Position numbers and translations under genes: made by a program. A DNA stretch of 64,000 nucleotides, from the NCBI RefSeq assembly GCF_900177795.1, contig NZ_FXWJ01000004.1, forward strand, positions 496,001 through 560,000. Direction: 5' to 3'. A model generated the notes under the pieces. The model did not search any database and had not been told where the DNA came from. It saw only the letters and a list, made by a program, of their open reading frames with translations. This DNA is from Plantibacter elymi (nom. nud.). GTDB lineage: Bacteria > Actinomycetota > Actinomycetes > Actinomycetales > Microbacteriaceae. Of the stretch, positions 1 to 64,000 are shown piece after piece (the first letter of the stretch is position 1; each line of letters begins with the position of its first letter).

Positions 1-912
1 CGCGCGGTCCGCGCCGAGGACCTCGACGCAACGATCGCCGCGCTCGACGACTTCGGTGCCCCCTACGTCGTCAAGGCCGACGGCCTCGCGGCGGGCAAGG
101 GCGTCCTCGTCACCCACGACCGCGACGCGGCCATCCAGCACGCCACCAACTGGCTCGGCTACGGCGGCGTCCTCGTCGAGGAGTTCCTCGACGGCCAGGA
201 GGTCTCCCTCTTCTTCATCACCGACGGCGAGACGGTGCTCCCGCTTTCCCCCGCGCAGGACTACAAGCGACTGCTCGACGGCGACGCCGGCCCGAACACC
301 GGCGGAATGGGCGCCTACTCCCCGCTGCCGTGGCTCGACAACCGCTTCGGGAGCGAGACGGCCTTCGTCGACGAGGTCCTCGAGACCGTCGCCGTCCCCG
401 TCGTGCGCCAGCTGGCGTCGGAGGGCAACCCGTTCCAGGGGCTCCTCTACGCCGGACTCATCCTCACCGAACGCGGGATCCGCGTGATCGAGTTCAACGC
501 GCGCTTCGGCGACCCGGAGACGCAGGTCGTCCTCCCCCGACTCGTGACGCCGCTGTCGGCGCTCCTGCTCGGCTCGGCCACCGGCACGCTCGGCGAGCAG
601 CCGCGACCCGCGTTCGCCGAGGCGAGCGCGGTGACCGTGGTGCTCGCGAGTCAGAACTACCCCGAGACGCCCGTCACCGGCCGGAGCATCACCGGTCTCG
701 ACGCGGCCGTCGCCGTCGAGGGCGTCCACCTCGTCCACGCCGCCACGGCCGACGTCGACGGTGGCCTGGTCGCCACCGGCGGTCGCGTCCTCAATGTCGT
801 GGCCCTCGGATCCACCTTCCCGGAGGCACGCGGCCGTGCGTACGAGGCGCTGTCGCGCATCGAACTCGAGGGCGGTCAGTACCGCACCGACATCGCCGCA
901 CGCGTCTCCTGA
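1..912 (+). CDS. purD: Phosphoribosylamine-glycine ligase (GARS), 5'-truncated by window edge
   Basis: This cytosolic ATP-grasp enzyme joins glycine to 5-phosphoribosylamine to form GAR, the second step of purine synthesis. The frame is open from base 1, so the N-terminal domain lies outside the window. Visible ATP-grasp features are VVKADGLAAGKGV just after the edge, EEFLDGQEVSLF, the NTGGMGAYSP loop, and the metal/ATP-binding IEFNARFGDPETQ. The C-terminal domain follows, and the gene stops at TGA 910-912. It is the first of the purine genes (purC, purS, purQ, purL) spread through the window. Identification is firm. Only the start is missing. Confidence 0.97.
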   Translation, partial: RAVRAEDLDATIAALDDFGAPYVVKADGLAAGKGVLVTHDRDAAIQHATNWLGYGGVLVEEFLDGQEVSLFFITDGETVLPLSPAQDYKRLLDGDAGPNTGGMGAYSPLPWLDNRFGSETAFVDEVLETVAVPVVRQLASEGNPFQGLLYAGLILTERGIRVIEFNARFGDPETQVVLPRLVTPLSALLLGSATGTLGEQPRPAFAEASAVTVVLASQNYPETPVTGRSITGLDAAVAVEGVHLVHAATADVDGGLVATGGRVLNVVALGSTFPEARGRAYEALSRIELEGGQYRTDIAARVS

Positions 913-923
913 TCGCGGCCCGG

Positions 924-1802
924 ATGAGCGCAGCAGCGGGAACCGGGTCGTCGGCCGTCGTCGAGAGTCACGACGGCACCAGACTGCACGTGGACGTGAT
1001 CGGCGACGACGCCCTGCCACCCCTCGTCGTCCTCGCCGGCGGTCCGGCGCGTCACCCGGTCTACCTCGGTGATCTCGGGGGCCTGAGCACCAGGCGTCGC
1101 CTCATCGTGCTGCACCAACGCGGGGTCGGACGGTCCGAGAGCGGGTCGTCGACCGCTGCAGCCAGCTGGCCGGAACTCGCCGAGGACGTCGAGGCCGTGC
1201 GTCGCTGGCTCGACGTCGACCGCCTCGAACTCCTCGGGCACTCCGCCGGGACCCGCGTCGCCGTGAGCTACGCCGCGCGCTACCCGCACCGGCTTGACCG
1301 CCTGTGCCTCATCACGCCGCCCGCCACCTGGCTCGTCGACACGGACGACGACAGCGCGGAGATCATCGCGCGGCACGCGGCGGAGGACTGGTACCCCGGC
1401 TTCCTCGACGCGCTGCCCGCGCTGCTCGCGGCGCCGGACTCCGCGTCGGGGAACCGCTTGTTCCCGGCGGTGGCGCCCATCGCCTGGGGCGACTGGGACG
1501 ACACCGCCCGCGAACACGAGCGTCTGGGCGCCTGGCACCCGGCCGCGCAGGACGCGTTCGTGCACACCCCCACGATCGACGAGGTCGAGGACATCCGCGA
1601 CGCCCTCCGCACCGTCACCGCGCCCGTCCTCGTGGTCGCGGGCTCCGAAGACGGCCTGACGGGACTCGCGCCCGTCGTCGACCTCGCGAAGCGGTTCCCG
1701 CTCGGCCAGGCCATCGTGCTCGACGGGTGCGGACACTACCCCTGGGTGGAGCAGCCGCGATCCTTCGCCGCCGCCGTCCACGGCTTCTTCCCGATCGGCT
1801 GA
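924..1802 (+). CDS. Alpha/beta hydrolase, proline iminopeptidase-like
   Basis: This is a 292-residue alpha/beta-hydrolase. The nucleophile elbow GHSAG places the catalytic serine at about residue 107. A later VVAGSEDGLT segment supplies the likely acid, and CGHYPW near the end supplies the histidine. The early LAGGP and LHQRGVGRSE stretches resemble the HGGPG and DQRGxGxS motifs of proline iminopeptidases, although the first histidine is absent. The ATG at 924, 11 nt after purD, is the start where homology-like sequence begins. Longer upstream reading is a purD shadow. The gene is probably co-transcribed with purD and the next gene. The substrate is unknown: it may be a peptidase, esterase or lactonase. 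Confidence 0.85.
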   Translation: MSAAAGTGSSAVVESHDGTRLHVDVIGDDALPPLVVLAGGPARHPVYLGDLGGLSTRRRLIVLHQRGVGRSESGSSTAAASWPELAEDVEAVRRWLDVDRLELLGHSAGTRVAVSYAARYPHRLDRLCLITPPATWLVDTDDDSAEIIARHAAEDWYPGFLDALPALLAAPDSASGNRLFPAVAPIAWGDWDDTAREHERLGAWHPAAQDAFVHTPTIDEVEDIRDALRTVTAPVLVVAGSEDGLTGLAPVVDLAKRFPLGQAIVLDGCGHYPWVEQPRSFAAAVHGFFPIG

Positions 1803-1805
1803 CCG

Positions 1806-2303
1806 GTGCGCAGCGTCGATCTGACGTTCGATGAGGCCCTCGAGGCCGCCGTCCGCGACCGCTGGCAAGCGCTCCTCGACCTCGGCATCAGCAGTCTCGC
1901 CACGCATCGCGGTGCGAGCAACCGTCCGCACGTCACGCTGTCGGCCGGGGAGGACCTCGAGCTCACCAGCCGGCCGACCTTCGCGCCGTTCGCCGTCCGG
2001 CTCGGGGCTCCGCTCCTGTTCCCACGTCGCTCGGGCGCCGTCCTCGCGCTCACGGTGATCCCCACGCACGAGCTGCTGGAGCTGCACGGACGAGTGACCG
2101 GAGACGTCACCGGTGCGTTCGAGCACACGCTGCCTGGCGCCTGGACACCCCACGTCACACTCGCCCGGCGCGTCGCCGGCGAGCAGACCGCCGCGGCACT
2201 CGCCGGGCTCCGGTCGCTCGGCGACCTCCCGTCCGGGCTCGTCACCGGGGTCCGGTTCTGGAACGGCGACACCAGCACGGTCACGGACCTCCTCGGCCCG
2301 TGA
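1806..2303 (+). CDS. 2'-5' RNA ligase / cyclic phosphodiesterase superfamily protein
   Basis: This is a 165-residue protein with the two His-x-Thr motifs that define the 2H phosphoesterase superfamily: RPHVTLS at about residues 38-44 and TPHVTLAR at about 115-122. Members act on 2'-5' linkages or cyclic phosphates of RNA or nucleotides. The length fits a single two-lobed domain. GTG 1806 lies 3 nt after the hydrolase stop, which suggests translational coupling. The RNA or nucleotide substrate cannot be told from the sequence. Membership in the fold is well supported, the precise reaction is not. Confidence 0.8.
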   Translation: MRSVDLTFDEALEAAVRDRWQALLDLGISSLATHRGASNRPHVTLSAGEDLELTSRPTFAPFAVRLGAPLLFPRRSGAVLALTVIPTHELLELHGRVTGDVTGAFEHTLPGAWTPHVTLARRVAGEQTAAALAGLRSLGDLPSGLVTGVRFWNGDTSTVTDLLGP

Positions 2304-2333
2304 CCGTCCCGTGCCGCTGTGTCGGTTGAGCCG

Positions 2334-3914
2334 CTACTCTGCTTCAGACCGAGCGGTGGCGGCAGCCGCGGCGACCGCGGCGGCCTGTCCGTGCTGGGTC
2401 TCCGGGGTCGACCAGGCGGCAGCCTTCGGCTTCTGGAAGAACAGGACCACGACCGCGCCCACGAGCGCGAGGGCTGCCGGCAGGAGCAACGACTGGGCCA
2501 TGGCGGTGGTGAACCCGGCGTGCAGGAACTCCGGCAGCTCGCCGCCCGTCACCTCGCTCACGCCGCCGGCCGCCCCACCGGGTGCAGCGGGCAGCTCGGC
2601 CGCGAGGCGGCCCTGGATAAGCGCGGCGATGGCCGCACTGCCGAGGACGGCTCCGATCTGACGCGTCGTGTTGAACACACCTGAGCCGGCGCCGGCCTGG
2701 TGCTGCGGGAGCCCCCGGGTGGTGAGGTTGGAGACCGGCCCCCACATGAAGCCGTTGGCGAGGCCGAGGACGGCACTCGGGAGGAGCAGCATGAGGATCG
2801 GCTGCTCGGGAGTGAGGAGGATCGAGTACCAGCCGAGCGCGATGGCCAGCAGGAGGAGCCCCGCGAGGGCGAACCACTTCGGGTTCACGCGGTCGATCGC
2901 CCGCCCGACCACGGGCGCGAGCCCGGCGGAGAGCACGGCCATCGGCACGAGCATGAGCGCCGACTGCGTCGGGGTCAGGCCGCGGACGGTCTGGTAGAAG
3001 AAGACGAGCGGCAGCGACATGCTCGTGATCGTGAACCCGATCGTCGAGATAGCGAGGTTGCCGACCGAGAAGTTACGGTCGCGGAACAACGCCAGCGGGA
3101 GCAGCGGCTCGCCCTTCATGACGGCCTGCCACAGGACGAACAGGCCGAGGACGACGACACCGGCGATGATGAGGCTCCACACGGTGATCGGACCGGTGAT
3201 CGTGCCCCAGTCGTAGCTCTGGCCCTCCTGGATGCCGAACACGAGGAGGAACATCCCGAGCCCGCTCAGGACGACCCCGAGCACGTCGAACTTGTGCGGG
3301 TGCGTGGCGAGCGCGGGGACGTTCCGCCAGACCATGATGAAGCCGATGACACCGACGGGCACGTTGATGAAGAAGATCCACTCCCACCCGAGGCCGTCGA
3401 CGAGCACGCCGCCCAGGATCGGGCCGACGAGCGTCGCGACACCAGCGGTCGCTCCCCAGAGACCCATGGCCGCACCGCGGCGGTCCGGCGGGAAGATGCG
3501 CGTGATGACGGCCATCGTCTGCGGGGTCATGAGCGCGGCGCCGAGACCCTGCACGACGCGGGCGACGATGAGCATCTCGATGGAGCCCGACAGGCCGCAC
3601 CAGAGTGAGGCGAGCGTGAAGACGACGAGGCCGATGAGGTAGAGGTTCTTCGGGCCGAAGCGGTCGCCGAGGCGGCCGGTGATGAGCAGCGGTACCGCAT
3701 AGGCGAGCAGGTAGGCGCTCGTCACCCAGATGACGTTGTTGATGTCCGTGTCGAGGCCGCGCATGATCGCGGGGTTCGCCACGGACACGATGGTCGTGTC
3801 GATAAGGATCATGAAGAAGCCGATGACCAGGGACCAGAGCGCCGGCCAGGGGCGCACGGCCCCGGGTGCCGGACCGGAGACGCCCTGGGGAGGCGTGGTG
3901 GGGGTGGTGGACAT
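2334..3914 (-). CDS. DHA2-family (14-TM) MFS drug efflux transporter
   Basis: This is a 526-residue multidrug proton antiporter of the EmrB/QacA type. Helix 1 carries the family's IDTTIVSVANPAI sequence. The loop 2-3 motif is GRLGDRFGPKNLY, and motif C appears as LGGVLVDGLGWEWIFFINVP. About 14 hydrophobic segments follow. The gene lies 90 nt downstream of, and in the same direction as, the PadR regulator, so it is the probable target. PadR-MFS pairs commonly respond to phenolics or drugs. The tail after the last helix is Ala-rich. Export of a toxic compound is inferred and the substrate is unknown. Confidence 0.92.
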   Translation of the reverse strand: MSTTPTTPPQGVSGPAPGAVRPWPALWSLVIGFFMILIDTTIVSVANPAIMRGLDTDINNVIWVTSAYLLAYAVPLLITGRLGDRFGPKNLYLIGLVVFTLASLWCGLSGSIEMLIVARVVQGLGAALMTPQTMAVITRIFPPDRRGAAMGLWGATAGVATLVGPILGGVLVDGLGWEWIFFINVPVGVIGFIMVWRNVPALATHPHKFDVLGVVLSGLGMFLLVFGIQEGQSYDWGTITGPITVWSLIIAGVVVLGLFVLWQAVMKGEPLLPLALFRDRNFSVGNLAISTIGFTITSMSLPLVFFYQTVRGLTPTQSALMLVPMAVLSAGLAPVVGRAIDRVNPKWFALAGLLLLAIALGWYSILLTPEQPILMLLLPSAVLGLANGFMWGPVSNLTTRGLPQHQAGAGSGVFNTTRQIGAVLGSAAIAALIQGRLAAELPAAPGGAAGGVSEVTGGELPEFLHAGFTTAMAQSLLLPAALALVGAVVVLFFQKPKAAAWSTPETQHGQAAAVAAAAATARSEAE

Positions 3915-4004
3915 GATGTCCCTTTCTGCACGGAGGACGGGTTCGCGTTCGGGACGCGAGGATGAGCGGGACCGCCGGCCGGACTGGTCGGTCGTCCCGG
4001 AGGT

Positions 4005-4646
4005 TCAGGTGGAGGGTGTCGGCTGGGCGGACACGGGCGGGGTCGCCGCCTGCTCGTGGAGTGGCGCACGGGTCCCCGGCACGTGCCAGGCGAGTGCACC
4101 GTCGGCGATCTCGCCGAGGAGCGATTCGAGGTGGGCGATCTCGGCGCGCAGCATGGCTGCCGAGTAGGGGACGTTGATCCAGTACACGCGCGGGATCCCG
4201 CGCTCGAGCGCCCACGTCATGCGGCGATCGAGGTCGGCGAGCTCGGCCTGTTGCCGGAGGATACGGGTCTCGAGCAGTATCCGCACCTCGTCGGCGCCCA
4301 GTTCGTGCGCCTCGGACAGCGCGAGCCCGAGCTCCGGGTACTCGTTCGTGGGGGTGCTGAGCAGCTCGCGCAGCCGCTCCCCCAGCAGGTGTCGGCCGAG
4401 GTCGGTGATCTCGAAGGTGGTGCGCTCGGGTCGGGCTCCCTCGCGGTCGGTCCCGGAGGCGAGCACGAGGCCGTCGGCCTCGAGTCCGTAGACGGCGCGG
4501 TAGAGCGAGCCGGGGCTCACCTTGACGACGCGGTCCTCCTGGCGGTGGAGCGCGAGTTGGTACATCTCGTAGGGGTGCATGGGGCGCTCGGCCAGGTAGC
4601 CGAGCGCGGCGACGGCGAGCAGGCCGAGCGGCTTGACCTTGCCCAT
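4005..4646 (-). CDS. PadR-family transcriptional regulator
   Basis: This is a 213-residue repressor-type protein. The N-terminal winged helix (residues 8-90) contains LAVAALGYLAERPMHPYEM and VSPGSLYRAVYGLEADGLV, both typical of PadR. A helical C-terminal dimerisation domain (PadR_C / Vir_act_alpha_C-like) fills residues 95-185, and the tail is rich in Pro and Ala. The MFS exporter follows on the same strand. A 16-bp palindrome lies over the -10 box of its own promoter, 25 nt upstream of the start, so autoregulation with control of the exporter is likely. Confidence 0.93.
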   Translation of the reverse strand: MGKVKPLGLLAVAALGYLAERPMHPYEMYQLALHRQEDRVVKVSPGSLYRAVYGLEADGLVLASGTDREGARPERTTFEITDLGRHLLGERLRELLSTPTNEYPELGLALSEAHELGADEVRILLETRILRQQAELADLDRRMTWALERGIPRVYWINVPYSAAMLRAEIAHLESLLGEIADGALAWHVPGTRAPLHEQAATPPVSAQPTPST

Positions 4647-4671
4647 GCCCCTCCCCTCACTCCACGCGAAC

Positions 4672-4712
4672 TATTCCACGTGGAATATACGCGTACCGTC
4701 CCAAGGTCGCAA
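4672..4712 (-). promoter_or_regulatory. padR promoter with overlapping palindromic operator
   Basis: Read on the minus strand, TTGCGA (4712-4707), a 17-nt spacer and TATATT (4689-4684) make a near-ideal sigma-70-type promoter facing padR. The perfect 16-bp palindrome TATTCCACGTGGAATA (4672-4687) starts inside the -10 box and would cover the transcription start. This is the expected place for a repressor site. PadR as the binder is an inference from position. Confidence 0.72.
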
Positions 4713-4758
4713 GCCCTGGCGACCGGCCCGGCCACCGCCGATGCACGATAATGAACGA

Positions 4759-5679
4759 GTGAGCGCACCCTCGGAGACCAACGCCTGGAACCACGTCTAC
4801 TCGGGCAAGGTCCGCGACCTGTACGAGCCGGCCGCCGGGCCCGACGACCTCTTGCTCGTCGTCGCGAGCGACCGGGTGAGCGCCTTCGACCACGTCCTCG
4901 AGCCGGGCATCCCCGGCAAGGGCGATCTGCTCACCAGTCTGAGCCTCTGGTGGTTCGACCAGCTCCGCGAGGTGCCGAACCATCTCGTCCCCGACCACGA
5001 GCTCGACGCCGCGGGTGTCGCGGTGTCCAGCATCCCTGCCGAGTTCGCCGGCCGCGCGATGCTCGTCCGCAAGCTCGACATGTTCCCCGTCGAGTGCGTC
5101 GTCCGCGGCTACCTCACCGGCTCCGGCTGGAAGGAGTACGTCGCGCACCGCACCGTCTGCGGCATCCCACTGCCCGACGGCCTCCGCGACGGCGATCGCC
5201 TGCCCGAGCCGCTGTTCACCCCCGCGTACAAGGCGCCGCTCGGCGAGCACGACGAGAACATCTCGTTCTCCCGGATGGTCGAACTCATCGGCGAGGACGA
5301 CGCGGTCGCGCTGAAGGACCTGTCACTCGGCATCTACGGGACGGCATCACTGACGGCGGAACGCCACGGCGTCATCCTCGCCGACACGAAGTTCGAATTC
5401 GGCCGCAACCCGGCGACCGGCGTCATCACGCTCGGCGACGAGGTGCTCACCTCGGACTCCAGCCGGTACTGGGACCGCGACGTCTACCTGACGAGCGACG
5501 ACCCCACCGCACGGATGGCGAGCTTCGACAAGCAGATCGTCCGCAACTGGCTGGCCCACAACTGGGACCAGGACGACGCCTCGACGCCCGCGCCGCCGAC
5601 CCTGCCTGCCGAGATCGTCACGCAGACGGCCGACCGTTACCGCGAACTCCTGGAGCGCCTCACCGGCAGCGCTCGCTGA
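4759..5679 (+). CDS. purC: Phosphoribosylaminoimidazole-succinocarboxamide synthase (SAICAR synthetase)
   Basis: PurC condenses CAIR with aspartate using ATP. The N-terminus has the diagnostic HVYSGKVRDLYE and VASDRVSAFDHVL. ECVVRGYLTGSGWKEY and FTPAYKAPLGEHDENI bind substrate, and LADTKFEFG precedes the catalytic region near the end. GTG 4759 is preferred because GATAAT (4747-4752) lies 7 nt upstream, the spacing of a leaderless transcript, and no Shine-Dalgarno is visible. An in-frame ATG at 4741 is the alternative, adding six residues. The product is about 306 residues, normal for the long PurC type. Function is firm, the start is moderately sure. Confidence 0.95.
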   Translation: MSAPSETNAWNHVYSGKVRDLYEPAAGPDDLLLVVASDRVSAFDHVLEPGIPGKGDLLTSLSLWWFDQLREVPNHLVPDHELDAAGVAVSSIPAEFAGRAMLVRKLDMFPVECVVRGYLTGSGWKEYVAHRTVCGIPLPDGLRDGDRLPEPLFTPAYKAPLGEHDENISFSRMVELIGEDDAVALKDLSLGIYGTASLTAERHGVILADTKFEFGRNPATGVITLGDEVLTSDSSRYWDRDVYLTSDDPTARMASFDKQIVRNWLAHNWDQDDASTPAPPTLPAEIVTQTADRYRELLERLTGSAR

Positions 5680-5712
5680 CCACCGAAACCAACCACATCG
5701 CGGAGGTGCCAG

Positions 5713-6417
5713 TCAGCCTGTCTTCCGACGTGCGCGGAGCCGGGCGTTGTCGGCCAGGATGGCCTGCGCATCGGGCAGCGGCCCCTCCGGCACGATGACG
5801 CCCATGAGCGTGGCCGTCTTCTCGAGTGCGTCGCGTGCGTCGTCGGCCGCGAGCCGCGCCTCGACGAGATCGCAGGAATCGTCACTGCCCACCTCGCTGC
5901 GGGTGCCGCTGCGCTCCACGAGCTCGCGCTGCAGTCGCTCCGCGGTGGCGTACATGCGCGTCAGCGTCCAGAGCGAGGTCCACGGGAGGTCGTCGCTCAG
6001 CCCGATGAGGTGATCGTTGAGCGGGTCGATCCACCGAGACGGCTGGTGCCCGCCGTCCAGTCGACGGCGACGGTTGCGTCGCTCGGCCGACACGAGCAGG
6101 AAGACGGCGACGAGGATCGCACCGAGCAAGGCGCCGACGACGTCGAGTCCGGGCGCCCAATCCGGGTCGAAACCGGGGAGCGACACGGACGAGCGTTCGT
6201 CGTGGACGAGCGACCACTCGACGAGCACGCCCACCGTCGCACCGATGACGAAGCCCGTGAGCAGGAGGAAGGCACCGAGCAGGAGCGTGATCCTCCGCCG
6301 CAGCTGGTGGCCGCGCTGCTGATCCTCGGTGAGCTCACCTCGTTCCGCGAACGGATCCACGACCATGAGGCGACCACCCACACGGACCACACCAGGGTGG
6401 CGAGTCGTGACCGTCAT
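5713..6417 (-). CDS. Conserved two-TM membrane protein of unknown function
   Basis: This is a 234-residue protein with a basic stretch (HQLRRR) before TM1 at about residues 43-68 and TM2 at about 92-111, followed by the strongly basic ERRNRRRR. The remaining 120 residues are soluble, charged and helical, ending LRARRKTG. By the positive-inside rule both termini are probably cytoplasmic. The start at 6417 is chosen because TATCCT (6429-6424) is 7 nt upstream, as in leaderless genes. An earlier in-frame ATG at 6447 would put the promoter inside the gene. No family was recognised. The gene converges on purC. Confidence 0.7.
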   Translation of the reverse strand: MTVTTRHPGVVRVGGRLMVVDPFAERGELTEDQQRGHQLRRRITLLLGAFLLLTGFVIGATVGVLVEWSLVHDERSSVSLPGFDPDWAPGLDVVGALLGAILVAVFLLVSAERRNRRRRLDGGHQPSRWIDPLNDHLIGLSDDLPWTSLWTLTRMYATAERLQRELVERSGTRSEVGSDDSCDLVEARLAADDARDALEKTATLMGVIVPEGPLPDAQAILADNARLRARRKTG

Positions 6418-6500
6418 GGCCCGAGGATACCCCACAAGGTGGGTCATGCGGCAGGATTCACGAGCCGAGATCGGCGGAAATCCGCGGTGGATCGGCTGTC

Positions 6501-6535
6501 GTGACCCCCGGAATGGGGGCGCTCGAAGGGGTCAC
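6501..6535 (-). terminator. Hairpin terminator of the phosphonate operon
   Basis: GTGACCCC (6501-6508) pairs with GGGGTCAC (6528-6535), with a further CCCCC/GGGGG pairing inside. It lies about 95 nt after the alcohol dehydrogenase stop in the direction of transcription. There is no clear U-tract, as is common in high-GC actinobacteria. The rest of the 6418-6628 gap shows no convincing gene. Confidence 0.5.
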
Positions 6536-6628
6536 GCCGCTCCGAAGAGCCGTCGCCGAGCCGTCGACGGAACCCAGCCAGTCTCACCGGACGATCCGCG
6601 CCAGGTCGAAGCGCACCCCGTGGTCCGT

Positions 6629-7756
6629 TCAGGGTCGGACACCGACGCGCGGGAACGCCCCCGATGCAGCTGCGACGAGCGCGTCGTCGACCTCGTGCAA
6701 CGGGAACACCGGACCGACGAGTTCGGCGAACGGATACCGACGCCACGCACCGGTCAGGAAGTCGACCGCGCGCGCCAGATCCCGAGGTCGGTAGTTGTGC
6801 GCGCCGCGCACCGTGAGGAGGCGTCGGACGATGCGTTCGGCGTCGATGCCGAGCGGCGCACCGGGCGACACGCTGCCGACGAGGACCGCCGTCCCGCCGA
6901 TCGACAGCGACGCGATGGCGGCGTCGACGGCGCGGGCGTCGCCGGACATCTCGATGGCCACGGGGAAGCCCTCCACGCCCGCCGCCAGGTGCGCGGCGTC
7001 GAGGTGCTCGGCGGCACCGATCGTGGGGTCGACGGTCGCGATGGCGCCGAAGCGACCGGCGAGCAGCCGGCGGGCGGGGTCCGGATCGCTCACGACGACG
7101 CGGGCGCCCGCATCGGTCGCGATGGCCGCGACGGTCAGCCCGAGCATCCCGGCGCCGGTCACGAGGACCGCCGTGCCGGGCAGGTCGCGCCCGGCCGCGT
7201 CCAGGGCGGCGATCGCGGTGGCCGTCGCGCAGGACGCCGGAGCGAAGACGGCGGCGGGCGGCGTCTCCCCCACGATCACGATGGCCGTGCCTTCGAGGAG
7301 TTCGACGTGGGTCGCGAACCCGCCGCTCAACTCCCATCCGCGGTGCACCCGGTCGTGCCCGTACTTCGCGAGTCGACGGCACTTCTGCTCCAGGCCGGCG
7401 GAGCAGCGGTCGCAGACGCCGCAGCTCACGACGACCGACCACACGACCCGCATCCCCGCGACGAGGACGGTCCCGTCCACCGCGGTGACGGGTCCCCCGA
7501 CCGCCACGACGCGTCCCACCTGTTCGTGCCCGAGGACGAGCGGGGTGGCGGCGTCACGGTGTCCGAGGACGGTGTGCACGTCGGAGCCGCACACGGTCGC
7601 CAGTTCCACCTCGACGAGGACGTCCCCCGGCCCCAGCGTCACCCCGGGCACCGCCATCGCCTGGTGCGGGTGCCCTGGCCCCTGCCAGACCATCGCGATC
7701 GGCGACGGCCTGATGAAGACGTCGTTGCCCTCGTGCGCGGTGAGCGTCGTGTGCAT
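6629..7756 (-). CDS. Zinc-dependent alcohol dehydrogenase of phosphonate gene clusters
   Basis: This is a 375-residue medium-chain dehydrogenase. TVCGSDVH and GHEQVG supply catalytic-zinc ligands. SCGVCDRCSAGLEQKC is the structural-zinc Cys4 lobe. VLVTGAGMLGL is the NAD-binding Rossmann motif, and VVVSDPDPARR follows it. It belongs by context to the alcohol dehydrogenases described as associated with phosphonate utilisation (TIGR03366-like). It is the last gene of the phn operon, 19 nt after the HAD gene. A plausible job is to oxidise a phosphonate-derived alcohol or aldehyde. The substrate is unproven. Confidence 0.85.
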   Translation of the reverse strand: MHTTLTAHEGNDVFIRPSPIAMVWQGPGHPHQAMAVPGVTLGPGDVLVEVELATVCGSDVHTVLGHRDAATPLVLGHEQVGRVVAVGGPVTAVDGTVLVAGMRVVWSVVVSCGVCDRCSAGLEQKCRRLAKYGHDRVHRGWELSGGFATHVELLEGTAIVIVGETPPAAVFAPASCATATAIAALDAAGRDLPGTAVLVTGAGMLGLTVAAIATDAGARVVVSDPDPARRLLAGRFGAIATVDPTIGAAEHLDAAHLAAGVEGFPVAIEMSGDARAVDAAIASLSIGGTAVLVGSVSPGAPLGIDAERIVRRLLTVRGAHNYRPRDLARAVDFLTGAWRRYPFAELVGPVFPLHEVDDALVAAASGAFPRVGVRP

Positions 7757-7775
7757 GGTTCCCCCGGTCGGTCGT

Positions 7776-8573
7776 TCAGTCGAGACCGAGGAGCGCGGGC
7801 AACTCGGCGATGCTCGTGATGATCTCGTCGGCGCCCGCCGCGAGCAGCGTCTCCTCGTCGTGCGCTCCGGTGAGCACCCCGACGACGAGCCCCGCGCCGG
7901 CGTTCACCCCGGACAGCATGTCGCTGGCCGTGTCGCCGACGACGACAACGGTGTCGACCGCGCTCGCACCGAACCGGAGGAGCGCGGTCAGCGGGAGGTC
8001 CGGTGCTGGACGCCCTCGGCCGGCGTCGGCGGGCGACAGGGCGCCGTCGGCGAGCTCGGACCACCCGAGGTTCGCGAGGAGTGCGTCGCGCGTGGCGGGG
8101 GCGAACCCGGTGGTGAACACGACGCCCACGCCGAGCTCGCGGAACCGTCGCACCGTGTCCTCGGCTCCGGGGATCGCCTCGACGCGCCCCTCGCCGACGA
8201 GGCGCTCGTAGGCCGCTTCGAAGGTGGCGTTGCCGGAGGCGGCTCGAGCCTCGTCGCCGTCGGTCAGCATGAGGAACACGTCGAGCTTCGACTGACCCAT
8301 CGTGTCGCGGACGAGTTCGATGGCCGCGTCGAGTGCGTCCTCGGTGTCGATGCCGATCGTCTCGGCCGCGACGCGGAAGGCGTCCTCGACGACGCCGTCG
8401 TCCGAGACCGTCGTCCCGGCGAGGTCGAGGACCACGAGTTCGAGCAGGAGGTCGTCCTCGTGCGCGTCGTCGGACCCGTCCTCCAGCTCGTCGAGGTCGG
8501 CGAGGTCGGTCTCCACGTCGTCGACGGGTTCGGGAGCGGTGCTGTCCTGCTGGGATCGATCGGTGCTGGTCAC
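7776..8573 (-). CDS. Phosphonatase-like HAD hydrolase with acidic N-terminal extension
   Basis: This HAD-superfamily hydrolase resembles PhnX (phosphonoacetaldehyde hydrolase) and the TIGR03351 phosphonatase-like group. Motif I is VVLDLAGTTV with nucleophile Asp50. The cap contains TMGQSKLDV, whose Lys96 matches the MGxxK Schiff-base lysine of PhnX. VVFTTGFA is motif II and VVVGDTASDMLSG is motif IV. It probably cleaves the C-P bond of phosphonoacetaldehyde or a relative. GTG 8573 overlaps the upstream stop (GTGA) and follows GAAAGG. Residues 18-45 are very acidic, an extension absent from ordinary PhnX. Confidence 0.86.
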   Translation of the reverse strand: MTSTDRSQQDSTAPEPVDDVETDLADLDELEDGSDDAHEDDLLLELVVLDLAGTTVSDDGVVEDAFRVAAETIGIDTEDALDAAIELVRDTMGQSKLDVFLMLTDGDEARAASGNATFEAAYERLVGEGRVEAIPGAEDTVRRFRELGVGVVFTTGFAPATRDALLANLGWSELADGALSPADAGRGRPAPDLPLTALLRFGASAVDTVVVVGDTASDMLSGVNAGAGLVVGVLTGAHDEETLLAAGADEIITSIAELPALLGLD

Positions 8574-9832
8574 GAGAAGCCTTTCTGAAGGTGGGCTGAT
8601 GCGTCGCGGATACTGGTCGGCTGCGCCGGCGAGAAGGTCGGGCCGAGGTGTTCGGCGACGGCCAGCTCGCCGAGCGCGGGTCCGGTGGTCATCCCGATGC
8701 CCGTCGTCGCGGCGACCACCCGGACGCCCGGGGTCGGTTCGTCGATGAGCAACTCCTCCGGGGCGGTGGCGTAGACGCCCTGCCAGCGTTCGAGGACGTC
8801 GAGCCTCGTCCCGAACAGCGCGCTTCCGGCCCGCAGGAGTTCGTCGAAGGCGTGCTCGGACTGGAACGGGGACACCGCCTCGCCGCGGCTGTGGGTGTCG
8901 CCGAGGATGATCGAGCCGTCCGGCAGCTGGGTCGCCATGAGGTTGACGTCGAGCGACGCGAGCCCAGGGTGGTCCTGCTGCAGTCGCTCCCGGAGTGCCG
9001 GGATGGCGGGCGAGTCGGCGAATCCGGCGTAGCGCAGGAGCGACCACCCGGTCAGGAGCGGCGCGGGCATCGGCCTCGGAAGCTCGGCGCGCACCCGGAG
9101 CATGTCGAGCGCGCATCGACGGACAGCCGCCCGCTCGGCCAGCTCGGGGAGGAGCGTGTCGATGTCGTGGTTCACCGCGACCACGGTGAGGCCTGCGGCG
9201 ATGACGCCGCGACTGGTGTCGACGAAGCCGGAGCGCAGTCCGGTCACGGTCGTCCGGCGCCGGAACTCGACACCGCGACGTTCCAGGTACGCCGTCACGG
9301 CGCCCAGTGCCTGACGCGGGTTCACCTGGAGGTCGCGTGGCAGCCAGGCACCGCCCACCACGTCGTCGGCGCTGACCGGCACCTGCTGCAGGAACTCGGC
9401 CGCGTCGTACAGGCGGACGTCGGCCGCGGCACCCACCTGGGCACGGAACGCCGCGAAGTCCTCGAGGACGCGCAGCTCGTCGAGGTGCCGGGCGACCACG
9501 TGCGTGCCCGAGCGCCGGACCCACAGTCCCGCGTCCTGCTCGAGTCGCTGCCAGATCTCGGCCGAACGCGCGGCGAGGCGAGCGGCGAGCCCGGCCTGCG
9601 GCGTCGCGGCCAGATGGCCGAAGTTGCGGACCGACGCACCCTGGGCTTCGGCCGAGCGTTCGACGACCACGACCTCGGCACCGGCGTCCACGGCGGCGAG
9701 CGCCGCGGACAGCCCGACGATGCCGGCTCCGACGATCACGACGTCCGCGCGATCGGCCGAGGCACCGAGCGAGCCGACACCGAGGCCGACCCGCCCTGCC
9801 GACATCCCGCCGCTCATCCGTCGTCCGTTCAC
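8570..9832 (-). CDS. FAD-dependent oxidoreductase of the phosphonate cluster (DAO family)
   Basis: This is a glycine-oxidase/DAO-fold flavoenzyme of about 420 residues. VVIVGAGIVGLSAAL is the dinucleotide-binding motif, followed by VVVVERSAEAQGASVRNFGH. Near the C-terminus TTGIGMTTGPALGELAVAE closes the FAD site. This type recurs beside phnX-like genes (TIGR03364). Related PbfC/PbfD-type oxidases have been shown to convert N-alkylated aminoethylphosphonates to phosphonoacetaldehyde, which would feed the HAD enzyme next door. GTG 9832 is chosen because it overlaps the phnE stop (GTGA) and has GGAGGG 8 nt upstream. The in-frame ATG at 9817 is weaker. Confidence 0.86.
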   Translation of the reverse strand: MNGRRMSGGMSAGRVGLGVGSLGASADRADVVIVGAGIVGLSAALAAVDAGAEVVVVERSAEAQGASVRNFGHLAATPQAGLAARLAARSAEIWQRLEQDAGLWVRRSGTHVVARHLDELRVLEDFAAFRAQVGAAADVRLYDAAEFLQQVPVSADDVVGGAWLPRDLQVNPRQALGAVTAYLERRGVEFRRRTTVTGLRSGFVDTSRGVIAAGLTVVAVNHDIDTLLPELAERAAVRRCALDMLRVRAELPRPMPAPLLTGWSLLRYAGFADSPAIPALRERLQQDHPGLASLDVNLMATQLPDGSIILGDTHSRGEAVSPFQSEHAFDELLRAGSALFGTRLDVLERWQGVYATAPEELLIDEPTPGVRVVAATTGIGMTTGPALGELAVAEHLGPTFSPAQPTSIRDASAHLQKGFS

Positions 9833-11586
9833 GAGAACACCCTCCGCATCCACATGGCGATGCCCTCGACGACGAGGACGACCGCGAGGATCATCAGCAC
9901 GATGGCCGTGACCTGGTCGTAGTTCCCGCCCTGGTCCGCCTGGATCAGGTAGTAGCCGATGCCGCCTCCGCCGACGATGCCGAGCATGGTCGCGGCGCGG
10001 ATGTTCGTGTCGAGCGTGTAGAAGGTGTGCCCGACCAATGCACGGGCACCCTGCGGGAGCGTCGCGGCGGCGTAGACCTGCGGTCGCGTCGCGCCGACGG
10101 CGGTCAGCGCGCGTTCCGGTCCGGGCGCGACCTCCTCGAAGGAGTCGGCGATGAGCTTGCCGAGGAGGCCGATCCCGCAGATGCCGAGCGCGAGCGTCCC
10201 CGCCTGGGCGCCGAGCCCGGTGACCACGATGAGGAGGATCGCGAGGATGAGCTCCGGGATCCCGCGGATGCCGACGAGCGCGAACCGGGCGCCGGTGCGG
10301 ACACCGCGGTTCGGGGCGACGTTCCGTGCGGCGAGGGACCCGATGACGATCGAGCAGACGAGGGCGATAAGGGTCGCCGCGAAGGCGATCGCGACGGTCT
10401 CGAACATCGCCTCGACCATCTGCTCCGTCGTGCGCATGCCGAACGACGGCGGCCAGAGTCGGACGAGGACGTCGGGGGCCTTGGCCCAGAACGTCACGAG
10501 GTCGCCCCACTGGATGTCGGACACGACGACGCCCCAGACCACGACCGCCACGGCGAGCCAGGCACCGACGGTGTCGCGGACGCGGGCCGGCGTCCACGGA
10601 CGCTTCGCTGCAGCGGCGATCCGGGACTCGGTACTCGGAGTGGCCACAGTCAGGCTGCTCCCACCCGCCGCGCGACGTGCCTGCCGGCCCGCGGCCACCC
10701 GACGCACGACGCGGTCACCGAGTCCGCGTCCGGTCGGCTGCACCCCGAGCATCACGGTCCGCACGGTGCTCGACACGATCTCCATGACGACGCACAGCGC
10801 GAAGATCACGATCGCGAGTCCGATGCCGAGCGAGTAGTCGAGCGATTTGAACGCGAGCGACAGTTCACGGCCGAGGCCGAGGACGCCGACGTAACCGAGG
10901 AGGACCGAACCGCGCAGGTTGATGTCGCCACGGTGGAGGACCGTGGCCACCCAGGACGGGAGGACCTGCGGCAGGACGCCCGAGGTGAACTCCTGCAGCT
11001 TCGAGCCGCCGGCCGCCCGGATCGCGAGTCGCGGCCCTTCGTCGACCTGCTCGATCGCGTCCGCGAAGAGCTTCGAGATCATGCCGACGGAGTGCAGCCC
11101 GATCGCGATGATGCCGGGCAGCGAGCCGAGCGAGAACATGAGCACGAGGATCATCGCGATGACGACATCAGGCACGGCACGGCTGAGCACGCCGACGAAC
11201 CGACCGACCGCGCGCCACGCCGGTCCTGGGGTCGTGTTCGCGGCTGCGAGGTACGCGACCGGGACCGAGAGCACCGCAGCGAGGACGGTGCCGGAGATGA
11301 CGATCCCGAGGGTCAGGGCGGTGAGCGACAGCAGTTCCCCGGGCGGCGGGAACGTGATCGTGCCCACCCGGTTGAAGAAGTTGACCGCGTTGCCCCAGCT
11401 CGCCACCATGTTCGGGATCGAGATCCCGACCTCGAGAAGCGAGTAGACCGAGAACGCGAGCAGCGCGACGAGCGTGAGCACGGCGGCGATCGTCTGCGGG
11501 CGGAGCCGACCGACCGGGACGGGTCCGGAGAGTCCTGGCGGGCGGCCGGCGGGCGGTGCCGTCTTCGCGGGCGCGGTGACGACCAT
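9829..11586 (-). CDS. phnE: Fused phosphonate ABC permease (PhnE1-PhnE2 in one chain)
   Basis: This is a 585-residue inner-membrane permease made of two tandem binding-protein-dependent transport domains. The first runs over about residues 25-285 and contains RAVPDVVIAMILVLMF and DINLRGSVLLGYVGVLGLG. The second covers about 325-585 with RGIPELILAILLIVVTG and TNIRAATMLGIVGGGGIG. Each has the EAA-like cytoplasmic loop with RAAGGSK or TAVGATR. Most phosphonate operons carry one or two separate phnE genes, so the fusion would be a complete heterodimer-equivalent. The linker near residue 300 is Arg/Ala-rich. ATG 11586 shares its A with the phnC stop (TGATG). Confidence 0.93.
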   Translation of the reverse strand: MVVTAPAKTAPPAGRPPGLSGPVPVGRLRPQTIAAVLTLVALLAFSVYSLLEVGISIPNMVASWGNAVNFFNRVGTITFPPPGELLSLTALTLGIVISGTVLAAVLSVPVAYLAAANTTPGPAWRAVGRFVGVLSRAVPDVVIAMILVLMFSLGSLPGIIAIGLHSVGMISKLFADAIEQVDEGPRLAIRAAGGSKLQEFTSGVLPQVLPSWVATVLHRGDINLRGSVLLGYVGVLGLGRELSLAFKSLDYSLGIGLAIVIFALCVVMEIVSSTVRTVMLGVQPTGRGLGDRVVRRVAAGRQARRAAGGSSLTVATPSTESRIAAAAKRPWTPARVRDTVGAWLAVAVVVWGVVVSDIQWGDLVTFWAKAPDVLVRLWPPSFGMRTTEQMVEAMFETVAIAFAATLIALVCSIVIGSLAARNVAPNRGVRTGARFALVGIRGIPELILAILLIVVTGLGAQAGTLALGICGIGLLGKLIADSFEEVAPGPERALTAVGATRPQVYAAATLPQGARALVGHTFYTLDTNIRAATMLGIVGGGGIGYYLIQADQGGNYDQVTAIVLMILAVVLVVEGIAMWMRRVFS

Positions 11587-12581
11587 CAGCGGGTCCTGCC
11601 GGGTCGACGGAGCTCGTCGGGCTCGCGGCCGTCGACATCGGCGTCGAACTCCCACTCCGGGTCGTCGGGCAGTTCGTCCTCGCCCACGCGCTCCTCGACG
11701 CCGAGCAGGCCGCGGAGGTCGTCGTCGGGGTCGCCGAGCAGCTCGTCGGTCTCCAACTCCACCGCGATCGCCTGCAGCTCACGGGTGCTCGTCGCGACCC
11801 GGCCGTAGATCTCCATCACCTCGGTCTTCGACAGGCCGTCGGTCGTGGTGTCGAGGACCACCTCGCCGTGACGGAGACCGACGATGCGGTCGCCCCAGGA
11901 GAGCGCGAGGTCGACCTGGTGCAGGCTGCACACGACGGTGAGTCCGCGGTCGATCGCGATCTCGCGGATGAGGGCCATCACCTGCTCACTCGACTCCGGG
12001 TCGAGGGAGGCGACGGGCTCGTCGGCGAGGAGGATCTCGGGGTCCTGCATGAGCGCTCTGGCGATGGCGACGCGCTGCTGCTGTCCGCCGGAGAGGGTGT
12101 CGGCGCGCTGGTACGCACGCTCGAGGAGCCCGACGCGGTCGAGGTGACCGAGCGCCTTCAACTTCAGGGTGCGGCCGTAGCCGAGGATGCCGAGACGCGG
12201 CCCGCGGACGCCCGCCAGCGAACCGGTCAGGACGTTCTCGAGGACGGTGAGCGACGGGACCAGCTCGAACTGCTGGAAGACGAACCCGACGCGGGCGCGG
12301 AGCCGGCGTAGGGCGCGCTGTCCGAGGGCCGGCACCTCGTCGCCGAGGACCGAGACCGACCCGGCGGTGGGCCGCTCGAGACCGTCCAGGTGACGGAGGA
12401 GCGTCGATTTGCCGGAGCCCGACAGACCGAGCAGGACGACGATCTCACCGCGACGGATGTCGAGGTCGACGCGCTGCAGGGCGACCGTCCGGTCGAAGCG
12501 CTTCGTGACCCCGCGGAGACGCACGAGCGGTTCCGCTTGGTCGGATGCGGTGTGACGCGCCTGCTGCTCGGTGACGCTCAT
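11586..12581 (-). CDS. phnC: Phosphonate ABC transporter ATP-binding protein
   Basis: This is an ABC ATPase energising phosphonate uptake. Walker A is GLSGSGKST, the Q-loop is VFQQFELVPSLTVLENV, the signature is LSGGQQQR and Walker B is ILLADEPVASLDP. The switch histidine lies in VCSLHQVDLA. The start at 12581 (MSVTEQQ) has GAGAGG upstream, and upstream reading is not conserved-looking. At 331 residues it is longer than the usual 250-280 because of a strongly acidic C-terminal tail (about residues 285-331, EDELPDDPEWEFDADVDG). It lies between phnD and the fused phnE. Confidence 0.94.
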   Translation of the reverse strand: MSVTEQQARHTASDQAEPLVRLRGVTKRFDRTVALQRVDLDIRRGEIVVLLGLSGSGKSTLLRHLDGLERPTAGSVSVLGDEVPALGQRALRRLRARVGFVFQQFELVPSLTVLENVLTGSLAGVRGPRLGILGYGRTLKLKALGHLDRVGLLERAYQRADTLSGGQQQRVAIARALMQDPEILLADEPVASLDPESSEQVMALIREIAIDRGLTVVCSLHQVDLALSWGDRIVGLRHGEVVLDTTTDGLSKTEVMEIYGRVATSTRELQAIAVELETDELLGDPDDDLRGLLGVEERVGEDELPDDPEWEFDADVDGREPDELRRPGRTR

Positions 12582-12626
12582 GGCTGCTGCCTCTCGTGAG
12601 GTTGGTGGTGGTGCGGATGTCGCACC

Positions 12627-12680
12627 TCGACAGGCTCGGTGAGCGGGTACCGGAGCACCGGTCACTGAGCCTGTCGAAGT
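12627..12680. repeat. Inverted pair of dispersed repeat in the phnD-phnC gap
   Basis: CTCGACAGGCTCGGTGA and its inverted relative TCACTGAGCCTGTCGAAG face each other across a short loop that contains ACCGGAGCACCGGT. This is a variant of the CCTGAGCTTGTCGAAGGG element found in the gab/puo region. As RNA it would form a long hairpin just after phnD, and could protect the phnD message or attenuate read-through into phnC. Confidence 0.65.
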
Positions 12681-12698
12681 GCAGAGGTCCAGCTCAGA

Positions 12699-13619
12699 TC
12701 AGGCCTGGCACTGCTTGGCGTTGGTCTTCTTGCAGATGTCGCGGATGGTGTCGTAGTACGCGTCGTCGACCGGCGAGGTGCCGTAGAAGGTCGCGCGGAA
12801 GGCGTCGCTGTCGGCGCTCTTCACGCCAGAGTCGATGATCTGGTCGATCGTGACCTCGGACAGGGCCTTCTCGAGCTTCTCCTTCACGTCGGCGGGCAGC
12901 GAGTCGGACTCGACGATCGGCGCACCGGGGACCATCGTGCGGTCGATGACCTTCACGCCGTCGTTCTTCTCGACCTCGGAGTCCTCGGCGAAGCCCGCCT
13001 CGCACTCGACGCCCTCGGCGGTCTTCGTCACCGAGACGTCGTGCTTGCCGGCGAAGACCGGGGTGATGTCCTTCTCGGGGTCGATGCCGGCCTCGAGCAG
13101 GTTGTAGCTCGGGAAGAGGTAGCCGGAGGTGGAGGACGGGTCGACGAAGCAGACCTTCTTGCCCTTGAACTCCTCGATCTTCGTGATCGACGAGTCCTTC
13201 GGGACGATCGCCTCGGAGTAGTAGCCCGGCTCCTGCCCCTTGTCGGTGATGATCGACGAGATCGGCGTGATCTTGGCCCCGTTGTTGAGCGCGGTCACGT
13301 AGGTGAAGCCGGAGAAGGAGGCGACGTCGATCTTGCCGGCCACGGCCGCCTCGATGAGGGCCGCGTAGTCGGTCGACTCGTGGTATTCGACCTTCTTGCC
13401 GGTCTCCTGGGCGATGTAGTCCATGAGCGGCTGGTAGTTGGTCTGCGTGTCGACCGAGTCGGGGACGACGCCGAAGACGAGGGTCTGGTCGTCGACCGCG
13501 AAGGTCCCGGCCGCGGCGGAACCGGTGTCGCTGGCGGTGGCGCTCGAGCAGGCGGCCAGGCCGATCGAGAGGAGGGCTGCGGCGCCGAGCGCAGCGACGC
13601 GGGTGAGGGAGAGCTTCAT
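12699..13619 (-). CDS. phnD: Phosphonate ABC transporter substrate-binding lipoprotein
   Basis: This is a 306-residue extracellular lipoprotein that captures phosphonate (or phosphate/phosphite-like) anions. The signal peptide ends in the lipobox LAAC with Cys24. The mature part has the PhnD/PtxB fold: LVFGVVPD, the YQPLMDYIAQETGKKVE opening, DVASFSGF, and the anion-binding VDPSSTSGYLFP. It is the first gene of the operon phnD-C-E-FAD-HAD-ADH and is preceded by a PHO-box-like repeat. An inverted repeat follows the gene, which may explain higher expression of the binding protein. Confidence 0.94.
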   Translation of the reverse strand: MKLSLTRVAALGAAALLSIGLAACSSATASDTGSAAAGTFAVDDQTLVFGVVPDSVDTQTNYQPLMDYIAQETGKKVEYHESTDYAALIEAAVAGKIDVASFSGFTYVTALNNGAKITPISSIITDKGQEPGYYSEAIVPKDSSITKIEEFKGKKVCFVDPSSTSGYLFPSYNLLEAGIDPEKDITPVFAGKHDVSVTKTAEGVECEAGFAEDSEVEKNDGVKVIDRTMVPGAPIVESDSLPADVKEKLEKALSEVTIDQIIDSGVKSADSDAFRATFYGTSPVDDAYYDTIRDICKKTNAKQCQA

Positions 13620-13735
13620 GTGCTGGGACGTACCTTTCAGAAGGACCGATGCACCCGCCCGCTCCGCGCGTGGCTCCGGTGGATCGGAACCGCGAGTGAC
13701 CGACGCGGGCACTGCTGTGTGCCGTACGTGTGATC

Positions 13736-13790
13736 ACGCTACGAGCGGCGCCCGAACAGGGCCGGGCCTCCCGGTGAACAGGAGGTGAAG
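13736..13790 (-). promoter_or_regulatory. PHO-box-like direct repeat and phnD promoter
   Basis: Read towards phnD, two contiguous 11-nt units, CTTCACCTCCT (13790-13780) and GTTCACCGGGA (13779-13769), match the GTTCACC-type units of actinobacterial PhoP boxes. A degraded unit GTTCGGGCGCC (13757-13747) lies in the same 11-nt phase. TAGCGT (13741-13736) is a suitable -10. This arrangement suggests induction by phosphate starvation through PhoR-PhoP. Confidence 0.7.
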
Positions 13791-13880
13791 CCCCGCGGAA
13801 GGATCGATCAGGCAAGCCACGGCCGTCGTCCGCCGAGCCGCCTAGACTGCTGGAATCCGCCCATCCGAGCAGCAGAGCAG

Positions 13881-15026
13881 GTGAGTCGTTTGCCCCTCGA
13901 CCCGATCTTCGTCGAACGAGCGCGGACGCACCGCGCCTACCTCATCTCGACCGCACTCGAGCAGGCGAAGGCCTTCTTCCTGCGGCCGAAGACGACCACC
14001 GTAGCGCGCCCGAAGCCAGCTCCCGCGGCGGACCCGAAGGCGACCTCCCCGAAGGCCGCCGGGCCGAAGGCGAAGCCCTCGAGCCCGACGGCGAAGGCGA
14101 CCACCGCCGCACCCCGCCGCAAGAAGACGCGCGCGCAGCACCGCAAGGCCGCGCGGAACTGGGACAAGAAGGAGCTCGCGACCGTCGGCGTCCCGGGCCC
14201 GGAGCTGCGCATCGAGGAGCACACGATCCCGGTCGCCGGCTTCCCCGACGTCCGGATCCGGCTCTACCACCCGCCGACGGCCGAGGGCGACCAGGCGGTG
14301 CCCGCGGTCCTGTCCTTCTTCGGTGGGGCGTTCCGCATCGGCGGGATCGACTACCCGACGACCGACGCGGGGTTCCGTCGTCGGGCGGCCGACGCCGGCG
14401 TGGTCATCGCCGCCGTCGACTACGCGCTCGCTCCCGAGCACCGGTACCCGACGCAGCTGGAGCAGGCCCATGCGGCGCTCGAGTGGCTGTTCGCCGAGGC
14501 CGCGACGCTCGGGATCGACTCGGGGCGGATCGCCGTCGCCGGGGTGTCCGCCGGCGGCAGCATCGCGGCGGCGCTCACGCTCGTGAACCGCGAACGCGGC
14601 CGGCTGCCCATCCGACTCCAGCTGCTGGAGGTGCCGGTCACGGACCTCACCGGCGGCCACATCGACCTCCGTCCCGTGCGGGAGATGGGCATCCCGAGGA
14701 TCTTCGCGATCAAGGAGCTGCGCTCCGTCGCGAAGACCTACCTCCTCGATCGACGTCAGGCGAAGGAACCGCACGCGTCGCCCCTCCTCGCTCGGTCGCA
14801 CGCGGACCTCCCCCGCGCCGTGATCCTCACGGCCGAGTACGACCCCCTCCGCGGCGACGGCGCGGCCTACCTCGCCGCGCTCCGGGCCGACGGCGTCGAC
14901 GCGAGCGGGACGATGTACCTGGGCGCGACGCACGACACCCCGATCTTCGGCGGCGTACTCCCTGCGGCCCGCCGCTGGCACGACGACGTGGTGACCGCCC
15001 TGCGGTCACTCCACGACGCGGACTGA
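13881..15026 (+). CDS. Alpha/beta hydrolase (fold-3 esterase/lipase type) with basic N-terminal extension
   Basis: This is a hormone-sensitive-lipase-like hydrolase of about 381 residues. The nucleophile motif is GVSAGGSIA, the acid lies in TAEYDPLRGDG and the histidine in ATHDTPIF. The usual HGGG oxyanion motif reads SFFGGAFRIGG, so the conserved His is replaced. Residues 30-100 form an Ala/Pro/Lys-rich, histone-H1-like stretch that could bind acidic polymers or membranes. GTG 13881 is used, with TTG 13890 after GGTGAG as an alternative. TAGACT at 13843-13848 is a candidate -10. It precedes the AlaRS-like gene by 58 nt on the same strand and may be co-transcribed. Confidence 0.82.
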   Translation: MSRLPLDPIFVERARTHRAYLISTALEQAKAFFLRPKTTTVARPKPAPAADPKATSPKAAGPKAKPSSPTAKATTAAPRRKKTRAQHRKAARNWDKKELATVGVPGPELRIEEHTIPVAGFPDVRIRLYHPPTAEGDQAVPAVLSFFGGAFRIGGIDYPTTDAGFRRRAADAGVVIAAVDYALAPEHRYPTQLEQAHAALEWLFAEAATLGIDSGRIAVAGVSAGGSIAAALTLVNRERGRLPIRLQLLEVPVTDLTGGHIDLRPVREMGIPRIFAIKELRSVAKTYLLDRRQAKEPHASPLLARSHADLPRAVILTAEYDPLRGDGAAYLAALRADGVDASGTMYLGATHDTPIFGGVLPAARRWHDDVVTALRSLHDAD

Positions 15027-15084
15027 GTCGGGCCGCCGCGCCCACCGGCTTCCCCTCGGGCCGGAAAGCTGGAATCGTGTCGGC

Positions 15085-16515
15085 ATGGACGCCCACGAGA
15101 TCCGGAACGCCTACCTCGACTTCCTCGAGCGGAACGGCCACGCGCTGATCACGCGGGCGCCGCTCGTCCCACGCGGCGACACGAGCACCCTGTTCAACGG
15201 CAGCGGGATGCAGGCACTCCTGCCGTACCTCCTCGGTGAGGATCACCCCGACGGACGGCGGCTGACCGACAGCCAGCCGTGCGTCCGGGCCCAGGACATC
15301 GAGGACGTCGGCGACAACCGGCACACCACCTTCTTCGAGATGCTCGGCAACTGGTCGCTCGGCGACTACTTCAAGGAGACGCAGATCCGGCAGTTCTTCA
15401 CCTTCCTGCTCGACATCGTCGGGCTGGACCCGGAGCGGATCTCCGTCACCTGCTTCATCGGCGATCCCGCGAACGGCATCCCGCGCGACGACGAGGCCGC
15501 GTCGATCTGGGCATCCGTGTTCGCCGAACGCGGGGTCTCCAACGGGATCGCGGAGATCGGCTCCCAGGCCGACGGCGACGCCCGCGGGGTGCGGCCCGGA
15601 GAGCGGATCTTCTTCTACGACGGTGGCGAGAACTGGTGGTCCCGCGGCGGGTCACTCGAGGGCACACCGATCGGTGACCCGTGCGGCCCCGACAGTGAGG
15701 TGTTCTACGACTTCGGCCCCGAGTACCAGGATCCGTCCTTCGGCCTCGCGCATCCCGCGAGCGACGGCGGACGGTTCATGGAGATCGGCAACCAGGTGTT
15801 CATGCAGTACCGCCGACGCGAGGACGGCTCGTTCGAGGAACTCGCCAGACGCAACGTGGACTTCGGCGGCGGCCTCGAACGCATCGCCGCCGCGTCGATC
15901 GACTCCGACGACGTCTTCCGCATCTCGCTCCTGTGGCCCATCGTCGAGCGACTCCAGGAGCTCACCGGGAAACGCTACGAGGACGAGACCGCCGCGATGC
16001 GCATCATCGCCGACCACCTCCGGGGTGCGACCTTCCTCGCGGTGGACGGTGTGCGTCCGTCGAACAAGGAGCAGGGCTACGTCATGCGGCGGCTGCTCCG
16101 ACGGGCGATCCGGCTCGCGCTCTCGCTCGACCTCCACGAGAACTTCTTCGGCGAGATCGTGCCCGTCATCGCCGGGCTGTACGCCGACGACTACCCGGAG
16201 GTGGCCGCCGCCCGCGACGAGGTCGTCGCCGTCCTCGTCAAGGAGGAGCAGTCGTTCCGACGCACGCTGGGCGCTGGCCTCCAGATGGTCCAGGGGTACG
16301 CCGGGCGGGTCATGACGGGACACGACGTGTTCCGGCTGTCGGACACGAACGGCTTCCCGAAGGAGCTGACCATCGAGGAGGCCGGGCGCCTCGGCATCGA
16401 GGTCGCTTCCGACTGGGAGGCGGAGTTCGCGGCAGCCCTCGCCGAGCAGCGCGCGCGGTCCCGCGGGGCGACGCACCTCGGCGCCGCCGGCCTCCCGGGC
16501 GGCGACACCGCCTGA
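15085..16515 (+). CDS. Stand-alone alanyl-tRNA synthetase core protein lacking editing and C-Ala domains
   Basis: This is a 476-residue protein covering only the first half of AlaRS (normally about 880 residues). It retains the class II aminoacylation core. Motif 2 (about residues 68-98) contains RAQDIEDVGDNRHTTFFEM, the GGSLEGTPIGDPCGP segment follows, and motif 3 is DFGGGLERIAA (about 258-268). The tRNA-recognition helices end with RLSDTNGFPKELTIEEAG. There is no HxxxH editing domain and no oligomerisation/C-Ala domain. The sequence after the stop belongs to an opposing gene, so this is not a frameshifted full gene. It could charge tRNA-Ala or activate an amino acid for another use. Neighbours suggest lipid aminoacylation (inference). 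Confidence 0.88.
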   Translation: MDAHEIRNAYLDFLERNGHALITRAPLVPRGDTSTLFNGSGMQALLPYLLGEDHPDGRRLTDSQPCVRAQDIEDVGDNRHTTFFEMLGNWSLGDYFKETQIRQFFTFLLDIVGLDPERISVTCFIGDPANGIPRDDEAASIWASVFAERGVSNGIAEIGSQADGDARGVRPGERIFFYDGGENWWSRGGSLEGTPIGDPCGPDSEVFYDFGPEYQDPSFGLAHPASDGGRFMEIGNQVFMQYRRREDGSFEELARRNVDFGGGLERIAAASIDSDDVFRISLLWPIVERLQELTGKRYEDETAAMRIIADHLRGATFLAVDGVRPSNKEQGYVMRRLLRRAIRLALSLDLHENFFGEIVPVIAGLYADDYPEVAAARDEVVAVLVKEEQSFRRTLGAGLQMVQGYAGRVMTGHDVFRLSDTNGFPKELTIEEAGRLGIEVASDWEAEFAAALAEQRARSRGATHLGAAGLPGGDTA

Positions 16516-16529
16516 GGGTCGGCCTCCGC

Positions 16530-18581
16530 TCAGTCGCGCTTGAGCATGTCGATGCCGGCACCGGCGAACTGCCGGAGCGTCGCGTCCGGCAGGAATGCAC
16601 GGGTGAGCGCCGCGGCGATCCGGGTGAGGTCGCCCTCGTCGCGGTACAGGAGGTAGATCGGCTCCGATCGCGGGTTGAACTTCTGCTTGAACCGGTGGAG
16701 GGACGAGAAGCCGTACACGGGCTCAAGGATGCCGCTGAGCTGCCCCAGCAGGTGCGCGATGCGCCCTTCGTCGTCCTCGACCCGATGCGCGAGCGGTGCA
16801 CCCGAGAGCGAGAGGATCTGCGCGCCCTCCTCGGCGAAGACCTTGGCCGAGGAGGCGATGAGGAACTCCATGACCGAACCGAAGCCCTCCTCACGTCGCC
16901 GCATGAGGTCGAGCGTCCACCCGCGGTGCTCGCCATCGGGGCCGAAGACCGGGAGCCAGCTGAGGAAGCCGTCGACGTCGCCGTCGGGTGAGATCGCGAG
17001 TGCCAGACGGACCTCGGGGTCGTCGGCTTCCTGCAGGGTCCCGAGGGTGAACCGCATCTCCGGCAGACCCTTGTCGCCGACCCAGCCCTCGGAGATGGCG
17101 CGGATCTGCTGTCGGACGCCCCAGGTCTCGGCGGCGTAGGTGCTCATCCGGAAGACCATCCCCTCGCGCTCGGCCTTGTTGAGCGCCGTGCGGATGTTCG
17201 ACCAGGCCTTGCCGGTGAACGCGAGACCCGGGAGGTCGACGATCGTGTCGTCGGCGATGATGAGGTCGCGCCATCCCTCGGGCATCGCGTCCTTCGTCGC
17301 CTGGCTGGAACTGAAGAAGCACGGGATGAGGGAGTCGCGCTCGGCCGCCTGGACGAACTCCTCGACGCTCGCCTGGAGGTGCTCCGGCGGGCCGAGTGGG
17401 TCGGCGAGCACGATCGCGACGCCGGCGTGCTTCTGGTAGGGCACGAGGCCCACCGAGGTGCGGAAGTACTCCATGCCGTCCCACGTGGCCATCCAGGAGA
17501 GCGAGCCGCCGCCGTCGGTCCGGATGAGCGCGCGGGCGTCGTCGGCCGACGGCAGGTCCTGCTGCTGCTTGCGCCCGACGCCGAGCTGCCGGCGTCGGTG
17601 GGACGAGAACGCACTGCGGGTCGCGACGAGGTAGACGAGGAAGGCGAGCCAGAGCACCGACGTCGCCAGGAATACATCGGTGTCGCCCCAGTCGATCGGG
17701 AGCTCGGCGGGATCGAGCGGCGACAGTGCCAGGTACAGGACCGCGACCAGGACGTTGAGGATCGCCCACACGACGCTCAGGACCCACGCCCAGCGGCGAC
17801 CGAGCCGCAGGCCGTTGGCGACGAGGATGATCACGACCGTGTCGATCGCGACGTCGAGCCACGGGCCCTCCGCCGGAGCAGTCGGACCGAACGGGCCGTT
17901 GGTCGGCACGAGCAGGGCGACGATCTGGACGACACCGAGGGCCACGCTCGTCGTGAACGCGAGCAGTCGACGCTCGCGGACGCTGGCCCGCTGGATACGG
18001 AAGGAACGGTTCACCGCGAGGACGAAGAGCACCGCGAAGGCGTGCTCGAGGTCCGCGAGCGACCCGATGAAGAGGACCCCGATCGCGGCATACGACGCGA
18101 CGATGATCCAGCCCCGCTGCCGCCAGGGCGAGGCGAAGAGCGACACACACGCGGCGAAGCAGGCCATCGTCCCGCCGGACGGACCGACGTCGAGCATCCC
18201 GGCGAGGCTCGTCGCCCACGGCCAGGGCAGCTGGCTCGCGGCCCAGAGGAACCCGGCGGTGGCGAGGACAGCGACGAGCTGACCGGCGGCGAAGGTGATG
18301 AGCGCCACCTTCGATCCCCGCCACCACTCCAGCAGTCCGACCCAGGCGAACCCGATCACCGCGAACACGTAGGCCCACGGCTCCACGACGAGGAACGTGC
18401 CGGTGACGGGAGTCCACCAGCGCCCGGCCTCGAAGGCGGGCAAGCCGTAGGCGACCGCGTCCCACCACGGTTGCGCCGTCGTCGACTCCCAGAGGCCACG
18501 CCCGACGACGCCCACGACGAGGACGATCAGCACCAGGGCGATCGTGACCGGCACCCGGGCGACCACTGTTCGGATCCTCAT
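16530..18581 (-). CDS. Rhomboid-like membrane domain fused to DUF2156 (aminoacyl-phosphatidylglycerol synthase-like)
   Basis: This is a 683-residue membrane protein. The N-terminal 300 residues form about eight helices. They include the rhomboid-like GPSGGTMACFAA (about residue 134) and LEHAFA (about 178), which resemble a rhomboid Ser/His pair, though protease activity is uncertain. After a basic linker, residues 345-665 are DUF2156, the catalytic domain of MprF-type enzymes that move amino acids from aminoacyl-tRNA to lipids. It contains LVPYQKHAGVAIVLADPLG, KAWSNIRTALNKAEREG, MEFLIAS and EPVYGFSSLHRFKQKFNP. The ATG at 18581 has GGGGG upstream. It converges on the AlaRS-core gene with 14 nt between stops. 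Confidence 0.87.
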   Translation of the reverse strand: MRIRTVVARVPVTIALVLIVLVVGVVGRGLWESTTAQPWWDAVAYGLPAFEAGRWWTPVTGTFLVVEPWAYVFAVIGFAWVGLLEWWRGSKVALITFAAGQLVAVLATAGFLWAASQLPWPWATSLAGMLDVGPSGGTMACFAACVSLFASPWRQRGWIIVASYAAIGVLFIGSLADLEHAFAVLFVLAVNRSFRIQRASVRERRLLAFTTSVALGVVQIVALLVPTNGPFGPTAPAEGPWLDVAIDTVVIILVANGLRLGRRWAWVLSVVWAILNVLVAVLYLALSPLDPAELPIDWGDTDVFLATSVLWLAFLVYLVATRSAFSSHRRRQLGVGRKQQQDLPSADDARALIRTDGGGSLSWMATWDGMEYFRTSVGLVPYQKHAGVAIVLADPLGPPEHLQASVEEFVQAAERDSLIPCFFSSSQATKDAMPEGWRDLIIADDTIVDLPGLAFTGKAWSNIRTALNKAEREGMVFRMSTYAAETWGVRQQIRAISEGWVGDKGLPEMRFTLGTLQEADDPEVRLALAISPDGDVDGFLSWLPVFGPDGEHRGWTLDLMRRREEGFGSVMEFLIASSAKVFAEEGAQILSLSGAPLAHRVEDDEGRIAHLLGQLSGILEPVYGFSSLHRFKQKFNPRSEPIYLLYRDEGDLTRIAAALTRAFLPDATLRQFAGAGIDMLKRD

Positions 18582-18635
18582 GCGCGCTGCCCCCTTCGTG
18601 GTTCCACGGAGCACACGCGCGCCGTGCGGTCGAGG

Positions 18636-20231
18636 CTACAGAACGGCCGCGCGCGACCGCAACGCATCGCCGTCCGGCAGGCTGACCAGCGCGAGCCAGA
18701 GTTCGGCCCGAGCGGCGAAGGTGTCGAGGGGGCGCCCGAGCACCTGTTCCACCCGGGTGATGCGGTTGCGGAGCGTGTGTCGATGGATCCCGAGTCGCCG
18801 CGCGGCGGGCTCCCACTGCCCGTTCGCCTCGAGCCAGCCGCGGAGGCTCGGCACAAGGTCGGAGCCCTCCTCGCGGTCGACGCGGAGCACGGGCTCGAGC
18901 AGTTCCTCGGCCACGGCGGCGGCGCGGACGGGATCGAGCAACCCTGCCATCCCCGCTGCGGCGAGCGCCCCGAAACGCACGACGGCCTCGCCGGCGGAGA
19001 CGGCGTGCTCGTGTGCGGAGACCGCCTGCTCGATCCCCGTCGTCAGATCAGCGAGCGCGAGGGATCGGGAGAGGCCGAGCCGCCGTGCGGGTGCCGCCGC
19101 GATCACCGCCTCGACCGCCCGATCGACGCCCGTCTCCGTGTCCCCCTCGGCCGCCGCGAGGAGGAGGACGGGCCGTCCGTCCTGCTCGGCGACGAAGAGC
19201 GAGCCCGGGCTGAGCGTCTCGGCCCGTTCCAGCTCGGTGAGGAGCGCCTCGCGCCCTTCGGTCGGCCCGGAGCAGACGCCGACACGAACCGCTCCGGTCG
19301 GCAACGGCGTACCGAGCTGTTCGGCGACCTCGCGCGCCGCAGTGGTCTGTCCGGCGCGGAGCAGCTGCCAGACACCGGTGCGCAGCGAGCGCCCCACCCG
19401 TCCGAGCGCGCCGCCCTGCTCGAGGGTGAGCCCGGCGATGGCGACGACGGAGGTCACGACGCTCTGGGCCGCGGCGTCCAACGGGCCGTCGGTCCCGGCG
19501 ATGGCGAGGACACCCCGCAGGTCCCCGCGCCGACCGAGGGTCTGCAGCGACACCGTCCGGGTTCGGTTCGCGAGCGTCGCCCCCGACCGCTGTCCGCGGC
19601 TCAGGAGCATGGTGGCCTCACCGGCCACCCGCTCCAGGAGGCGCTCGGTCTCGGGACCGGCGGAGGGCCCGTCGCCCGCGATCGCCACCGGCGTCGCATG
19701 CGCGTCGAAGAGCACGACCCAGGCACCGAGCGACCGCGCGAGTTCGGTGACGACGGCGGCCGTCACGTCGGGTCGGAGTGCGGCGAACGCGATGGCGCGC
19801 TGGGCTCCCAGTGCCCAGGCGTCCCTCGCCCGCGCCGCCTCGGTGAGGAGGTCGGCCGCGTACCGGATGACGGCGATGAACGGCGTACGGTACGGGACCT
19901 CGATGAGCGGCATCCCGTGCGCCGCGCAGGCCTCGGCGAGTTCCGGCGGTGTCCCTGCCGTGATCACCTCGGTGCCGAACCCCAGTCCGGCGACACCGGC
20001 GTCGGCGAGGCGGGCGACGTACGCCTCGACCTGCGTCGTCGAGACCGCGGTCCCGAACTGCGTACCCGTGGTGAGCAGCACCTGGTCGGCGAGGAGGAAG
20101 GGCGTGGGGTCCGGCAGGTCGGACCCGGACACCCAGGCGACCTGCCGGTCGAGCGCGCCCTCGGTCCCGGCCACCACGAGCTTCAGGCCGAGCGCACGGT
20201 GGTCGAGGAGGTCCTGCAGCGTCGGTGCCAT
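18636..20231 (-). CDS. PucR-family transcriptional regulator
   Basis: This is a 531-residue regulator. The N-terminal PucR ligand-binding domain (residues 1-125) begins TLQDLLDHRALGLKLVVAG. A GAF-like middle follows. The C-terminal helix-turn-helix (HTH_30) reads LRGWLEANGQWEPAARRLGIHRHTLRNRI. PucR proteins typically regulate purine, GABA or polyamine catabolism. This one is divergent from gabT and probably controls the gabT-ALDH-oxidase-permease set. It may also read on into the DUF2156 gene, 54 nt downstream on the same strand. The start is well set by the leaderless promoter. Confidence 0.92.
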   Translation of the reverse strand: MAPTLQDLLDHRALGLKLVVAGTEGALDRQVAWVSGSDLPDPTPFLLADQVLLTTGTQFGTAVSTTQVEAYVARLADAGVAGLGFGTEVITAGTPPELAEACAAHGMPLIEVPYRTPFIAVIRYAADLLTEAARARDAWALGAQRAIAFAALRPDVTAAVVTELARSLGAWVVLFDAHATPVAIAGDGPSAGPETERLLERVAGEATMLLSRGQRSGATLANRTRTVSLQTLGRRGDLRGVLAIAGTDGPLDAAAQSVVTSVVAIAGLTLEQGGALGRVGRSLRTGVWQLLRAGQTTAAREVAEQLGTPLPTGAVRVGVCSGPTEGREALLTELERAETLSPGSLFVAEQDGRPVLLLAAAEGDTETGVDRAVEAVIAAAPARRLGLSRSLALADLTTGIEQAVSAHEHAVSAGEAVVRFGALAAAGMAGLLDPVRAAAVAEELLEPVLRVDREEGSDLVPSLRGWLEANGQWEPAARRLGIHRHTLRNRITRVEQVLGRPLDTFAARAELWLALVSLPDGDALRSRAAVL

Positions 20232-20237
20232 GGCGTG

Positions 20238-20266
20238 AGTCTACGCATGGATGCCGAATCGTCCAA
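20238..20266 (-). promoter_or_regulatory. Leaderless promoter of the pucR-type gene
   Basis: TTGGAC (20266-20261), a 17-nt spacer and TAGACT (20243-20238) lie so that transcription would begin at the A of ATG 20231. The message would have no 5' leader. The gap to gabT (20232-20387) must also hold the gabT promoter. TAGCCT at about 20319-20324 is the best -10 candidate. Confidence 0.7.
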
Positions 20267-20387
20267 CCGATGCCAGTTGCATGTACAGACTGTCGACTGC
20301 CTCGACGCGGACCGCTGCCTAGCCTGGGTGCACTGCTCGCGGACGACCTCGGCGCCCCCGCCGGACGCGGCAGCCGAAGGAGTACCG

Positions 20388-21752
20388 ATGACGAGCAGCA
20401 CCGCAGCCCCCGCGCCCTCCATCCTCGGCGGACCCTCGCTCCCCCAGGAACGTCGCCTCGTCACCGCCATCCCCGGACCGATCTCCGAGGAACTCATGGC
20501 CCGGAAGCACGCCGCGGTCGCGTCCGGCGTCGGCACCACGATGCCGGTGTTCGCGGCCGGCGCGGGCGGTGGCGTCCTCGTCGACGTCGACGGCAACTCC
20601 CTGATCGACCTCGGGTCCGGCATCGCCGTGACCGGCGTGGGCAACAGCAACCCGCGCGTCGTCGAGGCCGTCACCCGACAGCTGCAGGAGTTCACCCACA
20701 CCTGCTTCACCATCACCCCCTACGACTCCTACGTCGAGGTCGCCGAGGCGCTCAACCGCCTGACCCCCGGCGACCACGCGAAGCGCACGGCACTGTTCAA
20801 CTCGGGCGCCGAAGCGGTCGAGAACGCGGTGAAGATCGCCCGCAGCCACACGAAGAAGCAAGCGGTCGTCGCCTTCGACCACGCGTACCACGGCCGCACG
20901 AACCTGACCATGGCCCTCACCGCCAAGTCCATGCCCTACAAGAGCGGCTTCGGCCCCTTCGCCTCCGAGGTGTACCGCGCACCGCTGTCCTACCCCTTCC
21001 GCGACGGTGGACTGACCGGCCCCGAGGCGGCGCAGCGCGCGATCACCCAGATCGAGAAGCAGATCGGCGCAGACAACCTCGCGGCGATCATCATCGAACC
21101 CATCCAGGGCGAGGGCGGCTTCATCGTCCCGGCGGACGGCTTCCTGCCGGCCCTGCTCGACTGGGCCCGCGCGAACGACGTCGTCTTCATCGCCGACGAG
21201 GTGCAGACCGGCTTCGCCCGCACGGGTGCGATGTTCGCATCCGAGCACTTCGACATCGTGCCCGACCTCATCATCACCGCCAAGGGCATCGCCGGCGGTC
21301 TGCCGCTCTCCGCCGTCACCGGACGCGCGGAGATCATGGACGCCCCGCACGCCGGCGGCCTCGGCGGCACCTACGGCGGCAACCCGCTCGCCTGTGTCGC
21401 CGCCCTGGCGGCCATCGAAGCGTACGAGGAGGAGGACCTCGCAGCCTCGGCCCGGGCGATCGAAACCCGCATCGCCGACCGCTTCACCGCGGCGCAGGCC
21501 TCTGACCCCCGCATCGGCGACATCCGCGGGCGCGGCGCCATGATGGCGGTCGAGTTCGTCGACCCAGCCACCGGCGAGCCCGACGCCGCCCTCACAGCAC
21601 GCGTCGCCAAGGCCGCCCACCAGGCCGGGGTCATCGTCCTCACCTGCGGCACCTACGGCAACGTGGTCCGCTTCCTCCCGCCACTGACCATCCCCCTCGG
21701 GCTGCTCGACGAAGGACTCGACGTCCTCCTCGAGGCGCTCGCCGCGAACTGA
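20388..21752 (+). CDS. gabT: 4-aminobutyrate (GABA) aminotransferase
   Basis: This is a 454-residue class III PLP aminotransferase that converts GABA plus 2-oxoglutarate to succinic semialdehyde and glutamate. It has NSGAEAVENAVKIAR, FDHAYHGRTN, EPIQGEGGF and DEVQTGFARTG (PLP-binding Asp region). The Schiff-base lysine is in ITAKGIAGGLP at Lys299. GGTYGGNPLAC lies after it. The ATG at 20388 follows a strong GAAGGAG. The frame extends far upstream but only as a shadow of the pucR gene. A semialdehyde dehydrogenase follows, as expected for GABA breakdown. Confidence 0.95.
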   Translation: MTSSTAAPAPSILGGPSLPQERRLVTAIPGPISEELMARKHAAVASGVGTTMPVFAAGAGGGVLVDVDGNSLIDLGSGIAVTGVGNSNPRVVEAVTRQLQEFTHTCFTITPYDSYVEVAEALNRLTPGDHAKRTALFNSGAEAVENAVKIARSHTKKQAVVAFDHAYHGRTNLTMALTAKSMPYKSGFGPFASEVYRAPLSYPFRDGGLTGPEAAQRAITQIEKQIGADNLAAIIIEPIQGEGGFIVPADGFLPALLDWARANDVVFIADEVQTGFARTGAMFASEHFDIVPDLIITAKGIAGGLPLSAVTGRAEIMDAPHAGGLGGTYGGNPLACVAALAAIEAYEEEDLAASARAIETRIADRFTAAQASDPRIGDIRGRGAMMAVEFVDPATGEPDAALTARVAKAAHQAGVIVLTCGTYGNVVRFLPPLTIPLGLLDEGLDVLLEALAAN

Positions 21753-21769
21753 CGCCCCGCCCGCCGCTT

Positions 21770-21877
21770 CCTGAGCTTGTCGAAGGGCCGCCCTTCGACA
21801 AGCTCAGGGACCGAGGCGGCCCCCGCCCTCCGACAAGCTCAGGGACCGATGTGATCGTCCCCGAGCTTGTCGAGGGG
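21770..21877. repeat. Four alternating copies of the TGAGCTTGTCGAAGGG element
   Basis: Copies lie at 21770-21787 (forward), 21791-21808 (inverted), 21826-21847 (inverted, CCCTCCGAC variant) and 21859-21877 (forward variant). Adjacent inverted copies can form stable stem-loops between gabT and the aldehyde dehydrogenase gene. The same element recurs at 23641, 25051-25272, 12627 and inside the MMPL gene. Confidence 0.9.
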
Positions 21878-21933
21878 CATGCACGCTGAAACACTGTGAC
21901 CGACGGCACCGACACCACCAAGGAGCTCCACCC

Positions 21934-23400
21934 ATGACCGATGCACGTGAAACCGATCTGCTCGCCAAGGTCCCGAACGGCCTGTTCATCGGAGGCGTCT
22001 GGCGCGACGCGACGGAGGGCGCGACGCTCGACGTGAGCGACCCGTCCACCGGCGACGTCATCAAGACGATCGCGGACGCCTCGGTCGCCGACGGCACCGC
22101 GGCCCTCGACGCAGCCGTCGCCGCTCAGGACGAGTGGGCGGCGACCGCTCCCCGCACCCGCTCCAACATCCTCCGGAAGGCCTTCGACCTCCTCCAGGAG
22201 CGTCGCGAGGAGTTCGCCCTCCTCATGACGCTGGAGATGGGCAAGCCGCTCGCCGAGGCGAACGGCGAGGTCACCTACGGTGGTGAGTTCCTCCGCTGGT
22301 TCTCCGAGGAGGCCGTCCGCATCTCCGGACGCTACGGGTCGAACCCCGAGGGCACCGGCATGATGACCGTCTCGCAGCACCCCGTCGGGCCGTGCTTCCT
22401 CATCACCCCGTGGAACTTCCCCCTCGCGATGGCGACCCGCAAGATCGCCCCGGCGCTCGCCGCCGGCTGCACGGTCGTCGTCAAGCCCGCCGAGCTCACG
22501 CCGCTCACGACCCTGTACTTCGTGAAGCTGCTCGAGGACGCCGGGCTCCCCGCCGGCGTCGTGAACGTCATCACCACCTCCAGCTCCTCCGCAGTGTCCG
22601 GCCCGATCATCGCCGACCCGCGGCTCCGCAAACTGAGCTTCACGGGCTCGACGGCCGTCGGTCAGAAGCTCATCGAGCAGTCCGCGAAAAACGTCCTCCG
22701 CACCTCGATGGAGCTCGGCGGCAACGCCCCGTTCGTCGTGTTCGAGGACGCCGACCTCGACAAGGCCGTCGAGGGCGCGATGGCCGCCAAGTTCCGCAAC
22801 ATCGGACAGGCGTGCACCGCAGCGAACCGCTTCATCGTCCACCGCGACGTCGCGGACGAGTTCGCGAAGCGCGTCACTGACAAGGTCAACGCGTTCCGCA
22901 TCGGTCGTGGCACCGAGGACGGCGTGACGATCGGCCCGCTCATCGACGACCGCGCGGTCGCGAAGGCGAAGACCCTCGTGGGCGACGCCGTCGAGCGCGG
23001 CGCCGAGGTCCTCATCGGCGGCGAGGCCGTCGACGGACCGGGCACCTTCTTCCAGCCGACGGTTGTCACCGGCGTCGTGCCGGGGTCCGACATCCTCCGC
23101 GAGGAGATCTTCGGCCCGGTCCTCGCGATCGTGCCGTTCGACGACGAGGACGAGGCCGTGCGGCTCGCGAACGACACCGAGTACGGGCTCGTCTCCTACG
23201 TGTTCACCACCGACCTCGCCCGCGGACAGCGCATGATCGGCCGCCTGCAGACCGGCATGATGGGCCTCAACGTCGGCGTCATCTCGAACGCCGCAGCTCC
23301 GTTCGGTGGTGTCAAGCAGTCGGGCATCGGACGCGAAGGCGGACTCGAGGGCATCCACGAGTACCTGTACACGAAGTACACCATGACGCCCATCGGCTGA
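21934..23400 (+). CDS. gabD: NAD(P)-dependent succinate-semialdehyde / aminobutyraldehyde dehydrogenase
   Basis: This is a 488-residue aldehyde dehydrogenase. The catalytic Cys294 lies in NIGQACTAANRF and the general-base Glu260 in MELGGNAPFVVF. The cofactor motif FTGSTAVGQKL and the family's substrate-end PFGGVKQSGIGREGG are present. By motif pattern and position it is a GabD that would oxidise succinic semialdehyde from GabT to succinate. It could also oxidise 4-aminobutanal made by the amine oxidase downstream, for which no separate dehydrogenase is present here. The ATG is preceded by AAGGAG at 21919-21924. Confidence 0.93.
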   Translation: MTDARETDLLAKVPNGLFIGGVWRDATEGATLDVSDPSTGDVIKTIADASVADGTAALDAAVAAQDEWAATAPRTRSNILRKAFDLLQERREEFALLMTLEMGKPLAEANGEVTYGGEFLRWFSEEAVRISGRYGSNPEGTGMMTVSQHPVGPCFLITPWNFPLAMATRKIAPALAAGCTVVVKPAELTPLTTLYFVKLLEDAGLPAGVVNVITTSSSSAVSGPIIADPRLRKLSFTGSTAVGQKLIEQSAKNVLRTSMELGGNAPFVVFEDADLDKAVEGAMAAKFRNIGQACTAANRFIVHRDVADEFAKRVTDKVNAFRIGRGTEDGVTIGPLIDDRAVAKAKTLVGDAVERGAEVLIGGEAVDGPGTFFQPTVVTGVVPGSDILREEIFGPVLAIVPFDDEDEAVRLANDTEYGLVSYVFTTDLARGQRMIGRLQTGMMGLNVGVISNAAAPFGGVKQSGIGREGGLEGIHEYLYTKYTMTPIG

Positions 23401-23508
23401 CCCGCCTCGGTCGGCACGACGGAAACCGTCGCCGATCACCGATCCGACCGGCGACCTCGCCATCCGCGGTTCCATCCGACCACCGGATCCGCCATACTCG
23501 ACTATCGG

Positions 23509-23662
23509 CGCCGGTCCCGAGCACCACACGGGCCCGACAGCACCACCCCGGCCCGCGAGCACCACCCGACAGCACCACCACCCGGTCCCCGAGCACCACC
23601 CGGTACCGACAGCACCACCCAGGCCCCCGAGCATCACCCCGGTCCCTGAGCTTGTCGAAGGG
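23509..23662. repeat. Degenerate GC-rich tandem array ending in a full dispersed repeat
   Basis: This region holds repeated CGGTCCCCGAGCACCACC and CCGACAGCACCACC variants, roughly 18-25 nt apart, ending at 23641-23662 with a full copy of the TGAGCTTGTCGAAGGG element. The 23401-23683 gap has no gene. The array is related to the 21-nt repeats inside the MMPL gene (GGTCCCTGAGCACCCCACC). Confidence 0.75.
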
Positions 23663-23683
23663 CCACGAACAGGAAGACACCTC

Positions 23684-25042
23684 ATGAGCGCTATCGAACG
23701 CGACGTCGTCATCATCGGCGCCGGGGCCTCCGGGCTCACGGCCGCCACCAAGCTCCGCGCGGCGGGCCTGTCCGTCGCCGTCCTCGAGGCGCGCGACCGC
23801 GTCGGTGGTCGCCTCTGGACGAACCACATCGACGGAGCCATGCTCGAGCTGGGCGGCCAGTGGGTCTCCCCCGACCAGACCGCGCTGCTCGCCACGCTCG
23901 AGGAGCTCGGACTCGACACCTACTCCCGCTACCGCGAGGGCGACAGCGTCTACGTCAACGCCGAAGGCGTGCGCACCCGCTTCACGGGCGACATCTTCCC
24001 CGTCGCCGAGTCGACCGCGGCCGAGATGGAGCGACTCATCACCCTGCTCGACGAGCTCGTGGAGCAGGTCGGCGTCACCGAGCCGTGGGCGCACGCTCGG
24101 GCGAAGGAGTACGACCGCATCTCGTGGAGCGCCTGGCTCGCCGAGCAGACGGACGACGTCGAGGCGCGCGACAACATCGCCCTGTTCATCGCCGCCGCGA
24201 TGCTCACGAAGCCCTCCCACTCCTTCTCGCTCCTGCAGGCGCTCCTCATGGCGGCGTCCGCCGGCAGCTTCACCCACCTCGTCGAGGCCGACTTCATCCT
24301 CGACAAGCGCGTCGTCGGCGGTCTGCAGCAGGTCCCGATCAAGCTCGCCGAGGCCCTCGGCGACGACGTCCACCTGTCCTCGCCCGTGCGTCGTCTCGAG
24401 TGGTCCGAGGGCGGTGTCTCGGCCGAGGCGGACAGCGTGACGGTCAACGCGCGGTACGCGATCGTCGCCGTCCCGCCGAACCTCTACTCCCGCATCGACT
24501 TCCAGCCGCCGCTGCCGCGCCTCAGCCACCAGATGCACCAGCACATGTCGCTCGGGCTCGTCATCAAGGTCCACGCCGTGTACGAGACGCCGTTCTGGCG
24601 CGAGGACGGCCTCTCGGCGACCGCGTTCAGCCCGTACGAGCTCGTCCACGAGGCCTACGACAACACGAACCACGAGGACCCGCGCGGCACGCTCGTCGGG
24701 TTCGTCTCGGACGAGCGCGCCGACGAGGTCTTCAAGCTGAGCGCCGAGGAGCGCCGCGAGCGGATCCTCACCTCGCTGTCGCACTACTACGGCGAGCAGG
24801 CCCTCTCCCCCGTCGTCTACTACGAGAGCGACTGGGGCAGCGAGGAGTGGACGCGAGGCGCGTACGCGGCGAGCTTCGACCTCGGTGGCCTCTCGCGCTA
24901 CGGCGCCATGCAGTCGACGCCGGTCGGTCCGATCTTCTGGTCGACGAGCGACCTCGCCGCCGAGGGCTACCAGCACGTGGACGGCGCGATCCGCAAGGGC
25001 GCCGACACCGCGGAGGCGATCATCGCCCGCCACCAGGCGTAA
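23684..25042 (+). CDS. Flavin monoamine oxidase, putrescine oxidase-like
   Basis: This is a 452-residue amine oxidase. VVIIGAGASGLTAATKL and VLEARDRVGGRLWT form the FAD-binding N-terminus with the GG-motif. LGGQWVSPDQT follows. The C-terminal FAD contact is around YQHVDGAIRKGADTAEAI, where an ASEHxG-like motif is replaced by DLAAEGYQHVDGAI. Length and sequence flavour match actinobacterial putrescine oxidases, which make 4-aminobutanal, hydrogen peroxide and ammonia. With the ALDH, gabT and a permease beside it, a putrescine to GABA to succinate route is likely. Tyramine or another amine is not excluded. Confidence 0.88.
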   Translation: MSAIERDVVIIGAGASGLTAATKLRAAGLSVAVLEARDRVGGRLWTNHIDGAMLELGGQWVSPDQTALLATLEELGLDTYSRYREGDSVYVNAEGVRTRFTGDIFPVAESTAAEMERLITLLDELVEQVGVTEPWAHARAKEYDRISWSAWLAEQTDDVEARDNIALFIAAAMLTKPSHSFSLLQALLMAASAGSFTHLVEADFILDKRVVGGLQQVPIKLAEALGDDVHLSSPVRRLEWSEGGVSAEADSVTVNARYAIVAVPPNLYSRIDFQPPLPRLSHQMHQHMSLGLVIKVHAVYETPFWREDGLSATAFSPYELVHEAYDNTNHEDPRGTLVGFVSDERADEVFKLSAEERRERILTSLSHYYGEQALSPVVYYESDWGSEEWTRGAYAASFDLGGLSRYGAMQSTPVGPIFWSTSDLAAEGYQHVDGAIRKGADTAEAIIARHQA

Positions 25043-25050
25043 GCGTCTCC

Positions 25051-25272
25051 CGGTCCCTGAGCCTGTCGAAGGGCCTCGGTCCCTGCCCTTCGACAAGCTC
25101 AGGAACCGCGTGTCGAAGGGCGCTCCGCTCCCCGCCCACCGCCTCCGGTCCCTGAGCACCACTTCCGGTCCCTGAGCTTGTCGAAGGGCCACCCCCGTCG
25201 ATACCCTGCACCAACGAAACACCCGCACACCGCCGTGCATCCTGGTCCCGGTCCCTGAGCTTGTCGAAGGGC
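25051..25272. repeat. Cluster of dispersed TGAGCTTGTCGAAGGG repeats
   Basis: Forward copies lie at about 25052-25074 (CCTGTCGAA variant), 25166-25190 and 25249-25272. An inverted copy is at 25085-25105, with truncated copies at about 25109 and 25146. They fill most of the 255-nt gap between the amine oxidase and the Usp gene, leaving only the ribosome-binding area free. No other feature is seen in the gap. Confidence 0.88.
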
Positions 25273-25297
25273 GCACCCGATCGAAAGCGAACACCAG

Positions 25298-26194
25298 ATG
25301 AGATACATCGTTGGCTACACCGATACGCCGGCGGGACGCGACGCCCTCGCGCTCGGCATCCGGATCGCTCGGACCACCGGCGCCCGGCTCGACATCGTCC
25401 TCGTGCTCGCGAACGAGGAGCGCCCGACGATCACCCCGGCCGATCCCGGGTACGAACGGTTCCTCCGGGAGACGGCCGAACGCTGGCTCGCCGAGGCGCT
25501 CGACGCGGTCCCCGCCGACATCACGGCCAAGACGCACCTCGTGTACGACGAGTCGTTCGCGGAGGGCCTCTTGGAGGCCTCCCGCATCCTCGAGGGCGGG
25601 CTCATCATCATCGGTGCGGCGCGCGGCGGACTCCTCGGGCGATTCACGCTCGGCAGCGTCGCGAACACGCTCCTGCATTCGGCGGTCGTCCCGGTCGCCC
25701 TCGCTCCGGTCGGCAGCCGCGACCTCCTCGACGCGCAGCCCACCGGCGGCACGGTCAGCCGGATCACCTGCGCGATCGGCACCCGTGCCGGCGCGCACCA
25801 GCTGCTCGACGCGGCCATCGTCGTCGCCAAGAACGCGGTCATCCCGCTCCGTCTGGTGTCGCTCGTCGCACTCGACCAGCCCGAGGGCGCCGAGCACCCC
25901 GAGGCGACCGCCCGGGCCGAGTCGCACGCGGCGGAGGTCCTCGCCTACGCGACCGAGCACCTGCCGAAGGACATCGACGTGACCACCGAGATCGCCTCGG
26001 GCACCCGCATCGAGGACGCCGTCTCGCACCTCGAGTGGAAGCCCGCGGAGATCGTGCTCGTCGGTTCCAGCCGACTCGCCACCCCCAAGCACCTCTTCCT
26101 CGGCTCCACGGCAGCGAAGATGCTGCGGGAGCTCCCCGTACCCATGGTGGTCGTTCCCCGCGACTCCGTGCTGACCCTCGGAGACCCGACATGA
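25298..26194 (+). CDS. Tandem-domain universal stress protein
   Basis: This is a 298-residue cytosolic protein with two Usp folds, residues 1-146 and 150-298. Domain 1 has IVGYTDTPAGRDALALG at the start and the ATP-type glycine motif GAARGGLLGRFTLGSVANTLLHSAVVP. Domain 2 has VGSSRLATPKHLFLGSTAAKMLRELPVPMVVVP. The stop overlaps the permease start (ATGA), so the two are translationally coupled. Usp domains beside APC transporters are common and may sense ATP or bind the transporter. That role is inferred. Confidence 0.9.
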   Translation: MRYIVGYTDTPAGRDALALGIRIARTTGARLDIVLVLANEERPTITPADPGYERFLRETAERWLAEALDAVPADITAKTHLVYDESFAEGLLEASRILEGGLIIIGAARGGLLGRFTLGSVANTLLHSAVVPVALAPVGSRDLLDAQPTGGTVSRITCAIGTRAGAHQLLDAAIVVAKNAVIPLRLVSLVALDQPEGAEHPEATARAESHAAEVLAYATEHLPKDIDVTTEIASGTRIEDAVSHLEWKPAEIVLVGSSRLATPKHLFLGSTAAKMLRELPVPMVVVPRDSVLTLGDPT

Positions 26195-27768
26195 CTCCTC
26201 CCGAAACCACCCCTCCGCGCGACGTCGCCCACCCCGAGACGACCGCGACCGGCGCCCTCTCCAAGAAGGGCCTCGGCGCCGGCACCGTCGGCCTCGTCGG
26301 CGCGATCGTCATCGGCATCTCGTGCATCGCCCCGGCGTACACCCTGACCGGTGCCCTCGGTCCGACCGTCGCGGAGGTCGGCACCCACGTGCCGGCCATC
26401 TTCCTCGTCGGTTTCATCCCGATGCTGCTCGTCGCCTTCGGCTACCGGGAGCTCAACAGCCGCATGCCGGACTCCGGCACCTCGTTCACCTGGGCGACGC
26501 GCGCGTTCGGCCCGTGGGTCGGTTGGATGGCCGGTTGGGGTCTCATCGCCGCGACCATCGTCGTGCTCTCGAACCTCGCGGGCATCGCGGTCGACTTCTT
26601 CTACCTGATGCTGTCGCAGATCTTCCAGAACCCCGACATCGCCGGCCTCACGTCGAACCCGTTCATCAACGTCATCACCTGTCTGGCGTTCATGCTCGGG
26701 GCGACGCTCATCTCCTATCGCGACATGCAGACGACGCAGAAGCTGCAGTACGTGCTCGTGGGCTTCCAGTTGCTCGTGATGGTGCTGTTCGGCATCGTCG
26801 CCTTCGCGCACGTCGCGGGCGGTGACGCGTTCGACGCCCTCCCGATCTCGCTCGACTGGTTCAACCCGTTCGCCGTCGGGTCGTTCAGCGCCTTCGCCGC
26901 CGGTCTCTCGCTCTCCATCTTCATCTTCTGGGGTTGGGACGTCACGCTGACGATGAGCGAGGAGACGAAGGGGTCGAGCTCGACGCCCGGCAAGGCCGCG
27001 ACGGCCACGGTCGTCATCATCGTCGTCCTCTACCTGTTCCTGTCGGTCGCGCTCATCAACTACGCAGGCGTCGGCGACGGCGAGTTCGGGCTCGGCAACG
27101 AGGACATCCAGGGCAACGTGTTCTTCTCGCTCGCGGGGCCCATCCTCGGTCCGCTCGCGATCCTCGTGTCGATCGCGGTGCTGTCCTCCTCGGCCGCCTC
27201 GCTGCAGTCGACGTTCGTCTCCCCCGCGCGGACCCTGCTCGCGATGGGGCACTACGGCGCGCTGTCGCCGAAGTTCTCGAAGGTGCACCCGAAGTTCTTC
27301 ACGCCCGGCTACGCGACGATCGTCTCCAGTGTCGTCGCGTCGGTGTTCTACGCGGTCATGCGCTTCATCTCCGAGGACGTGCTCTGGGACACGATCACGA
27401 CCCTCGGCATGATGATCTGCTTCTACTACGGCCTGACGGCGTTCGCGTGCGTCTGGTACTTCCGGAAGCAGTGGTTCTCGAGCGCACGGAACTTCTTCTT
27501 CCAGTTCTTCTCCCCGCTCGTCGGCGGTCTCATCCTGGGCGTGCTGTTCTTCACCACGATCATCGAGAGCGCGAACCCCGACTACGGCAGCGGGTCGAAC
27601 ATCGGCGGTGTCGGGCTCGTGTTCATCCTCGGCATGATCATCATCGTGGCGGGCGTCGTCATCATGCTCATCCAGGCGAAGCTCCGACCGGACTTCTTCC
27701 GCAACAAGACGCTCGCCCGCGGCATCGCCGGTGACGCGAACGAAGCGGACGCCGCCCTCCCCGAATGA
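26191..27768 (+). CDS. APC-superfamily amino acid / polyamine permease
   Basis: This is a 525-residue secondary transporter with about 12-14 hydrophobic helices. Helix 1 has GLVGAIVIGISCIAPAYTLTGALG and helix 2 GYRELNSRMPDSGTSFTWATRAFG, typical of the APC family substrate site. WGWDVTLTMSEETKGSSS lies mid-chain. It is the last gene of the gab/amine oxidase set, coupled to the Usp gene by a 4-nt overlap and followed by a strong terminator. Import of putrescine, GABA or a related amine is inferred from neighbours. Confidence 0.9.
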   Translation: MTPPETTPPRDVAHPETTATGALSKKGLGAGTVGLVGAIVIGISCIAPAYTLTGALGPTVAEVGTHVPAIFLVGFIPMLLVAFGYRELNSRMPDSGTSFTWATRAFGPWVGWMAGWGLIAATIVVLSNLAGIAVDFFYLMLSQIFQNPDIAGLTSNPFINVITCLAFMLGATLISYRDMQTTQKLQYVLVGFQLLVMVLFGIVAFAHVAGGDAFDALPISLDWFNPFAVGSFSAFAAGLSLSIFIFWGWDVTLTMSEETKGSSSTPGKAATATVVIIVVLYLFLSVALINYAGVGDGEFGLGNEDIQGNVFFSLAGPILGPLAILVSIAVLSSSAASLQSTFVSPARTLLAMGHYGALSPKFSKVHPKFFTPGYATIVSSVVASVFYAVMRFISEDVLWDTITTLGMMICFYYGLTAFACVWYFRKQWFSSARNFFFQFFSPLVGGLILGVLFFTTIIESANPDYGSGSNIGGVGLVFILGMIIIVAGVVIMLIQAKLRPDFFRNKTLARGIAGDANEADAALPE

Positions 27769-27778
27769 CCCGCTGACC

Positions 27779-27818
27779 ACGACGCCCGTCCGATGCACCG
27801 CCGTCGGACGGGCGTCGT
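27779..27818 (+). terminator. Strong hairpin terminator after the permease
   Basis: ACGACGCCCGTCCGA (27779-27793) pairs perfectly over 15 bp with TCGGACGGGCGTCGT (27804-27818), with a 10-nt loop. It separates the amine catabolic set from purS, whose -10 candidate TAGACT is at 27830-27835. Confidence 0.8.
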
Positions 27819-27873
27819 GCGCTCGGCGCTAGACTGTTCGCATCCCCGCCGCGTCGCAACGAAAGAGACCTCC

Positions 27874-28134
27874 GTGCCGACCATCGTCGTAGAAGTCATG
27901 CCGAAAGCCGAACTGCTGGACCCCCAGGGCAAGGCCGTCGCCGGCGCCCTCGCGCGTCTCGGCAAGAGCGAGTTCACCGATGTCCGCATCGGCAAGCGCT
28001 TCGAGCTCACGGTCGACGGCCCCATCACCGACGCCACGCGCGCCACGGTGCAGCAGATCGCCGACGACATCCTCTCGAACGCCGTGATCGAGGACGTCGT
28101 GGCCATCCACTACCCCGAGGGCTCCGAGGCATGA
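27874..28134 (+). CDS. purS: Phosphoribosylformylglycinamidine synthase subunit PurS
   Basis: This is an 86-residue small subunit that bridges PurL and PurQ in the three-part FGAM synthase of Gram-positive bacteria. The opening [27 protein letters not shown] and the ending [13 protein letters not shown] are diagnostic. The start is GTG 27874 with GAAAGAG 10 nt upstream. Its stop overlaps purQ (ATGA). The large subunit purL lies about 16 kb away at 44159. Confidence 0.95.
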
Positions 28135-28832
28135 CGACCCGTATCGGTGTCATCACCTTCCCTGGTTCGCTCGATGACCGCGACGCCCAGCGCGCGGTCC
28201 GCATGGCGGGTGCCGAGCCCGTCGCGCTCTGGCACGGCGACCACGACCTCCAGGGCGTCGACGCCGTCATCCTTCCGGGTGGCTTCAGCTACGGCGACTA
28301 CCTCCGCGCCGGCGCGATCGCCGCAGTCTCGCCGATCATGACCGAGTTGAAGGACGCCGCGGGCAAGGGCATGCCGATCCTCGGGATCTGCAACGGCTTC
28401 CAGATGCTCGTCGAGGCGCATCTGCTGCCCGGTGGCCTCATCCGGAACGCCCACCAGCAGTTCATCCGTCGCGACCAGCTGCTCACGGTGGAGAACGCCG
28501 ACACCGCCTGGACCCACCAGTTCTCGAAGGGGCAGGAGATCACCATCCCGCTCAAGAACGCCGACGGTGGCTACATCGCCGACGCCGAGACCCTGGCGCG
28601 CGTCGAGGGCGAGGGCCTGGTCGCCTTCCGCTACGCGGGCGTGAACCCGAACGGTTCCCTCGACGACATCGCCGGGCTCACGAACCCGGCCGGCAACGTC
28701 GTCGGGCTCATGCCGCACCCCGAGCACGCGATCGAGCCGGGCTTCGGTCCCGACACCCCGCTCGCCATGCGCTCCGGTGTCGACGGTCTCGCCTTCTTCA
28801 CGAGCGCCGTGCAGGCCCTCCAGGCGGTCTAG
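28131..28832 (+). CDS. purQ: Phosphoribosylformylglycinamidine synthase, glutaminase subunit
   Basis: This is a 233-residue class I glutamine amidotransferase that supplies ammonia to PurL. The nucleophile is Cys87 in [22 protein letters not shown] opens the chain, [17 protein letters not shown] forms the oxyanion region, and [11 protein letters not shown] carries the catalytic His and Glu. It overlaps purS by 4 nt. A large inverted-repeat element follows directly after the stop. Confidence 0.97.
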
Positions 28833-28834
28833 CC

Positions 28835-28896
28835 CGTTCGTTCGCCCATTTTTGGGCGAGGGAACGTTCGGTAGCCCAAACTTGGGCGAACGAACG
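28835..28896. terminator. Nested hairpin element after purQ
   Basis: CGTTCGTTCGCCCA (28835-28848) is the exact inverse of TGGGCGAACGAACG (28883-28896). Inside are two smaller hairpins, TCGCCCATTTTTGGGCGA and GCCCAAACTTGGGC. The element probably ends purSQ transcription, and its right arm lies in the promoter of the next gene. A similar arrangement occurs at 62178-62235. Confidence 0.7.
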
Positions 28897-28928
28897 CACC
28901 GGCTACGATCGAAGCTGGTCGGACCAAT
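28882..28928 (+). promoter_or_regulatory. Promoter and operator of the GntR/FCD regulator gene
   Basis: TTGGGC (28882-28887), a 16-nt spacer and TACGAT (28904-28909) form a promoter. The palindrome TGGTCGGACCA (28916-28926) sits at the expected transcription start. This TGGTC-N-GACCA form is the classical site of FadR/LldR-type GntR proteins and suggests autorepression. Confidence 0.68.
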
Positions 28929-28941
28929 CGAGGGGGCGGAT

Positions 28942-29643
28942 GTGGCTGAACCGCTCGAAGCGCTCGTGAGTCGCCTCATCGAGCTCTCCACCCCGGAGCC
29001 GGACACGACGGCGAGACGGCTCCCCCCGGAGCGCGAACTCGGCGAGGCACTGGAGATGAGCCGCGGCGCGCTCCGCGAACAGCTCGCCGTGCTGGAGCGA
29101 CTGGGGTTCCTGTATCGGACGCAGGGACGCGGCACCTACCTGGACGCCCCCGGCGACGACTTCGTCCGGAGCTGGTTCACGATCTCCCGCCAGCTCGGCC
29201 ATCTGACGGACCAGCAGTTCGCCCGCTCGCGGATGCTCCTCGAGGAGACCGTCGCGGAGGCCGCGGCCAGCCTGGTGACCGATGAACAGATCGCCCTCCT
29301 CCGCTCCGACGTCGACCGGATGATCGAGGCAACGCGAGCTGGTGACCACGAGGCCGCCCTCGAAGCGGACGTGACGTTCCACAGCCGCTTGAACGCGATC
29401 GTCGACGATCCGATCTTCCGGCTCATGCACGAGGGCTTCAGCCACGTCCTCCGCGAGGCGATCCGCACCAGGCGGCTGCAGGCCATCGCCGTCGAGGAGC
29501 CCGACGAACACGGCGTCCGCAACACCGACAGCGTCCACTACGCCGTCGTCGACGCCCTTGTCTCCCGCGATCCTGAAGCCGCGCGCCGAGCCATGCACCA
29601 GCACTTCGTCGATTGGCTGCGGCTCGGCGTCGACGCGCACTGA
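28942..29643 (+). CDS. GntR-family regulator with FCD domain
   Basis: This is a 233-residue regulator. The winged helix (about residues 5-72) has RLPPERELGEALEMSRGALREQLAVLERLGFL. The FCD effector domain (about 85-225) carries the metal-type residues Asp and His in ADVTFHSRL and the later HYAVVDALVSRD and MHQHFVDW. Metal-binding FCD domains usually bind organic acids. GTG 28942 follows AGGGGGCGG. It is upstream of the dehydrogenase/MHS/transketolase/kinase cassette, whose promoter is flanked by two matching operators, so local control by a sugar acid is likely. Confidence 0.92.
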   Translation: MAEPLEALVSRLIELSTPEPDTTARRLPPERELGEALEMSRGALREQLAVLERLGFLYRTQGRGTYLDAPGDDFVRSWFTISRQLGHLTDQQFARSRMLLEETVAEAAASLVTDEQIALLRSDVDRMIEATRAGDHEAALEADVTFHSRLNAIVDDPIFRLMHEGFSHVLREAIRTRRLQAIAVEEPDEHGVRNTDSVHYAVVDALVSRDPEAARRAMHQHFVDWLRLGVDAH

Positions 29644-29684
29644 CCGTTGCGGCCCGCACGCCTGGACCCCCGCACGGCCTCCAC

Positions 29685-29758
29685 ATTGGTCCAACCAATA
29701 CTTGACAAGCGCGAGAGGGTCGCCATACGATCGTCCGCAGCAGATTGGTTCAACCAAT
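29685..29758 (+). promoter_or_regulatory. Acid-sugar operon promoter flanked by two GntR operators
   Basis: TTGACA (29702-29707), an 18-nt spacer and TACGAT (29726-29731) form a strong promoter. ATTGGTCCAACCAAT (29685-29699) lies just upstream of the -35. ATTGGTTCAACCAAT (29744-29758) lies just downstream of the start. Both are ATTGGT-N3-ACCAAT and resemble the site in front of the GntR gene. Two sites 59 bp apart would allow looping or double block. Confidence 0.78.
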
Positions 29759-29792
29759 CATCCGCTCACCCCGCGCACCGATGGAGGACGCC

Positions 29793-30677
29793 ATGGCGAC
29801 GACGCCACAGCCCGCAACCACGCTCACCTTCGTCGGCATCGGCGCGATCGGGCTCCCGATGGCCGCCCAGCTCGTGGCCGCCGGCCACTGCGTCACGGGC
29901 GTCGACCCGTTCCCCACAGCGCACGAGCGCGCCTCCGCCGTCGGCCTCGACGCCGTGTCCTCGATCGCTGAAGCACCCCGGGCCGAGGTCGTCATCGTGA
30001 TGGTGGCGACGCCGGACCAGCTCTCGACCCTCGTCGACCAAGCGCTCGAGGCCACGGACGTCGCCGGACAGACCTGGGTGGTCATGAGCACGGTCGGCCC
30101 CGCGTCCGTCGCCGAGCAGGGCGCCCGCCTCACCGGAGCCGGGGCATCCGTCGTCGACGCGCCGGTCACCGGCGGCGTCGCCCGGGCCCGCACCGGCGAA
30201 CTGTCCCTCTTCGTGTCCGGCCCCACCGCGGCGACCGACGCCGTGTCGGGCGTGCTCGGGGCACTCGGCGCCGTCCGGATCGTCGGCGAGGCCGTCGGCG
30301 ACGGTCAGGGCATCAAGGTGGTCAACCAGCACCTCTGCGCCGTGCACATCGTCGCGGCCGCCGAAGCGCTCGCCCTCGCCGAATCCCTCGGCCTCGACCC
30401 GGCGACCGTGCTCCCCCTGGTCGAGTCCGGCGCCGCGGCGTCTTGGATGCTCTCCGACCGCGGGCCGCGGATGCTGCAGGGCACCGACGTCGAGGTCACG
30501 AGCCAGATCAACATCTTCGTCAAGGACGCCGGACTCGTGGCCGATGCGGCGAGCGCTGCGGGGGCGTCGACGCCCGTCCTCGACGCCGCCCGCGAGCGGT
30601 ACCTGGCCGCGGCCGAAGCCGGCCTGGGCACCCGCGACGACTCCCGCGTGATCGAGACCTATCGCCCGAGCATCTGA
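29793..30677 (+). CDS. 3-hydroxyisobutyrate dehydrogenase family, L-threonate dehydrogenase-like
   Basis: This is a 294-residue beta-hydroxyacid dehydrogenase. The NAD-binding FVGIGAIGLPMAAQLVAAGH is followed by DAPVTGGVARARTGELSLFVSG (substrate motif). The catalytic lysine region reads GQGIKVVNQHLCAVHIVAAAEALALAESLG. TSQINIFVKDAGLV matches the LtnD end motif in which a lysine is followed by D. LtnD oxidises L-threonate to 2-oxo-tetronate. With a DUF1537 kinase in the same operon, a four-carbon or related acid is the likely substrate. The ATG at 29793 has GGAGG 6 nt upstream. Confidence 0.86.
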   Translation: MATTPQPATTLTFVGIGAIGLPMAAQLVAAGHCVTGVDPFPTAHERASAVGLDAVSSIAEAPRAEVVIVMVATPDQLSTLVDQALEATDVAGQTWVVMSTVGPASVAEQGARLTGAGASVVDAPVTGGVARARTGELSLFVSGPTAATDAVSGVLGALGAVRIVGEAVGDGQGIKVVNQHLCAVHIVAAAEALALAESLGLDPATVLPLVESGAAASWMLSDRGPRMLQGTDVEVTSQINIFVKDAGLVADAASAAGASTPVLDAARERYLAAAEAGLGTRDDSRVIETYRPSI

Positions 30678-30725
30678 GCGTCGCACGACCGCACGACCCC
30701 GCACCATTCGTTCAAGGAGGAACCC

Positions 30726-32054
30726 ATGGCACACCCCACCCCAGCACCGGCTCCGGTGAAGGACAACCCGATCAAGGTCTCGACGGCCTCCATGATCGGG
30801 ACGGCCGTCGAGAGCTACGACTTCTTCATCTACGGCACCGCGGCGGCCGCCTACTTCGGCACGGCCTTCTTCCACGCGGAGAACGCCTTCGTCGGTGTCC
30901 TCGCGAGCTTCGCGACCCTGGCGATCGGCTTCCTCTTCCGTCCACTCGGCGGCTACCTCGCGGGCCACTTCGGTGACCGGATCGGCCGCAAGACCATCCT
31001 CATCTGGGCGCTGTCGATCATGGGCGTCGCGACGTTCCTCATCGGTGTCCTCCCGACCTACGCGTCCGTCGGTGTCCTCGCGCCGATCCTCCTGATCGTG
31101 CTGCGCGCGGTGCAGGGCATCGGGTACGGCGCCGAGTGGGGCGGCGCCGTCCTGATGGCGGTCGAGCACGCTCCCCTCCGCCGTCGCGGGTTCTTCGGCG
31201 CGGTCCCGCAGATCGGCATCCCCGCCGGCCTGCTGCTCGCGAACGGTTCCTTCCTCCTGAGCGCCGCATTGTTCGAGGGCGACTGGGTGTGGAGGGTGCC
31301 GTTCCTGTTCTCCATCGTGATGGTCGCCATCGGCCTCTGGATCCGCCTCGGCATCCACGAGTCACCCGACTTCGAGCAGATGAAGGCCGCCGGCGAGATC
31401 CACAAGCGCCCCGCGGTACAGGTCATCAAGCAGGACTGGCGGGTCATCCTTCGGATCATCGGCCTGCGTCTCGCCGAGACCGGCGGCTACTACATCACGA
31501 CGAGCTTCGCCCTGTCGTACGTCGTCCTCGCCGGTGTCTCCGACAAGCAGTACGTCCTGTACGGCACGCTCGTCGGCTCGGCGCTCGGCCTCGGGACACA
31601 CCTCGCCTACGGCGCACTCAGCGACCGTATCGGCCGTCGGAACGTGTTCCTCATCGGCTCGATCTTCACGATCCTGTTCGGCATCCCGATGTTCCTGCTC
31701 ATCAACACGGGCGCCGTCATCATGATCATCGTCGCCGTCACCTTGAGCCTGATCCTGAGCCACGACCCGATCTTCGCCGTCGAAGGGTCCTGGTTCTCCG
31801 AGCAGTTCGACCGGAACGTTCGTTCGTCGGGCATCTCGCTCGGCTACAACGGTGCGAGCGTCATCGCGGGCCTCCTGCCCTTCATCGCGACTGCTCTCTA
31901 CGGCTGGATCGGTTGGATCGGCCCCGCTGTGCTCCTCAGCGCACTCGGGATCGTCTCCACCCTCTGCGCGCTCACCGCCCGCGAGACCGCGCCCATCAAG
32001 ACGGGGCAGCTGTCCCGTCCGGACGGCCGTCAGGCCGAGCTCCTCCGCCGCTGA
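30726..32054 (+). CDS. MHS-family (metabolite:H+ symporter) MFS transporter
   Basis: This is a 442-residue MFS protein of the MHS branch (ShiA/ProP/KgtP relatives). It has TAVESYDFFIYGTAAAAYFG in helix 1, GYLAGHFGDRIGRKT as the loop 2-3 motif, QGIGYGAEWGGAVLMAVEHAP, and the MHS-type ALSDRIGRR in loop 8-9. About 12 helices are visible. An AAGGAGG precedes the start. Within the acid-sugar operon it most likely imports the acid substrate by proton symport. Confidence 0.9.
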   Translation: MAHPTPAPAPVKDNPIKVSTASMIGTAVESYDFFIYGTAAAAYFGTAFFHAENAFVGVLASFATLAIGFLFRPLGGYLAGHFGDRIGRKTILIWALSIMGVATFLIGVLPTYASVGVLAPILLIVLRAVQGIGYGAEWGGAVLMAVEHAPLRRRGFFGAVPQIGIPAGLLLANGSFLLSAALFEGDWVWRVPFLFSIVMVAIGLWIRLGIHESPDFEQMKAAGEIHKRPAVQVIKQDWRVILRIIGLRLAETGGYYITTSFALSYVVLAGVSDKQYVLYGTLVGSALGLGTHLAYGALSDRIGRRNVFLIGSIFTILFGIPMFLLINTGAVIMIIVAVTLSLILSHDPIFAVEGSWFSEQFDRNVRSSGISLGYNGASVIAGLLPFIATALYGWIGWIGPAVLLSALGIVSTLCALTARETAPIKTGQLSRPDGRQAELLRR

Positions 32055-32128
32055 TCCCGCTCCACGATCCACCGCGGGTGGTGGCGGGCGACCGACGCCG
32101 TCACCACCCGATCCGGAAGGAACCCCGC

Positions 32129-33022
32129 ATGACCTCCACCATCACCAGCACGGTCGACCAGACCGCGACCCGCTCGTCGCGAAGCGCCGCCGTCGCGGCG
32201 GCCGCTCACCGCATCCGTCACCACATCCTCGACATGGGCGAGGTGCAGGGCCAGGGTTACGTCGGCCAGGGACTCGGCGCCGCCGACATCCTCGCCACCG
32301 CCTACGCCGACCTCCTGCGGCTCCGCCCGTCCGACCCACACTGGGAGGGTCGCGACCGCTTCCTGCTGTCGACCGGTCACTACGCGATCGGTCTGTACGC
32401 GGCGCTCGCCGAAGCGGGAGTCGTCCCGGTCGAGGAACTGGAGACCTACGGTTCCGACGACTCCCGCCTGCCGATGTCCGGCATGGCCAGCTACACCCCC
32501 GGCATGGAGATCTCCGGCGGTTCCCTCGGCCACGGGCTGGGCGTCGCCGTGGGCATGGCCCTCGGCCTCCGCCTGCAGGGGAACGACGCCCGCGTCGTGA
32601 ACTTCCTGTCCGACGGTGAACTCGACGAAGGGTCCACCTGGGAGGCCGCGATGGGCGCGCACCACCACCGCCTCGGCAACCTCCTGGCCTTCGTCGACAT
32701 GAACGCCCTGCAGGCGGACGGCCCCACGGCCGGCGTCCTCAGCATCGAACCGGCCCACGAGAAGTGGGCGTCGTTCGGCTGGTTCACCCAGCGCGTCGAC
32801 GGCAACGACGTCGACGCCCTGCTGACGGCCGTCGACCGGGCGACCGCGGTCTCAGCCGCCGACGGCACCCCGGCCGTGATCCTCTGCGACACCCTCGTCG
32901 GACGCGGCGTACCACTGCTCGAGCAGCGGGAGAAGGCGCACTTCATGAAGATCGACGAACACGAGTGGCAGCTGTGCCGCGACCAACTGACCGCAGGACT
33001 CGATGGGACGGACCAGGCATGA
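32129..33022 (+). CDS. Transketolase, N-terminal (TPP-binding) subunit
   Basis: This is a 297-residue half-transketolase. The cofactor part includes HHILDMGEVQGQGYVGQGLGAADILAT, FLLSTGHYAIGLYAALAE and ISGGSLGHGLGVAVGMALG. The TPP/Mg motif is FLSDGELDEGSTWEA, followed by AFVDMNALQADG. Split transketolases often serve special pathways, for example apulose-4-phosphate transketolase, rather than the pentose phosphate pathway. The gene overlaps the C-terminal subunit by ATGA. The substrate is not evident from sequence. Confidence 0.92.
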   Translation: MTSTITSTVDQTATRSSRSAAVAAAAHRIRHHILDMGEVQGQGYVGQGLGAADILATAYADLLRLRPSDPHWEGRDRFLLSTGHYAIGLYAALAEAGVVPVEELETYGSDDSRLPMSGMASYTPGMEISGGSLGHGLGVAVGMALGLRLQGNDARVVNFLSDGELDEGSTWEAAMGAHHHRLGNLLAFVDMNALQADGPTAGVLSIEPAHEKWASFGWFTQRVDGNDVDALLTAVDRATAVSAADGTPAVILCDTLVGRGVPLLEQREKAHFMKIDEHEWQLCRDQLTAGLDGTDQA

Positions 33023-34029
33023 ACACCGCGATCACGACCCCGAGGCTCAAGACGTCCGCGATGATCGCGTCGTTCGCCGACCCCGGTCAGCGCACCTCGC
33101 CTGCGCCCTTCGGACACGCGCTCGCGAAGCTCGCCGAGACGGACCCCCGCGTCGTCGGCCTGTCCGCCGACCTCAGCAAGTACACCGACATGCACGTCTT
33201 CGCGAAGGCCCACCCGGAGCGCTTCTTCCAGATGGGGATGGCCGAGCAGTTGCTGTACGGCACCGCCGCCGGCATGGCGGAGACGGGTCTCGTCCCTTTC
33301 GCGTCGACCTACTCCGTCTTCGCCGCCCGTCGGGCGTACGACTTCATCTGCCTCGACATCGCCGAGCCGAACCTCAACGTCAACATCGTGGGCGGGCTCC
33401 CTGGGCTCACGACGGGGTACGGACCCAGCCACCAGGCGACCGAGGACGTCGCGATCTTCCGCGGCATGCCGAACCTCACGATCGTCGACCCGTGCGACGC
33501 CCTCGACATCGAGCAGGCCGTCCCGCAGCTCGCCGCCCATGAAGGCCCGACCTACCTGCGACTGCTCCGCGGGAACGTCCCGATGGTCCTCGACGAGTAC
33601 GACTACACCTTCGAGCTCGGTAGGGCGAAAGTCCTCCGACCCGGTGCCGACGTCGTGCTCATCTCCAGCGGGCTCATGACGATGCGGGCCCTACAGGCGG
33701 CGGAGGCGCTCGCGGCACATCATCTCGACGTCTCGGTCGTCCACACGCCGACGATCAAGCCGTTCGACGAGGCGACGGTCCTCGCCGAGATCGACACTCC
33801 GCGCCTCGCGGTGACCCTCGAGAACCACACCGTCGTCGGTGGGCTGTTCGAGACGGTCGCGAGCGCGGTCGTGCGCCGCGGGCTCGGGAAGCGGGTCGTC
33901 CCGATCGGCCTCCCCGACGCGTTCCTCGACGCTGGGGCGCTCCCGACCCTCCACGAACGCTACGGACTCGCGACGACCAGTATCGTCGATCGCGTACTCA
34001 CCGAACTCCGTCGCGACGACACCGCTTAG
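33019..34029 (+). CDS. Transketolase, C-terminal subunit
   Basis: This is a 336-residue partner of the preceding gene, carrying the pyrimidine-binding and C-terminal domains. APFGHALAKLAETDPRVVGLSADLSKYT opens the fold. The catalytic Glu lies in FFQMGMAEQLLYGTAAGMAE. FASTYSVFAARRAYDFI, GPSHQATEDVAIFRGMPNLTI and a transketolase_C segment (LENHTVVGGLFETVAS) follow. The gene is translationally coupled to the N-terminal subunit, giving an alpha2beta2 enzyme. The kinase gene begins 6 nt after its stop. Confidence 0.92.
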   Translation: MNTAITTPRLKTSAMIASFADPGQRTSPAPFGHALAKLAETDPRVVGLSADLSKYTDMHVFAKAHPERFFQMGMAEQLLYGTAAGMAETGLVPFASTYSVFAARRAYDFICLDIAEPNLNVNIVGGLPGLTTGYGPSHQATEDVAIFRGMPNLTIVDPCDALDIEQAVPQLAAHEGPTYLRLLRGNVPMVLDEYDYTFELGRAKVLRPGADVVLISSGLMTMRALQAAEALAAHHLDVSVVHTPTIKPFDEATVLAEIDTPRLAVTLENHTVVGGLFETVASAVVRRGLGKRVVPIGLPDAFLDAGALPTLHERYGLATTSIVDRVLTELRRDDTA

Positions 34030-34035
34030 GACGCT

Positions 34036-35289
34036 ATGAAAACCCTCATCCTCGACGACGACCCCACCGGCACGCAGTCGGCCTCCGGCGTCGACGTCCT
34101 GCTCGAGTGGGACGCCGACCTCATCGAGCAGGCCCTCGACGAAGCCGACGCGGTCTACCTGCTCACCAACACCCGCGCCGTCCCTGAGGAGGAGGCAGTC
34201 GCGCTCCTCGAACGCACTCGAACCGAGGCGGAGGAGGCGGGACGCCGTCTCGGCGAGCGGGTGCACATCGTCCTCCGAGGAGACTCGACCCTGCGCGGGC
34301 ACGTGTTCCCCGAGACCGCGGTCTTCACCGGGGACCGCAGCGTCATCGTGTTCGTTCCGGCCTTCCCAGAGGGCGGGCGCACGACGATCGACGGCACCCA
34401 CTACGTCCGGATCGGTGACGAGACGCTGCCGGCCCACGAGACGGAGTACGCCCAGGACCCCGTGTTCCCGTTCCGCTCGGGACACCTGCCGGACTACGTG
34501 CGCGAACAGTCCGGGCGGGAGGCCGCCCACTTCGGTCTGGCGGATCTCCGCGACGGCGCCGCCGAGTTCCGTGCAGCTCTCCGCGATGCCGTTCCCGGAA
34601 CGGTGCTCCTTCCGGACGCGGAGACCGGAGACGACGTCCGGGTCATCGCGCAGGCCATCACGACGGCATGGGCCGACGGAGCCGACGTGGTCGTCCGGTC
34701 CGCGTCCCCCCTCGCTGCGGCCATCGCGGGCGTCGAGAGCGACGGCCTCCTCCCCTCGCCGCTCGTCGCGAAGCCGGTCGCCGCGCTCCTCGTCTGCGGC
34801 TCCCACACCATCGGTGCGACGCGACAGCTCGCGCCCGTCGAGGCGGCGTTCGGCCCCGCTGAGATCGTCCCGACGAGCGACGCCCTCCAGGATGCCGTCG
34901 CCACCGGACGGGCCGTGGCGGAGGTCGCTCGAGCGAGACTCGCCGCGACGGGGTTCGCCGCGATCTCGTCCGAGCGGGAACGGGACGCCTCGCACAACAC
35001 GCTCGACCACGGCGAGCGGGTGATGACCGCACTGACGTCGGCGACCGCTGCGCTCCGAGGATCGGTGGAGGTCGTCGTGTCGAAGGGCGGCATCACCTCC
35101 GCCGAGGTCGCCCGGGTCGGCCTCGGCGCCAGGCGCGCGCGCGTCCTCGGACAAGTGCTGCCCGGGGTCTCGGTGTGGAGCGTGGTGACACCCGAGGACG
35201 AGGAGAAGCTCTACGTGGTCGTCCCGGGCAACGTCGGCGACCCGTCGACGATCGTCGACGTCCTTGCAGCGCTCGGCCGGACCGCCTAG
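34036..35289 (+). CDS. Four-carbon acid sugar kinase family protein (DUF1537)
   Basis: This is a 417-residue kinase of the OtnK/LtnK/OiaK family, which phosphorylates oxo-acid sugars at the terminal hydroxyl. The N-terminus LILDDDPTGTQSASG is the diagnostic substrate-binding motif. RGDSTLRGHVFPE follows. The C-terminal ATP part includes LVCGSHTIGATRQL, SKGGITSAEVARVGLGARRARVLGQVLPGVSVW and VVVPGNVGDPSTIV. It closes the acid-sugar operon. Its product would need an aldolase, decarboxylase or the transketolase to be split. No OtnC or OtnI gene is nearby. Confidence 0.93.
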   Translation: MKTLILDDDPTGTQSASGVDVLLEWDADLIEQALDEADAVYLLTNTRAVPEEEAVALLERTRTEAEEAGRRLGERVHIVLRGDSTLRGHVFPETAVFTGDRSVIVFVPAFPEGGRTTIDGTHYVRIGDETLPAHETEYAQDPVFPFRSGHLPDYVREQSGREAAHFGLADLRDGAAEFRAALRDAVPGTVLLPDAETGDDVRVIAQAITTAWADGADVVVRSASPLAAAIAGVESDGLLPSPLVAKPVAALLVCGSHTIGATRQLAPVEAAFGPAEIVPTSDALQDAVATGRAVAEVARARLAATGFAAISSERERDASHNTLDHGERVMTALTSATAALRGSVEVVVSKGGITSAEVARVGLGARRARVLGQVLPGVSVWSVVTPEDEEKLYVVVPGNVGDPSTIVDVLAALGRTA

Positions 35290-35657
35290 CGCCCGAGGAT
35301 CTCCGACGCGTTGTGGTCGATCCACGCCATCAACGGCATCAGGTGCTCATTGAGGTCGCGACCCCGGTCGCTCAGGCTGTACTCGACACGGGGCGGGATC
35401 TCGGGGTGCGCGACGCGGACGACGAGGCCGTCCTCCTCGAGCGTGCGGAGCGTCTGGGCCAGCATCTTCTCGCTGATGCCCTGGACCACCCGTCGCAGCT
35501 CACCCCAGCGATGGGTGCCGTCGGACAGCGCCAGGAGGACGAGGACGCCCCATTTGCTGGTCACGTGGTCGAGCACCGTGCGCGAGGGGCAGGCGGCCGG
35601 CAGGATGCCGTCGGTGAATCCGGGGCGTCTTCCCAGCTGCGTGTCTACGCTCGTCAT
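35286..35657 (-). CDS. HxlR-family winged-helix regulator
   Basis: This is a 123-residue single-domain regulator. The N-terminal Cys in AACPSRTVLDHVTSKWGVLVLLAL is the redox-sensing position of QorR/HypR-like members. GELRRVVQGISEKMLAQTLRTLEEDGLVVR and EYSLSDRGRDLNEHL complete the HTH and wing. It converges on the kinase gene with a 4-nt overlap and is divergent from the quinone reductase-like gene, a standard HxlR target. Response to electrophiles or disulfide stress is inferred. Confidence 0.92.
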   Translation of the reverse strand: MTSVDTQLGRRPGFTDGILPAACPSRTVLDHVTSKWGVLVLLALSDGTHRWGELRRVVQGISEKMLAQTLRTLEEDGLVVRVAHPEIPPRVEYSLSDRGRDLNEHLMPLMAWIDHNASEILGR

Positions 35658-35668
35658 GGCTCATTCCT

Positions 35669-35684
35669 TACTCGTCGGACAGTA
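35669..35684. promoter_or_regulatory. Candidate HxlR operator
   Basis: TACTCGTCGGACAGTA is a TACT-N8-AGTA dyad 12 nt upstream of the hxlR start. A looser TACT...AGTA pair lies at 35702-35720 on the reductase side. HxlR-type regulators often use such TACT/AGTA half-sites. Binding is inferred from position only. Confidence 0.4.
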
Positions 35685-35773
35685 GCTTACCTCAAAGTGG
35701 GTACTGCAGATCGGGAAGTAATGTGATCGGAAGCGGGTTCCTCCTCAGCGAACCCCATCGAAAGGACCCTCAC

Positions 35774-36631
35774 ATGTCTCTCGTCGTCACCGGAGCCACC
35801 GGCCAGCTCGGCCACCTCGTCGTCGAGCACCTGCTCGCCCGCGGCACCGACCCCGCCACCATCGTCGCCACCGGCCGCCGGACCGAGGCGCTCGCCGATC
35901 TCGCCGCGCAGGGCGTCCGCACCGCGAAGGTCGACTTCGCCGACCCCGCCACCCTCGACGCCGCCCTCGAGGCCGGCGACACGGTCCTGCTCGTCTCCAG
36001 CAGCGAGGTCGGCCAGCGCGTCGCCCAGCACGCCGCGGCCATCGACGCCGCCAAGCGCGCCGGCGTCGCCCGCCTCGTCTACACGAGCGCGCTCCGGGCC
36101 GACACCTCCCCGCTGATCCTCGCCCCCGAGCACAAGGCGACCGAGGAGCTCATCCACGCGTCCGGCCTCCCCTTCACCATCCTCCGCAACGGCTGGTACA
36201 CCGAGAACTACGGCCAGTCCGTCGACCAGGCCAAGGCGACCGGATCGTTCGTCGGGAGCGTCGGCGACGGTCTCGTGTCGAGCGCGTCGCGCACCGACTA
36301 CGCGGAGGCGGCCGCCGTCGTCCTCACAACCGACGGCCACGAGGGCAAGGCCTACGAGCTCGCCGGCGACGTCGCGTGGTCGCACCCCGAGCTGGCGCAG
36401 GCGATCGGCGAGGTCGTCGGCCGCGAGGTCGTCTACCAGGACCTCTCCCCCGAGGACCACCTGAAGGCGCTGCTGGCCGCCGGTCTCGACGAGGGCACCG
36501 CGGGCTTCGTCGTCGCCCTCGACGGCAACACCCGCGACGGGCTCCTCGCCGACACGAGCGGCGACCTCGGTCGACTGATCGGGCGTCCGACGACGCCCCT
36601 GGTCGAAGGACTGCGCACGCTCGTCGCCTGA
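35774..36631 (+). CDS. NmrA-like SDR oxidoreductase (QorB-type NAD(P)H:quinone reductase)
   Basis: This is a 285-residue atypical short-chain dehydrogenase. The nucleotide-binding motif is VVTGATGQLGHLVVEHLL, followed by VATGRRTEALADL. The middle part has ARLVYTSALRAD, then PEHKATEELIHASGLPFTILRNGWYTENY, highly typical of QorB. A YxxxK catalytic pair is not obvious, as in NmrA-like relatives. It is divergent from the HxlR regulator. GAAAGGACC lies upstream of the ATG. The likely role is reducing quinones to relieve electrophile stress. Confidence 0.9.
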   Translation: MSLVVTGATGQLGHLVVEHLLARGTDPATIVATGRRTEALADLAAQGVRTAKVDFADPATLDAALEAGDTVLLVSSSEVGQRVAQHAAAIDAAKRAGVARLVYTSALRADTSPLILAPEHKATEELIHASGLPFTILRNGWYTENYGQSVDQAKATGSFVGSVGDGLVSSASRTDYAEAAAVVLTTDGHEGKAYELAGDVAWSHPELAQAIGEVVGREVVYQDLSPEDHLKALLAAGLDEGTAGFVVALDGNTRDGLLADTSGDLGRLIGRPTTPLVEGLRTLVA

Positions 36632-36658
36632 GCCGCGTCGATATCTCCTGCAGTCAGC

Positions 36659-36686
36659 CGGGCCCGGAGCGCATGCTCCGGGCCCG
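36659..36686 (+). terminator. Hairpin terminator after the quinone reductase gene
   Basis: CGGGCCCGGAGC (36659-36670) pairs with GCTCCGGGCCCG (36675-36686) around a 4-nt loop. Downstream, TATGCT at 36769-36774 is a candidate -10 for the amidohydrolase operon. Confidence 0.75.
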
Positions 36687-36844
36687 TTCGCGTGCGCTGA
36701 CGCCACGGCTGGAGGAATCCGTTGCAGAAACGCGATCCGACGCACGAATCCGTCACCTCGATCCGGGTTATGCTCTCGATACCGCTAGCGCGCCGAGGAT
36801 GACGCGCCGGCCAGACGGCACCACCGACGCTTCGAGCAGGTGAT

Positions 36845-38548
36845 ATGACGAGCAACGCGGACACGGTCTTCACCGGAGGCACCGTCTTCCGGAACGCCCT
36901 GCTCACGCCGCAGTCCGGAGCCGTCGCCGTCTCCGACGGCCGGATCGTCGCCCTCGACGCCGACGCACACGCGGCGATCGGTCCCGACACCGAGATCGTG
37001 GACCTCCGAGGCGGTCTGCTGCTGCCCGGCTTCGTCGACGCGCACGTCCATCCGATCGAGGCCGGACTCGAACAGCTCGCGTGCGACCTGTCGGCCGAGC
37101 GCACCCCCGAGGAGTACCTCGCCACGATCGCCGCCTACGCCGAGGCCCACCCCGAGCGCCCGTGGATCGTCGGCGGCGGCTGGCAACAGGCCGCCTTCCC
37201 CGGCGGCACCCCGCTCGCCGCGGACCTCGACCGAGTGGTGCCGCACCGCCCCGTCTTCCTCCAGAACCGCGACCACCACGGCGCCTGGGTGAACACCGCG
37301 GCACTCCGTCTCGCCGGCATCGACCACACCACACCGGACCCCGCCGACGGCCGGATCGAGCGGGACGCGGACGGCACCCCGAACGGCATGCTCCACGAGG
37401 GTGCCCGCTCGCTCGTGTCGCGGTTCGTCCCCGTCGACACCGACGAGGACGTCGCGGCCGCCCTCGTCGCAGCCCAGCAGACCCTCCACGGCTTCGGTGT
37501 CACCGGCTGGCAGGACGCGATCGTCGGCGACTACGGCAGCCACACCGACACGAGCGACGCCTACCTGCAGGCGATGGCGGACGGGTCGCTCGTCAGCGAC
37601 GTCGTGGGGGCGCTCTGGTGGGACCGGGATCGTGGGCTCGAGCAGATCGACGACCTCATCGCACGCCGCGACGCGATCGCACGCCGCGCCGCAGCCCTCG
37701 GGACGACGACCGGGCGCTTCACCGCGGGCACCGTCAAGATCATGCAGGACGGCATCCCCGAGAACCGGACCGCCGCGATGATCGACCCCTACCTCCGCAC
37801 CTGCCACTGCGGTGACACCGCTCCCGAGCACGGCATCTCCTTCCTGGAGCCCGCGATCCTCGTCGAGGCGGTCACGAGGCTCGACGCCGCGGGGTTCCAG
37901 GTCCACTTCCACGCGATCGGCGACCGGGCGGTCCGCGAGTGCCTCGACGCCCTCGAGGCAGCGCGGGACAGCAACGGCGAGAGCGACAACCGGCACCACA
38001 TCGCGCACGTGCAGATCGTCCACCCCGACGACCTGCCGCGGTTCGCCCGACTCGGCGTCACGATGAACATGCAGGCACTCTGGGCCACGTGGGAGCCTCA
38101 GATGCTCGAGCTGAACCTGCCCCTGCTCGGCGATGAACGCGCCTCCTGGCAGTATCCGTTCGGCGATGCTGCACGACTCGGCACTCTGCTCTGCGCCGGA
38201 TCGGACTGGCCCGTCACGACCCCCGATCCGTGGCAGGCCCTGCACGTGGCCGTCAACCGGACGCTCCCGGCCGACGACCCCGATCACCACGCCGAACCGC
38301 TGAACCCCGGACAGTCGCTGACGCTCGGAGCCGCGATCGCCGCGTACACGCGCGGGTCCAACCGGATCGACCACCGCGACGACACCGGCGTGATCGAGGT
38401 CGGCGCCGTCGCAGACCTCGTCCTCGTCGATCGTGACCCGTTCGCCGGTCCCACCACCGAGATCGCGCACACCAGGACCGTCGGGACCTGGATCGCCGGA
38501 CGCCGCGTCTTCACCTCCACCACCACATCAACCGAGCAAGGAACCTGA
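36845..38548 (+). CDS. YtcJ-like amidohydrolase
   Basis: This is a 567-residue metal-dependent amidohydrolase of the amidohydrolase-3 group. FVDAHVHPIEAGL holds the HxH metal ligands, VHFHAIGDRAVRECL and HHIAHVQIVHP add histidines, and LLCAGSDWPVTTPDPWQAL carries the catalytic Asp. The small beta-sandwich is formed by the first 55 and last 50 residues (VGAVADLVLVDRDPFA). It starts an operon with a polar amino-acid ABC importer, so it may hydrolyse an N-acyl or formyl amino acid or amide once imported. The substrate is unknown. Confidence 0.87.
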   Translation: MTSNADTVFTGGTVFRNALLTPQSGAVAVSDGRIVALDADAHAAIGPDTEIVDLRGGLLLPGFVDAHVHPIEAGLEQLACDLSAERTPEEYLATIAAYAEAHPERPWIVGGGWQQAAFPGGTPLAADLDRVVPHRPVFLQNRDHHGAWVNTAALRLAGIDHTTPDPADGRIERDADGTPNGMLHEGARSLVSRFVPVDTDEDVAAALVAAQQTLHGFGVTGWQDAIVGDYGSHTDTSDAYLQAMADGSLVSDVVGALWWDRDRGLEQIDDLIARRDAIARRAAALGTTTGRFTAGTVKIMQDGIPENRTAAMIDPYLRTCHCGDTAPEHGISFLEPAILVEAVTRLDAAGFQVHFHAIGDRAVRECLDALEAARDSNGESDNRHHIAHVQIVHPDDLPRFARLGVTMNMQALWATWEPQMLELNLPLLGDERASWQYPFGDAARLGTLLCAGSDWPVTTPDPWQALHVAVNRTLPADDPDHHAEPLNPGQSLTLGAAIAAYTRGSNRIDHRDDTGVIEVGAVADLVLVDRDPFAGPTTEIAHTRTVGTWIAGRRVFTSTTTSTEQGT

Positions 38549-38549
38549 C

Positions 38550-39443
38550 ATGAAGAACCGATACCTGCTCCCGGCCGCACTCACGGCCGCCGCCGCGCTG
38601 CTGCTCACCGGCTGCGTCAACAACGAGGTCGCCACGCCCGACGCCACCGGCTCCACGGCCGCGGTGACCGTCGACAAGGCCGCCGAGGCCCTGCTCCCCG
38701 ACGACATCCGTCAGGCCGGCAAGCTCATCCTCGGCACCGACGCGACCTACGCGCCCAACGAGTTCAAGGACGCGAACGGCGACCCGATCGGTTGGGAGAT
38801 CGAGCTCGCCGACGCGATGGCCGGCAAGCTCGGCCTCACCACCGACTACCAGGTGGCGAAGTTCGACAACATCATCCCGAGCATCACCGGTGGCAAGTAC
38901 GACGTCGGGTTGTCGTCCTTCTTCGACACCAAGGAGCGTCAGCAGCAGGTCGACATGGTCGACTACTTCACGGCCGGGATCCAGTGGGCGACCCTGGCGG
39001 GCAAGTCCGTCGACCCCGACAACGCCTGCGGGCTGAAGGTCGCCGTCCAGAACGGTACGACGGAGGCCCTCGACGACGTCCCCGCCAAGTCGCAGGCCTG
39101 CACGGACGCCGGCAAGCCCGCGATCGAGGCCCTCGGCTACGACACGCAGGACGAGGCGACGGCCGCGGTCACGCTCGGCCGCGCCGACGCGATGACCGCC
39201 GACTCCCCGGTCGTCCAGTACGCCGTCCAGCAGAGCGACGGGAAACTCGAACTCTCCGGTGACGTCTACTCGACCTTCCTCTACGGCATGCCGATCGCGA
39301 AGGACCGCGGCGACCTCGGCAAGGCCCTCCAAGCCGCCCTGCAGTCCCTCATGGACGACGGCACCTACGGCTCGATCCTGAGCAAGTGGGGCGTCGAGTC
39401 CGGCGCCATCGACAAGATCGACATCAACGGCGCGACGAGCTGA
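38550..39443 (+). CDS. Polar amino-acid-type ABC substrate-binding lipoprotein
   Basis: This is a 297-residue SBP_bac_3 lipoprotein with a lipobox LTGC (Cys22). [37 protein letters not shown] opens the ligand-binding fold. [19 protein letters not shown] and [13 protein letters not shown] are typical family segments. [15 protein letters not shown] carries a ligand-binding Asp. It starts 1 nt after the amidohydrolase stop, which suggests a shared message. The ligand may be the amidohydrolase's substrate or product. Confidence 0.92.
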
Positions 39444-39445
39444 CC

Positions 39446-40417
39446 ATGAGCGACTCCAGAACGACCGGCACGGCGTCCGCGCCCCCGGTGCCGTTGAAGG
39501 TCGTCAAGCTCCGCCATCCGTGGCGGAACGTGTTCGCGGTCATCATCGTGCTGTTGCTCGTCGCCTTCGTGGTCGACGCGGCGACGCGGCCGGCGTACGA
39601 CTGGCCGGCCGTGGGCAAGTACGTCTTCGACCGGCGGATCACCATGGCAGCGCTCATCACGCTGCAGCTGACGGTGTACTCGATGATCGGCGCCATCGTC
39701 CTCGGCGTCGTGCTCGCGATCATGCGACTGTCGCCGAACCCGGTGCTCAAGGCCATCGCATGGGGCTTCGTCTGGCTGTTCCGCGGGACGCCGGTCTACG
39801 TGCAGCTGGTCTTCTGGGGCCTGCTCGCGACGATCTATCCGACGCTCAACATCGGCTTGCCGTTCCTCCCGCCGATCGCGCAGCTGCCGACGGACGCCGC
39901 GCTGAACACGTTCTGGATCGCCGTCATCGGGCTGGCGCTCAACGAGGCCGCCTACATGTCGGAGATCGTTCGCGCCGGTCTGCTGTCGGTGGACCGCGGA
40001 CAGGAGGAGGCGTCGACGGCGCTCGGGATGAGCTGGGCGCAGACGATGCGGCGGGTCATCCTGCCGCAGTCGATGCGGATCATCATCCCGCCGACCGGCA
40101 ACGAGGTGATCTCGATGCTCAAGACCACCTCGCTCGTGACGGCCGTCCCGTTCACGCAGGAGCTCTACACGAGGTCTCGGGACATCTCGTCCGAGACGTT
40201 CAACCCGATCCCGTTGCTCATCGTCGCGTCACTCTGGTACCTGCTGTTCACCTCGATCCTGATGGTGGGCCAGTACTTCCTGGAGAAGCGGTTCGCTCGC
40301 GGGCTCACCCGGATCGACGCAGGGGCACCGGTCACGACCGAGGCCATCCAGGTCCAGGAGGCCGAGGCGCGCGCCAAGCAGAGTCCCGCCGACGGCGAGA
40401 GCGGAGAACGACGATGA
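39446..40417 (+). CDS. Amino-acid ABC transporter permease
   Basis: This is a 323-residue permease of the HisM/GlnP type. TM1 is at about residues 28-46. The core begins [22 protein letters not shown]. The coupling EAA loop reads [57 protein letters not shown] is diagnostic. It probably forms a homodimer, since there is only one permease gene. A charged C-terminal tail follows the last helix. It overlaps the ATPase gene by ATGA. Confidence 0.93.
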
Positions 40418-41190
40418 CGATCACGGACACGACCGACATGGTCCGCGCCGAGGGCGTGGTGAAGTCCTTCGGCTCGAACACGGTCCTCAAGGACATCTCG
40501 CTCACGGTACGACGCGGCGAGGTGATGTGCCTGGTCGGGCCGTCGGGCTCCGGCAAGTCGACCTTCCTGCGCTGCATCAACCACCTGGAGCGGGTCGACG
40601 GCGGACGGTTGCTCGTCGAGGGTGACCTCATCGGCTACCGCGAGCGGGGCGACAAGCTCTACGAGTTGAAGCCCAAGGAAGCGGCGAAGCAGCGGCGCGA
40701 CATCGGCATGGTCTTCCAACGGTTCAACCTGTTCCCCCACATGACGGCGCTCGAGAACATCATCGAGGCGCCCATGCAGGTGAAGGGCCAACGGCGGGCG
40801 GTCGCCGAACAGCGCGGCCGGGAACTCCTGGACCGGGTCGGTCTGAGCGACAAGGCGGCTGCGTACCCCGGCCACCTGTCGGGCGGTCAGCAGCAGCGGG
40901 TCGCGATCGCGCGGGCCCTCGCGATGGATCCGAAGCTCATGCTGTTCGACGAGCCGACCTCGGCACTCGATCCGGAGCTGGTCGGCGAGGTCCTCGACGT
41001 CATGAAGGGGCTCGCGAAGGACGGCATGACCATGATCGTCGTGACGCACGAGATGGGGTTCGCCCGAGAGGTGGCCGACTCGCTCGTGTTCATGGACGGC
41101 GGCGTCGTCGTGGAGACGGGAGCGCCCCGCGAGGTGCTCGCCAACCCACAGCACGCCAGGACGCGGGCGTTCCTCTCGAAGGTGCTGTGA
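40414..41190 (+). CDS. Amino-acid ABC transporter ATP-binding protein
   Basis: This is a 258-residue GlnQ/HisP-type ATPase. Walker A is GPSGSGKST, the Q-loop [18 protein letters not shown], the signature LSGGQQQR, Walker [15 protein letters not shown] and the H-loop [14 protein letters not shown]. An insert around [25 protein letters not shown] is typical of this polar amino-acid family. It ends the amidohydrolase-SBP-permease-ATPase operon and is followed by a perfect terminator hairpin. Confidence 0.95.
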
Positions 41191-41194
41191 GCAA

Positions 41195-41238
41195 GAACGC
41201 CGCCCGCTCCCCCAGATCGGGGCGAGCGGGCGGCGTTC
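41195..41238 (+). terminator. Terminator of the amidohydrolase/ABC operon
   Basis: GAACGCCGCCCGCTC (41195-41209) is the exact inverse of GAGCGGGCGGCGTTC (41224-41238), a 15-bp stem with a 14-nt loop. It can also serve the opposing small gene at 41266-41484. Confidence 0.82.
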
Positions 41239-41265
41239 CACCCGAGGACGGGCGGGCGAAGGGGC

Positions 41266-41484
41266 TCAGTGGAGCTTCTTCTGGACTTCCTTCTGGGCCT
41301 TCGCCGTGGCCTTCTTCGCGTTCTTCACGGCCTTCTTGCGCGCCTTCTCGACGCGAGGGTCGTTCCAGAACTCTTCTGCGGCGTGCTTGATCTCGCGGTA
41401 CCGGGTGCGTCCGGCCTTCGCGCCGAGCGTGTAGGCACCGAAGGCGATGAGGCCGACGATGATGAGGAGGATCTTCTTACCCAT
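41266..41484 (-). CDS. Small Lys-rich single-TM protein of unknown function
   Basis: This is a 72-residue protein with TM at about residues 5-23 (ILLIIVGLIAFGAYTLGAKAG). A strongly basic, Ala/Lys-rich amphipathic helix follows (KKAVKNAKKATAKAQKEV). The topology suggests a membrane anchor with a positively charged cytoplasmic tail, resembling small YtxH-type stress proteins. It lies next to, and reads in the same direction as, the Asp23 envelope-stress operon. No function is assigned. Confidence 0.72.
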   Translation of the reverse strand: MGKKILLIIVGLIAFGAYTLGAKAGRTRYREIKHAAEEFWNDPRVEKARKKAVKNAKKATAKAQKEVQKKLH

Positions 41485-41635
41485 GGTGTTGCTCCCTCTC
41501 CCACGGATCGCCGTGGGGCGTTGATGTGTCCCGATGGTTCATCCCGCGACACTGGCATTCTGCGACGCGCGGCTGCGGATCAGCCGATTCGGACGGGGGC
41601 TTGCAATTGCACCGGCACGTCCGGATCAGTGACGG

Positions 41636-42259
41636 TCACTGGAGGACGCGCTTCGGCTTGGCGGCGCGGAAGCCGCCTCCGACCTCAACGAGGACGGGGA
41701 GCTCGACACCGAGCAGGCGGTCGAGCGATTCCACCGCCGTGCTGACGGTCTCCACCGCCGTGCGGGGCGAGACGCCGCGCCGGCAGGTGACGGCGACCTT
41801 GAGCGCCTGCGCCCGGTTCACGTCCCAGGCGGAGACGCGGACGGACGAGAACGCCTCGGTGTCGTCGAGCGCATCGCCGAGCGCGTTGGCCGCGACGTCC
41901 GTCTCGAGCACGATGTCGCCGTGCTCGACGGTCGCGCGATGCACGACGCCGGAACGGCCACGACCCTGGCGCAGGACGAACGAGATGAGCAGGGCGGCGA
42001 CGAGCACGAGGAGCACGATCCCGGCGATCGGGACGAGGACCGGGGGCGTCTGTCCGGCGTCCGCGCCGGGCACAGCGGCGAACGGGTTCCAGGCGAACCA
42101 GCCGTCGATCGTGTCGAGCACGGCGGCACGGTTGTCGCGCCACCAGTCGGCGACGACGGGCACGGTGACGACGGCGAGCGCCGCCGCCCCGAGCACGACG
42201 AACACGAGTCCGATGAGGAGGATGAGCAGACGGTTCAGTCCGCGGTTGGTGGAGTTCAC
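41636..42259 (-). CDS. AmaP-like alkaline shock membrane anchor protein
   Basis: This is a 207-residue protein with TM1 at about residues 9-35 and TM2 at about 73-95 around an extracytoplasmic loop. A cytoplasmic alpha/beta domain follows (VHRATVEHGDIVLETDVAANALGDALDD... to the end). In staphylococci and relatives AmaP anchors Asp23 at the membrane. Here it is the last of five overlapping genes containing two Asp23-type proteins. It overlaps the DUF6286 gene by 4 nt. The role at the cell envelope is inferred from family and context. Confidence 0.8.
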   Translation of the reverse strand: MNSTNRGLNRLLILLIGLVFVVLGAAALAVVTVPVVADWWRDNRAAVLDTIDGWFAWNPFAAVPGADAGQTPPVLVPIAGIVLLVLVAALLISFVLRQGRGRSGVVHRATVEHGDIVLETDVAANALGDALDDTEAFSSVRVSAWDVNRAQALKVAVTCRRGVSPRTAVETVSTAVESLDRLLGVELPVLVEVGGGFRAAKPKRVLQ

Positions 42260-42864
42260 TGTCCGACCTTCCCGTTCGACGAGATGGAGGTGGTCGCCCG
42301 GAGCGACGGCTGCAGGCCGAACGCGTCGAGGTCTGCGGCGACGGCGCGGTCGACCTCGGACCGGTCGACGGGCATGCCGCTGGCCGGGGTGATCCGGATC
42401 GCCGCGGTCCGGCGGCCGACGGCCACGGAGGTGCCGTCAGGATGCGTGGCAGCCGTCGTCGAAGCGCGCTGCGCGAGGGCCGACGCGATGACCTCGTCGT
42501 CGACGACCGCGAGCACGCGTCCGGTCGACAACAGGTGGCGGTGCCGACGTCCCGGTCCGAGCGCGATCCCGATGAGGATCACCCCGAGCAGGAGCAGGAG
42601 TGCCCCCGCGACACCGAGGATGACGGGCTGCGTCGTCGGCAGGCTGGCCGCGGCTCCCGGGATCTCCCCCGGGGCGACGAGGAGCGGGCGGACGCCGATG
42701 AGGGCGAGCACCGTCTCCACGGCGATCCAGAGCGCGACGAGCACGAGCAGGACCGCGAGGAGGATCGCGGCGGTCGAGCGCGGCGAGTGCAGTTCGCGAC
42801 GAGCCAGGCGCCGGAGCACCCTCGTCGGGCCGGCGACCGGGGTCGTGGCTGCGGTGGCGGTCAT
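42256..42864 (-). CDS. DUF6286 family membrane protein
   Basis: This is a 202-residue protein with TM1 at about residues 31-55 (STAAILLAVLLVLVALWIAVETVLALIG) and TM2 at about 80-102. Residues 110-200 form a soluble domain that resembles the Asp23/Gls24-type alpha-beta fold (DRSEVDRAVAADLDAFGLQPS). Such proteins occur almost only in actinobacterial asp23 clusters. The gene overlaps both neighbours by 4 nt. The function is unknown, probably part of an envelope-stress complex. Confidence 0.78.
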   Translation of the reverse strand: MTATAATTPVAGPTRVLRRLARRELHSPRSTAAILLAVLLVLVALWIAVETVLALIGVRPLLVAPGEIPGAAASLPTTQPVILGVAGALLLLLGVILIGIALGPGRRHRHLLSTGRVLAVVDDEVIASALAQRASTTAATHPDGTSVAVGRRTAAIRITPASGMPVDRSEVDRAVAADLDAFGLQPSLRATTSISSNGKVGQ

Positions 42865-43274
42865 GAGACCCGTCCTTCCTGGTCGATCTCGAGTCCGCTC
42901 ACGCGGATGGAGACGCGCGAGACGCTCGAACCGGACAACTGCTCGACGCGAGCGGCGATGGCACCGGTGGCGGCCGAGACGCGCTCGACGATGGAGCCCC
43001 CTGAGCGCTGGAGCGCGTCGGGGGTGGCCGAGACGCGCGCCAGTGGAATCGCACGCATCGGCGAGGTGACGATGAGCGCGAGTGCGCCCCGGTCGTCGGC
43101 GAGCTCGACCTTCACGCGTCCCGCCGGGACCCCGAGCGACTCGGCCGCGATGTTCACGGCGACGTGCTCGAGGGCCTTCGCGGTGATCCGCGTCCGGCCC
43201 GGCCCGCCGTGCGGGGGCACGACGGGCGCTTCGGCGACCGAGGGGACACCCCGGTCGAGGACGGCGGTGGTCAT
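42861..43274 (-). CDS. Asp23/Gls24-like protein (second copy)
   Basis: This is a 137-residue soluble protein. GRTRITAKALEHVAVNIAAESLGVPAGRVKVELADDRGALALIVTSP looks like the first half of an Asp23 fold. SIVERVSAATGAIAARVEQLSGSSVSRVSIRVSGLEI matches the second helix-strand pair. The 35-residue N-terminus is Pro/Gly-rich. It is more diverged than the first asp23 gene of the operon. It probably assembles with it. Confidence 0.78.
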   Translation of the reverse strand: MTTAVLDRGVPSVAEAPVVPPHGGPGRTRITAKALEHVAVNIAAESLGVPAGRVKVELADDRGALALIVTSPMRAIPLARVSATPDALQRSGGSIVERVSAATGAIAARVEQLSGSSVSRVSIRVSGLEIDQEGRVS

Positions 43275-43462
43275 GACGAGACGCGCTTCCCGCGGACGGC
43301 GTCGACGATCGCGTTCAGGTCGGTCTGGCCGGTGACGATGCGGGCCACGAGGGCGCCGATCCCCATCGCGACCGCGACGAACACGAACGCCCAGAACCCG
43401 AAGGCCACCCAGCTGAGTGCGAGGACGGCGCCGATCAGGATGCCGGTGTTGGTGGCGGTCAC
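43271..43462 (-). CDS. DUF2273-like small membrane protein
   Basis: This is a 63-residue protein starting at GTG 43462 that overlaps the asp23 stop (GTGA). It has two close hydrophobic helices (GILIGAVLALSWVAFGFWAFVFVAVAMGIGALVARI) and an amphipathic end. It corresponds to the small DUF2273 membrane protein that sits between Asp23 and AmaP genes in Gram-positive operons. It is easily missed because a longer out-of-context frame surrounds it. Confidence 0.78.
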   Translation of the reverse strand: MTATNTGILIGAVLALSWVAFGFWAFVFVAVAMGIGALVARIVTGQTDLNAIVDAVRGKRVSS

Positions 43463-43917
43463 TGGACTCGCGCCTCGGCGTTCTGGTCCTCGTCGTCGGA
43501 CGGGATGAAGACGTCGCTGACGGTCACGTTGACCTCGGTGACCTCCATGCCGACGAACTGCTCGATCGCGCGGATGATGGAGGCGCGGACCTCGCTCGCG
43601 ACGGCCTGCAGGTCCACCGGGTAGTCGGCGACGATCACGACGTCGACGGCGACCTGGGTCTCGCCGACCTCGACGCGGATGCCCTGCGACAGGTCGGAGG
43701 AGCCGATGGCGTCGCGGATGGCACCGAAGGCACGGGCTGCGCCACCACCGAGGGCGTGCACGCCGCGGACCTCGCGGGCTGCGATGCCGGCGATCTTCGC
43801 GACCACGCCGTTGTCGATGACCGTCTTGCCGTGGGTGTTCGTCTGCGTGGCGGCGTTGTTCTCGCCGACGACACCCTTCGTGACGGTGGGCTTCGGGGAG
43901 TTGGTGGTGTTCGACAT
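43459..43917 (-). CDS. Asp23/Gls24 family envelope stress response protein
   Basis: This is a 152-residue protein and first gene of the operon. The family core reads [29 protein letters not shown], then [58 protein letters not shown]. The N-terminus is polar and disordered, the tail acidic. GGAAGGG precedes the ATG. Asp23 proteins are abundant membrane-associated factors in alkaline and cell-wall stress. It is divergent from purL. Confidence 0.93.
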
Positions 43918-44158
43918 GGTGTTGCCCTTCCTGGTTCGTCTCGAGCGAGCGGTTGATCGCTTCGTTGGTGATAGGACGCAACCATCGCACCGATCGTCAC
44001 GGTCGATCTCGAAGCTCGTGAAGAGACCTCGAATCCGGCACCGCACCGTGACGAATCGGCGTCGACCTCCGACGCCCATCCGAGGATCTGTTCGTCGCCG
44101 CGCGCCGCTAAGATTGGTGGGTCCGGCATCCCACCACTTCCTTTGGAGTCCTGCCCTC

Positions 44159-46492
44159 GTGACGACCACCACCCCCACCAGCTCCGCCGTCGCCGACACC
44201 GTCGAGAACGCCGTCGCGACACCGGACCGCGAGCAGCCCTACGGCGCCCTCGGCCTGAAGGCCGACGAGTACGCGAAGATCCGCGAGATCCTCGGCCGTC
44301 GTCCCACGAGCGGCGAGCTCGCCATGTACTCGGTCATGTGGAGCGAGCACTGCTCCTACAAGTCCAGCAAGATCTACCTGCGCCAGTTCGGCCAGAAGGT
44401 CACCGACGACATGAAGAAGAACCTCATGGTCGGCATGGGCGAGAACGCCGGCGTCATCGACGTCGGCGAGGGCTGGGCCGTGACCTTCAAGGTCGAGAGC
44501 CACAACCACCCCTCCTACATCGAGCCCTTCCAGGGTGCGGCCACGGGCGTCGGCGGCATCGTCCGCGACATCATCTCGATGGGTGCCCGGCCGGTCGCCA
44601 TCATGGACCAGCTCCGCTTCGGCGACATCGACCACCCCGACACCGCGCGCGTCGTGCACGGCGTCACCGCCGGCATCTCCTCCTACGGCAACTGCCTGGG
44701 CCTGCCGAACATCGGCGGCGAGACATACTTCGACAAGGTGTACCAGGGCAACCCGCTCGTCAACGCCCTGTCGGTCGGCGTCCTGCGTCACGAGGACCTC
44801 CGCCTCGCCAACGCCTCGGGCGTCGGCAACAAGATCGTCCTCTTCGGTGCCCGCACCGGTGGCGACGGCATCGGCGGCGCCTCCATCCTCGCGTCCGACT
44901 CCTTCGACGCGAACGGCCCGACGAAGCGCCCGGCCGTCCAGGTCGGCGACCCGTTCGCCGAGAAGGTGCTCATCGAGTGCTGCCTCGAGCTCTACCGCGA
45001 CAGCCTCGTCGAGGGCATCCAGGACCTCGGTGCCGCCGGCATCTCCTGCGCCACCAGCGAGCTCGCGGCCAACGGCGACGGCGGCATGTTCGTCGAGCTG
45101 TCGCACGTGCTGCTGCGCGACCCCTCGCTGACGCCCGAGGAGATCCTCATGTCGGAGTCGCAGGAGCGCATGATGGCCGTCGTCGAGCCGGGCAAGCTCG
45201 ACGCCTTCCTCGCCGTCACCGACAAGTGGGACGTCGAGACCTCGGTGCTCGGTGAGGTCACCGACACCGGCCGCCTCGTCATCAACTGGCACGGCGAGGA
45301 GATCGTCAACGTCGACCCCTCGACCGTCGCGGTCGACGGCCCGGTCTACGAGCGCCCGGTCGCCTACCCCACCTGGATCGACGCCCTGCAGGCCGACTCC
45401 GCGTCGGCCCTCCCCCGCACCGACGCCCCCGCCGAGCTGGAGCAGCAGTTCCGCTCGCTCCTCGGCTCGGCGAACCTCGCCGACAAGAGCTGGATCACCA
45501 ACCAGTACGACTACTACGTCATGGGCAACACGGCGCTGTCCTTCCCCGACGACGGCGGCATGATCCGTGTCGACGAGGAGTCCGGCCTCGGCTTCGCCAT
45601 CGCGACCGACGCGAACGGCCGCTACTGCCAGCTCGACCCGCGCCAGGGCGCGCAGCTCGCGCTGGCCGAGGCCTACCGCAATGTCGCCGTCACCGGTGCC
45701 GTCCCGGCCGCCGTCACCGACTGCCTGAACTTCGGCTCGCCGGAGAACCCCGAGGTCATGTGGCAGTTCTCCGAGGCCGTCGCCGGCCTGTCAGACGCCT
45801 GCCTCGAGCTCGGCGTCCCCGTCACCGGCGGCAACGTGTCGTTCTACAACCAGACGGGCGACGTCCCGATCTTCCCGACGCCCGTCGTCGGCGTCCTCGG
45901 CGTGATCGACGACGTCGCACGCCGCATCCCGAGCGGCTGGCAGGACGAGGGCGACAACCTCTACCTCCTCGGCACCACGTCACTCGAGCTCGACGGCTCC
46001 GCCTGGGCCGGGACGATCCACGACCACCTCGGTGGCCTGCCGCCCAAGGTCGACCTCGCCGGCGAGAAGACGCTGGCCGAACTGCTGCACGCCGCGGCCA
46101 AGGAGGGCCTCGTGTCCTCCGCCCACGACCTCTCCGACGGTGGTCTCGCCCAGGCGCTTGCGGAGAGCGTCATGCGCTTCGGTGTCGGTGCCCGGGTGTT
46201 CCTCGGCGAGCTGCTCACGCGCGACGGCGTCGACCTCACGACGGCGCTCTTCTCCGAGTCCACCGGACGCGTCATCGTCTCGGTGCCGCGCGAGGACGAC
46301 GTCAAGTTCCAGGGTCTGTGCGAGGGCCGCGGCTACCCGGTGCTCCGCATCGGCGTGACCGACGCCTCGGCTGTCGGCGACGCAACCGAGCCCGCCCTCG
46401 AGATCCAGGACGTCCTGACCATCCCGGTCTCCGAACTGCGTCGGGTGTCGAAGAGCGTGCTCCCCGAGCGGTTCGGCCCGGTCATCGGCTGA
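44159..46492 (+). CDS. purL: Phosphoribosylformylglycinamidine synthase, large subunit
   Basis: This is a 777-residue small-type PurL (works with PurS and PurQ). [19 protein letters not shown] carries the family's first conserved histidine. [38 protein letters not shown] is the ATP/substrate region. The repeated half includes [15 protein letters not shown] and SVAHDLS-type [15 protein letters not shown]. The start is GTG 44159 with TTTGGAGT 10 nt upstream. TAAGAT (44109-44114) is a candidate -10. purS-purQ lie 15 kb upstream, so expression of the complex is from separate promoters. Confidence 0.97.
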
Positions 46493-46505
46493 GCGACCCG
46501 CCTGC

Positions 46506-46541
46506 ACACAGCCCCTGCGCCCGACGGCGTGGGGGCTGTGT
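46506..46541 (+). terminator. purL terminator
   Basis: ACACAGCCCC (46506-46515) pairs with GGGGCTGTGT (46532-46541) and is followed by CGTTATT. The remaining 160 nt up to 46702 show no supported gene. Confidence 0.75.
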
Positions 46542-46702
46542 CGTTATTGGATGGGGCTCGAGACGCCGGGTGGGCGGATACCCGAAACCCACCCACCCGA
46601 CTCACCACCGGGCGCTCGAGCCAGGAACCCGAATGTCCTGACCGGCGTCTCCGGCAGTGGTGTCGCAAGCGACAACCTCAGCATATCAGCATTTGGAATG
46701 CT

Positions 46703-47143
46703 TCACGGAAGCGTGGCGGCCATCCCCCATAGTCGTTCCACGGCCAGTTCCGCGGCGATCGCGTCCCCCTCCGCGACCGCGTCCCGGAGGATCGGGAAGT
46801 CCACCGCGAGTGACGGCCAATCGAGCCAGTCGGTGTCGGCGGTGACCTCGAGTTGCGGCGAGAGCAGCGCGAGTGCGTCACGAGCGGTCGTGACCAGGAT
46901 GCGATTCGGGCAGAGGGCGACGAGATGGTCCATGAGTGGCCACGAGCGTTCGGCGTAGGCGACCGGGTCCTGCAAGCCGATCACTCGCGACACCTCGTCC
47001 AGCTCGGCGACGAGCGCCGCTCGGTCGGCGTCCTCGAGGACGGGCACGGTCACCCGCGTGACACCACCCAGCAGTGCCCCGAGCGTCTGGAACAGATGGA
47101 TCCGCCGATGGCGGGGCCAGCCGGCCGTCGAGTCCGTCGCCAT
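46703..47143 (-). CDS. Hypothetical protein
   Basis: This is a 146-residue soluble protein with no signal peptide or membrane segment. It is helical, with Trp-rich stretches (ERSWPLMDHLVALCP, TDWLDWPSLAVDFP), and ends in an acidic/Ala helix. I do not recognise the family. The ATG at 47143 has GGAAGG upstream on the minus strand. It is divergent from the GntR gene, whose operator is in the shared gap, so it may belong to that regulon. Confidence 0.62.
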   Translation of the reverse strand: MATDSTAGWPRHRRIHLFQTLGALLGGVTRVTVPVLEDADRAALVAELDEVSRVIGLQDPVAYAERSWPLMDHLVALCPNRILVTTARDALALLSPQLEVTADTDWLDWPSLAVDFPILRDAVAEGDAIAAELAVERLWGMAATLP

Positions 47144-47258
47144 GCGTCCCACCTTCCTGTCGCTCCGGGTGCGCCTGTGCGCGCCAGGATAGCAAGGCTC
47201 GGCGCACCCACCCACACCTGTGCATCCGGCATGTTCACCAACACATGAGGCACAAAAC

Positions 47259-47278
47259 TATCCAACACACCTTGGATA
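47259..47278. promoter_or_regulatory. GntR-type operator in divergent region
   Basis: TATCCAA (47259-47265) and TTGGATA (47272-47278) form a perfect 7+7 dyad with a 6-nt spacer. TATTCT (47283-47288) lies just downstream and could be the -10, placing the dyad over the -35. This is a good fit for autoregulation by the GntR protein at 47325. Confidence 0.6.
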
Positions 47279-47324
47279 TCGGTATTCTGAACTGGTCATA
47301 TCCCAGCTCGACGATCGGAGTCCC

Positions 47325-48011
47325 ATGCCTGTTCCCAAAACCGTCGAGACGAGCCCTCGGAAGCTCCTGCGCGACATCGTCTTCGAACAGCTCCTGACCG
47401 CCATCGAGGACGGCACCCTCGAGCCCGGCGAGCGCCTCAACGACGAAGAACTGGAGAAGTGGCTCGGCGTCTCGAGGACACCGATCCGCGAGGCGATCAG
47501 CAAGCTCGCCGACATCGGGCTGGTCGAGACCGCGCCGCAGCGGTACACCCGCGTCGCGAAGCCCACCGCCGAGCAGTACGCCGAAGCGCTCCGTCTCCTG
47601 AACGGCTTCCACGAGCTCAGCGCGCGATGGAGCATCCCGCAGTTCACCGACGAGGACGTCGCCGCGTTCCGCGAACTCGGCGACGCCGTGCTCGCGGACA
47701 TCGAGGCGCGTGACAAGCACGTCCTCCGGTCGTCCTCCGCCTTCGCCGACTTCATGGTCGAGCGTTCGGGCAACTCGCTGCTGCAGCAGGTCGCCCGTCA
47801 GATGAACACCCGGGTGACCTACACCTCGCTCCCGACGATCGACTTCTTCCAGTGGGACATCTTCGCCGCGTACGTCACCGGGCTGGTCGCGGCCGCCGAG
47901 GCACGCAGCGCCGAGGACGCCGAGCGCGTCATGCGCAAGCAGGCCGAGGCGACCGACGCCTTCCTCGAGCAGGTCATCGCCGCCGGCGGAGGACTGCCCG
48001 CCGCGAGCTAG
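47325..48011 (+). CDS. GntR-family transcriptional regulator
   Basis: This is a 228-residue regulator. The winged helix is at about residues 12-80, with TLEPGERLNDEELEKWLGVSRTPIREAISKLADIGLVETAPQRYTRV. The C-terminal helical domain (90-220) is FCD-like but lacks the clear metal-ligand His set, so a different effector is likely. The ATG follows CGGAG. It is preceded by a perfect split palindrome and followed by a strong terminator. Targets are not evident. The divergent hypothetical gene is the nearest. Confidence 0.88.
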   Translation: MPVPKTVETSPRKLLRDIVFEQLLTAIEDGTLEPGERLNDEELEKWLGVSRTPIREAISKLADIGLVETAPQRYTRVAKPTAEQYAEALRLLNGFHELSARWSIPQFTDEDVAAFRELGDAVLADIEARDKHVLRSSSAFADFMVERSGNSLLQQVARQMNTRVTYTSLPTIDFFQWDIFAAYVTGLVAAAEARSAEDAERVMRKQAEATDAFLEQVIAAGGGLPAAS

Positions 48012-48046
48012 CCGGCGAACGCTGCCATCGAACAGCGGAACGTCAC

Positions 48047-48076
48047 AGAGCCGCCTCCCGATCGGGAGGCGGCTCT
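48047..48076 (+). terminator. Terminator after the GntR gene
   Basis: AGAGCCGCCTCCCGA (48047-48061) and TCGGGAGGCGGCTCT (48062-48076) form a perfect 30-nt palindrome, with the loop taken from the central bases. No U-tract is seen. Confidence 0.75.
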
Positions 48077-48148
48077 GCACGTTGTACGGTGGACCGTCGG
48101 TCGCGTGACCGCGCATCATCTGGCGACGGACCCGATCGGAGGGCTGCA

Positions 48149-48814
48149 GTGGGGATCCTCCTCTGGCTCTTCGACGCGACGTTCAGGGTCGGCGACCAGG
48201 TGGTCCTCTGGCGGGAGGTCGTCGGCAACCTGTTCGGCCTGGCGAGCGCCCTCGGCGGCATGCGTCGCCGCGCCTGGGCCTGGCCCGTCGGCATCATCGG
48301 CAACGCGCTCCTCCTGACCGTCTTCCTCGGCGCGGTCTTCCACACGCCGAACCCGACCAACCTCCTGGGGCAGGCGGGCCGCCAGCTCATGTTCATCGTC
48401 GTGTCGATCTACGGCTGGGTGCAGTGGCGTCGGGTCGAGCGGGTCGAAGCGACGACCGGCCCGGTCGCCGTGATCCGGCCCCGCTGGGCCGGCTGGCGGG
48501 TGCGGCTCGTCCTCGTGGGCCTCCTGCTCAGCGGCACGCTACTCCTGATCCCCGTGTTCCGGGCACTCGGCTCCTACGAGCCGGTCTGGGCCGACGCCTG
48601 GATCTTCATGGGCTCCCTGCTCGCGACCTGGGGGATGGCGAAGCGCTGGGTGGAGTTCTGGCTCATCTGGGTCGCGGTCGACCTGGTCGGCGTGCCGCTC
48701 CTGTTCGGCGCCGGGTACTGGGTCTCGGCGTCGATGTACCTGTTCTACGGTGCCTTCACCCTCGCCGGCTTCTTCGTGTGGGCCCGCGGCGAGCGCGTCG
48801 CCACGGCGCGCTGA
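48149..48814 (+). CDS. pnuC: Nicotinamide riboside/mononucleotide transporter PnuC
   Basis: This is a 221-residue membrane protein with about seven helices. It has the PnuC family features: EVVGNLFGLASALGGMRRRAWAWPVGIIGNALLLTVF, the IYGWVQWRR box, and ADAWIFMGSLLATWGMAKRWVEFWLIWVAVDLVGVPLLF. It takes up NAD precursors, which are then trapped by phosphorylation. GTG 48149 has GGAGGG 5 nt upstream. Its last 70 nt are overlapped by the convergent histidine kinase gene. Confidence 0.92.
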   Translation: MGILLWLFDATFRVGDQVVLWREVVGNLFGLASALGGMRRRAWAWPVGIIGNALLLTVFLGAVFHTPNPTNLLGQAGRQLMFIVVSIYGWVQWRRVERVEATTGPVAVIRPRWAGWRVRLVLVGLLLSGTLLLIPVFRALGSYEPVWADAWIFMGSLLATWGMAKRWVEFWLIWVAVDLVGVPLLFGAGYWVSASMYLFYGAFTLAGFFVWARGERVATAR

Positions 48815-50079
48815 GCTGACGCCTCGGTGCCGGCGTCCGGGCCGCTCGGCGGGAACGTGACCGTCACCACCAGCCCTCCCTCCGACCGCGCGGCGAGCTC
48901 GAGCGCAGCCCCGTGCACCTCGGCGATGCTCTCCACGATGGCGAGTCCGAGCCCGCGTGACCGCTCCGGACCCCGCGCGACCCGGCCGCCGGCGCGGTAG
49001 AACGGTTCGGTGAGCCTCGCGACCACGTCCGCCGGCATCGACTCCCCGGAGTTCTCGACCCGGAGGACCACCGCGCCGCCCGCCGGACCGCCCGACCGGC
49101 GCACCGAGACCCGCACGAAACCACCGTCGACATTGTGTCGGACGGCGTTCTGCAGGAGGTTGCCGCACAGCTGGTGCAGCATGGCCTCGTCGCCCCGGAC
49201 CGCGAGGTCCTGCACCTCGGCCGTGCAGTCGATCCCGCGCGCTCGAGCCACGGACGCCGCGGCGATGCAGGCGTCGGAGGCCAGCTCTCCCAGCGCCACG
49301 GTCTCGCCTTGCAGCTCCGAGTGCTCGAGGTCGGCGAGGTCGAGGACGGCCTCGACGGTCTGGATGCTGCGCGTGTTCGTCTCACGGAGGCGGGCGATGA
49401 GCCCCCTGACGGTCTCGTCGTCGAGGTCGACGCTGGTCGCGGCGACGTCGAGCATCGCCTGAGTCGTCGCGAGCGGGGTCCGCAGCTCGTGCGAGGCGTT
49501 CGCCGCGAACCGTTGGTGGGCTCGGAACGACCGGTCGAGCCGCTCGAGCATGTGGTCGAAGGTGTCGGAGAGGTCGGTGATCTCGTCCCGCGGGCCGACG
49601 AGGGCGACCCGATGGTCGAAGGATCCGGTCGCCGCCCGCTGCGCGGCCACGTTGATCTCGTGCAGCGGACGCAGCAGCCGACCCGACAGGATCCAGCCGC
49701 CCCACGCGCTCGCCGCAGCGAGGACGACGAGCACGATGAGCGACCAGACGAGGAGCGTGTTCAGGATGTCGCTCTGGTCCGAGACGACGAGAGCGGCAGT
49801 ACCGTTCGCCGAGGTCAGCCCCTCGGCCGGCTGGTAGGTGGCCGCCCCGGCGACCTCGGTCGGCGCGGTCGCCCGCCAACGGGTCGCGCCGTCCATGGCC
49901 TTGTCGGCCCGCACCGCGGTGATCGCGTACGTCGGGACGTACCGCATGAAGGCGTAGATGAGCGCGAGCATGACCGAGCCGGCGACCGTGAACAGCAGCG
50001 CGTACGTCAGCGTCAAGCGCATACGCACGGTCAAGCGGTTCGGGCGGCTGAGCAACCCAGCGGCGTCGGAGCGCGGCAT
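48745..50079 (-). CDS. Two-component sensor histidine kinase
   Basis: This is a 444-residue membrane kinase. TM1 is at about residues 19-43, an extracytoplasmic loop of about 60 residues follows, and TM2 is at about 109-131. A HAMP domain is next, then the phospho-acceptor helix NASHELRTPLATTQ. The catalytic part has HQLCGNLLQNAVRHN and RSRGLGLAIVESIA. A 25-residue basic C-terminal tail (TRSPRAHTKKPARVKAP) runs into the opposing pnuC gene. It pairs with the response regulator by a TGATG overlap and probably regulates the divergent lipoprotein/MacAB-like operon. Confidence 0.92.
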   Translation of the reverse strand: MPRSDAAGLLSRPNRLTVRMRLTLTYALLFTVAGSVMLALIYAFMRYVPTYAITAVRADKAMDGATRWRATAPTEVAGAATYQPAEGLTSANGTAALVVSDQSDILNTLLVWSLIVLVVLAAASAWGGWILSGRLLRPLHEINVAAQRAATGSFDHRVALVGPRDEITDLSDTFDHMLERLDRSFRAHQRFAANASHELRTPLATTQAMLDVAATSVDLDDETVRGLIARLRETNTRSIQTVEAVLDLADLEHSELQGETVALGELASDACIAAASVARARGIDCTAEVQDLAVRGDEAMLHQLCGNLLQNAVRHNVDGGFVRVSVRRSGGPAGGAVVLRVENSGESMPADVVARLTEPFYRAGGRVARGPERSRGLGLAIVESIAEVHGAALELAARSEGGLVVTVTFPPSGPDAGTEASAQRAVATRSPRAHTKKPARVKAP

Positions 50080-50741
50080 CAGTCGCCCGCGATCCGGTAG
50101 CCCGCGCCCGGGATGGTCGTGATCACCCACGGCGGGCCGAGGCGTCGGCGGAGGTTCGAGATGGTCACGCGGATGGTGTTCGTGAACGGGTCGACGTTCT
50201 CGTCCCACGCCTTCTCGAGGAGCGTCTCGGCGCTGACGACGCCACCGTCGGCGAGCAGGAGTTGCTCGAGGACCGCGAACTCCTTCCGCGACAGCTTCAC
50301 GTACACGTCGTCGCGGAAGACCTCTCGGCGGAACGGGTCGAGTCGCACCCCTGCGCGCTCGAGGACCGGTGGGCGCGACTCCGGCGTCCGCCGGGCGAGC
50401 GCGCGGAGCCTGGCCACGAGCTCCGGGAACTCGAACGGCTTCGCGAGGTAGTCGTCTGCTCCGAGCCCCAGTCCCGACACTGTGTCGTCGAGACGGCGAG
50501 CTGCGGTGAGCATCATGATCCGGACACCCGGGTGCTCGACGACGACCTGCCGACAGACGTCGTCACCGTGCGTGCCCGGCAGGTCGCGGTCGAGCAGCAG
50601 GACGTCGTAGTCGTTGATCGTGAGCGCCTCGAGGGCTGCGTCGCCATCGTGGACGAGATCGGCGGCGATGGCCTCCTGTCGGAGACCGGCTCGGATCGCC
50701 TCGGCCAGATAGACCTCGTCCTCGGCAACCAGGACGCGCAT
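50079..50741 (-). CDS. OmpR-family response regulator
   Basis: This is a 220-residue regulator. The receiver domain (residues 1-115) has the acidic pocket in LVAEDEVYL, phosphorylated Asp in DVLLLDRDLPG and the conserved Lys in YLAKPFEFPEL. The DNA-binding winged helix (about 125-218) reads VKLSRKEFAVLEQLLLADGGVVSAETLLEKAW and TNTIRVTISNLRRRLG. ATG 50741 has GAGAGG upstream. Stop and start overlap with the kinase gene (TGATG). It faces the exporter operon across a 190-nt gap. Confidence 0.95.
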   Translation of the reverse strand: MRVLVAEDEVYLAEAIRAGLRQEAIAADLVHDGDAALEALTINDYDVLLLDRDLPGTHGDDVCRQVVVEHPGVRIMMLTAARRLDDTVSGLGLGADDYLAKPFEFPELVARLRALARRTPESRPPVLERAGVRLDPFRREVFRDDVYVKLSRKEFAVLEQLLLADGGVVSAETLLEKAWDENVDPFTNTIRVTISNLRRRLGPPWVITTIPGAGYRIAGD

Positions 50742-50931
50742 GATGTTCCTCTCGATGGGGTGTGGTGACACCGGGATCGTACGGACACCGATCGAGCAAC
50801 CCCCGAGTGTCGGTTATCTATCGTGCCCGTCGGGATGTTCAGAGAACGTCAACGTTTTCCTTGACGCCCCGGCAACGCGCCGCCGAGTGGACTGGTCGTC
50901 ACCAGTCAGCCCCACCCACTGAGGAGTGCAG

Positions 50932-51453
50932 ATGTCCGACATCACCATCACCCGTTCCACCCGGCGCCCGTTCGGCACGCTCGCCGCGCTGATCGCCGTC
51001 CCGATCCTCGTCGGATCGTTGGCCGCGTGCGCATCGGGCTCACCCGGCTCCGAGTCCGGCTCGAAGACGCCGTCCACGGTTCAGAGCTTCGAGGACTGGC
51101 AGGTCGCCTTCGCCTCCTGCATGCGCGACGAGGGTGTGGACATGCCCGACCCCGGCAAGGACGGCTCAAGTGCCGCGATCAGTCTGGGCGACGCGGACCC
51201 GGAAGCCTTCACGGCTGCGTCCAAGACGTGCACCGACAAGCTCGGGGTCCCGCCCGCACCGTCGGGCGGCGACATGTCCGTCTCGGACCGGTTCGACGAG
51301 CAGCTGCAGATGGCCGAGTGCTTCCGTGAGAACGGCATCGACGTCGCCGACCCGGTCAAGGGCGAAGCGATGAGCATTCCGAGCGACGTCCCGGAGGACG
51401 TGCTCGACGCCTGCGGCCTGACGATGAGCACCAGCGGTTCGACGGACCGATGA
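50932..51453 (+). CDS. Lipoprotein with duplicated Cys-DP motif, exporter-associated
   Basis: This is a 173-residue predicted lipoprotein with lipobox SLAAC (Cys33). The mature chain has two related units, FASCMRDEGVDMPDP and MAECFRENGIDVADP, each followed by a further cysteine, suggesting an internal duplication with two disulfides. Similar CMRxxGVDMPDP proteins occur next to MacAB-like exporters in actinobacteria. GAGGAG precedes the ATG. It is coupled by ATGA to the adaptor gene. The function is unknown: it may be a substrate-receiving or sensing surface protein. Confidence 0.82.
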   Translation: MSDITITRSTRRPFGTLAALIAVPILVGSLAACASGSPGSESGSKTPSTVQSFEDWQVAFASCMRDEGVDMPDPGKDGSSAAISLGDADPEAFTAASKTCTDKLGVPPAPSGGDMSVSDRFDEQLQMAECFRENGIDVADPVKGEAMSIPSDVPEDVLDACGLTMSTSGSTDR

Positions 51454-52514
51454 CCGACCGTCGTCGCATCATCGCAGCGCTCTGCGTCGGCGCCGTCCTG
51501 ATCTCGGGCGGCGCCGTTGCGAGCGTCGTGGCGTTCTCCTCGGCCGAGGCGACCAGTCAGGAGGAGCCGTCGAACACCGTCCGGACGGGCACCGCGCCGA
51601 TCACGACTGGCGACCTGGCCGGTACGACCCAGGCCACGGGCACGCTCGACTACGCCGACCAGCGGACCATCGGTGGCGGAGCCGGCATCGTCACGGCGGT
51701 ACCGGCCCCCGGCAGCACGGTGTCGCTCGGCGGCACCCTCTACGCCGTCGACAACGTTCCGGTGACACTCCTCCACGGACCGCTCCCCGCTTGGCGGGCG
51801 TTCGAGTCGGGCATGGGCGACGGGCCGGACGTCCAGCAGCTGGAACAGAGCCTCGCCGCGCTCGGGTACTTCGACCGCGAACCGGACGGTGAGTTCGCCG
51901 CGTCGACGGCGCGCGCCATCGAGCGCTGGCAGAAAGCCCTCGGCGTGGAGGAGACCGGACGCCTGGAGCTCGGATCGGTCGTCTTCATGCCGGGCGACGT
52001 GCGGATCGCGTCGGTCGACGCCGCCGTCGGCACCGCCGCATCCGACAAGATCGTCACCGTGTCGTCCCTCGTGAAGCGCATCGACGTCCCGCTGAAGCTC
52101 GCGGATCAGCGGCTCGGTGTCGTCGGGACCAAGGTCGACGTCAACCTTCCCGGCGGACAGCGCACGACCGGCACGGTGACCGATGTCGGCGTCCCCACCG
52201 AGTCGGATGCGGACGGACAGAAGAAGGTCACGATCCCGGTCGGCATCACGCTCGACGATCCGGCGGCCGCAGCCGATCTGCAGCGCGCGACCGTGACGGT
52301 CGGCTTCCCGACGGAACGACGCGAGAACGTCCTGTCCGTCCCGGTGGAGGCGCTCATCGCGATCGATGACAAGACGTTCGGCGTCGAGGTCGTCGAGGGG
52401 AAGGGGAAGCGCCGTCAGGTCCCGGTCACGACCGGTCTGTTCGCTGATGGTCGGGTCGAGGTCTCGGGCGACGGCATCCGCGAGGGTCTCGACGTCGTGG
52501 TGCCGGTGTCATGA
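51450..52514 (+). CDS. Efflux periplasmic-adaptor-type protein with peptidoglycan-binding domain
   Basis: This is a 354-residue membrane-anchored adaptor. A TM or signal anchor is at about residues 8-28. A biotinyl-lipoyl-like part (TTGDLAGTTQATGTLDYADQRTIGGGAGIVTAVPAPGSTVSLGGTLYAVDNVPV) follows. A PG_binding_1 domain lies at about 125-185 (GPDVQQLEQSLAALGYFDREPDGEFAASTARAIERWQ). A beta-barrel end has VPVEALIAIDD and RVEVSGDGIREGLDVVVPV. It resembles MacA/HlyD proteins of Gram-positives and probably links the ABC pump to the cell wall. Confidence 0.85.
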   Translation: MTDRRRIIAALCVGAVLISGGAVASVVAFSSAEATSQEEPSNTVRTGTAPITTGDLAGTTQATGTLDYADQRTIGGGAGIVTAVPAPGSTVSLGGTLYAVDNVPVTLLHGPLPAWRAFESGMGDGPDVQQLEQSLAALGYFDREPDGEFAASTARAIERWQKALGVEETGRLELGSVVFMPGDVRIASVDAAVGTAASDKIVTVSSLVKRIDVPLKLADQRLGVVGTKVDVNLPGGQRTTGTVTDVGVPTESDADGQKKVTIPVGITLDDPAAAADLQRATVTVGFPTERRENVLSVPVEALIAIDDKTFGVEVVEGKGKRRQVPVTTGLFADGRVEVSGDGIREGLDVVVPVS

Positions 52515-53242
52515 CCGACACCGTGACGACATCGTCCGCCGCAGCCGAGCGGCCGGCCTGCCCACCGATCATCCACCTCGAGGGCGTCACCCGCGAGTAC
52601 GGTGAGCCGCCCACGCTCGCGCTCGCGGGTGTCGACCTGACGGTCGAGGAGGGTGAGTTCGTCGCCATCGTCGGACCGAGCGGCTCCGGGAAGTCGACGA
52701 TGCTGAACGTCATCGGGACCCTCGATCGACCGACCGGTGGGACCGCCCGCATCGCGGGTTCGGACGTCGGACGCCTCTCCGATGCGAAGCTCTCGGCCCT
52801 CCGCGCGTACCGCATCGGCTTCGTCTTCCAGCAGTTCCACCTCGCCGACGGCTCGACCACGGTCGACAACGTCGCCGACGGCCTCATCTACGCCGGGGTC
52901 CCCCGGGCCGAGCGCCGTCGTCGCGCGGTCGTCGCCCTCGAGCGCGTCGGCCTCGCCCACCGTCTCGGCCACCGCCCGACCCAGCTCTCCGGCGGTGAGC
53001 GCCAGCGGGTCGCGATCGCACGCGCCGTGGTCGGTGACCCGCCGTTGCTCCTCGCCGACGAACCCACCGGCAACCTGGACTCCGTGTCCGGCGCGAGCAT
53101 CGTCGAACTGCTGCACGAACTCCACGAGGCCGGCACGACCATCGTCGTGATCACGCACGACGCCGAACTCGCGGCGCGACTCCCCCGCCAGGTGGCGATC
53201 CGCGACGGCCGGATCGTGAGCGATTCGGGGGTGGCCGCATGA
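52511..53242 (+). CDS. MacB/LolD-type ABC transporter ATP-binding protein
   Basis: This is a 243-residue ATPase. Walker A is GPSGSGKST, with DVGRLSDAKLSALRAYRIGFVFQQFHL (Q-loop, LolD/MacB style) next. The signature is LSGGERQR, Walker B LLLADEPTGNLD and the switch VVITHDAELAARLPR. It overlaps genes on both sides by ATGA, making a tight lipoprotein-adaptor-ATPase-permease operon. MacB-type systems are mechanotransmitters that export antibiotics, peptides or lipoproteins. Confidence 0.95.
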   Translation: MTDTVTTSSAAAERPACPPIIHLEGVTREYGEPPTLALAGVDLTVEEGEFVAIVGPSGSGKSTMLNVIGTLDRPTGGTARIAGSDVGRLSDAKLSALRAYRIGFVFQQFHLADGSTTVDNVADGLIYAGVPRAERRRRAVVALERVGLAHRLGHRPTQLSGGERQRVAIARAVVGDPPLLLADEPTGNLDSVSGASIVELLHELHEAGTTIVVITHDAELAARLPRQVAIRDGRIVSDSGVAA

Positions 53243-54450
53243 ACGAGGACCACATGAACCCCGACCACGACCGACGGTCGCGGCTCCTCGGTCGCGACAT
53301 CCTCCGGCTCGGGACGACGGGTCTGCGGGCACGGCCGACGCGCGCGGTCCTGTCCGCCCTCGGGATCGCGATCGGCATCGCGGCGATGATCGCGGTCGTC
53401 GGCATCTCCTCATCCAGTCAGGCCAAACTGCAGGCGCAGCTCTCCGCTCTCGGGACGAACCTGCTGACCGTCCAACCGGGTCAGAACCTCTTCGGTGAAG
53501 CAGCGACCCTGCCCACGAACACCGTCGGCAAGGTGGGACTGGTCGACGGTGTGGAACAGGCCGGCTCCGCCGCGGTGCTGAACGGCGTCCTCGTCTACCG
53601 CAGCAGCCTCATCGACCGGGCGTCGAGTGGGGGCCTCGGCGCAGCGGCGGTGACGGAGAGCCTGTTGGACGTCGTGGGCGGTACTCTCGCCACCGGTGAG
53701 TGGCTGAACCGGGCGACGGCGAGCTACCCCGCGGTCGTCCTGGGGTCGAAGGCCGCGGAACGGCTGGGTATCGCGACGGTCGGCTCGATGATCCAGCTCG
53801 GCGACCAGTACTTCACGGTGGTGGGCATCCTGGATCCGCTCGACCTCGCCCCGGAACTCGACACCACGGTGATGATCGGTGAGACCGTCGCCGCCGAACG
53901 CTTCGGGTACGACGGCAAACCGACCACGGTCTACGAACGGTCCTCCGACGAACGCGTCGAGGCCGTCCGCGAGCTCCTCCCCCGCACCGTGAACCCTGCT
54001 GCACCCGAGGAGGTCGAAGTCTCCAGACCGTCGGACGCCCTCGCCGCCAAGCAGGCTGCCGACCAGGCCTTCACCGGTCTCCTCCTCGGACTCGGTTCCG
54101 TCGCCCTGCTCGTCGGCGGCATCGGGGTGGCGAACACGATGGTCATCTCGGTCCTGGAACGCCGACGCGAGATCGGCCTCCGTCGCGCCCTCGGGGCCAC
54201 GCGGGGCCACATCCGGTCCCAGTTCCTCACCGAGGCACTCCTCCTCTCCGCGCTCGGCGGGGTCGCGGGTGCCGCGCTCGGGACCGGCGTCACGAGCGTC
54301 GTCGCCGCGGTGAACGACTGGCCGACGGCGGTACCGCCGGAGGTGCTGCTCGCGGGCGTCGGTGCGACCCTGGTGATCGGGGCGATCGCCGGCCTCTACC
54401 CGGCGATCCGAGCAGCCAGGACACCACCGACCTCGGCCCTCAGCGGCTGA
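53239..54450 (+). CDS. MacB/FtsX-type ABC transporter permease
   Basis: This is a 403-residue permease. TM1 is at about residues 33-55 after RLGTTGLRARPTRAVLSALGIAIGIAAMIAVVGISSSSQAKL, the MacB-type elbow. A large extracytoplasmic MacB_PCD domain covers about 56-265. The FtsX domain with three helices ends the chain and includes GIGVANTMVISVLERRREIGLRRALGATRGHIRSQFLTEALLLS. With the adaptor and lipoprotein it forms a complete exporter, probably under the divergent two-component system. Confidence 0.94.
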   Translation: MNEDHMNPDHDRRSRLLGRDILRLGTTGLRARPTRAVLSALGIAIGIAAMIAVVGISSSSQAKLQAQLSALGTNLLTVQPGQNLFGEAATLPTNTVGKVGLVDGVEQAGSAAVLNGVLVYRSSLIDRASSGGLGAAAVTESLLDVVGGTLATGEWLNRATASYPAVVLGSKAAERLGIATVGSMIQLGDQYFTVVGILDPLDLAPELDTTVMIGETVAAERFGYDGKPTTVYERSSDERVEAVRELLPRTVNPAAPEEVEVSRPSDALAAKQAADQAFTGLLLGLGSVALLVGGIGVANTMVISVLERRREIGLRRALGATRGHIRSQFLTEALLLSALGGVAGAALGTGVTSVVAAVNDWPTAVPPEVLLAGVGATLVIGAIAGLYPAIRAARTPPTSALSG

Positions 54451-54479
54451 GTCGAGGCCACCACCGGACTGCTCCGACG

Positions 54480-54513
54480 CGGGCCCGTTCCAGGAGACCC
54501 TGGAACGGGCCCG
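54480..54513 (+). terminator. Terminator of the exporter operon
   Basis: CGGGCCCGTTCCAGG (54480-54494) and CCTGGAACGGGCCCG (54499-54513) form a perfect 15-bp stem with an AGAC loop, 30 nt after the permease stop. Confidence 0.85.
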
Positions 54514-54536
54514 CGCGGCCGGGTAGCGTGCAGCAC

Positions 54537-54992
54537 ATGGACATCAGACTCGAGAACGTCGGGATCGCGGTCCGCGACCTCGAGGCGACGATCGCCTTCT
54601 TCACCGACCTCGGCCTCACCGTGCTCGGCCGCGACACGGTGAGCGGCGAGTGGGCCGACACGGCCGTGGGCCTCGACGGCAACCACGCCAGGATCGCGAT
54701 GTTGCAGACGCCGGACGGTCACGGACGCCTCGAACTCTTCGAGTACCTGCACCCGGCCGCGATCGAGACCGAGCCGACACTGCCGAACGAGATCGGCATG
54801 CACCGCGTCGCCTTCGCCGTCGACGACATCGACGAGGCGCTCGCGATCGCCGCTCGACACGGCTGCCACCCGCTCCGCGGCGTGGCGGACTATCAGGGCG
54901 TCTACAAGCTCAGCTACGTGCGCGGACCGAGCGGCATCATCGTCATGCTGGCCCAGGCGCTGCAGCCGGATCGAGCCGGCGAGCCGGCCTGA
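54537..54992 (+). CDS. VOC-family (glyoxalase/dioxygenase fold) protein
   Basis: This is a 151-residue protein with the paired beta-alpha-beta-beta-beta units of the vicinal-oxygen-chelate fold. IRLENVGIAVRDLEATIAFFTDLGLTVLGR starts the first unit, and IGMHRVAFAVDDIDEALAIAARHG starts the second. LELFEYLHPA and SYVRGPSGIIVMLAQ carry the likely Glu positions. TAGCGT at 54524-54529 is 7 nt before ATG 54537, so the gene appears leaderless. The metal and substrate are unknown: it may be a glyoxalase, a resistance binding protein or a dioxygenase. Confidence 0.87.
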   Translation: MDIRLENVGIAVRDLEATIAFFTDLGLTVLGRDTVSGEWADTAVGLDGNHARIAMLQTPDGHGRLELFEYLHPAAIETEPTLPNEIGMHRVAFAVDDIDEALAIAARHGCHPLRGVADYQGVYKLSYVRGPSGIIVMLAQALQPDRAGEPA

Positions 54993-54994
54993 CG

Positions 54995-55681
54995 TCAGTC
55001 GGTGATCGACTCGGTGAGGGCGCGGACGATGGCCGGGAGCGTGCGCATCGCGAGTTCGCGCGGCGAGCCCTCATCGCCGTCCGGGTCCATGAGCACGGCC
55101 GTCTGGATGGCCGACTCGTAGAGGGCGACGACGATGTTCGCGATGTCGGGCGTCGGGATCGTGAACCGGACGTGTGCGAGTCCGGCCGCCTGGTCGAGCC
55201 ACGCGGCGAGCTGTCGGCCTGCACTCTCCTGGTGCTTGAGGTAGCGCGCTGCGACGTCGGCGTCGCGCATCGCCAGCATCCGGAACTCCGACTGCACGAG
55301 GCACCAACGGCGGTCGTCAGGCTGGAGCTCGAGAAAGGCGCGGATCAGGGCCTCGAGCGAGCCCTCGGTGTAGCGGCCCGCCGCATCGAGGAGTGACGGG
55401 CTGACGGCTTGCAGCCCAGCCTCCAGGCGATCGAGTCGGAGCTGGTTCTCTCGTGACTCGAGGGCGAAGAACAACTCCTCCTTCGAGTCGAAGTTGGAGT
55501 AGAAGGCGCCGCGGGTGAAGCCTGCGCGCTCGCTGATCTGCTCGACCGACGCCGCGTGGACGCCGAACTCGGCGAAGACCTCGTAGGCGGCGTCGACCAG
55601 CCGCTCGCGCGTCCGCTGCCGACGCGCGGACTCGACCGGTGCCTCGTCGCTCGGGGACTCGACCGCTTCGTGCACGCGCAT
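54995..55681 (-). CDS. TetR-family transcriptional regulator
   Basis: This is a 228-residue repressor. The N-terminal HTH (about residues 20-70) reads RERLVDAAYEVFAEFGVHAASVEQISERAGFTRGAFYSNFDSKEELFFAL. The ligand domain fills the rest. It is divergent from the MMPL-YhgE exporter genes. The gap contains three evenly spaced ATACA-N4-TGTAT palindromes, its likely sites. It probably senses a compound exported by the MMPL protein. Confidence 0.93.
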   Translation of the reverse strand: MRVHEAVESPSDEAPVESARRQRTRERLVDAAYEVFAEFGVHAASVEQISERAGFTRGAFYSNFDSKEELFFALESRENQLRLDRLEAGLQAVSPSLLDAAGRYTEGSLEALIRAFLELQPDDRRWCLVQSEFRMLAMRDADVAARYLKHQESAGRQLAAWLDQAAGLAHVRFTIPTPDIANIVVALYESAIQTAVLMDPDGDEGSPRELAMRTLPAIVRALTESITD

Positions 55682-55718
55682 CCTGACACCTTACTGACAG
55701 CTCGACCGACTTCTTGCC

Positions 55719-55768
55719 GATACACCACTGTATCCAATACAGTCGTGTATCGGATACACCGCTGTATC
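55719..55768. promoter_or_regulatory. Three tandem TetR-type operators, 17-bp period
   Basis: GATACACCACTGTATC (55719-55734), AATACAGTCGTGTATC (55736-55751) and GATACACCGCTGTATC (55753-55768) are three copies of GATACA-N4-TGTATC spaced exactly 17 bp apart, in the tetR-MMPL intergenic gap. Promoter elements were not placed with confidence. Confidence 0.8.
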
Positions 55769-55832
55769 GATCCTGTCCGAACATCTCCGTCGGCTCGCTT
55801 GCAAGCGGCGCCGACCTCCCTAGGAGCGACGC

Positions 55833-58742
55833 GTGTCCTCTCTGCTCTACACCCTCGGCCGCTGGGCGTTCGGCGCCCGCAAGCTCGTGCTGATCCTCTG
55901 GATCGCCGTGCTCGCCCTCGCGGGTGGCGGCGCGCTGCTCTTCAACCAGGGAACCGACAACGCCTTCTCCATCCCCGGCACGGAGTCGCAGGAAGCGCTC
56001 GACTCGCTCGACCACACCTTCCCGCAGGTGGCCGGAGCCTCGGCGCAGATCATCGTCGTCGCGCCGAAGGGCGACACCGTCGAGGACGCCGGGGTCCGGT
56101 CGGCGATCGACGACGCCGTCACCGCCCTGGGCGACACCGGGCAGGTCGAGCAGGCGGTCTCCCCCTTCGACGAGAACGTGACGGGGGCGGTCTCGGAGGA
56201 TCAGCGGGCGGCGCTCATCTCGATCCAGTTCGACGGCGCGCAGACCGACATCACCGCCGCCACGATCAGCGACGTCGAGGACGCGGAGGCGAGCCTGGCG
56301 AAGGCGCTCCCGGCCGGAGCTGAGTCGTCCCTCGGCGGGCAGCTCTTCAGCAACAGCCTCCCGACGCTGAGTGTCATCGAGCTCGTCGGCGTGGTCGTTG
56401 CGCTCGTCGTCCTCATCCTCACCTTCGGCTCCTTCCTCGCCGCGGGCATGCCGCTCATCACCGCACTGCTCGGGGTCGGCATCTCGATGGCGCTCATCTT
56501 CGTGGCGACGGTCTTCGGGCCGATCTCCTCCACGACGCCGATGCTCGCACTCATGCTCGGCCTGGCCGTCGGCATCGACTACGCGCTGTTCATCATCTCG
56601 AGACACCAGGACGGCCTGCGCAGCGGGCTCGATCCGGCCGAATCAGCCGCCCGCGCGACCGCGACGGCCGGTTCCGCCGTCATCTTCGCGGGCCTCACGG
56701 TCATCATCGCCCTCCTCGGGCTCGCGGTCGCGAACATCCCGTTCCTCACGACGATGGGTGTCGCCGCGGCGGTCGGCGTCGCGATCGCGGTCGTCATCTC
56801 GCTCACCCTCATCCCGGCCATGCTCGGCTTCGCCGGCGAACGCCTCCGCCCCAAGGCGAGGCGGGCCAGCAAGCGCGTGGCGGCCCGGGGCGCTGCCGAG
56901 CCGGTCGACGGCCCACAGGACGCGGTCCCTGAGCCCCACAACGCGGTCCCTGAGCACCCCACCGCGGTCCCTGAGCCCCACAACGCGGTCCCTGAGCACC
57001 CCACCGCGGTCCCTGAGCCCCACAACGCGGTCCCTGAGCCCGTCGAAGGGCACCCCAACCGCTTCTTCCTCGGCTGGGTGCGCGGCGTCACGCGGCTCCC
57101 AATCGTCACGATCGTCGCCGTCGTCGCCGTCCTGGGAGCGCTCGCCATCCCCGCCCTGTCGCTCCGACTCGCGCTCCCCGATGCCGGTTCCCTGCCGGAG
57201 GGCGACGGAGCCCGCACGACGTACGACCTCGTCTCCGAGCACTTCGGCGAGGGCTTCAACGGGCCGCTCATCGTCACCGGCGGCATCGTCGGCAGTACCG
57301 ACCCGCTCGGACTCATGGCCGACCTCAAGCAGGAGATCGAGGGACTCGACGGCGTCGCCGCCGTCCCGCTCGCCACCCCCAACGCGACGGCCGACACCGG
57401 GATCATCCAGGTCATCCCGAGCGGCAGTCCCGACTCCCAGGCGACGAAGGACCTCGTCGCCGAGATCCGGGGACTGCACCAGTACTTCCAGGACGAGTAC
57501 GACGTCGACCTGCAGGTCACCGGGTTCACGGCCATCGGCATCGACATCTCCGACCGCCTCGGCGGCGCCCTCCTCCCCTTCGGTCTGATCGTCGTCGGCC
57601 TGTCGCTCGTACTCCTGACGATGGTCTTCCGATCCATCTGGGTGCCGATCAAGGCGACCCTCGGCTACCTGCTGTCGGTCGCCGCGTCGTTCGGCGTCGT
57701 GGCGCTCGTCTTCGAGCACGGCGTGTTCGCCGAGGCCCTCCACGTCGCGAGGACCGGTCCGGTGATCAGCTTCATGCCGATCATCCTCATGGGTGTCCTG
57801 TTCGGGCTCGCGATGGACTACGAGGTCTTCCTCGTCTCCCGGATGCGCGAGGACTTCGTCCACTCGGGACTCGCGAAGCGATCCGTCGAGACCGGCTTCC
57901 TCGGCTCGGCGAAGGTCGTCACCGCCGCGGCCGTCATCATGTTCGCGGTGTTCGCCGCCTTCGTGCCGGAGGGCGACACGAACATCAAACCGATCGCCCT
58001 CGGGCTCGCGGTCGGCGTCTTCGTCGACGCGTTCATCGTGCGCATGACCCTCGTGCCGGCGGTGCTCGCGCTCCTCGGCGACCACGCCTGGTACCTGCCG
58101 AAGTGGCTCGACCGCATCCTGCCGTCGTTCGACGTCGAGGGCGAGGGCCTGCAGCGCGAACTCGAGCTGCGCGAGTGGCGCAACGGTGACGAGGTCGCGA
58201 TCGCTGCCGCTGGGGTCACCCTGGCCGGCGCGGACGGCCCGCTGTACGCGGACGTCGACACGACCGTCCCCGTCGGCGGCGTGCTCGCGGTCCAGGGCGC
58301 GCGCCCGGTCTCGGTCACCGCCCTCCTGCTGACGCTGGCCGGTCGCCTCGAACCCGACCACGGTCGACTCAAGGTCGCCGGTCTGGTCCTGCCGGTCCGC
58401 GCCGGGGCCGTCCGGTCCCGCGTCGCGTACGTCCGTCTCGACCACGGCGAACCCGTCGGGACGCTCGCCTCGGCGCTGGCCGAACGCCCGGCCGTCATCG
58501 TCCTCGACGGGGTCGACACCGTGCCGGACGACGACACGAGACGCGGACTGTACGAGCGCCTTCTGACGGCGACCCGGGCCGCGGAGCGCACACGCCGGCC
58601 GCTCACGATCGTCGTCGGCACCGCGGACGCGTCGTCGCTCGCCGACGTCCTGCCGACCACGGTGCCGGAGGTACTCGACCTCGACCGCGCCGCCCCCTCC
58701 TCCACTCCCACCGCCATCGCTGAATCGAAGGTCGACGCATGA
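55833..58742 (+). CDS. MMPL/RND-type transporter with repeat-expanded linker and degenerate ABC-ATPase-like C-terminus
   Basis: This is a 969-residue exporter. Half 1 has TM1 at about residues 17-37, an outer domain, and five helices including LMLGLAVGIDYALFIISRHQDGLRSG. The linker (about residues 364-407) consists of six 7-residue repeats (AVPEPHN/AVPEHPT) ending VPEPVEG. Half 2 repeats the fold with ILMGVLFGLAMDYEVFLVSRMREDFVHSG. Residues 783-955 resemble an ABC ATPase: GVTLAGADGPLYADVDTTVP, then GARPVSVTALLLTLAGRLEPDHGRLKV at the Walker A place and VIVLDGVDTVPDD at the Walker B place. The Walker Lys and Glu are missing. GTG 55833 follows TAGGAG. Confidence 0.92.
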   Translation: MSSLLYTLGRWAFGARKLVLILWIAVLALAGGGALLFNQGTDNAFSIPGTESQEALDSLDHTFPQVAGASAQIIVVAPKGDTVEDAGVRSAIDDAVTALGDTGQVEQAVSPFDENVTGAVSEDQRAALISIQFDGAQTDITAATISDVEDAEASLAKALPAGAESSLGGQLFSNSLPTLSVIELVGVVVALVVLILTFGSFLAAGMPLITALLGVGISMALIFVATVFGPISSTTPMLALMLGLAVGIDYALFIISRHQDGLRSGLDPAESAARATATAGSAVIFAGLTVIIALLGLAVANIPFLTTMGVAAAVGVAIAVVISLTLIPAMLGFAGERLRPKARRASKRVAARGAAEPVDGPQDAVPEPHNAVPEHPTAVPEPHNAVPEHPTAVPEPHNAVPEPVEGHPNRFFLGWVRGVTRLPIVTIVAVVAVLGALAIPALSLRLALPDAGSLPEGDGARTTYDLVSEHFGEGFNGPLIVTGGIVGSTDPLGLMADLKQEIEGLDGVAAVPLATPNATADTGIIQVIPSGSPDSQATKDLVAEIRGLHQYFQDEYDVDLQVTGFTAIGIDISDRLGGALLPFGLIVVGLSLVLLTMVFRSIWVPIKATLGYLLSVAASFGVVALVFEHGVFAEALHVARTGPVISFMPIILMGVLFGLAMDYEVFLVSRMREDFVHSGLAKRSVETGFLGSAKVVTAAAVIMFAVFAAFVPEGDTNIKPIALGLAVGVFVDAFIVRMTLVPAVLALLGDHAWYLPKWLDRILPSFDVEGEGLQRELELREWRNGDEVAIAAAGVTLAGADGPLYADVDTTVPVGGVLAVQGARPVSVTALLLTLAGRLEPDHGRLKVAGLVLPVRAGAVRSRVAYVRLDHGEPVGTLASALAERPAVIVLDGVDTVPDDDTRRGLYERLLTATRAAERTRRPLTIVVGTADASSLADVLPTTVPEVLDLDRAAPSSTPTAIAESKVDA
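56922..57054 (+). repeat. Six in-frame 21-nt repeats inside the MMPL gene
   Basis: The unit begins GCGGTCCCTGAGC at 56922, 56943, 56964, 56985, 57006 and 57027, exactly 21 nt apart. Units alternate between two forms (CCCACAAC and ACCCCACC endings), giving a 42-nt higher period. The last unit runs into CCTGAGCCCGTCGAAGGG, the full dispersed element seen between other genes. Confidence 0.95.
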
Positions 58743-60736
58743 GCACCATCCTGAACCGCCTCGAACGGGCCCGCTCCGGCAAGGGCATCACGGTCGTCTC
58801 GATCATCGGCCTCATCCTCGTACCGCTCGTCATCGCGGGCGGACTCGTCTGGGCGCTGTGGAACCCGGCGGAACGACTCGGTCAGGTGACCGCCGCCATC
58901 GTGAACGACGACAAGCCGGTCACCGTCAACGGCCAGACCGTGCCGCTCGGACGACAGCTCTCCGCGGGCCTCGTCGACGGCGACCAGGAGACGAACTACA
59001 CCTGGGTGATCACCGACGCCTCCGACGCGAAGGCGGGCCTCGCCGACGGTTCGTACACGGCGGTCGTGACGATCCCGGAGAACTTCTCGAAGGCGGCGAC
59101 CTCGTTCTCGGGCGACGCCGCCGACGCCGAGCGCGCCCGCCTCGACGTGACGACGAGCGACCGCAGCAAGCTCGTCGACGACGCCATCTCCCAGACGATC
59201 ACGCAGACCGCGGCCTCGCTCCTCGGTCGGCAGCTCACCACCACCTACCTCGAGAACGTCTACGTCGGGTTCAACACCCTCCACGATCAGCTCGGCGAGG
59301 CCGCCGACGGTGCGAAGCAGCTCTCGACGGGCGGACTCTCGCTCGCGCAGGGTGCGCAGCAACTCGCGAACGGCACCACGCAGTTGGCCACGGGCACGAC
59401 GCAGTTGTCGTCGGGTGCGACGCAGCTGAGTGACGGGGCCGGACAGTTGTCGAACGGTCTTTCCGCGCTGTACGCCGGCACACAACCCGACGCATCGACC
59501 GGCAGCCCCGGGCTCGTCCCCGGTGCGGCAAAGCTCGCCAGCGGCGCGAAGGAGCTGGCAGACGGCGTCTCGCAGCTCGCGACCGCCGCTGACGGTACGG
59601 CCGCCGCGACCACGCAAGTGGCACAGCAGCTCGCACTGCTCAGCGCAGGATGCGCCGCCTCCGGTGCGTCCGAGGAGTACTGCGAAGGAATCGCGCAACT
59701 CGCCACGACCAGCGACGTGATCGTGAACGGCGGTTCCCTCGACCCCTCGAACCCATCGGTCAAGTACCCAGGGACCACGGCGCTCGCGGCTGGCACCACG
59801 GCGAGCGCCTCCGGAGCGCAGGACCTGTCGACCGGTGCGGCGACCTTCTCCGCAAGCCTTCCCACGCTGGTGGACGGCATCGCCACCATCAACGCCGCTG
59901 CGGCACAGGTCGCGTCGGGCGCGTCCGCACTCGCCGACGGCGCGGCGCAATCGGCGACGGGTACGACCCAGCTCGCCGACGCGTCGAACCAGCTCGCGTC
60001 GGGCGCGGGAACGTTGTCCGGCGGGATCACCTCGCTCGCGTCCGGTCTGCAGAGCGCGGTCGACAGTCTCCCGACCTACACGAGCTCCGACCGACAGACG
60101 CTCGCGGACGTCGTCGCCGACCCGGTCTCGGCCGGGGATTCGGCGACCGTGTCCTTCGGCACGAACAGCGCTCCCTTCTACGCCGTCCTCGCCCTCTGGC
60201 TGGGTGCGCTCGCGAGCTTCCTCGTCCTGCGACCGGTGCCCACGCGGGCGTTCGGGTCCACCCGCTCATCGCTGCGGCTCGCACTCGGGGCGTTCGTCCC
60301 GGCCGGAGCGATCGGGATGCTGCAGGGCCTGCTCGTCGCCGTCATCACCGCACCGCTGCTCGAGCTCGACGCGGGCGGCTGGCTCGCTTTCGCCGGGATC
60401 GCCGTCCTCGCAGGACTCGTGTTCGCCGCCGCCAACCAGGCGTTGAACGCCCTGTTCGGTGGTGCGGGTCGGTTCATCTCGATGATCGTCGCGCTCGTCG
60501 GTCTGGCGACCGGGATCATCGCGACCGCTCCGCAGGTGCTCGACCAGGTGCTCGGGTTCCTGCCGATCGCACCGGCGCTCGGCGGCCTGCAGGCGATCGC
60601 GATCGGCGACACGGGAGCAGCGGCCGGCGTCGTCGGCCTCGTCCTCTGGCTTCTCGGGTCCCTCGCCGCGACGACGTTCGCGATCGCCCGGGCGAGGACC
60701 ACGTCGGTGAAGGCCCTCGTTCCGGCCGTCGCCTGA
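58739..60736 (+). CDS. YhgE/Pip-family membrane protein
   Basis: This is a 665-residue protein overlapping the MMPL stop by ATGA. TM1 at about residues 17-39 (GITVVSIIGLILVPLVIAGGLVWALWNP) is followed by a conserved outer domain. A long region (about 190-445) is built of short Leu/Gly/Ser/Thr repeats such as QLATGTTQLSSGATQLSDGAGQL, likely a coiled, extended stalk. The last 190 residues hold about five helices. YhgE/Pip proteins resemble ABC-2 permeases and phage receptors. Pairing with MMPL suggests a joint export machine. Confidence 0.92.
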   Translation: MSTILNRLERARSGKGITVVSIIGLILVPLVIAGGLVWALWNPAERLGQVTAAIVNDDKPVTVNGQTVPLGRQLSAGLVDGDQETNYTWVITDASDAKAGLADGSYTAVVTIPENFSKAATSFSGDAADAERARLDVTTSDRSKLVDDAISQTITQTAASLLGRQLTTTYLENVYVGFNTLHDQLGEAADGAKQLSTGGLSLAQGAQQLANGTTQLATGTTQLSSGATQLSDGAGQLSNGLSALYAGTQPDASTGSPGLVPGAAKLASGAKELADGVSQLATAADGTAAATTQVAQQLALLSAGCAASGASEEYCEGIAQLATTSDVIVNGGSLDPSNPSVKYPGTTALAAGTTASASGAQDLSTGAATFSASLPTLVDGIATINAAAAQVASGASALADGAAQSATGTTQLADASNQLASGAGTLSGGITSLASGLQSAVDSLPTYTSSDRQTLADVVADPVSAGDSATVSFGTNSAPFYAVLALWLGALASFLVLRPVPTRAFGSTRSSLRLALGAFVPAGAIGMLQGLLVAVITAPLLELDAGGWLAFAGIAVLAGLVFAAANQALNALFGGAGRFISMIVALVGLATGIIATAPQVLDQVLGFLPIAPALGGLQAIAIGDTGAAAGVVGLVLWLLGSLAATTFAIARARTTSVKALVPAVA

Positions 60737-60770
60737 CGCCGGGCGAGAACCCCGCCGGTAGGCTGGGGTG

Positions 60771-60911
60771 ATGAGCAGCAGCGAAGACCGGGAACTGGCC
60801 GAGTGGGGCGAACAGCGCAAGCGTCGTCAGCGGCTCATCGCCTGGGTCCTCGTCGTCGCGCTCGTCCTCGGTGGAGGCGGCGCGACCGTCCTCGGCTTCA
60901 TCTTCAACTAG
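60771..60911 (+). CDS. Small single-TM protein, leaderless
   Basis: This is a 46-residue predicted membrane protein. A charged N-terminus (SSSEDRELAEWGEQRKRRQR) is followed by one helix (LIAWVLVVALVLGGGGATVLGFIF) at the C-terminus. TAGGCT (60759-60764) is 7 nt before the ATG, as in other leaderless genes here. The positive-inside pattern is good (RKRRQR before the helix). No family was recognised. It is supported by composition and promoter rather than by homology. Confidence 0.6.
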   Translation: MSSSEDRELAEWGEQRKRRQRLIAWVLVVALVLGGGGATVLGFIFN

Positions 60912-60936
60912 CCGACCGCCCACCCTGCCCGGTTGC

Positions 60937-61099
60937 CAGCGCGGTGCGCTGACGCGAGCGCGCCCCACACGCGCGAGCGCGGGTCTCCGGAGGGTCGCGC
61001 TCACGCCCTGGACCCGCGCCCACGCCGGAACCGAGCATCTCGGTTCAGCGCACCGCGCTGGCACCGGAAGCCGACGTCTCGGGCCAGCGCACCGCGCTG
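60937..61099. repeat. Three copies of a 15-bp near-palindrome
   Basis: CAGCGCGGTGCGCTG (60937-60951) occurs once forward. Its inverse CAGCGCACCGCGCTG occurs at 61046-61060 and 61085-61099. Each copy is nearly self-complementary, and forward and inverse copies can pair. They lie between the small gene and the convergent MDR gene, with no other feature in 60912-61106. Confidence 0.75.
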
Positions 61100-61106
61100 A
61101 CCGCCG

Positions 61107-62099
61107 TCAGGGTCTGGCGTCGTGCAGGTCTCGCTGCTTGACGATGCGCTCCGGGTTCGCCGGGCGCATACCGACGATGATCTTGCCACGCGCATGCAGC
61201 CGTTCGAGATCCTCGAACGCGTCGATGATCAGGTCGAACGGGTAGAACGCCGAGACGACGACCTTCAACGCGTGGTCGGCGGCGTACTCCGCGAGGCGTT
61301 GCAGCTGCTTCGTGGCGTGCGCCGAGAACTCCTCGTCCGGCTCCAGCGCGGCGAGCTCGATGGCCTTCCGATCCTCGCTCGACCGGTACTTCTCCGGCGG
61401 GACGCCGAGTTCGAAGGCGAGCTCCTGGCCGTCCTGACCGAAGTTGTCGATGAACGCCGTCACGCCCTCTGGCGCGAGCTTCCGGATCCGATCGGCCATG
61501 CCCTCGCCGTAGACGACCGGCTTGACGCCCTGTTCACGGAGGAAGTCGTGATTGCGCTCACCGCATGTGCCGATGACCCGGACGCCCGCGAACTTCGCCA
61601 GTTGCGCCTCGATGTTCCCGACGCCACCGGCCGCCGCCGAGATGACGAGGGTGTCACCCTGCTTGAGGTGCAGCCCGTCGAGCGTGTCGAGCGCCGTCAG
61701 TCCAGCGAGGTAGAGCCCACCGGCCTCCTCCCAGCTCACGCGCTTCGGCTTGCGGACGAGGGATGACGCCGGGACCACGACCTGGGTGGCGTGCGCGCCA
61801 CGGACGGCGTGACCGATCACCTCGTCGCCCCGCTTCCAGCCCTCGACCCCGGTTCCGACCTCGCGGACCAATCCGGCGAAGTCGCTCCCCTGCCCCGTCG
61901 GCAGTTCGATCGGCACCGTCTCGGCGAGGTGCCCCTCGCGGACGAACGCCTCGATGTGGTTGATGCCACTCGCGAGGACGTCGACCACGACCTCGCCCCA
62001 TCTGGGATGCGGCATCTCGGACTCGATGAACTCGAGTACGTCGGGCCCGCCGTAGCGGGCGTAGCGGAGTGACCTCGTCGTCTGCTTCGAACCGAACAT
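61107..62099 (-). CDS. MDR-family NADPH:quinone oxidoreductase-like enzyme
   Basis: This is a 330-residue zinc-independent medium-chain dehydrogenase. RYARYGGPDVLEF and GQGSDFAGLVREVGTGVEGWKRGDEVIGHA form the GroES-like part. VISAAAGGVGNIEAQLAKFAGVRVIGTCG is the NADPH-binding Rossmann motif. The structural-zinc cysteines are absent, as in quinone reductases. It has an insert with a charged stretch (PPEKYRSSEDRKAIELAALEPDEE). It is a single gene between repeats and a terminator. The substrate could be quinones or enones. Confidence 0.88.
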   Translation of the reverse strand: MFGSKQTTRSLRYARYGGPDVLEFIESEMPHPRWGEVVVDVLASGINHIEAFVREGHLAETVPIELPTGQGSDFAGLVREVGTGVEGWKRGDEVIGHAVRGAHATQVVVPASSLVRKPKRVSWEEAGGLYLAGLTALDTLDGLHLKQGDTLVISAAAGGVGNIEAQLAKFAGVRVIGTCGERNHDFLREQGVKPVVYGEGMADRIRKLAPEGVTAFIDNFGQDGQELAFELGVPPEKYRSSEDRKAIELAALEPDEEFSAHATKQLQRLAEYAADHALKVVVSAFYPFDLIIDAFEDLERLHARGKIIVGMRPANPERIVKQRDLHDARP

Positions 62100-62177
62100 G
62101 GTTCATCTTCCACCTGTCGGTCGCTAGCCGATCGAACTATCAGCTGGCTTACAGGTTCACCGGACGGCTTCGCATGA

Positions 62178-62235
62178 CGACGCCCGCTCGCCCAGGAACG
62201 GGCGAACGGGCGTCGGCTCGCCCATGTTCGGGCGA
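62178..62235 (-). terminator. Double hairpin after the carbohydrate ABC permease operon
   Basis: CGACGCCCG (62178-62186) pairs with CGGGCGTCG (62207-62215), with TCGCCC/GGGCGA inside. A second hairpin, TCGCCCATGTTCGGGCGA (62218-62235), adjoins it. Sequence style matches the element after purQ (28835-28896). Confidence 0.72.
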
Positions 62236-62245
62236 ATGAGAGGGC

Positions 62246-63082
62246 TCAGCCCTTCACCGCTCCAGCGGTCAGGCCCTGCACGATGTACCGGCTCGCGAAC
62301 GCGAACAGCACCATCGTCGGGATGATCGTCAGCACGGCGGCCGCCGACATGGAGCCCCAGTCGATGTTGTAGCTCGTGATGAAGCCGTTGAGCGCCGTCG
62401 GGATCGTCTTGTTCGCATCGCTGTTGATGAGCGTCACCGAGAGGAACAGCTCGTTCCAACAGTTCACGAAGTTGAAGATGAACGCCGCGACGATCCCGGG
62501 CTTCAGCACCGGGACGAGCACCCGGAAGAGCGCGCCGAACCGCGAGCAGCCGTCGATCATGGCCGCCTCCTCGAGGGCGTCGGGGATGTTCTCGAAGAAC
62601 CCTCGGAGCATGACGGTGCAGAACGGGATGCACACCGCGATGTAGATGAGGATGAGCCCGAACCGGTTGTCGACGAGCTTGAGCTGTGTCATCAACAGGT
62701 AGAGCGGGCCGAGCGCGATGAAGGACGGGATCATCTGCGTGGCGAGGAACGCCAGCAGGATCGCGCCCTTGCTCCGGAACTCGAACCGCGCCAACACGTA
62801 TGCCGACAGCATCGAGATGAAGGTCGCCACGACGGCTGCGATCGTCGCCACGATGAGGCTGTTCAGGACGTAGGTGCCGAACTGCGCCTTGCTGAACAGG
62901 CCGAGGTAGTTCTCGACCGAGAACACCTCCGGCCAGTACGTCAGCGGGTAGGAGAAGATCGCGCCCGGCTTCTTGAACGACGTGACGACGATCCAGTACA
63001 GCGGGAACACCGTGATGACGAGCCAGAGCCCGAGGAAGAGGAACTTGACGACCTTCGCCGTCCGGGTCTCCTGGTCGATCAT
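62246..63082 (-). CDS. Carbohydrate ABC transporter permease (MalG/UgpE type)
   Basis: This is a 278-residue permease with six helices. TM1 is at about residues 11-30 (KFLFLGLWLVITVFPLYWIVVTSFK). The EAA coupling loop is EEAAMIDGCSRFGALFRVLVPVLKPGIVAAFIFNFVNCWNELFLSVTLI. LTAGAVKG closes the protein, a conserved end in this family. It overlaps the upstream permease gene by ATGA. The binding protein and ATPase are not in the window, the binding protein probably lying just to the right. Confidence 0.94.
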   Translation of the reverse strand: MIDQETRTAKVVKFLFLGLWLVITVFPLYWIVVTSFKKPGAIFSYPLTYWPEVFSVENYLGLFSKAQFGTYVLNSLIVATIAAVVATFISMLSAYVLARFEFRSKGAILLAFLATQMIPSFIALGPLYLLMTQLKLVDNRFGLILIYIAVCIPFCTVMLRGFFENIPDALEEAAMIDGCSRFGALFRVLVPVLKPGIVAAFIFNFVNCWNELFLSVTLINSDANKTIPTALNGFITSYNIDWGSMSAAAVLTIIPTMVLFAFASRYIVQGLTAGAVKG

Positions 63083-64000
63083 GCCTTCACCTTCTTCTCA
63101 CGCATGGACAGCAGGTAGAACGCGGTGAACACCAGCAGGATCGCGACGACGATGAGGCCGATCGCGGACGCCCGGCCGTAGTCGCCGCGCTGGGTGGTCG
63201 CGATCATCCAGGTCGTGAGGATGTGGGTCTGGTTCGCCGGACCACCGCCCGTCATGCCGTAGATGATGTCGGGGAAGTTGAAGATCCAGATGACCCGGAG
63301 CAGCACCGTGAGGGCGAGCGTCGTGCGGATGTACGGGATGGTGATCTGGAAGAGCATGCGCGCCTTGCCCGCGCCGTCGAGCGCCGCGGCCTCGAAGAGG
63401 TCCTCCGGCACCGACTGCAGGGCGGCGAGGATCATGATCGCGAAGAACGTGACGCCGTACCAGACGTTCGCGACGATGACGGCGAACATCGCGGTGTTCG
63501 GGTCAGCCAGCCACGGGATCGGGGTGTCGATCAGCCCGACCTTCTGGAGCAGGTCGTTGATCACGCCGAACTCGCTGTTGAACATCCAGCGGAACAGGAT
63601 GCCGATGAGGAAGCCCGAGATGGCCCACGGGAAGAAGATCATCGCCTGGTAGAGACCGCGGAAACGGAACTTCCGGCGCAACCACAGAGCGATGCCGAAG
63701 CCGATGACGAACTGCGGGACGATCGAGGCCACCACCCAGAGCACGGTGTTCGCGACGACCTTGCCGAAGGCCGGGTCGGCGAAGACGGCCAGGAAGTTGG
63801 CGAATCCCACCCAGGAGGTGTCGGTGAGGTTGGCGAGGTTCCAGTTGCGGAACGCCATCTGGGAGCCGGCGATCATCGGGTAGTAGATGAAGATCGCCAC
63901 GAAGATGAACGCGGGGGCGAGGAAGGCGAGGAGGCCGAAGCCGCGGCGCACCGTGAAGGTGCGCCGCCGACGCCCGCCGGCGGTCCGCGAGGGACCGGCC
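63079..64000 (-). CDS. Sugar ABC transporter permease (MalF/UgpA type), 5'-truncated by window edge
   Basis: This is the partner of the MalG-type permease. The frame is open to the last base, reading AGPSRTAGGRRRRTFTVRRG before the first helix, so the true start probably lies beyond 64000. Six helices follow, starting LLAFLAPAFIFVAIFIYYPMIAGSQMAFRNWNL. The EAA loop is FEAAALDGAGKARMLFQITIPYIRTTLALTVLLRVIWIFNFPDIIYGMTGGGP, characteristic of UgpA/LacF-type disaccharide or polyol importers. A GTG at 63951 could start a shorter form, but the basic leader looks genuine. Confidence 0.93.
   Translation of the reverse strand, partial: AGPSRTAGGRRRRTFTVRRGFGLLAFLAPAFIFVAIFIYYPMIAGSQMAFRNWNLANLTDTSWVGFANFLAVFADPAFGKVVANTVLWVVASIVPQFVIGFGIALWLRRKFRFRGLYQAMIFFPWAISGFLIGILFRWMFNSEFGVINDLLQKVGLIDTPIPWLADPNTAMFAVIVANVWYGVTFFAIMILAALQSVPEDLFEAAALDGAGKARMLFQITIPYIRTTLALTVLLRVIWIFNFPDIIYGMTGGGPANQTHILTTWMIATTQRGDYGRASAIGLIVVAILLVFTAFYLLSMREKKVKA

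Follow-up and report, generated by a model that had tools for sequence, protein, structure and literature searches.

LysX, the LysRS-MprF fusion of M. tuberculosis and the corynebacteria, is a synthetase paralogue serving a DUF2156 lipid transferase (available parts of PMC10580965 and PMC9437257), and the fungal ErdS is an AspRS-DUF2156 fusion with ergosterol as the acceptor (PMC9437257, same parts). The actinobacterial DUF2156 enzyme AlaDAGS of Corynebacterium makes Ala-DAG; a C. glutamicum test strain had both pesT and the AlaDAGS gene deleted, and the accessible sections mention no dedicated AlaRS (PMC10580965). Other dedicated synthetases serve other products. In valanimycin synthesis, the SerRS VlmL acts with the MprF-like transferase VlmA (available parts of PMC2922099). 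In the ascamycin cluster, the extra AlaRS AcmD charges the tRNA and AcmF is a truncated AlaRS-like transferase that has lost its activation residues; together with the hydrolase AcmE they belong to one Ala-tRNA-dependent pathway (available parts of PMC12945691). A mini-AlaRS is also described from Tupanvirus, where it charges tRNA-Ala and microhelix-Ala, can replace the yeast AlaRS and groups with eukaryotic AlaRS (available parts of PMC10036535). Dedicated synthetases thus feed a lipid transferase with Lys (LysX) or Asp (ErdS) in this literature, and supply Ser (VlmL) or Ala (AcmD, nucleoside antibiotic) for products of other kinds. A literature search that reached few subscription journals turned up no case of an AlaRS linked to a lipid transferase.

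The window, i.e., the whole stretch of 64,000 nucleotides analysed here, carries a gene for a short AlaRS (mini-AlaRS) beside one for a DUF2156 membrane protein. The pair resembles LysX in having a synthetase paralogue and a DUF2156 lipid transferase in Actinobacteria, but with an AlaRS in place of LysRS and without fusion. ErdS, too, combines a synthetase with a DUF2156 transferase, whereas it is a fused AspRS with an ergosterol acceptor in fungi and the window has an AlaRS and two genes. AlaDAGS shares with the window protein its family and its actinobacterial host. VlmL/VlmA offer the same combination of dedicated synthetase and MprF-like transferase but with a SerRS and a small-molecule product, and the Tupanvirus enzyme likewise has only the catalytic and tRNA-recognition domains but is viral, of eukaryotic origin, without the N and D that read G3:U70 and without a lipid link. 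Unlike AcmF, the window mini keeps the activation residues N236 and D259 (presumed equivalents of AcmF N219 and D232, with a different residue spacing), its transferase is the DUF2156 protein and its acceptor is presumably a lipid. On the best reading, the pair would be a LysX/ErdS-like system with an AlaRS, unfused and editing-free. The window genome also has a LysX-like gene at C7:494360-495364, so labelled from its size and domain.

Gene order and the truncated AlaRS

An earlier note on this DNA had described a hydrolase, a 476-residue AlaRS and a DUF2156 protein as neighbours, and this was borne out, as all three are open frames matching their families:

13785 or 13881 to 15026, forward strand: hydrolase, Abhydrolase_3 (HSL-type; PF07859, E 1.8e-47)
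15085 to 16515, forward strand: mini-AlaRS, 476 aa (PF01411, E 1.4e-106)
16530 to 18614, reverse strand: DUF2156/LPG_synthase_C membrane protein, 694 aa (PF09924, E 2.5e-63), or 683 aa from an alternative ATG start at 18581
16644 to 17531, reverse strand: PF09924 aminoacyl-tRNA:lipid transferase domain, residues 362-657 (profile match)
17603 to 18563, reverse strand: N-terminal membrane domain of the DUF2156 protein, about residues 18-338 (35-homologue alignment, hydropathy)
15027 to 18635, no strand: two-gene cassette (mini-AlaRS and DUF2156) reaching from the end of the hydrolase gene to that of the PucR gene, absent in two congeners
18636 to 20231, reverse strand: PucR-type regulator, a flanking gene judged outside the module (PF07905, PF13556)

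The mini-AlaRS and DUF2156 genes converge tail to tail across a 14-bp gap and are separate genes on opposite strands, not a LysX- or ErdS-type fusion. Since the DUF2156 gene lies on the opposite strand, the three genes are not one operon.

The mini-AlaRS aligned to positions 1-430 of 847 of TIGR00344 and consists of the catalytic and tRNA-recognition domains only, with no editing domain and no C-Ala, in agreement with the proposal that it ends after the tRNA-recognition part. It is also, as had been supposed, an extra, non-editing copy: a full-length AlaRS is encoded elsewhere in the genome (C7:209085-211670, open frame 888), and canonical AlaRS is kept by 22 of 22 mini carriers checked (21 of 21 tested plus the window genome). 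The AlphaFold2 model has a mean pLDDT of 91.7 and its best PDB matches are AlaRS, including the catalytic fragments 1riq, 3hxu and 9jc7. R68, M86, W185, N236, D259 and G261, whose single roles in the active site are assigned in part by alignment, are identical in 30/30 minis, 11/11 Saccharibacteria-type and 5/5 canonical rows. In model and alignment, the AlaRS catalytic fold and active-site residues are intact. Purifying selection acts on the gene (dN/dS 0.035-0.070 in four congener pairs). N327 and D420, putative readers of G3:U70, are present in the window protein and 29 of the 30 minis, and the G284 mini (L129) has S and E instead of both; equating them with the G3:U70-reading N and D in the available parts of PMC10036535 is our own mapping by sequence.

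The nearest kin of the window mini-AlaRS outside Actinobacteria are Saccharibacteria, very small parasitic bacteria whose members live on Actinobacteria. The editing (SAD) domain is retained in the Saccharibacteria-type relatives, whereas a search of 40 actinobacterial loci, several of them short or from the same genome, showed no remnant of it at E 0.01. By sequence kinship, the mini-AlaRS descends from a Saccharibacteria-type AlaRS with loss of the editing domain, and it probably arose twice in Actinobacteria, giving clade A (window) and clade B (G379). The DUF2156 proteins that accompany these two minis are 72% identical.

Distribution of the AlaRS and DUF2156 genes

The class sample of 394 genomes contained 8 with the mini-AlaRS (the window's included) and 20 with the DUF2156 orthologue, and all 8 had both, an overlap with a hypergeometric probability of 9e-12 by genome and 1e-8 by genus, kinship being ignored and the window genome being one of the 8. 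Among 299 genomes of the family sample, 22 had the mini, 38 the orthologue and 15 both (2e-10 by genome and 9e-5 by genus, kinship ignored); the window genus supplied 5 of these 15. In 7/12 genus-level groups the genes are adjacent, and three arrangements occur. They converge in the window genus (5 genomes), g226 (2), Williamsia and Pseudonocardia (2), diverge in G284 and G369, and stand in tandem in G503. They lie about 6 kb apart in G379, and are both present but apart in g53, g222, g8, g124 and G446. No fusion of the two was noticed in the loci read, where ORF calls were rough and some over-long.

The linkage of synthetase and DUF2156 transferase genes, as in LysX and ErdS, thus exists with exceptions. 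Brachybacterium and Brevibacterium have the mini and no PF09924 match at E 0.001. The orthologue is missing from seven of the 22 family carriers (genera g12 and g27) and from two Rhodococcus, and all nine have other PF09924 proteins. No mini was found at threshold in 12/20 (class) and 23/38 (family) orthologue-bearing genomes, so the DUF2156 transferase would normally work without it. On the DUF2156 tree, mini presence needs 12 changes, of which starred branches make 10 unavoidable, and minis of both origins accompany closely related DUF2156 proteins; this counts for the pairing. Counted against it is that mini presence shows no tighter clustering on this tree than randomly shuffled labels, 61/500 of which scored as low.

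Carriers without DUF2156 and the varied neighbourhoods would be explained if the mini were a horizontally acquired backup that sustains translation under AlaRS inhibition, its linkage to DUF2156 being secondary, and AcmD, more ascamycin-resistant than the canonical enzyme, offers a precedent (available parts of PMC12945691). This is unlikely, since it leaves the complete class overlap, the three-orientation adjacency and the two-gene block unexplained, and the loss of editing, probably twice, would be odd for a translation enzyme. A zinc-independent backup under Zur was rejected: a single 15-base consensus, sought on one strand in at most 300 bases ahead of each of 30 minis, was never matched with fewer than 6 mismatches. 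A special tRNA was also discarded. ARAGORN's only match in the window, a tRNA-Ala (CGC) at 60496-60587, is judged spurious on account of its 92 nt and the lack of any tRNA by Rfam at gathering scores. In 31 other loci, 4 tRNAs were seen (Gly, Gly, Ser and Leu) and none for Ala.

The DUF2156 protein and the neighbouring hydrolase

A hydropathy scan of the DUF2156 protein gave 8 hydrophobic stretches followed by the transferase domain, and PF09924 follows the membrane domain as in DUF2156/MprF-type aminoacyl lipid synthases. Relatives of known structure are 4v36 (Lys-PG synthase, E 1.6e-23) and 4v34 (Ala-PG synthase, E 5.2e-14); the predicted structure, from 4 alignment rows only, has a mean pLDDT of 50.6 and was set aside. 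The label "rhomboid-like/DUF2156" was upheld in its second half by PF09924 and weakly in its first: PF20401 (Rhomboid_2) matched 6/13 aligned homologues (best E 1.1e-5) and PF01694 matched 1/13, and neither profile hit the window protein itself, even at E up to 1. The N-terminal membrane domain is perhaps distantly rhomboid-like. An active rhomboid protease domain was rejected, Ser and His not being conserved, and the family as a whole does not keep the GPSGG motif (35 homologues).

Small-molecule pathways can be served by a dedicated class II synthetase together with an MprF-like transferase, as with VlmL/VlmA (available parts of PMC2922099), and the pair might aminoacylate a small molecule or a membrane component other than a glycerolipid. 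The several hydrophobic stretches, the lipid synthases among the nearest solved kin and the absence of a recognised biosynthetic cluster among those neighbours that were scanned make this quite improbable.

The hydrolase, with a GVSAG motif and no N-terminal hydrophobic stretch, lies on the AlaRS strand 58 bp upstream, which would suit a three-gene module in which it strips the amino acid from the lipid as AhyD does. In blastn comparisons of window positions 8001-24000 with the congeners G001 (L157) and G004 (L158), the matches stop at 15016-15018 and restart at 18668-18679; both have the hydrolase, 87-88% conserved, and the PucR gene, and lack both the mini-AlaRS and DUF2156 genes. As the hydrolase and the next gene are kept without the two-gene block, the hydrolase is a neighbour and not a partner. 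In 11 searched carriers outside the genus its homologues are remote (38% identity at most) or missing (E 1e-20), and in G003 it lies about 2 kb away from the AlaRS. AhyD-type co-inheritance was not found, the hydrolase was rejected as a partner and the three-gene scheme is very improbable. What the earlier note had joined in one module, and expected to co-occur, therefore divides: the AlaRS and DUF2156 genes belong together by co-occurrence (8/8 class, 15/22 family), adjacency and the empty site, and the hydrolase does not. A different esterase, PF00756-type with four predicted TM stretches, accompanies the pair in other genera. Esterases of one cluster lie near it in G284, G379, Williamsia and both Pseudonocardia. 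A further member of that cluster follows the mini at 46 bp in G446, whose DUF2156 gene stands on a different contig beside its own esterase; as a link to PesT/AlaDAGS these neighbours are only suggestive. Accidental proximity of separately acquired genes, to which the sporadic occurrence of both and the several carriers with genes apart might point, is highly unlikely, since the two co-occur and stand side by side again and again in genera that differ.

Proposed function

The reading that we favour, and consider probable on balance, is a two-enzyme lipid-aminoacylation module in which the mini-AlaRS supplies Ala-tRNA to the DUF2156 protein. The mini would activate alanine with ATP and charge tRNA-Ala through its acceptor stem, and the membrane enzyme would move the alanyl group from tRNA-Ala to a lipid; diacylglycerol or phosphatidylglycerol is the most likely acceptor, giving Ala-DAG or Ala-PG. 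Because it adjoins and recurs with a putative lipid aminoacyltransferase, the mini-AlaRS may be reserved for supplying membrane modification. On this reading, the synthetase comes from Saccharibacteria, was acquired by Actinobacteria apparently on two occasions, and shed its editing domain on both. The non-operonic arrangement in the window, the carriers without DUF2156, the genes lying apart and the residue loss in G284 are counted against such a module.

A bolder and rather doubtful extension is that on both occasions the Saccharibacteria AlaRS was recruited and cut to an editing-free core in order to feed the lipid transferase. Lacking editing, the mini would be expected to form Ser-tRNA-Ala and Gly-tRNA-Ala as well. 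A loss of accuracy that is harmful in translation may then be useful here and yield mixed Ala/Ser/Gly lipids. Independent loss of editing on two occasions, both in this context, would amount to a natural experiment on the conditions under which accuracy can be spared.

Extent of the locus

The genome holding the window (4.12 Mb, 100% complete, 0.42% contamination) carries an Abhydrolase_3 hydrolase, then a 476-residue AlaRS core without editing domain or C-Ala (the mini-AlaRS), then a DUF2156 membrane protein on the opposite strand, the last two genes being convergent and 14 bp apart. The features around this point are:

9829–13712, minus strand: phosphonate-type ABC transporter, made up of a PhnD-like binding protein, an ATPase and a permease matched in two stretches
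13785 or 13881–15026, plus strand: Abhydrolase_3 hydrolase
15085–16515, plus strand: mini-AlaRS
16530–18614, minus strand: DUF2156 membrane protein

Both the mini-AlaRS and the DUF2156 orthologue are missing from two congeners, G001 and G004, which keep a hydrolase of 87–88% identity, with a PucR gene within about 100 bp after it. The blastn match to these genomes ends at window 15016–15018 and resumes at 18668–18679, and the stretch absent is that of the AlaRS and DUF2156 genes; the other five congeners have the block. In 11 carriers searched outside the genus, the hydrolase, which the earlier note had expected to co-occur, reached at best 38% identity or gave no match at E 1e-20. That note had proposed the three genes as a candidate module: the association of AlaRS core and DUF2156 protein is supported, on co-occurrence and repeated adjacency, and the hydrolase is rejected as a partner, since it is present without the pair in G001 and G004 and lies about 2 kb from the AlaRS in another congener, G003. 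Only two of the three genes thus make up the unit.

The G003 spacer (L117:9799–11822, about 2 kb) holds a long frame that by eye resembles a GH25-type lysozyme with cell-wall-binding repeats. In the window, the cassette adjoins genes for a PucR regulator, a class-III aminotransferase, an aldehyde dehydrogenase and an amine oxidase (18636–25042), which may form a catabolic cluster of polyamine or GABA type. A 92-nt tRNA-Ala (CGC) called by ARAGORN at 60496–60587 on the plus strand is probably a false positive, because Rfam at gathering scores detects no tRNA in the window.

Co-occurrence and gene order

Co-occurrence was scored at thresholds chosen from earlier searches (1e-95 for AlaRS, 1e-115 for DUF2156) on the best few candidates per genome, up to five for AlaRS and three for DUF2156; the two counts were taken as covering the same genomes, since their handles agree, though most non-matching genomes are unlisted. 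The class sample (394 genomes) has 8 with the mini-AlaRS, 20 with the DUF2156 orthologue and 8 with both, and the family sample (299 genomes) has 22, 38 and 15, five of the 15 from the window genus; the window's own genome is counted in each sample. The co-occurrence of short AlaRS and DUF2156 protein extends to 8/8 minis in the class and 15/22 in the family. The hypergeometric values, 9e-12 by genome and 1e-8 by genus for the class and 2e-10 and 9e-5 for the family, assume independence among genomes or genera that are related.

The seven family carriers of a mini-AlaRS without the orthologue all belong to coded genera g12 and g27. Of the carriers with names, both genes are found in Williamsia and two Pseudonocardia, but only the mini-AlaRS, and not the orthologue, in two Rhodococcus, Brachybacterium and Brevibacterium. 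A search for PF09924 in Brachybacterium and Brevibacterium gave no match at all at E 0.001. From these exceptions it is clear that a mini-AlaRS does not require a transferase of this kind. The two carriers that lack PF09924 (L041:2076–7678 and L046:135–6359) share a neighbourhood, in which genes for ZnuA-type metal uptake, the ribonucleotide reductase small chain and an FMN reductase lie upstream of the mini-AlaRS (family scans for L041 only). A congener, G002, has a second DUF2156 protein (C13:26355–28388), 58% identical to that of the window.

Both genes occur in 12 genus-level groups (10 coded genera, Williamsia and Pseudonocardia, some of which may coincide), and in seven of these they are adjacent, within about 0.7 kb: convergent in the window genus, g226, Williamsia and Pseudonocardia, divergent in genomes G284 and G369, and in tandem in G503. 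Some 6 kb, occupied by genes for an amino-acid permease, a lactate permease and an esterase, separates them in G379; they are present but apart in g53, g222, g8, g124 and G446, which is of the same genus as G379. Esterases from a single sequence cluster adjoin the pair in Williamsia, in both Pseudonocardia and in G284 and G379, and one lies 46 bp downstream of the mini-AlaRS in G446. Two members scanned are PF00756, and each of the five examined shows four hydrophobic stretches as well as a GxSxG motif. Since the family is found in 27 of 32 genomes searched, its presence says little and its place is informative. Two members lie in the window genome, the first on contig C7 some 1.5 kb from a gene like LysX (a LysRS-MprF fusion) and the second on C8.

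The main rival explanation makes the mini-AlaRS a resistant or backup enzyme like AcmD, the extra AlaRS of the ascamycin cluster (PMC12945691); it better fits the carriers without DUF2156 but does not fit the linkage between the two genes.

State and origin of the mini-AlaRS

The predicted AlphaFold2 structure has a mean pLDDT of 91.7 and finds AlaRS as its best matches in the PDB. All 30 minis agree at the active-site residues checked, and 29 of them keep the N and D presumed to read G3:U70. The sole exception, in G284 (L154:7186–8589), has S and E instead and adjoins its DUF2156 gene and an esterase; in the Tupanvirus AlaRS both residues are absent and charging is still specific (PMC10036535). 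Compared with canonical AlaRS, the minis have G for W at position 235 and a residue other than T at 260 (F in the window), changes that also occur in Saccharibacteria-type AlaRS. Against four congeners, dN/dS is 0.035–0.070 for the mini-AlaRS and 0.025–0.047 for the DUF2156 gene; against five more distant minis it is 0.148–0.322, where synonymous sites begin to saturate. A full AlaRS is retained in 21/21 carriers searched and in the window genome.

The mini-AlaRS shares 66% identity with an AlaRS from Candidatus Saccharibacteria, versus 39% with that of its own genome. The Saccharibacteria-type set comprises 11 rows (the titles of L038, L045 and L051 do not name them so), and 10 encode enzymes of 626–660 residues with an editing domain; in the remaining row, L052, the AlaRS is split at a masked stretch. 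Each such genome has one AlaRS, with separate editing-type pieces in G705 and G706 (one at 6e-29). Minis span 459–494 residues (n = 30), and no editing-domain remnant was found in 40 actinobacterial loci. In the tree they fall in clade A (18 rows, the window included), next to L037/L038, and clade B (12 rows), next to L051. A single clade is rejected at p-AU 0.019 (quick tree, 63 rows) and appears in 0% of 200 bootstrap trees (47 rows); two origins are therefore likely but short of proof, given the MAGs among the rows, some long branches (L128, L175) and an AU value that is only moderate. DUF2156-linked members occur in both clades. A PF09924 protein above cut-off is present in four of the 11 Saccharibacteria-type genomes (G706, G708, G709 and G710, the genomes of L043, L051, L052 and L057), among them that of clade B's closest editing-bearing relative.

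The transferase and the proposed role of the pair

PF09924 spans residues 362–657 of the DUF2156 protein, and Lys-PG and Ala-PG synthases are among its closest relatives of known structure. Synthetases that serve an MprF-like transferase have been described for Lys, Asp and Ser (PMC2922099, PMC9437257), and the Tupanvirus AlaRS, trimmed to the same architecture as the mini-AlaRS, is functional (PMC10036535). Taken together, the two genes suggest a dedicated supply of alanyl-tRNA for lipid aminoacylation. On the DUF2156 tree, presence of the mini-AlaRS takes 12 changes, with starred branches forcing 10, and clusters no more than shuffled labels: the mini-AlaRS is an accessory, added repeatedly to a transferase that in most cases does without it.
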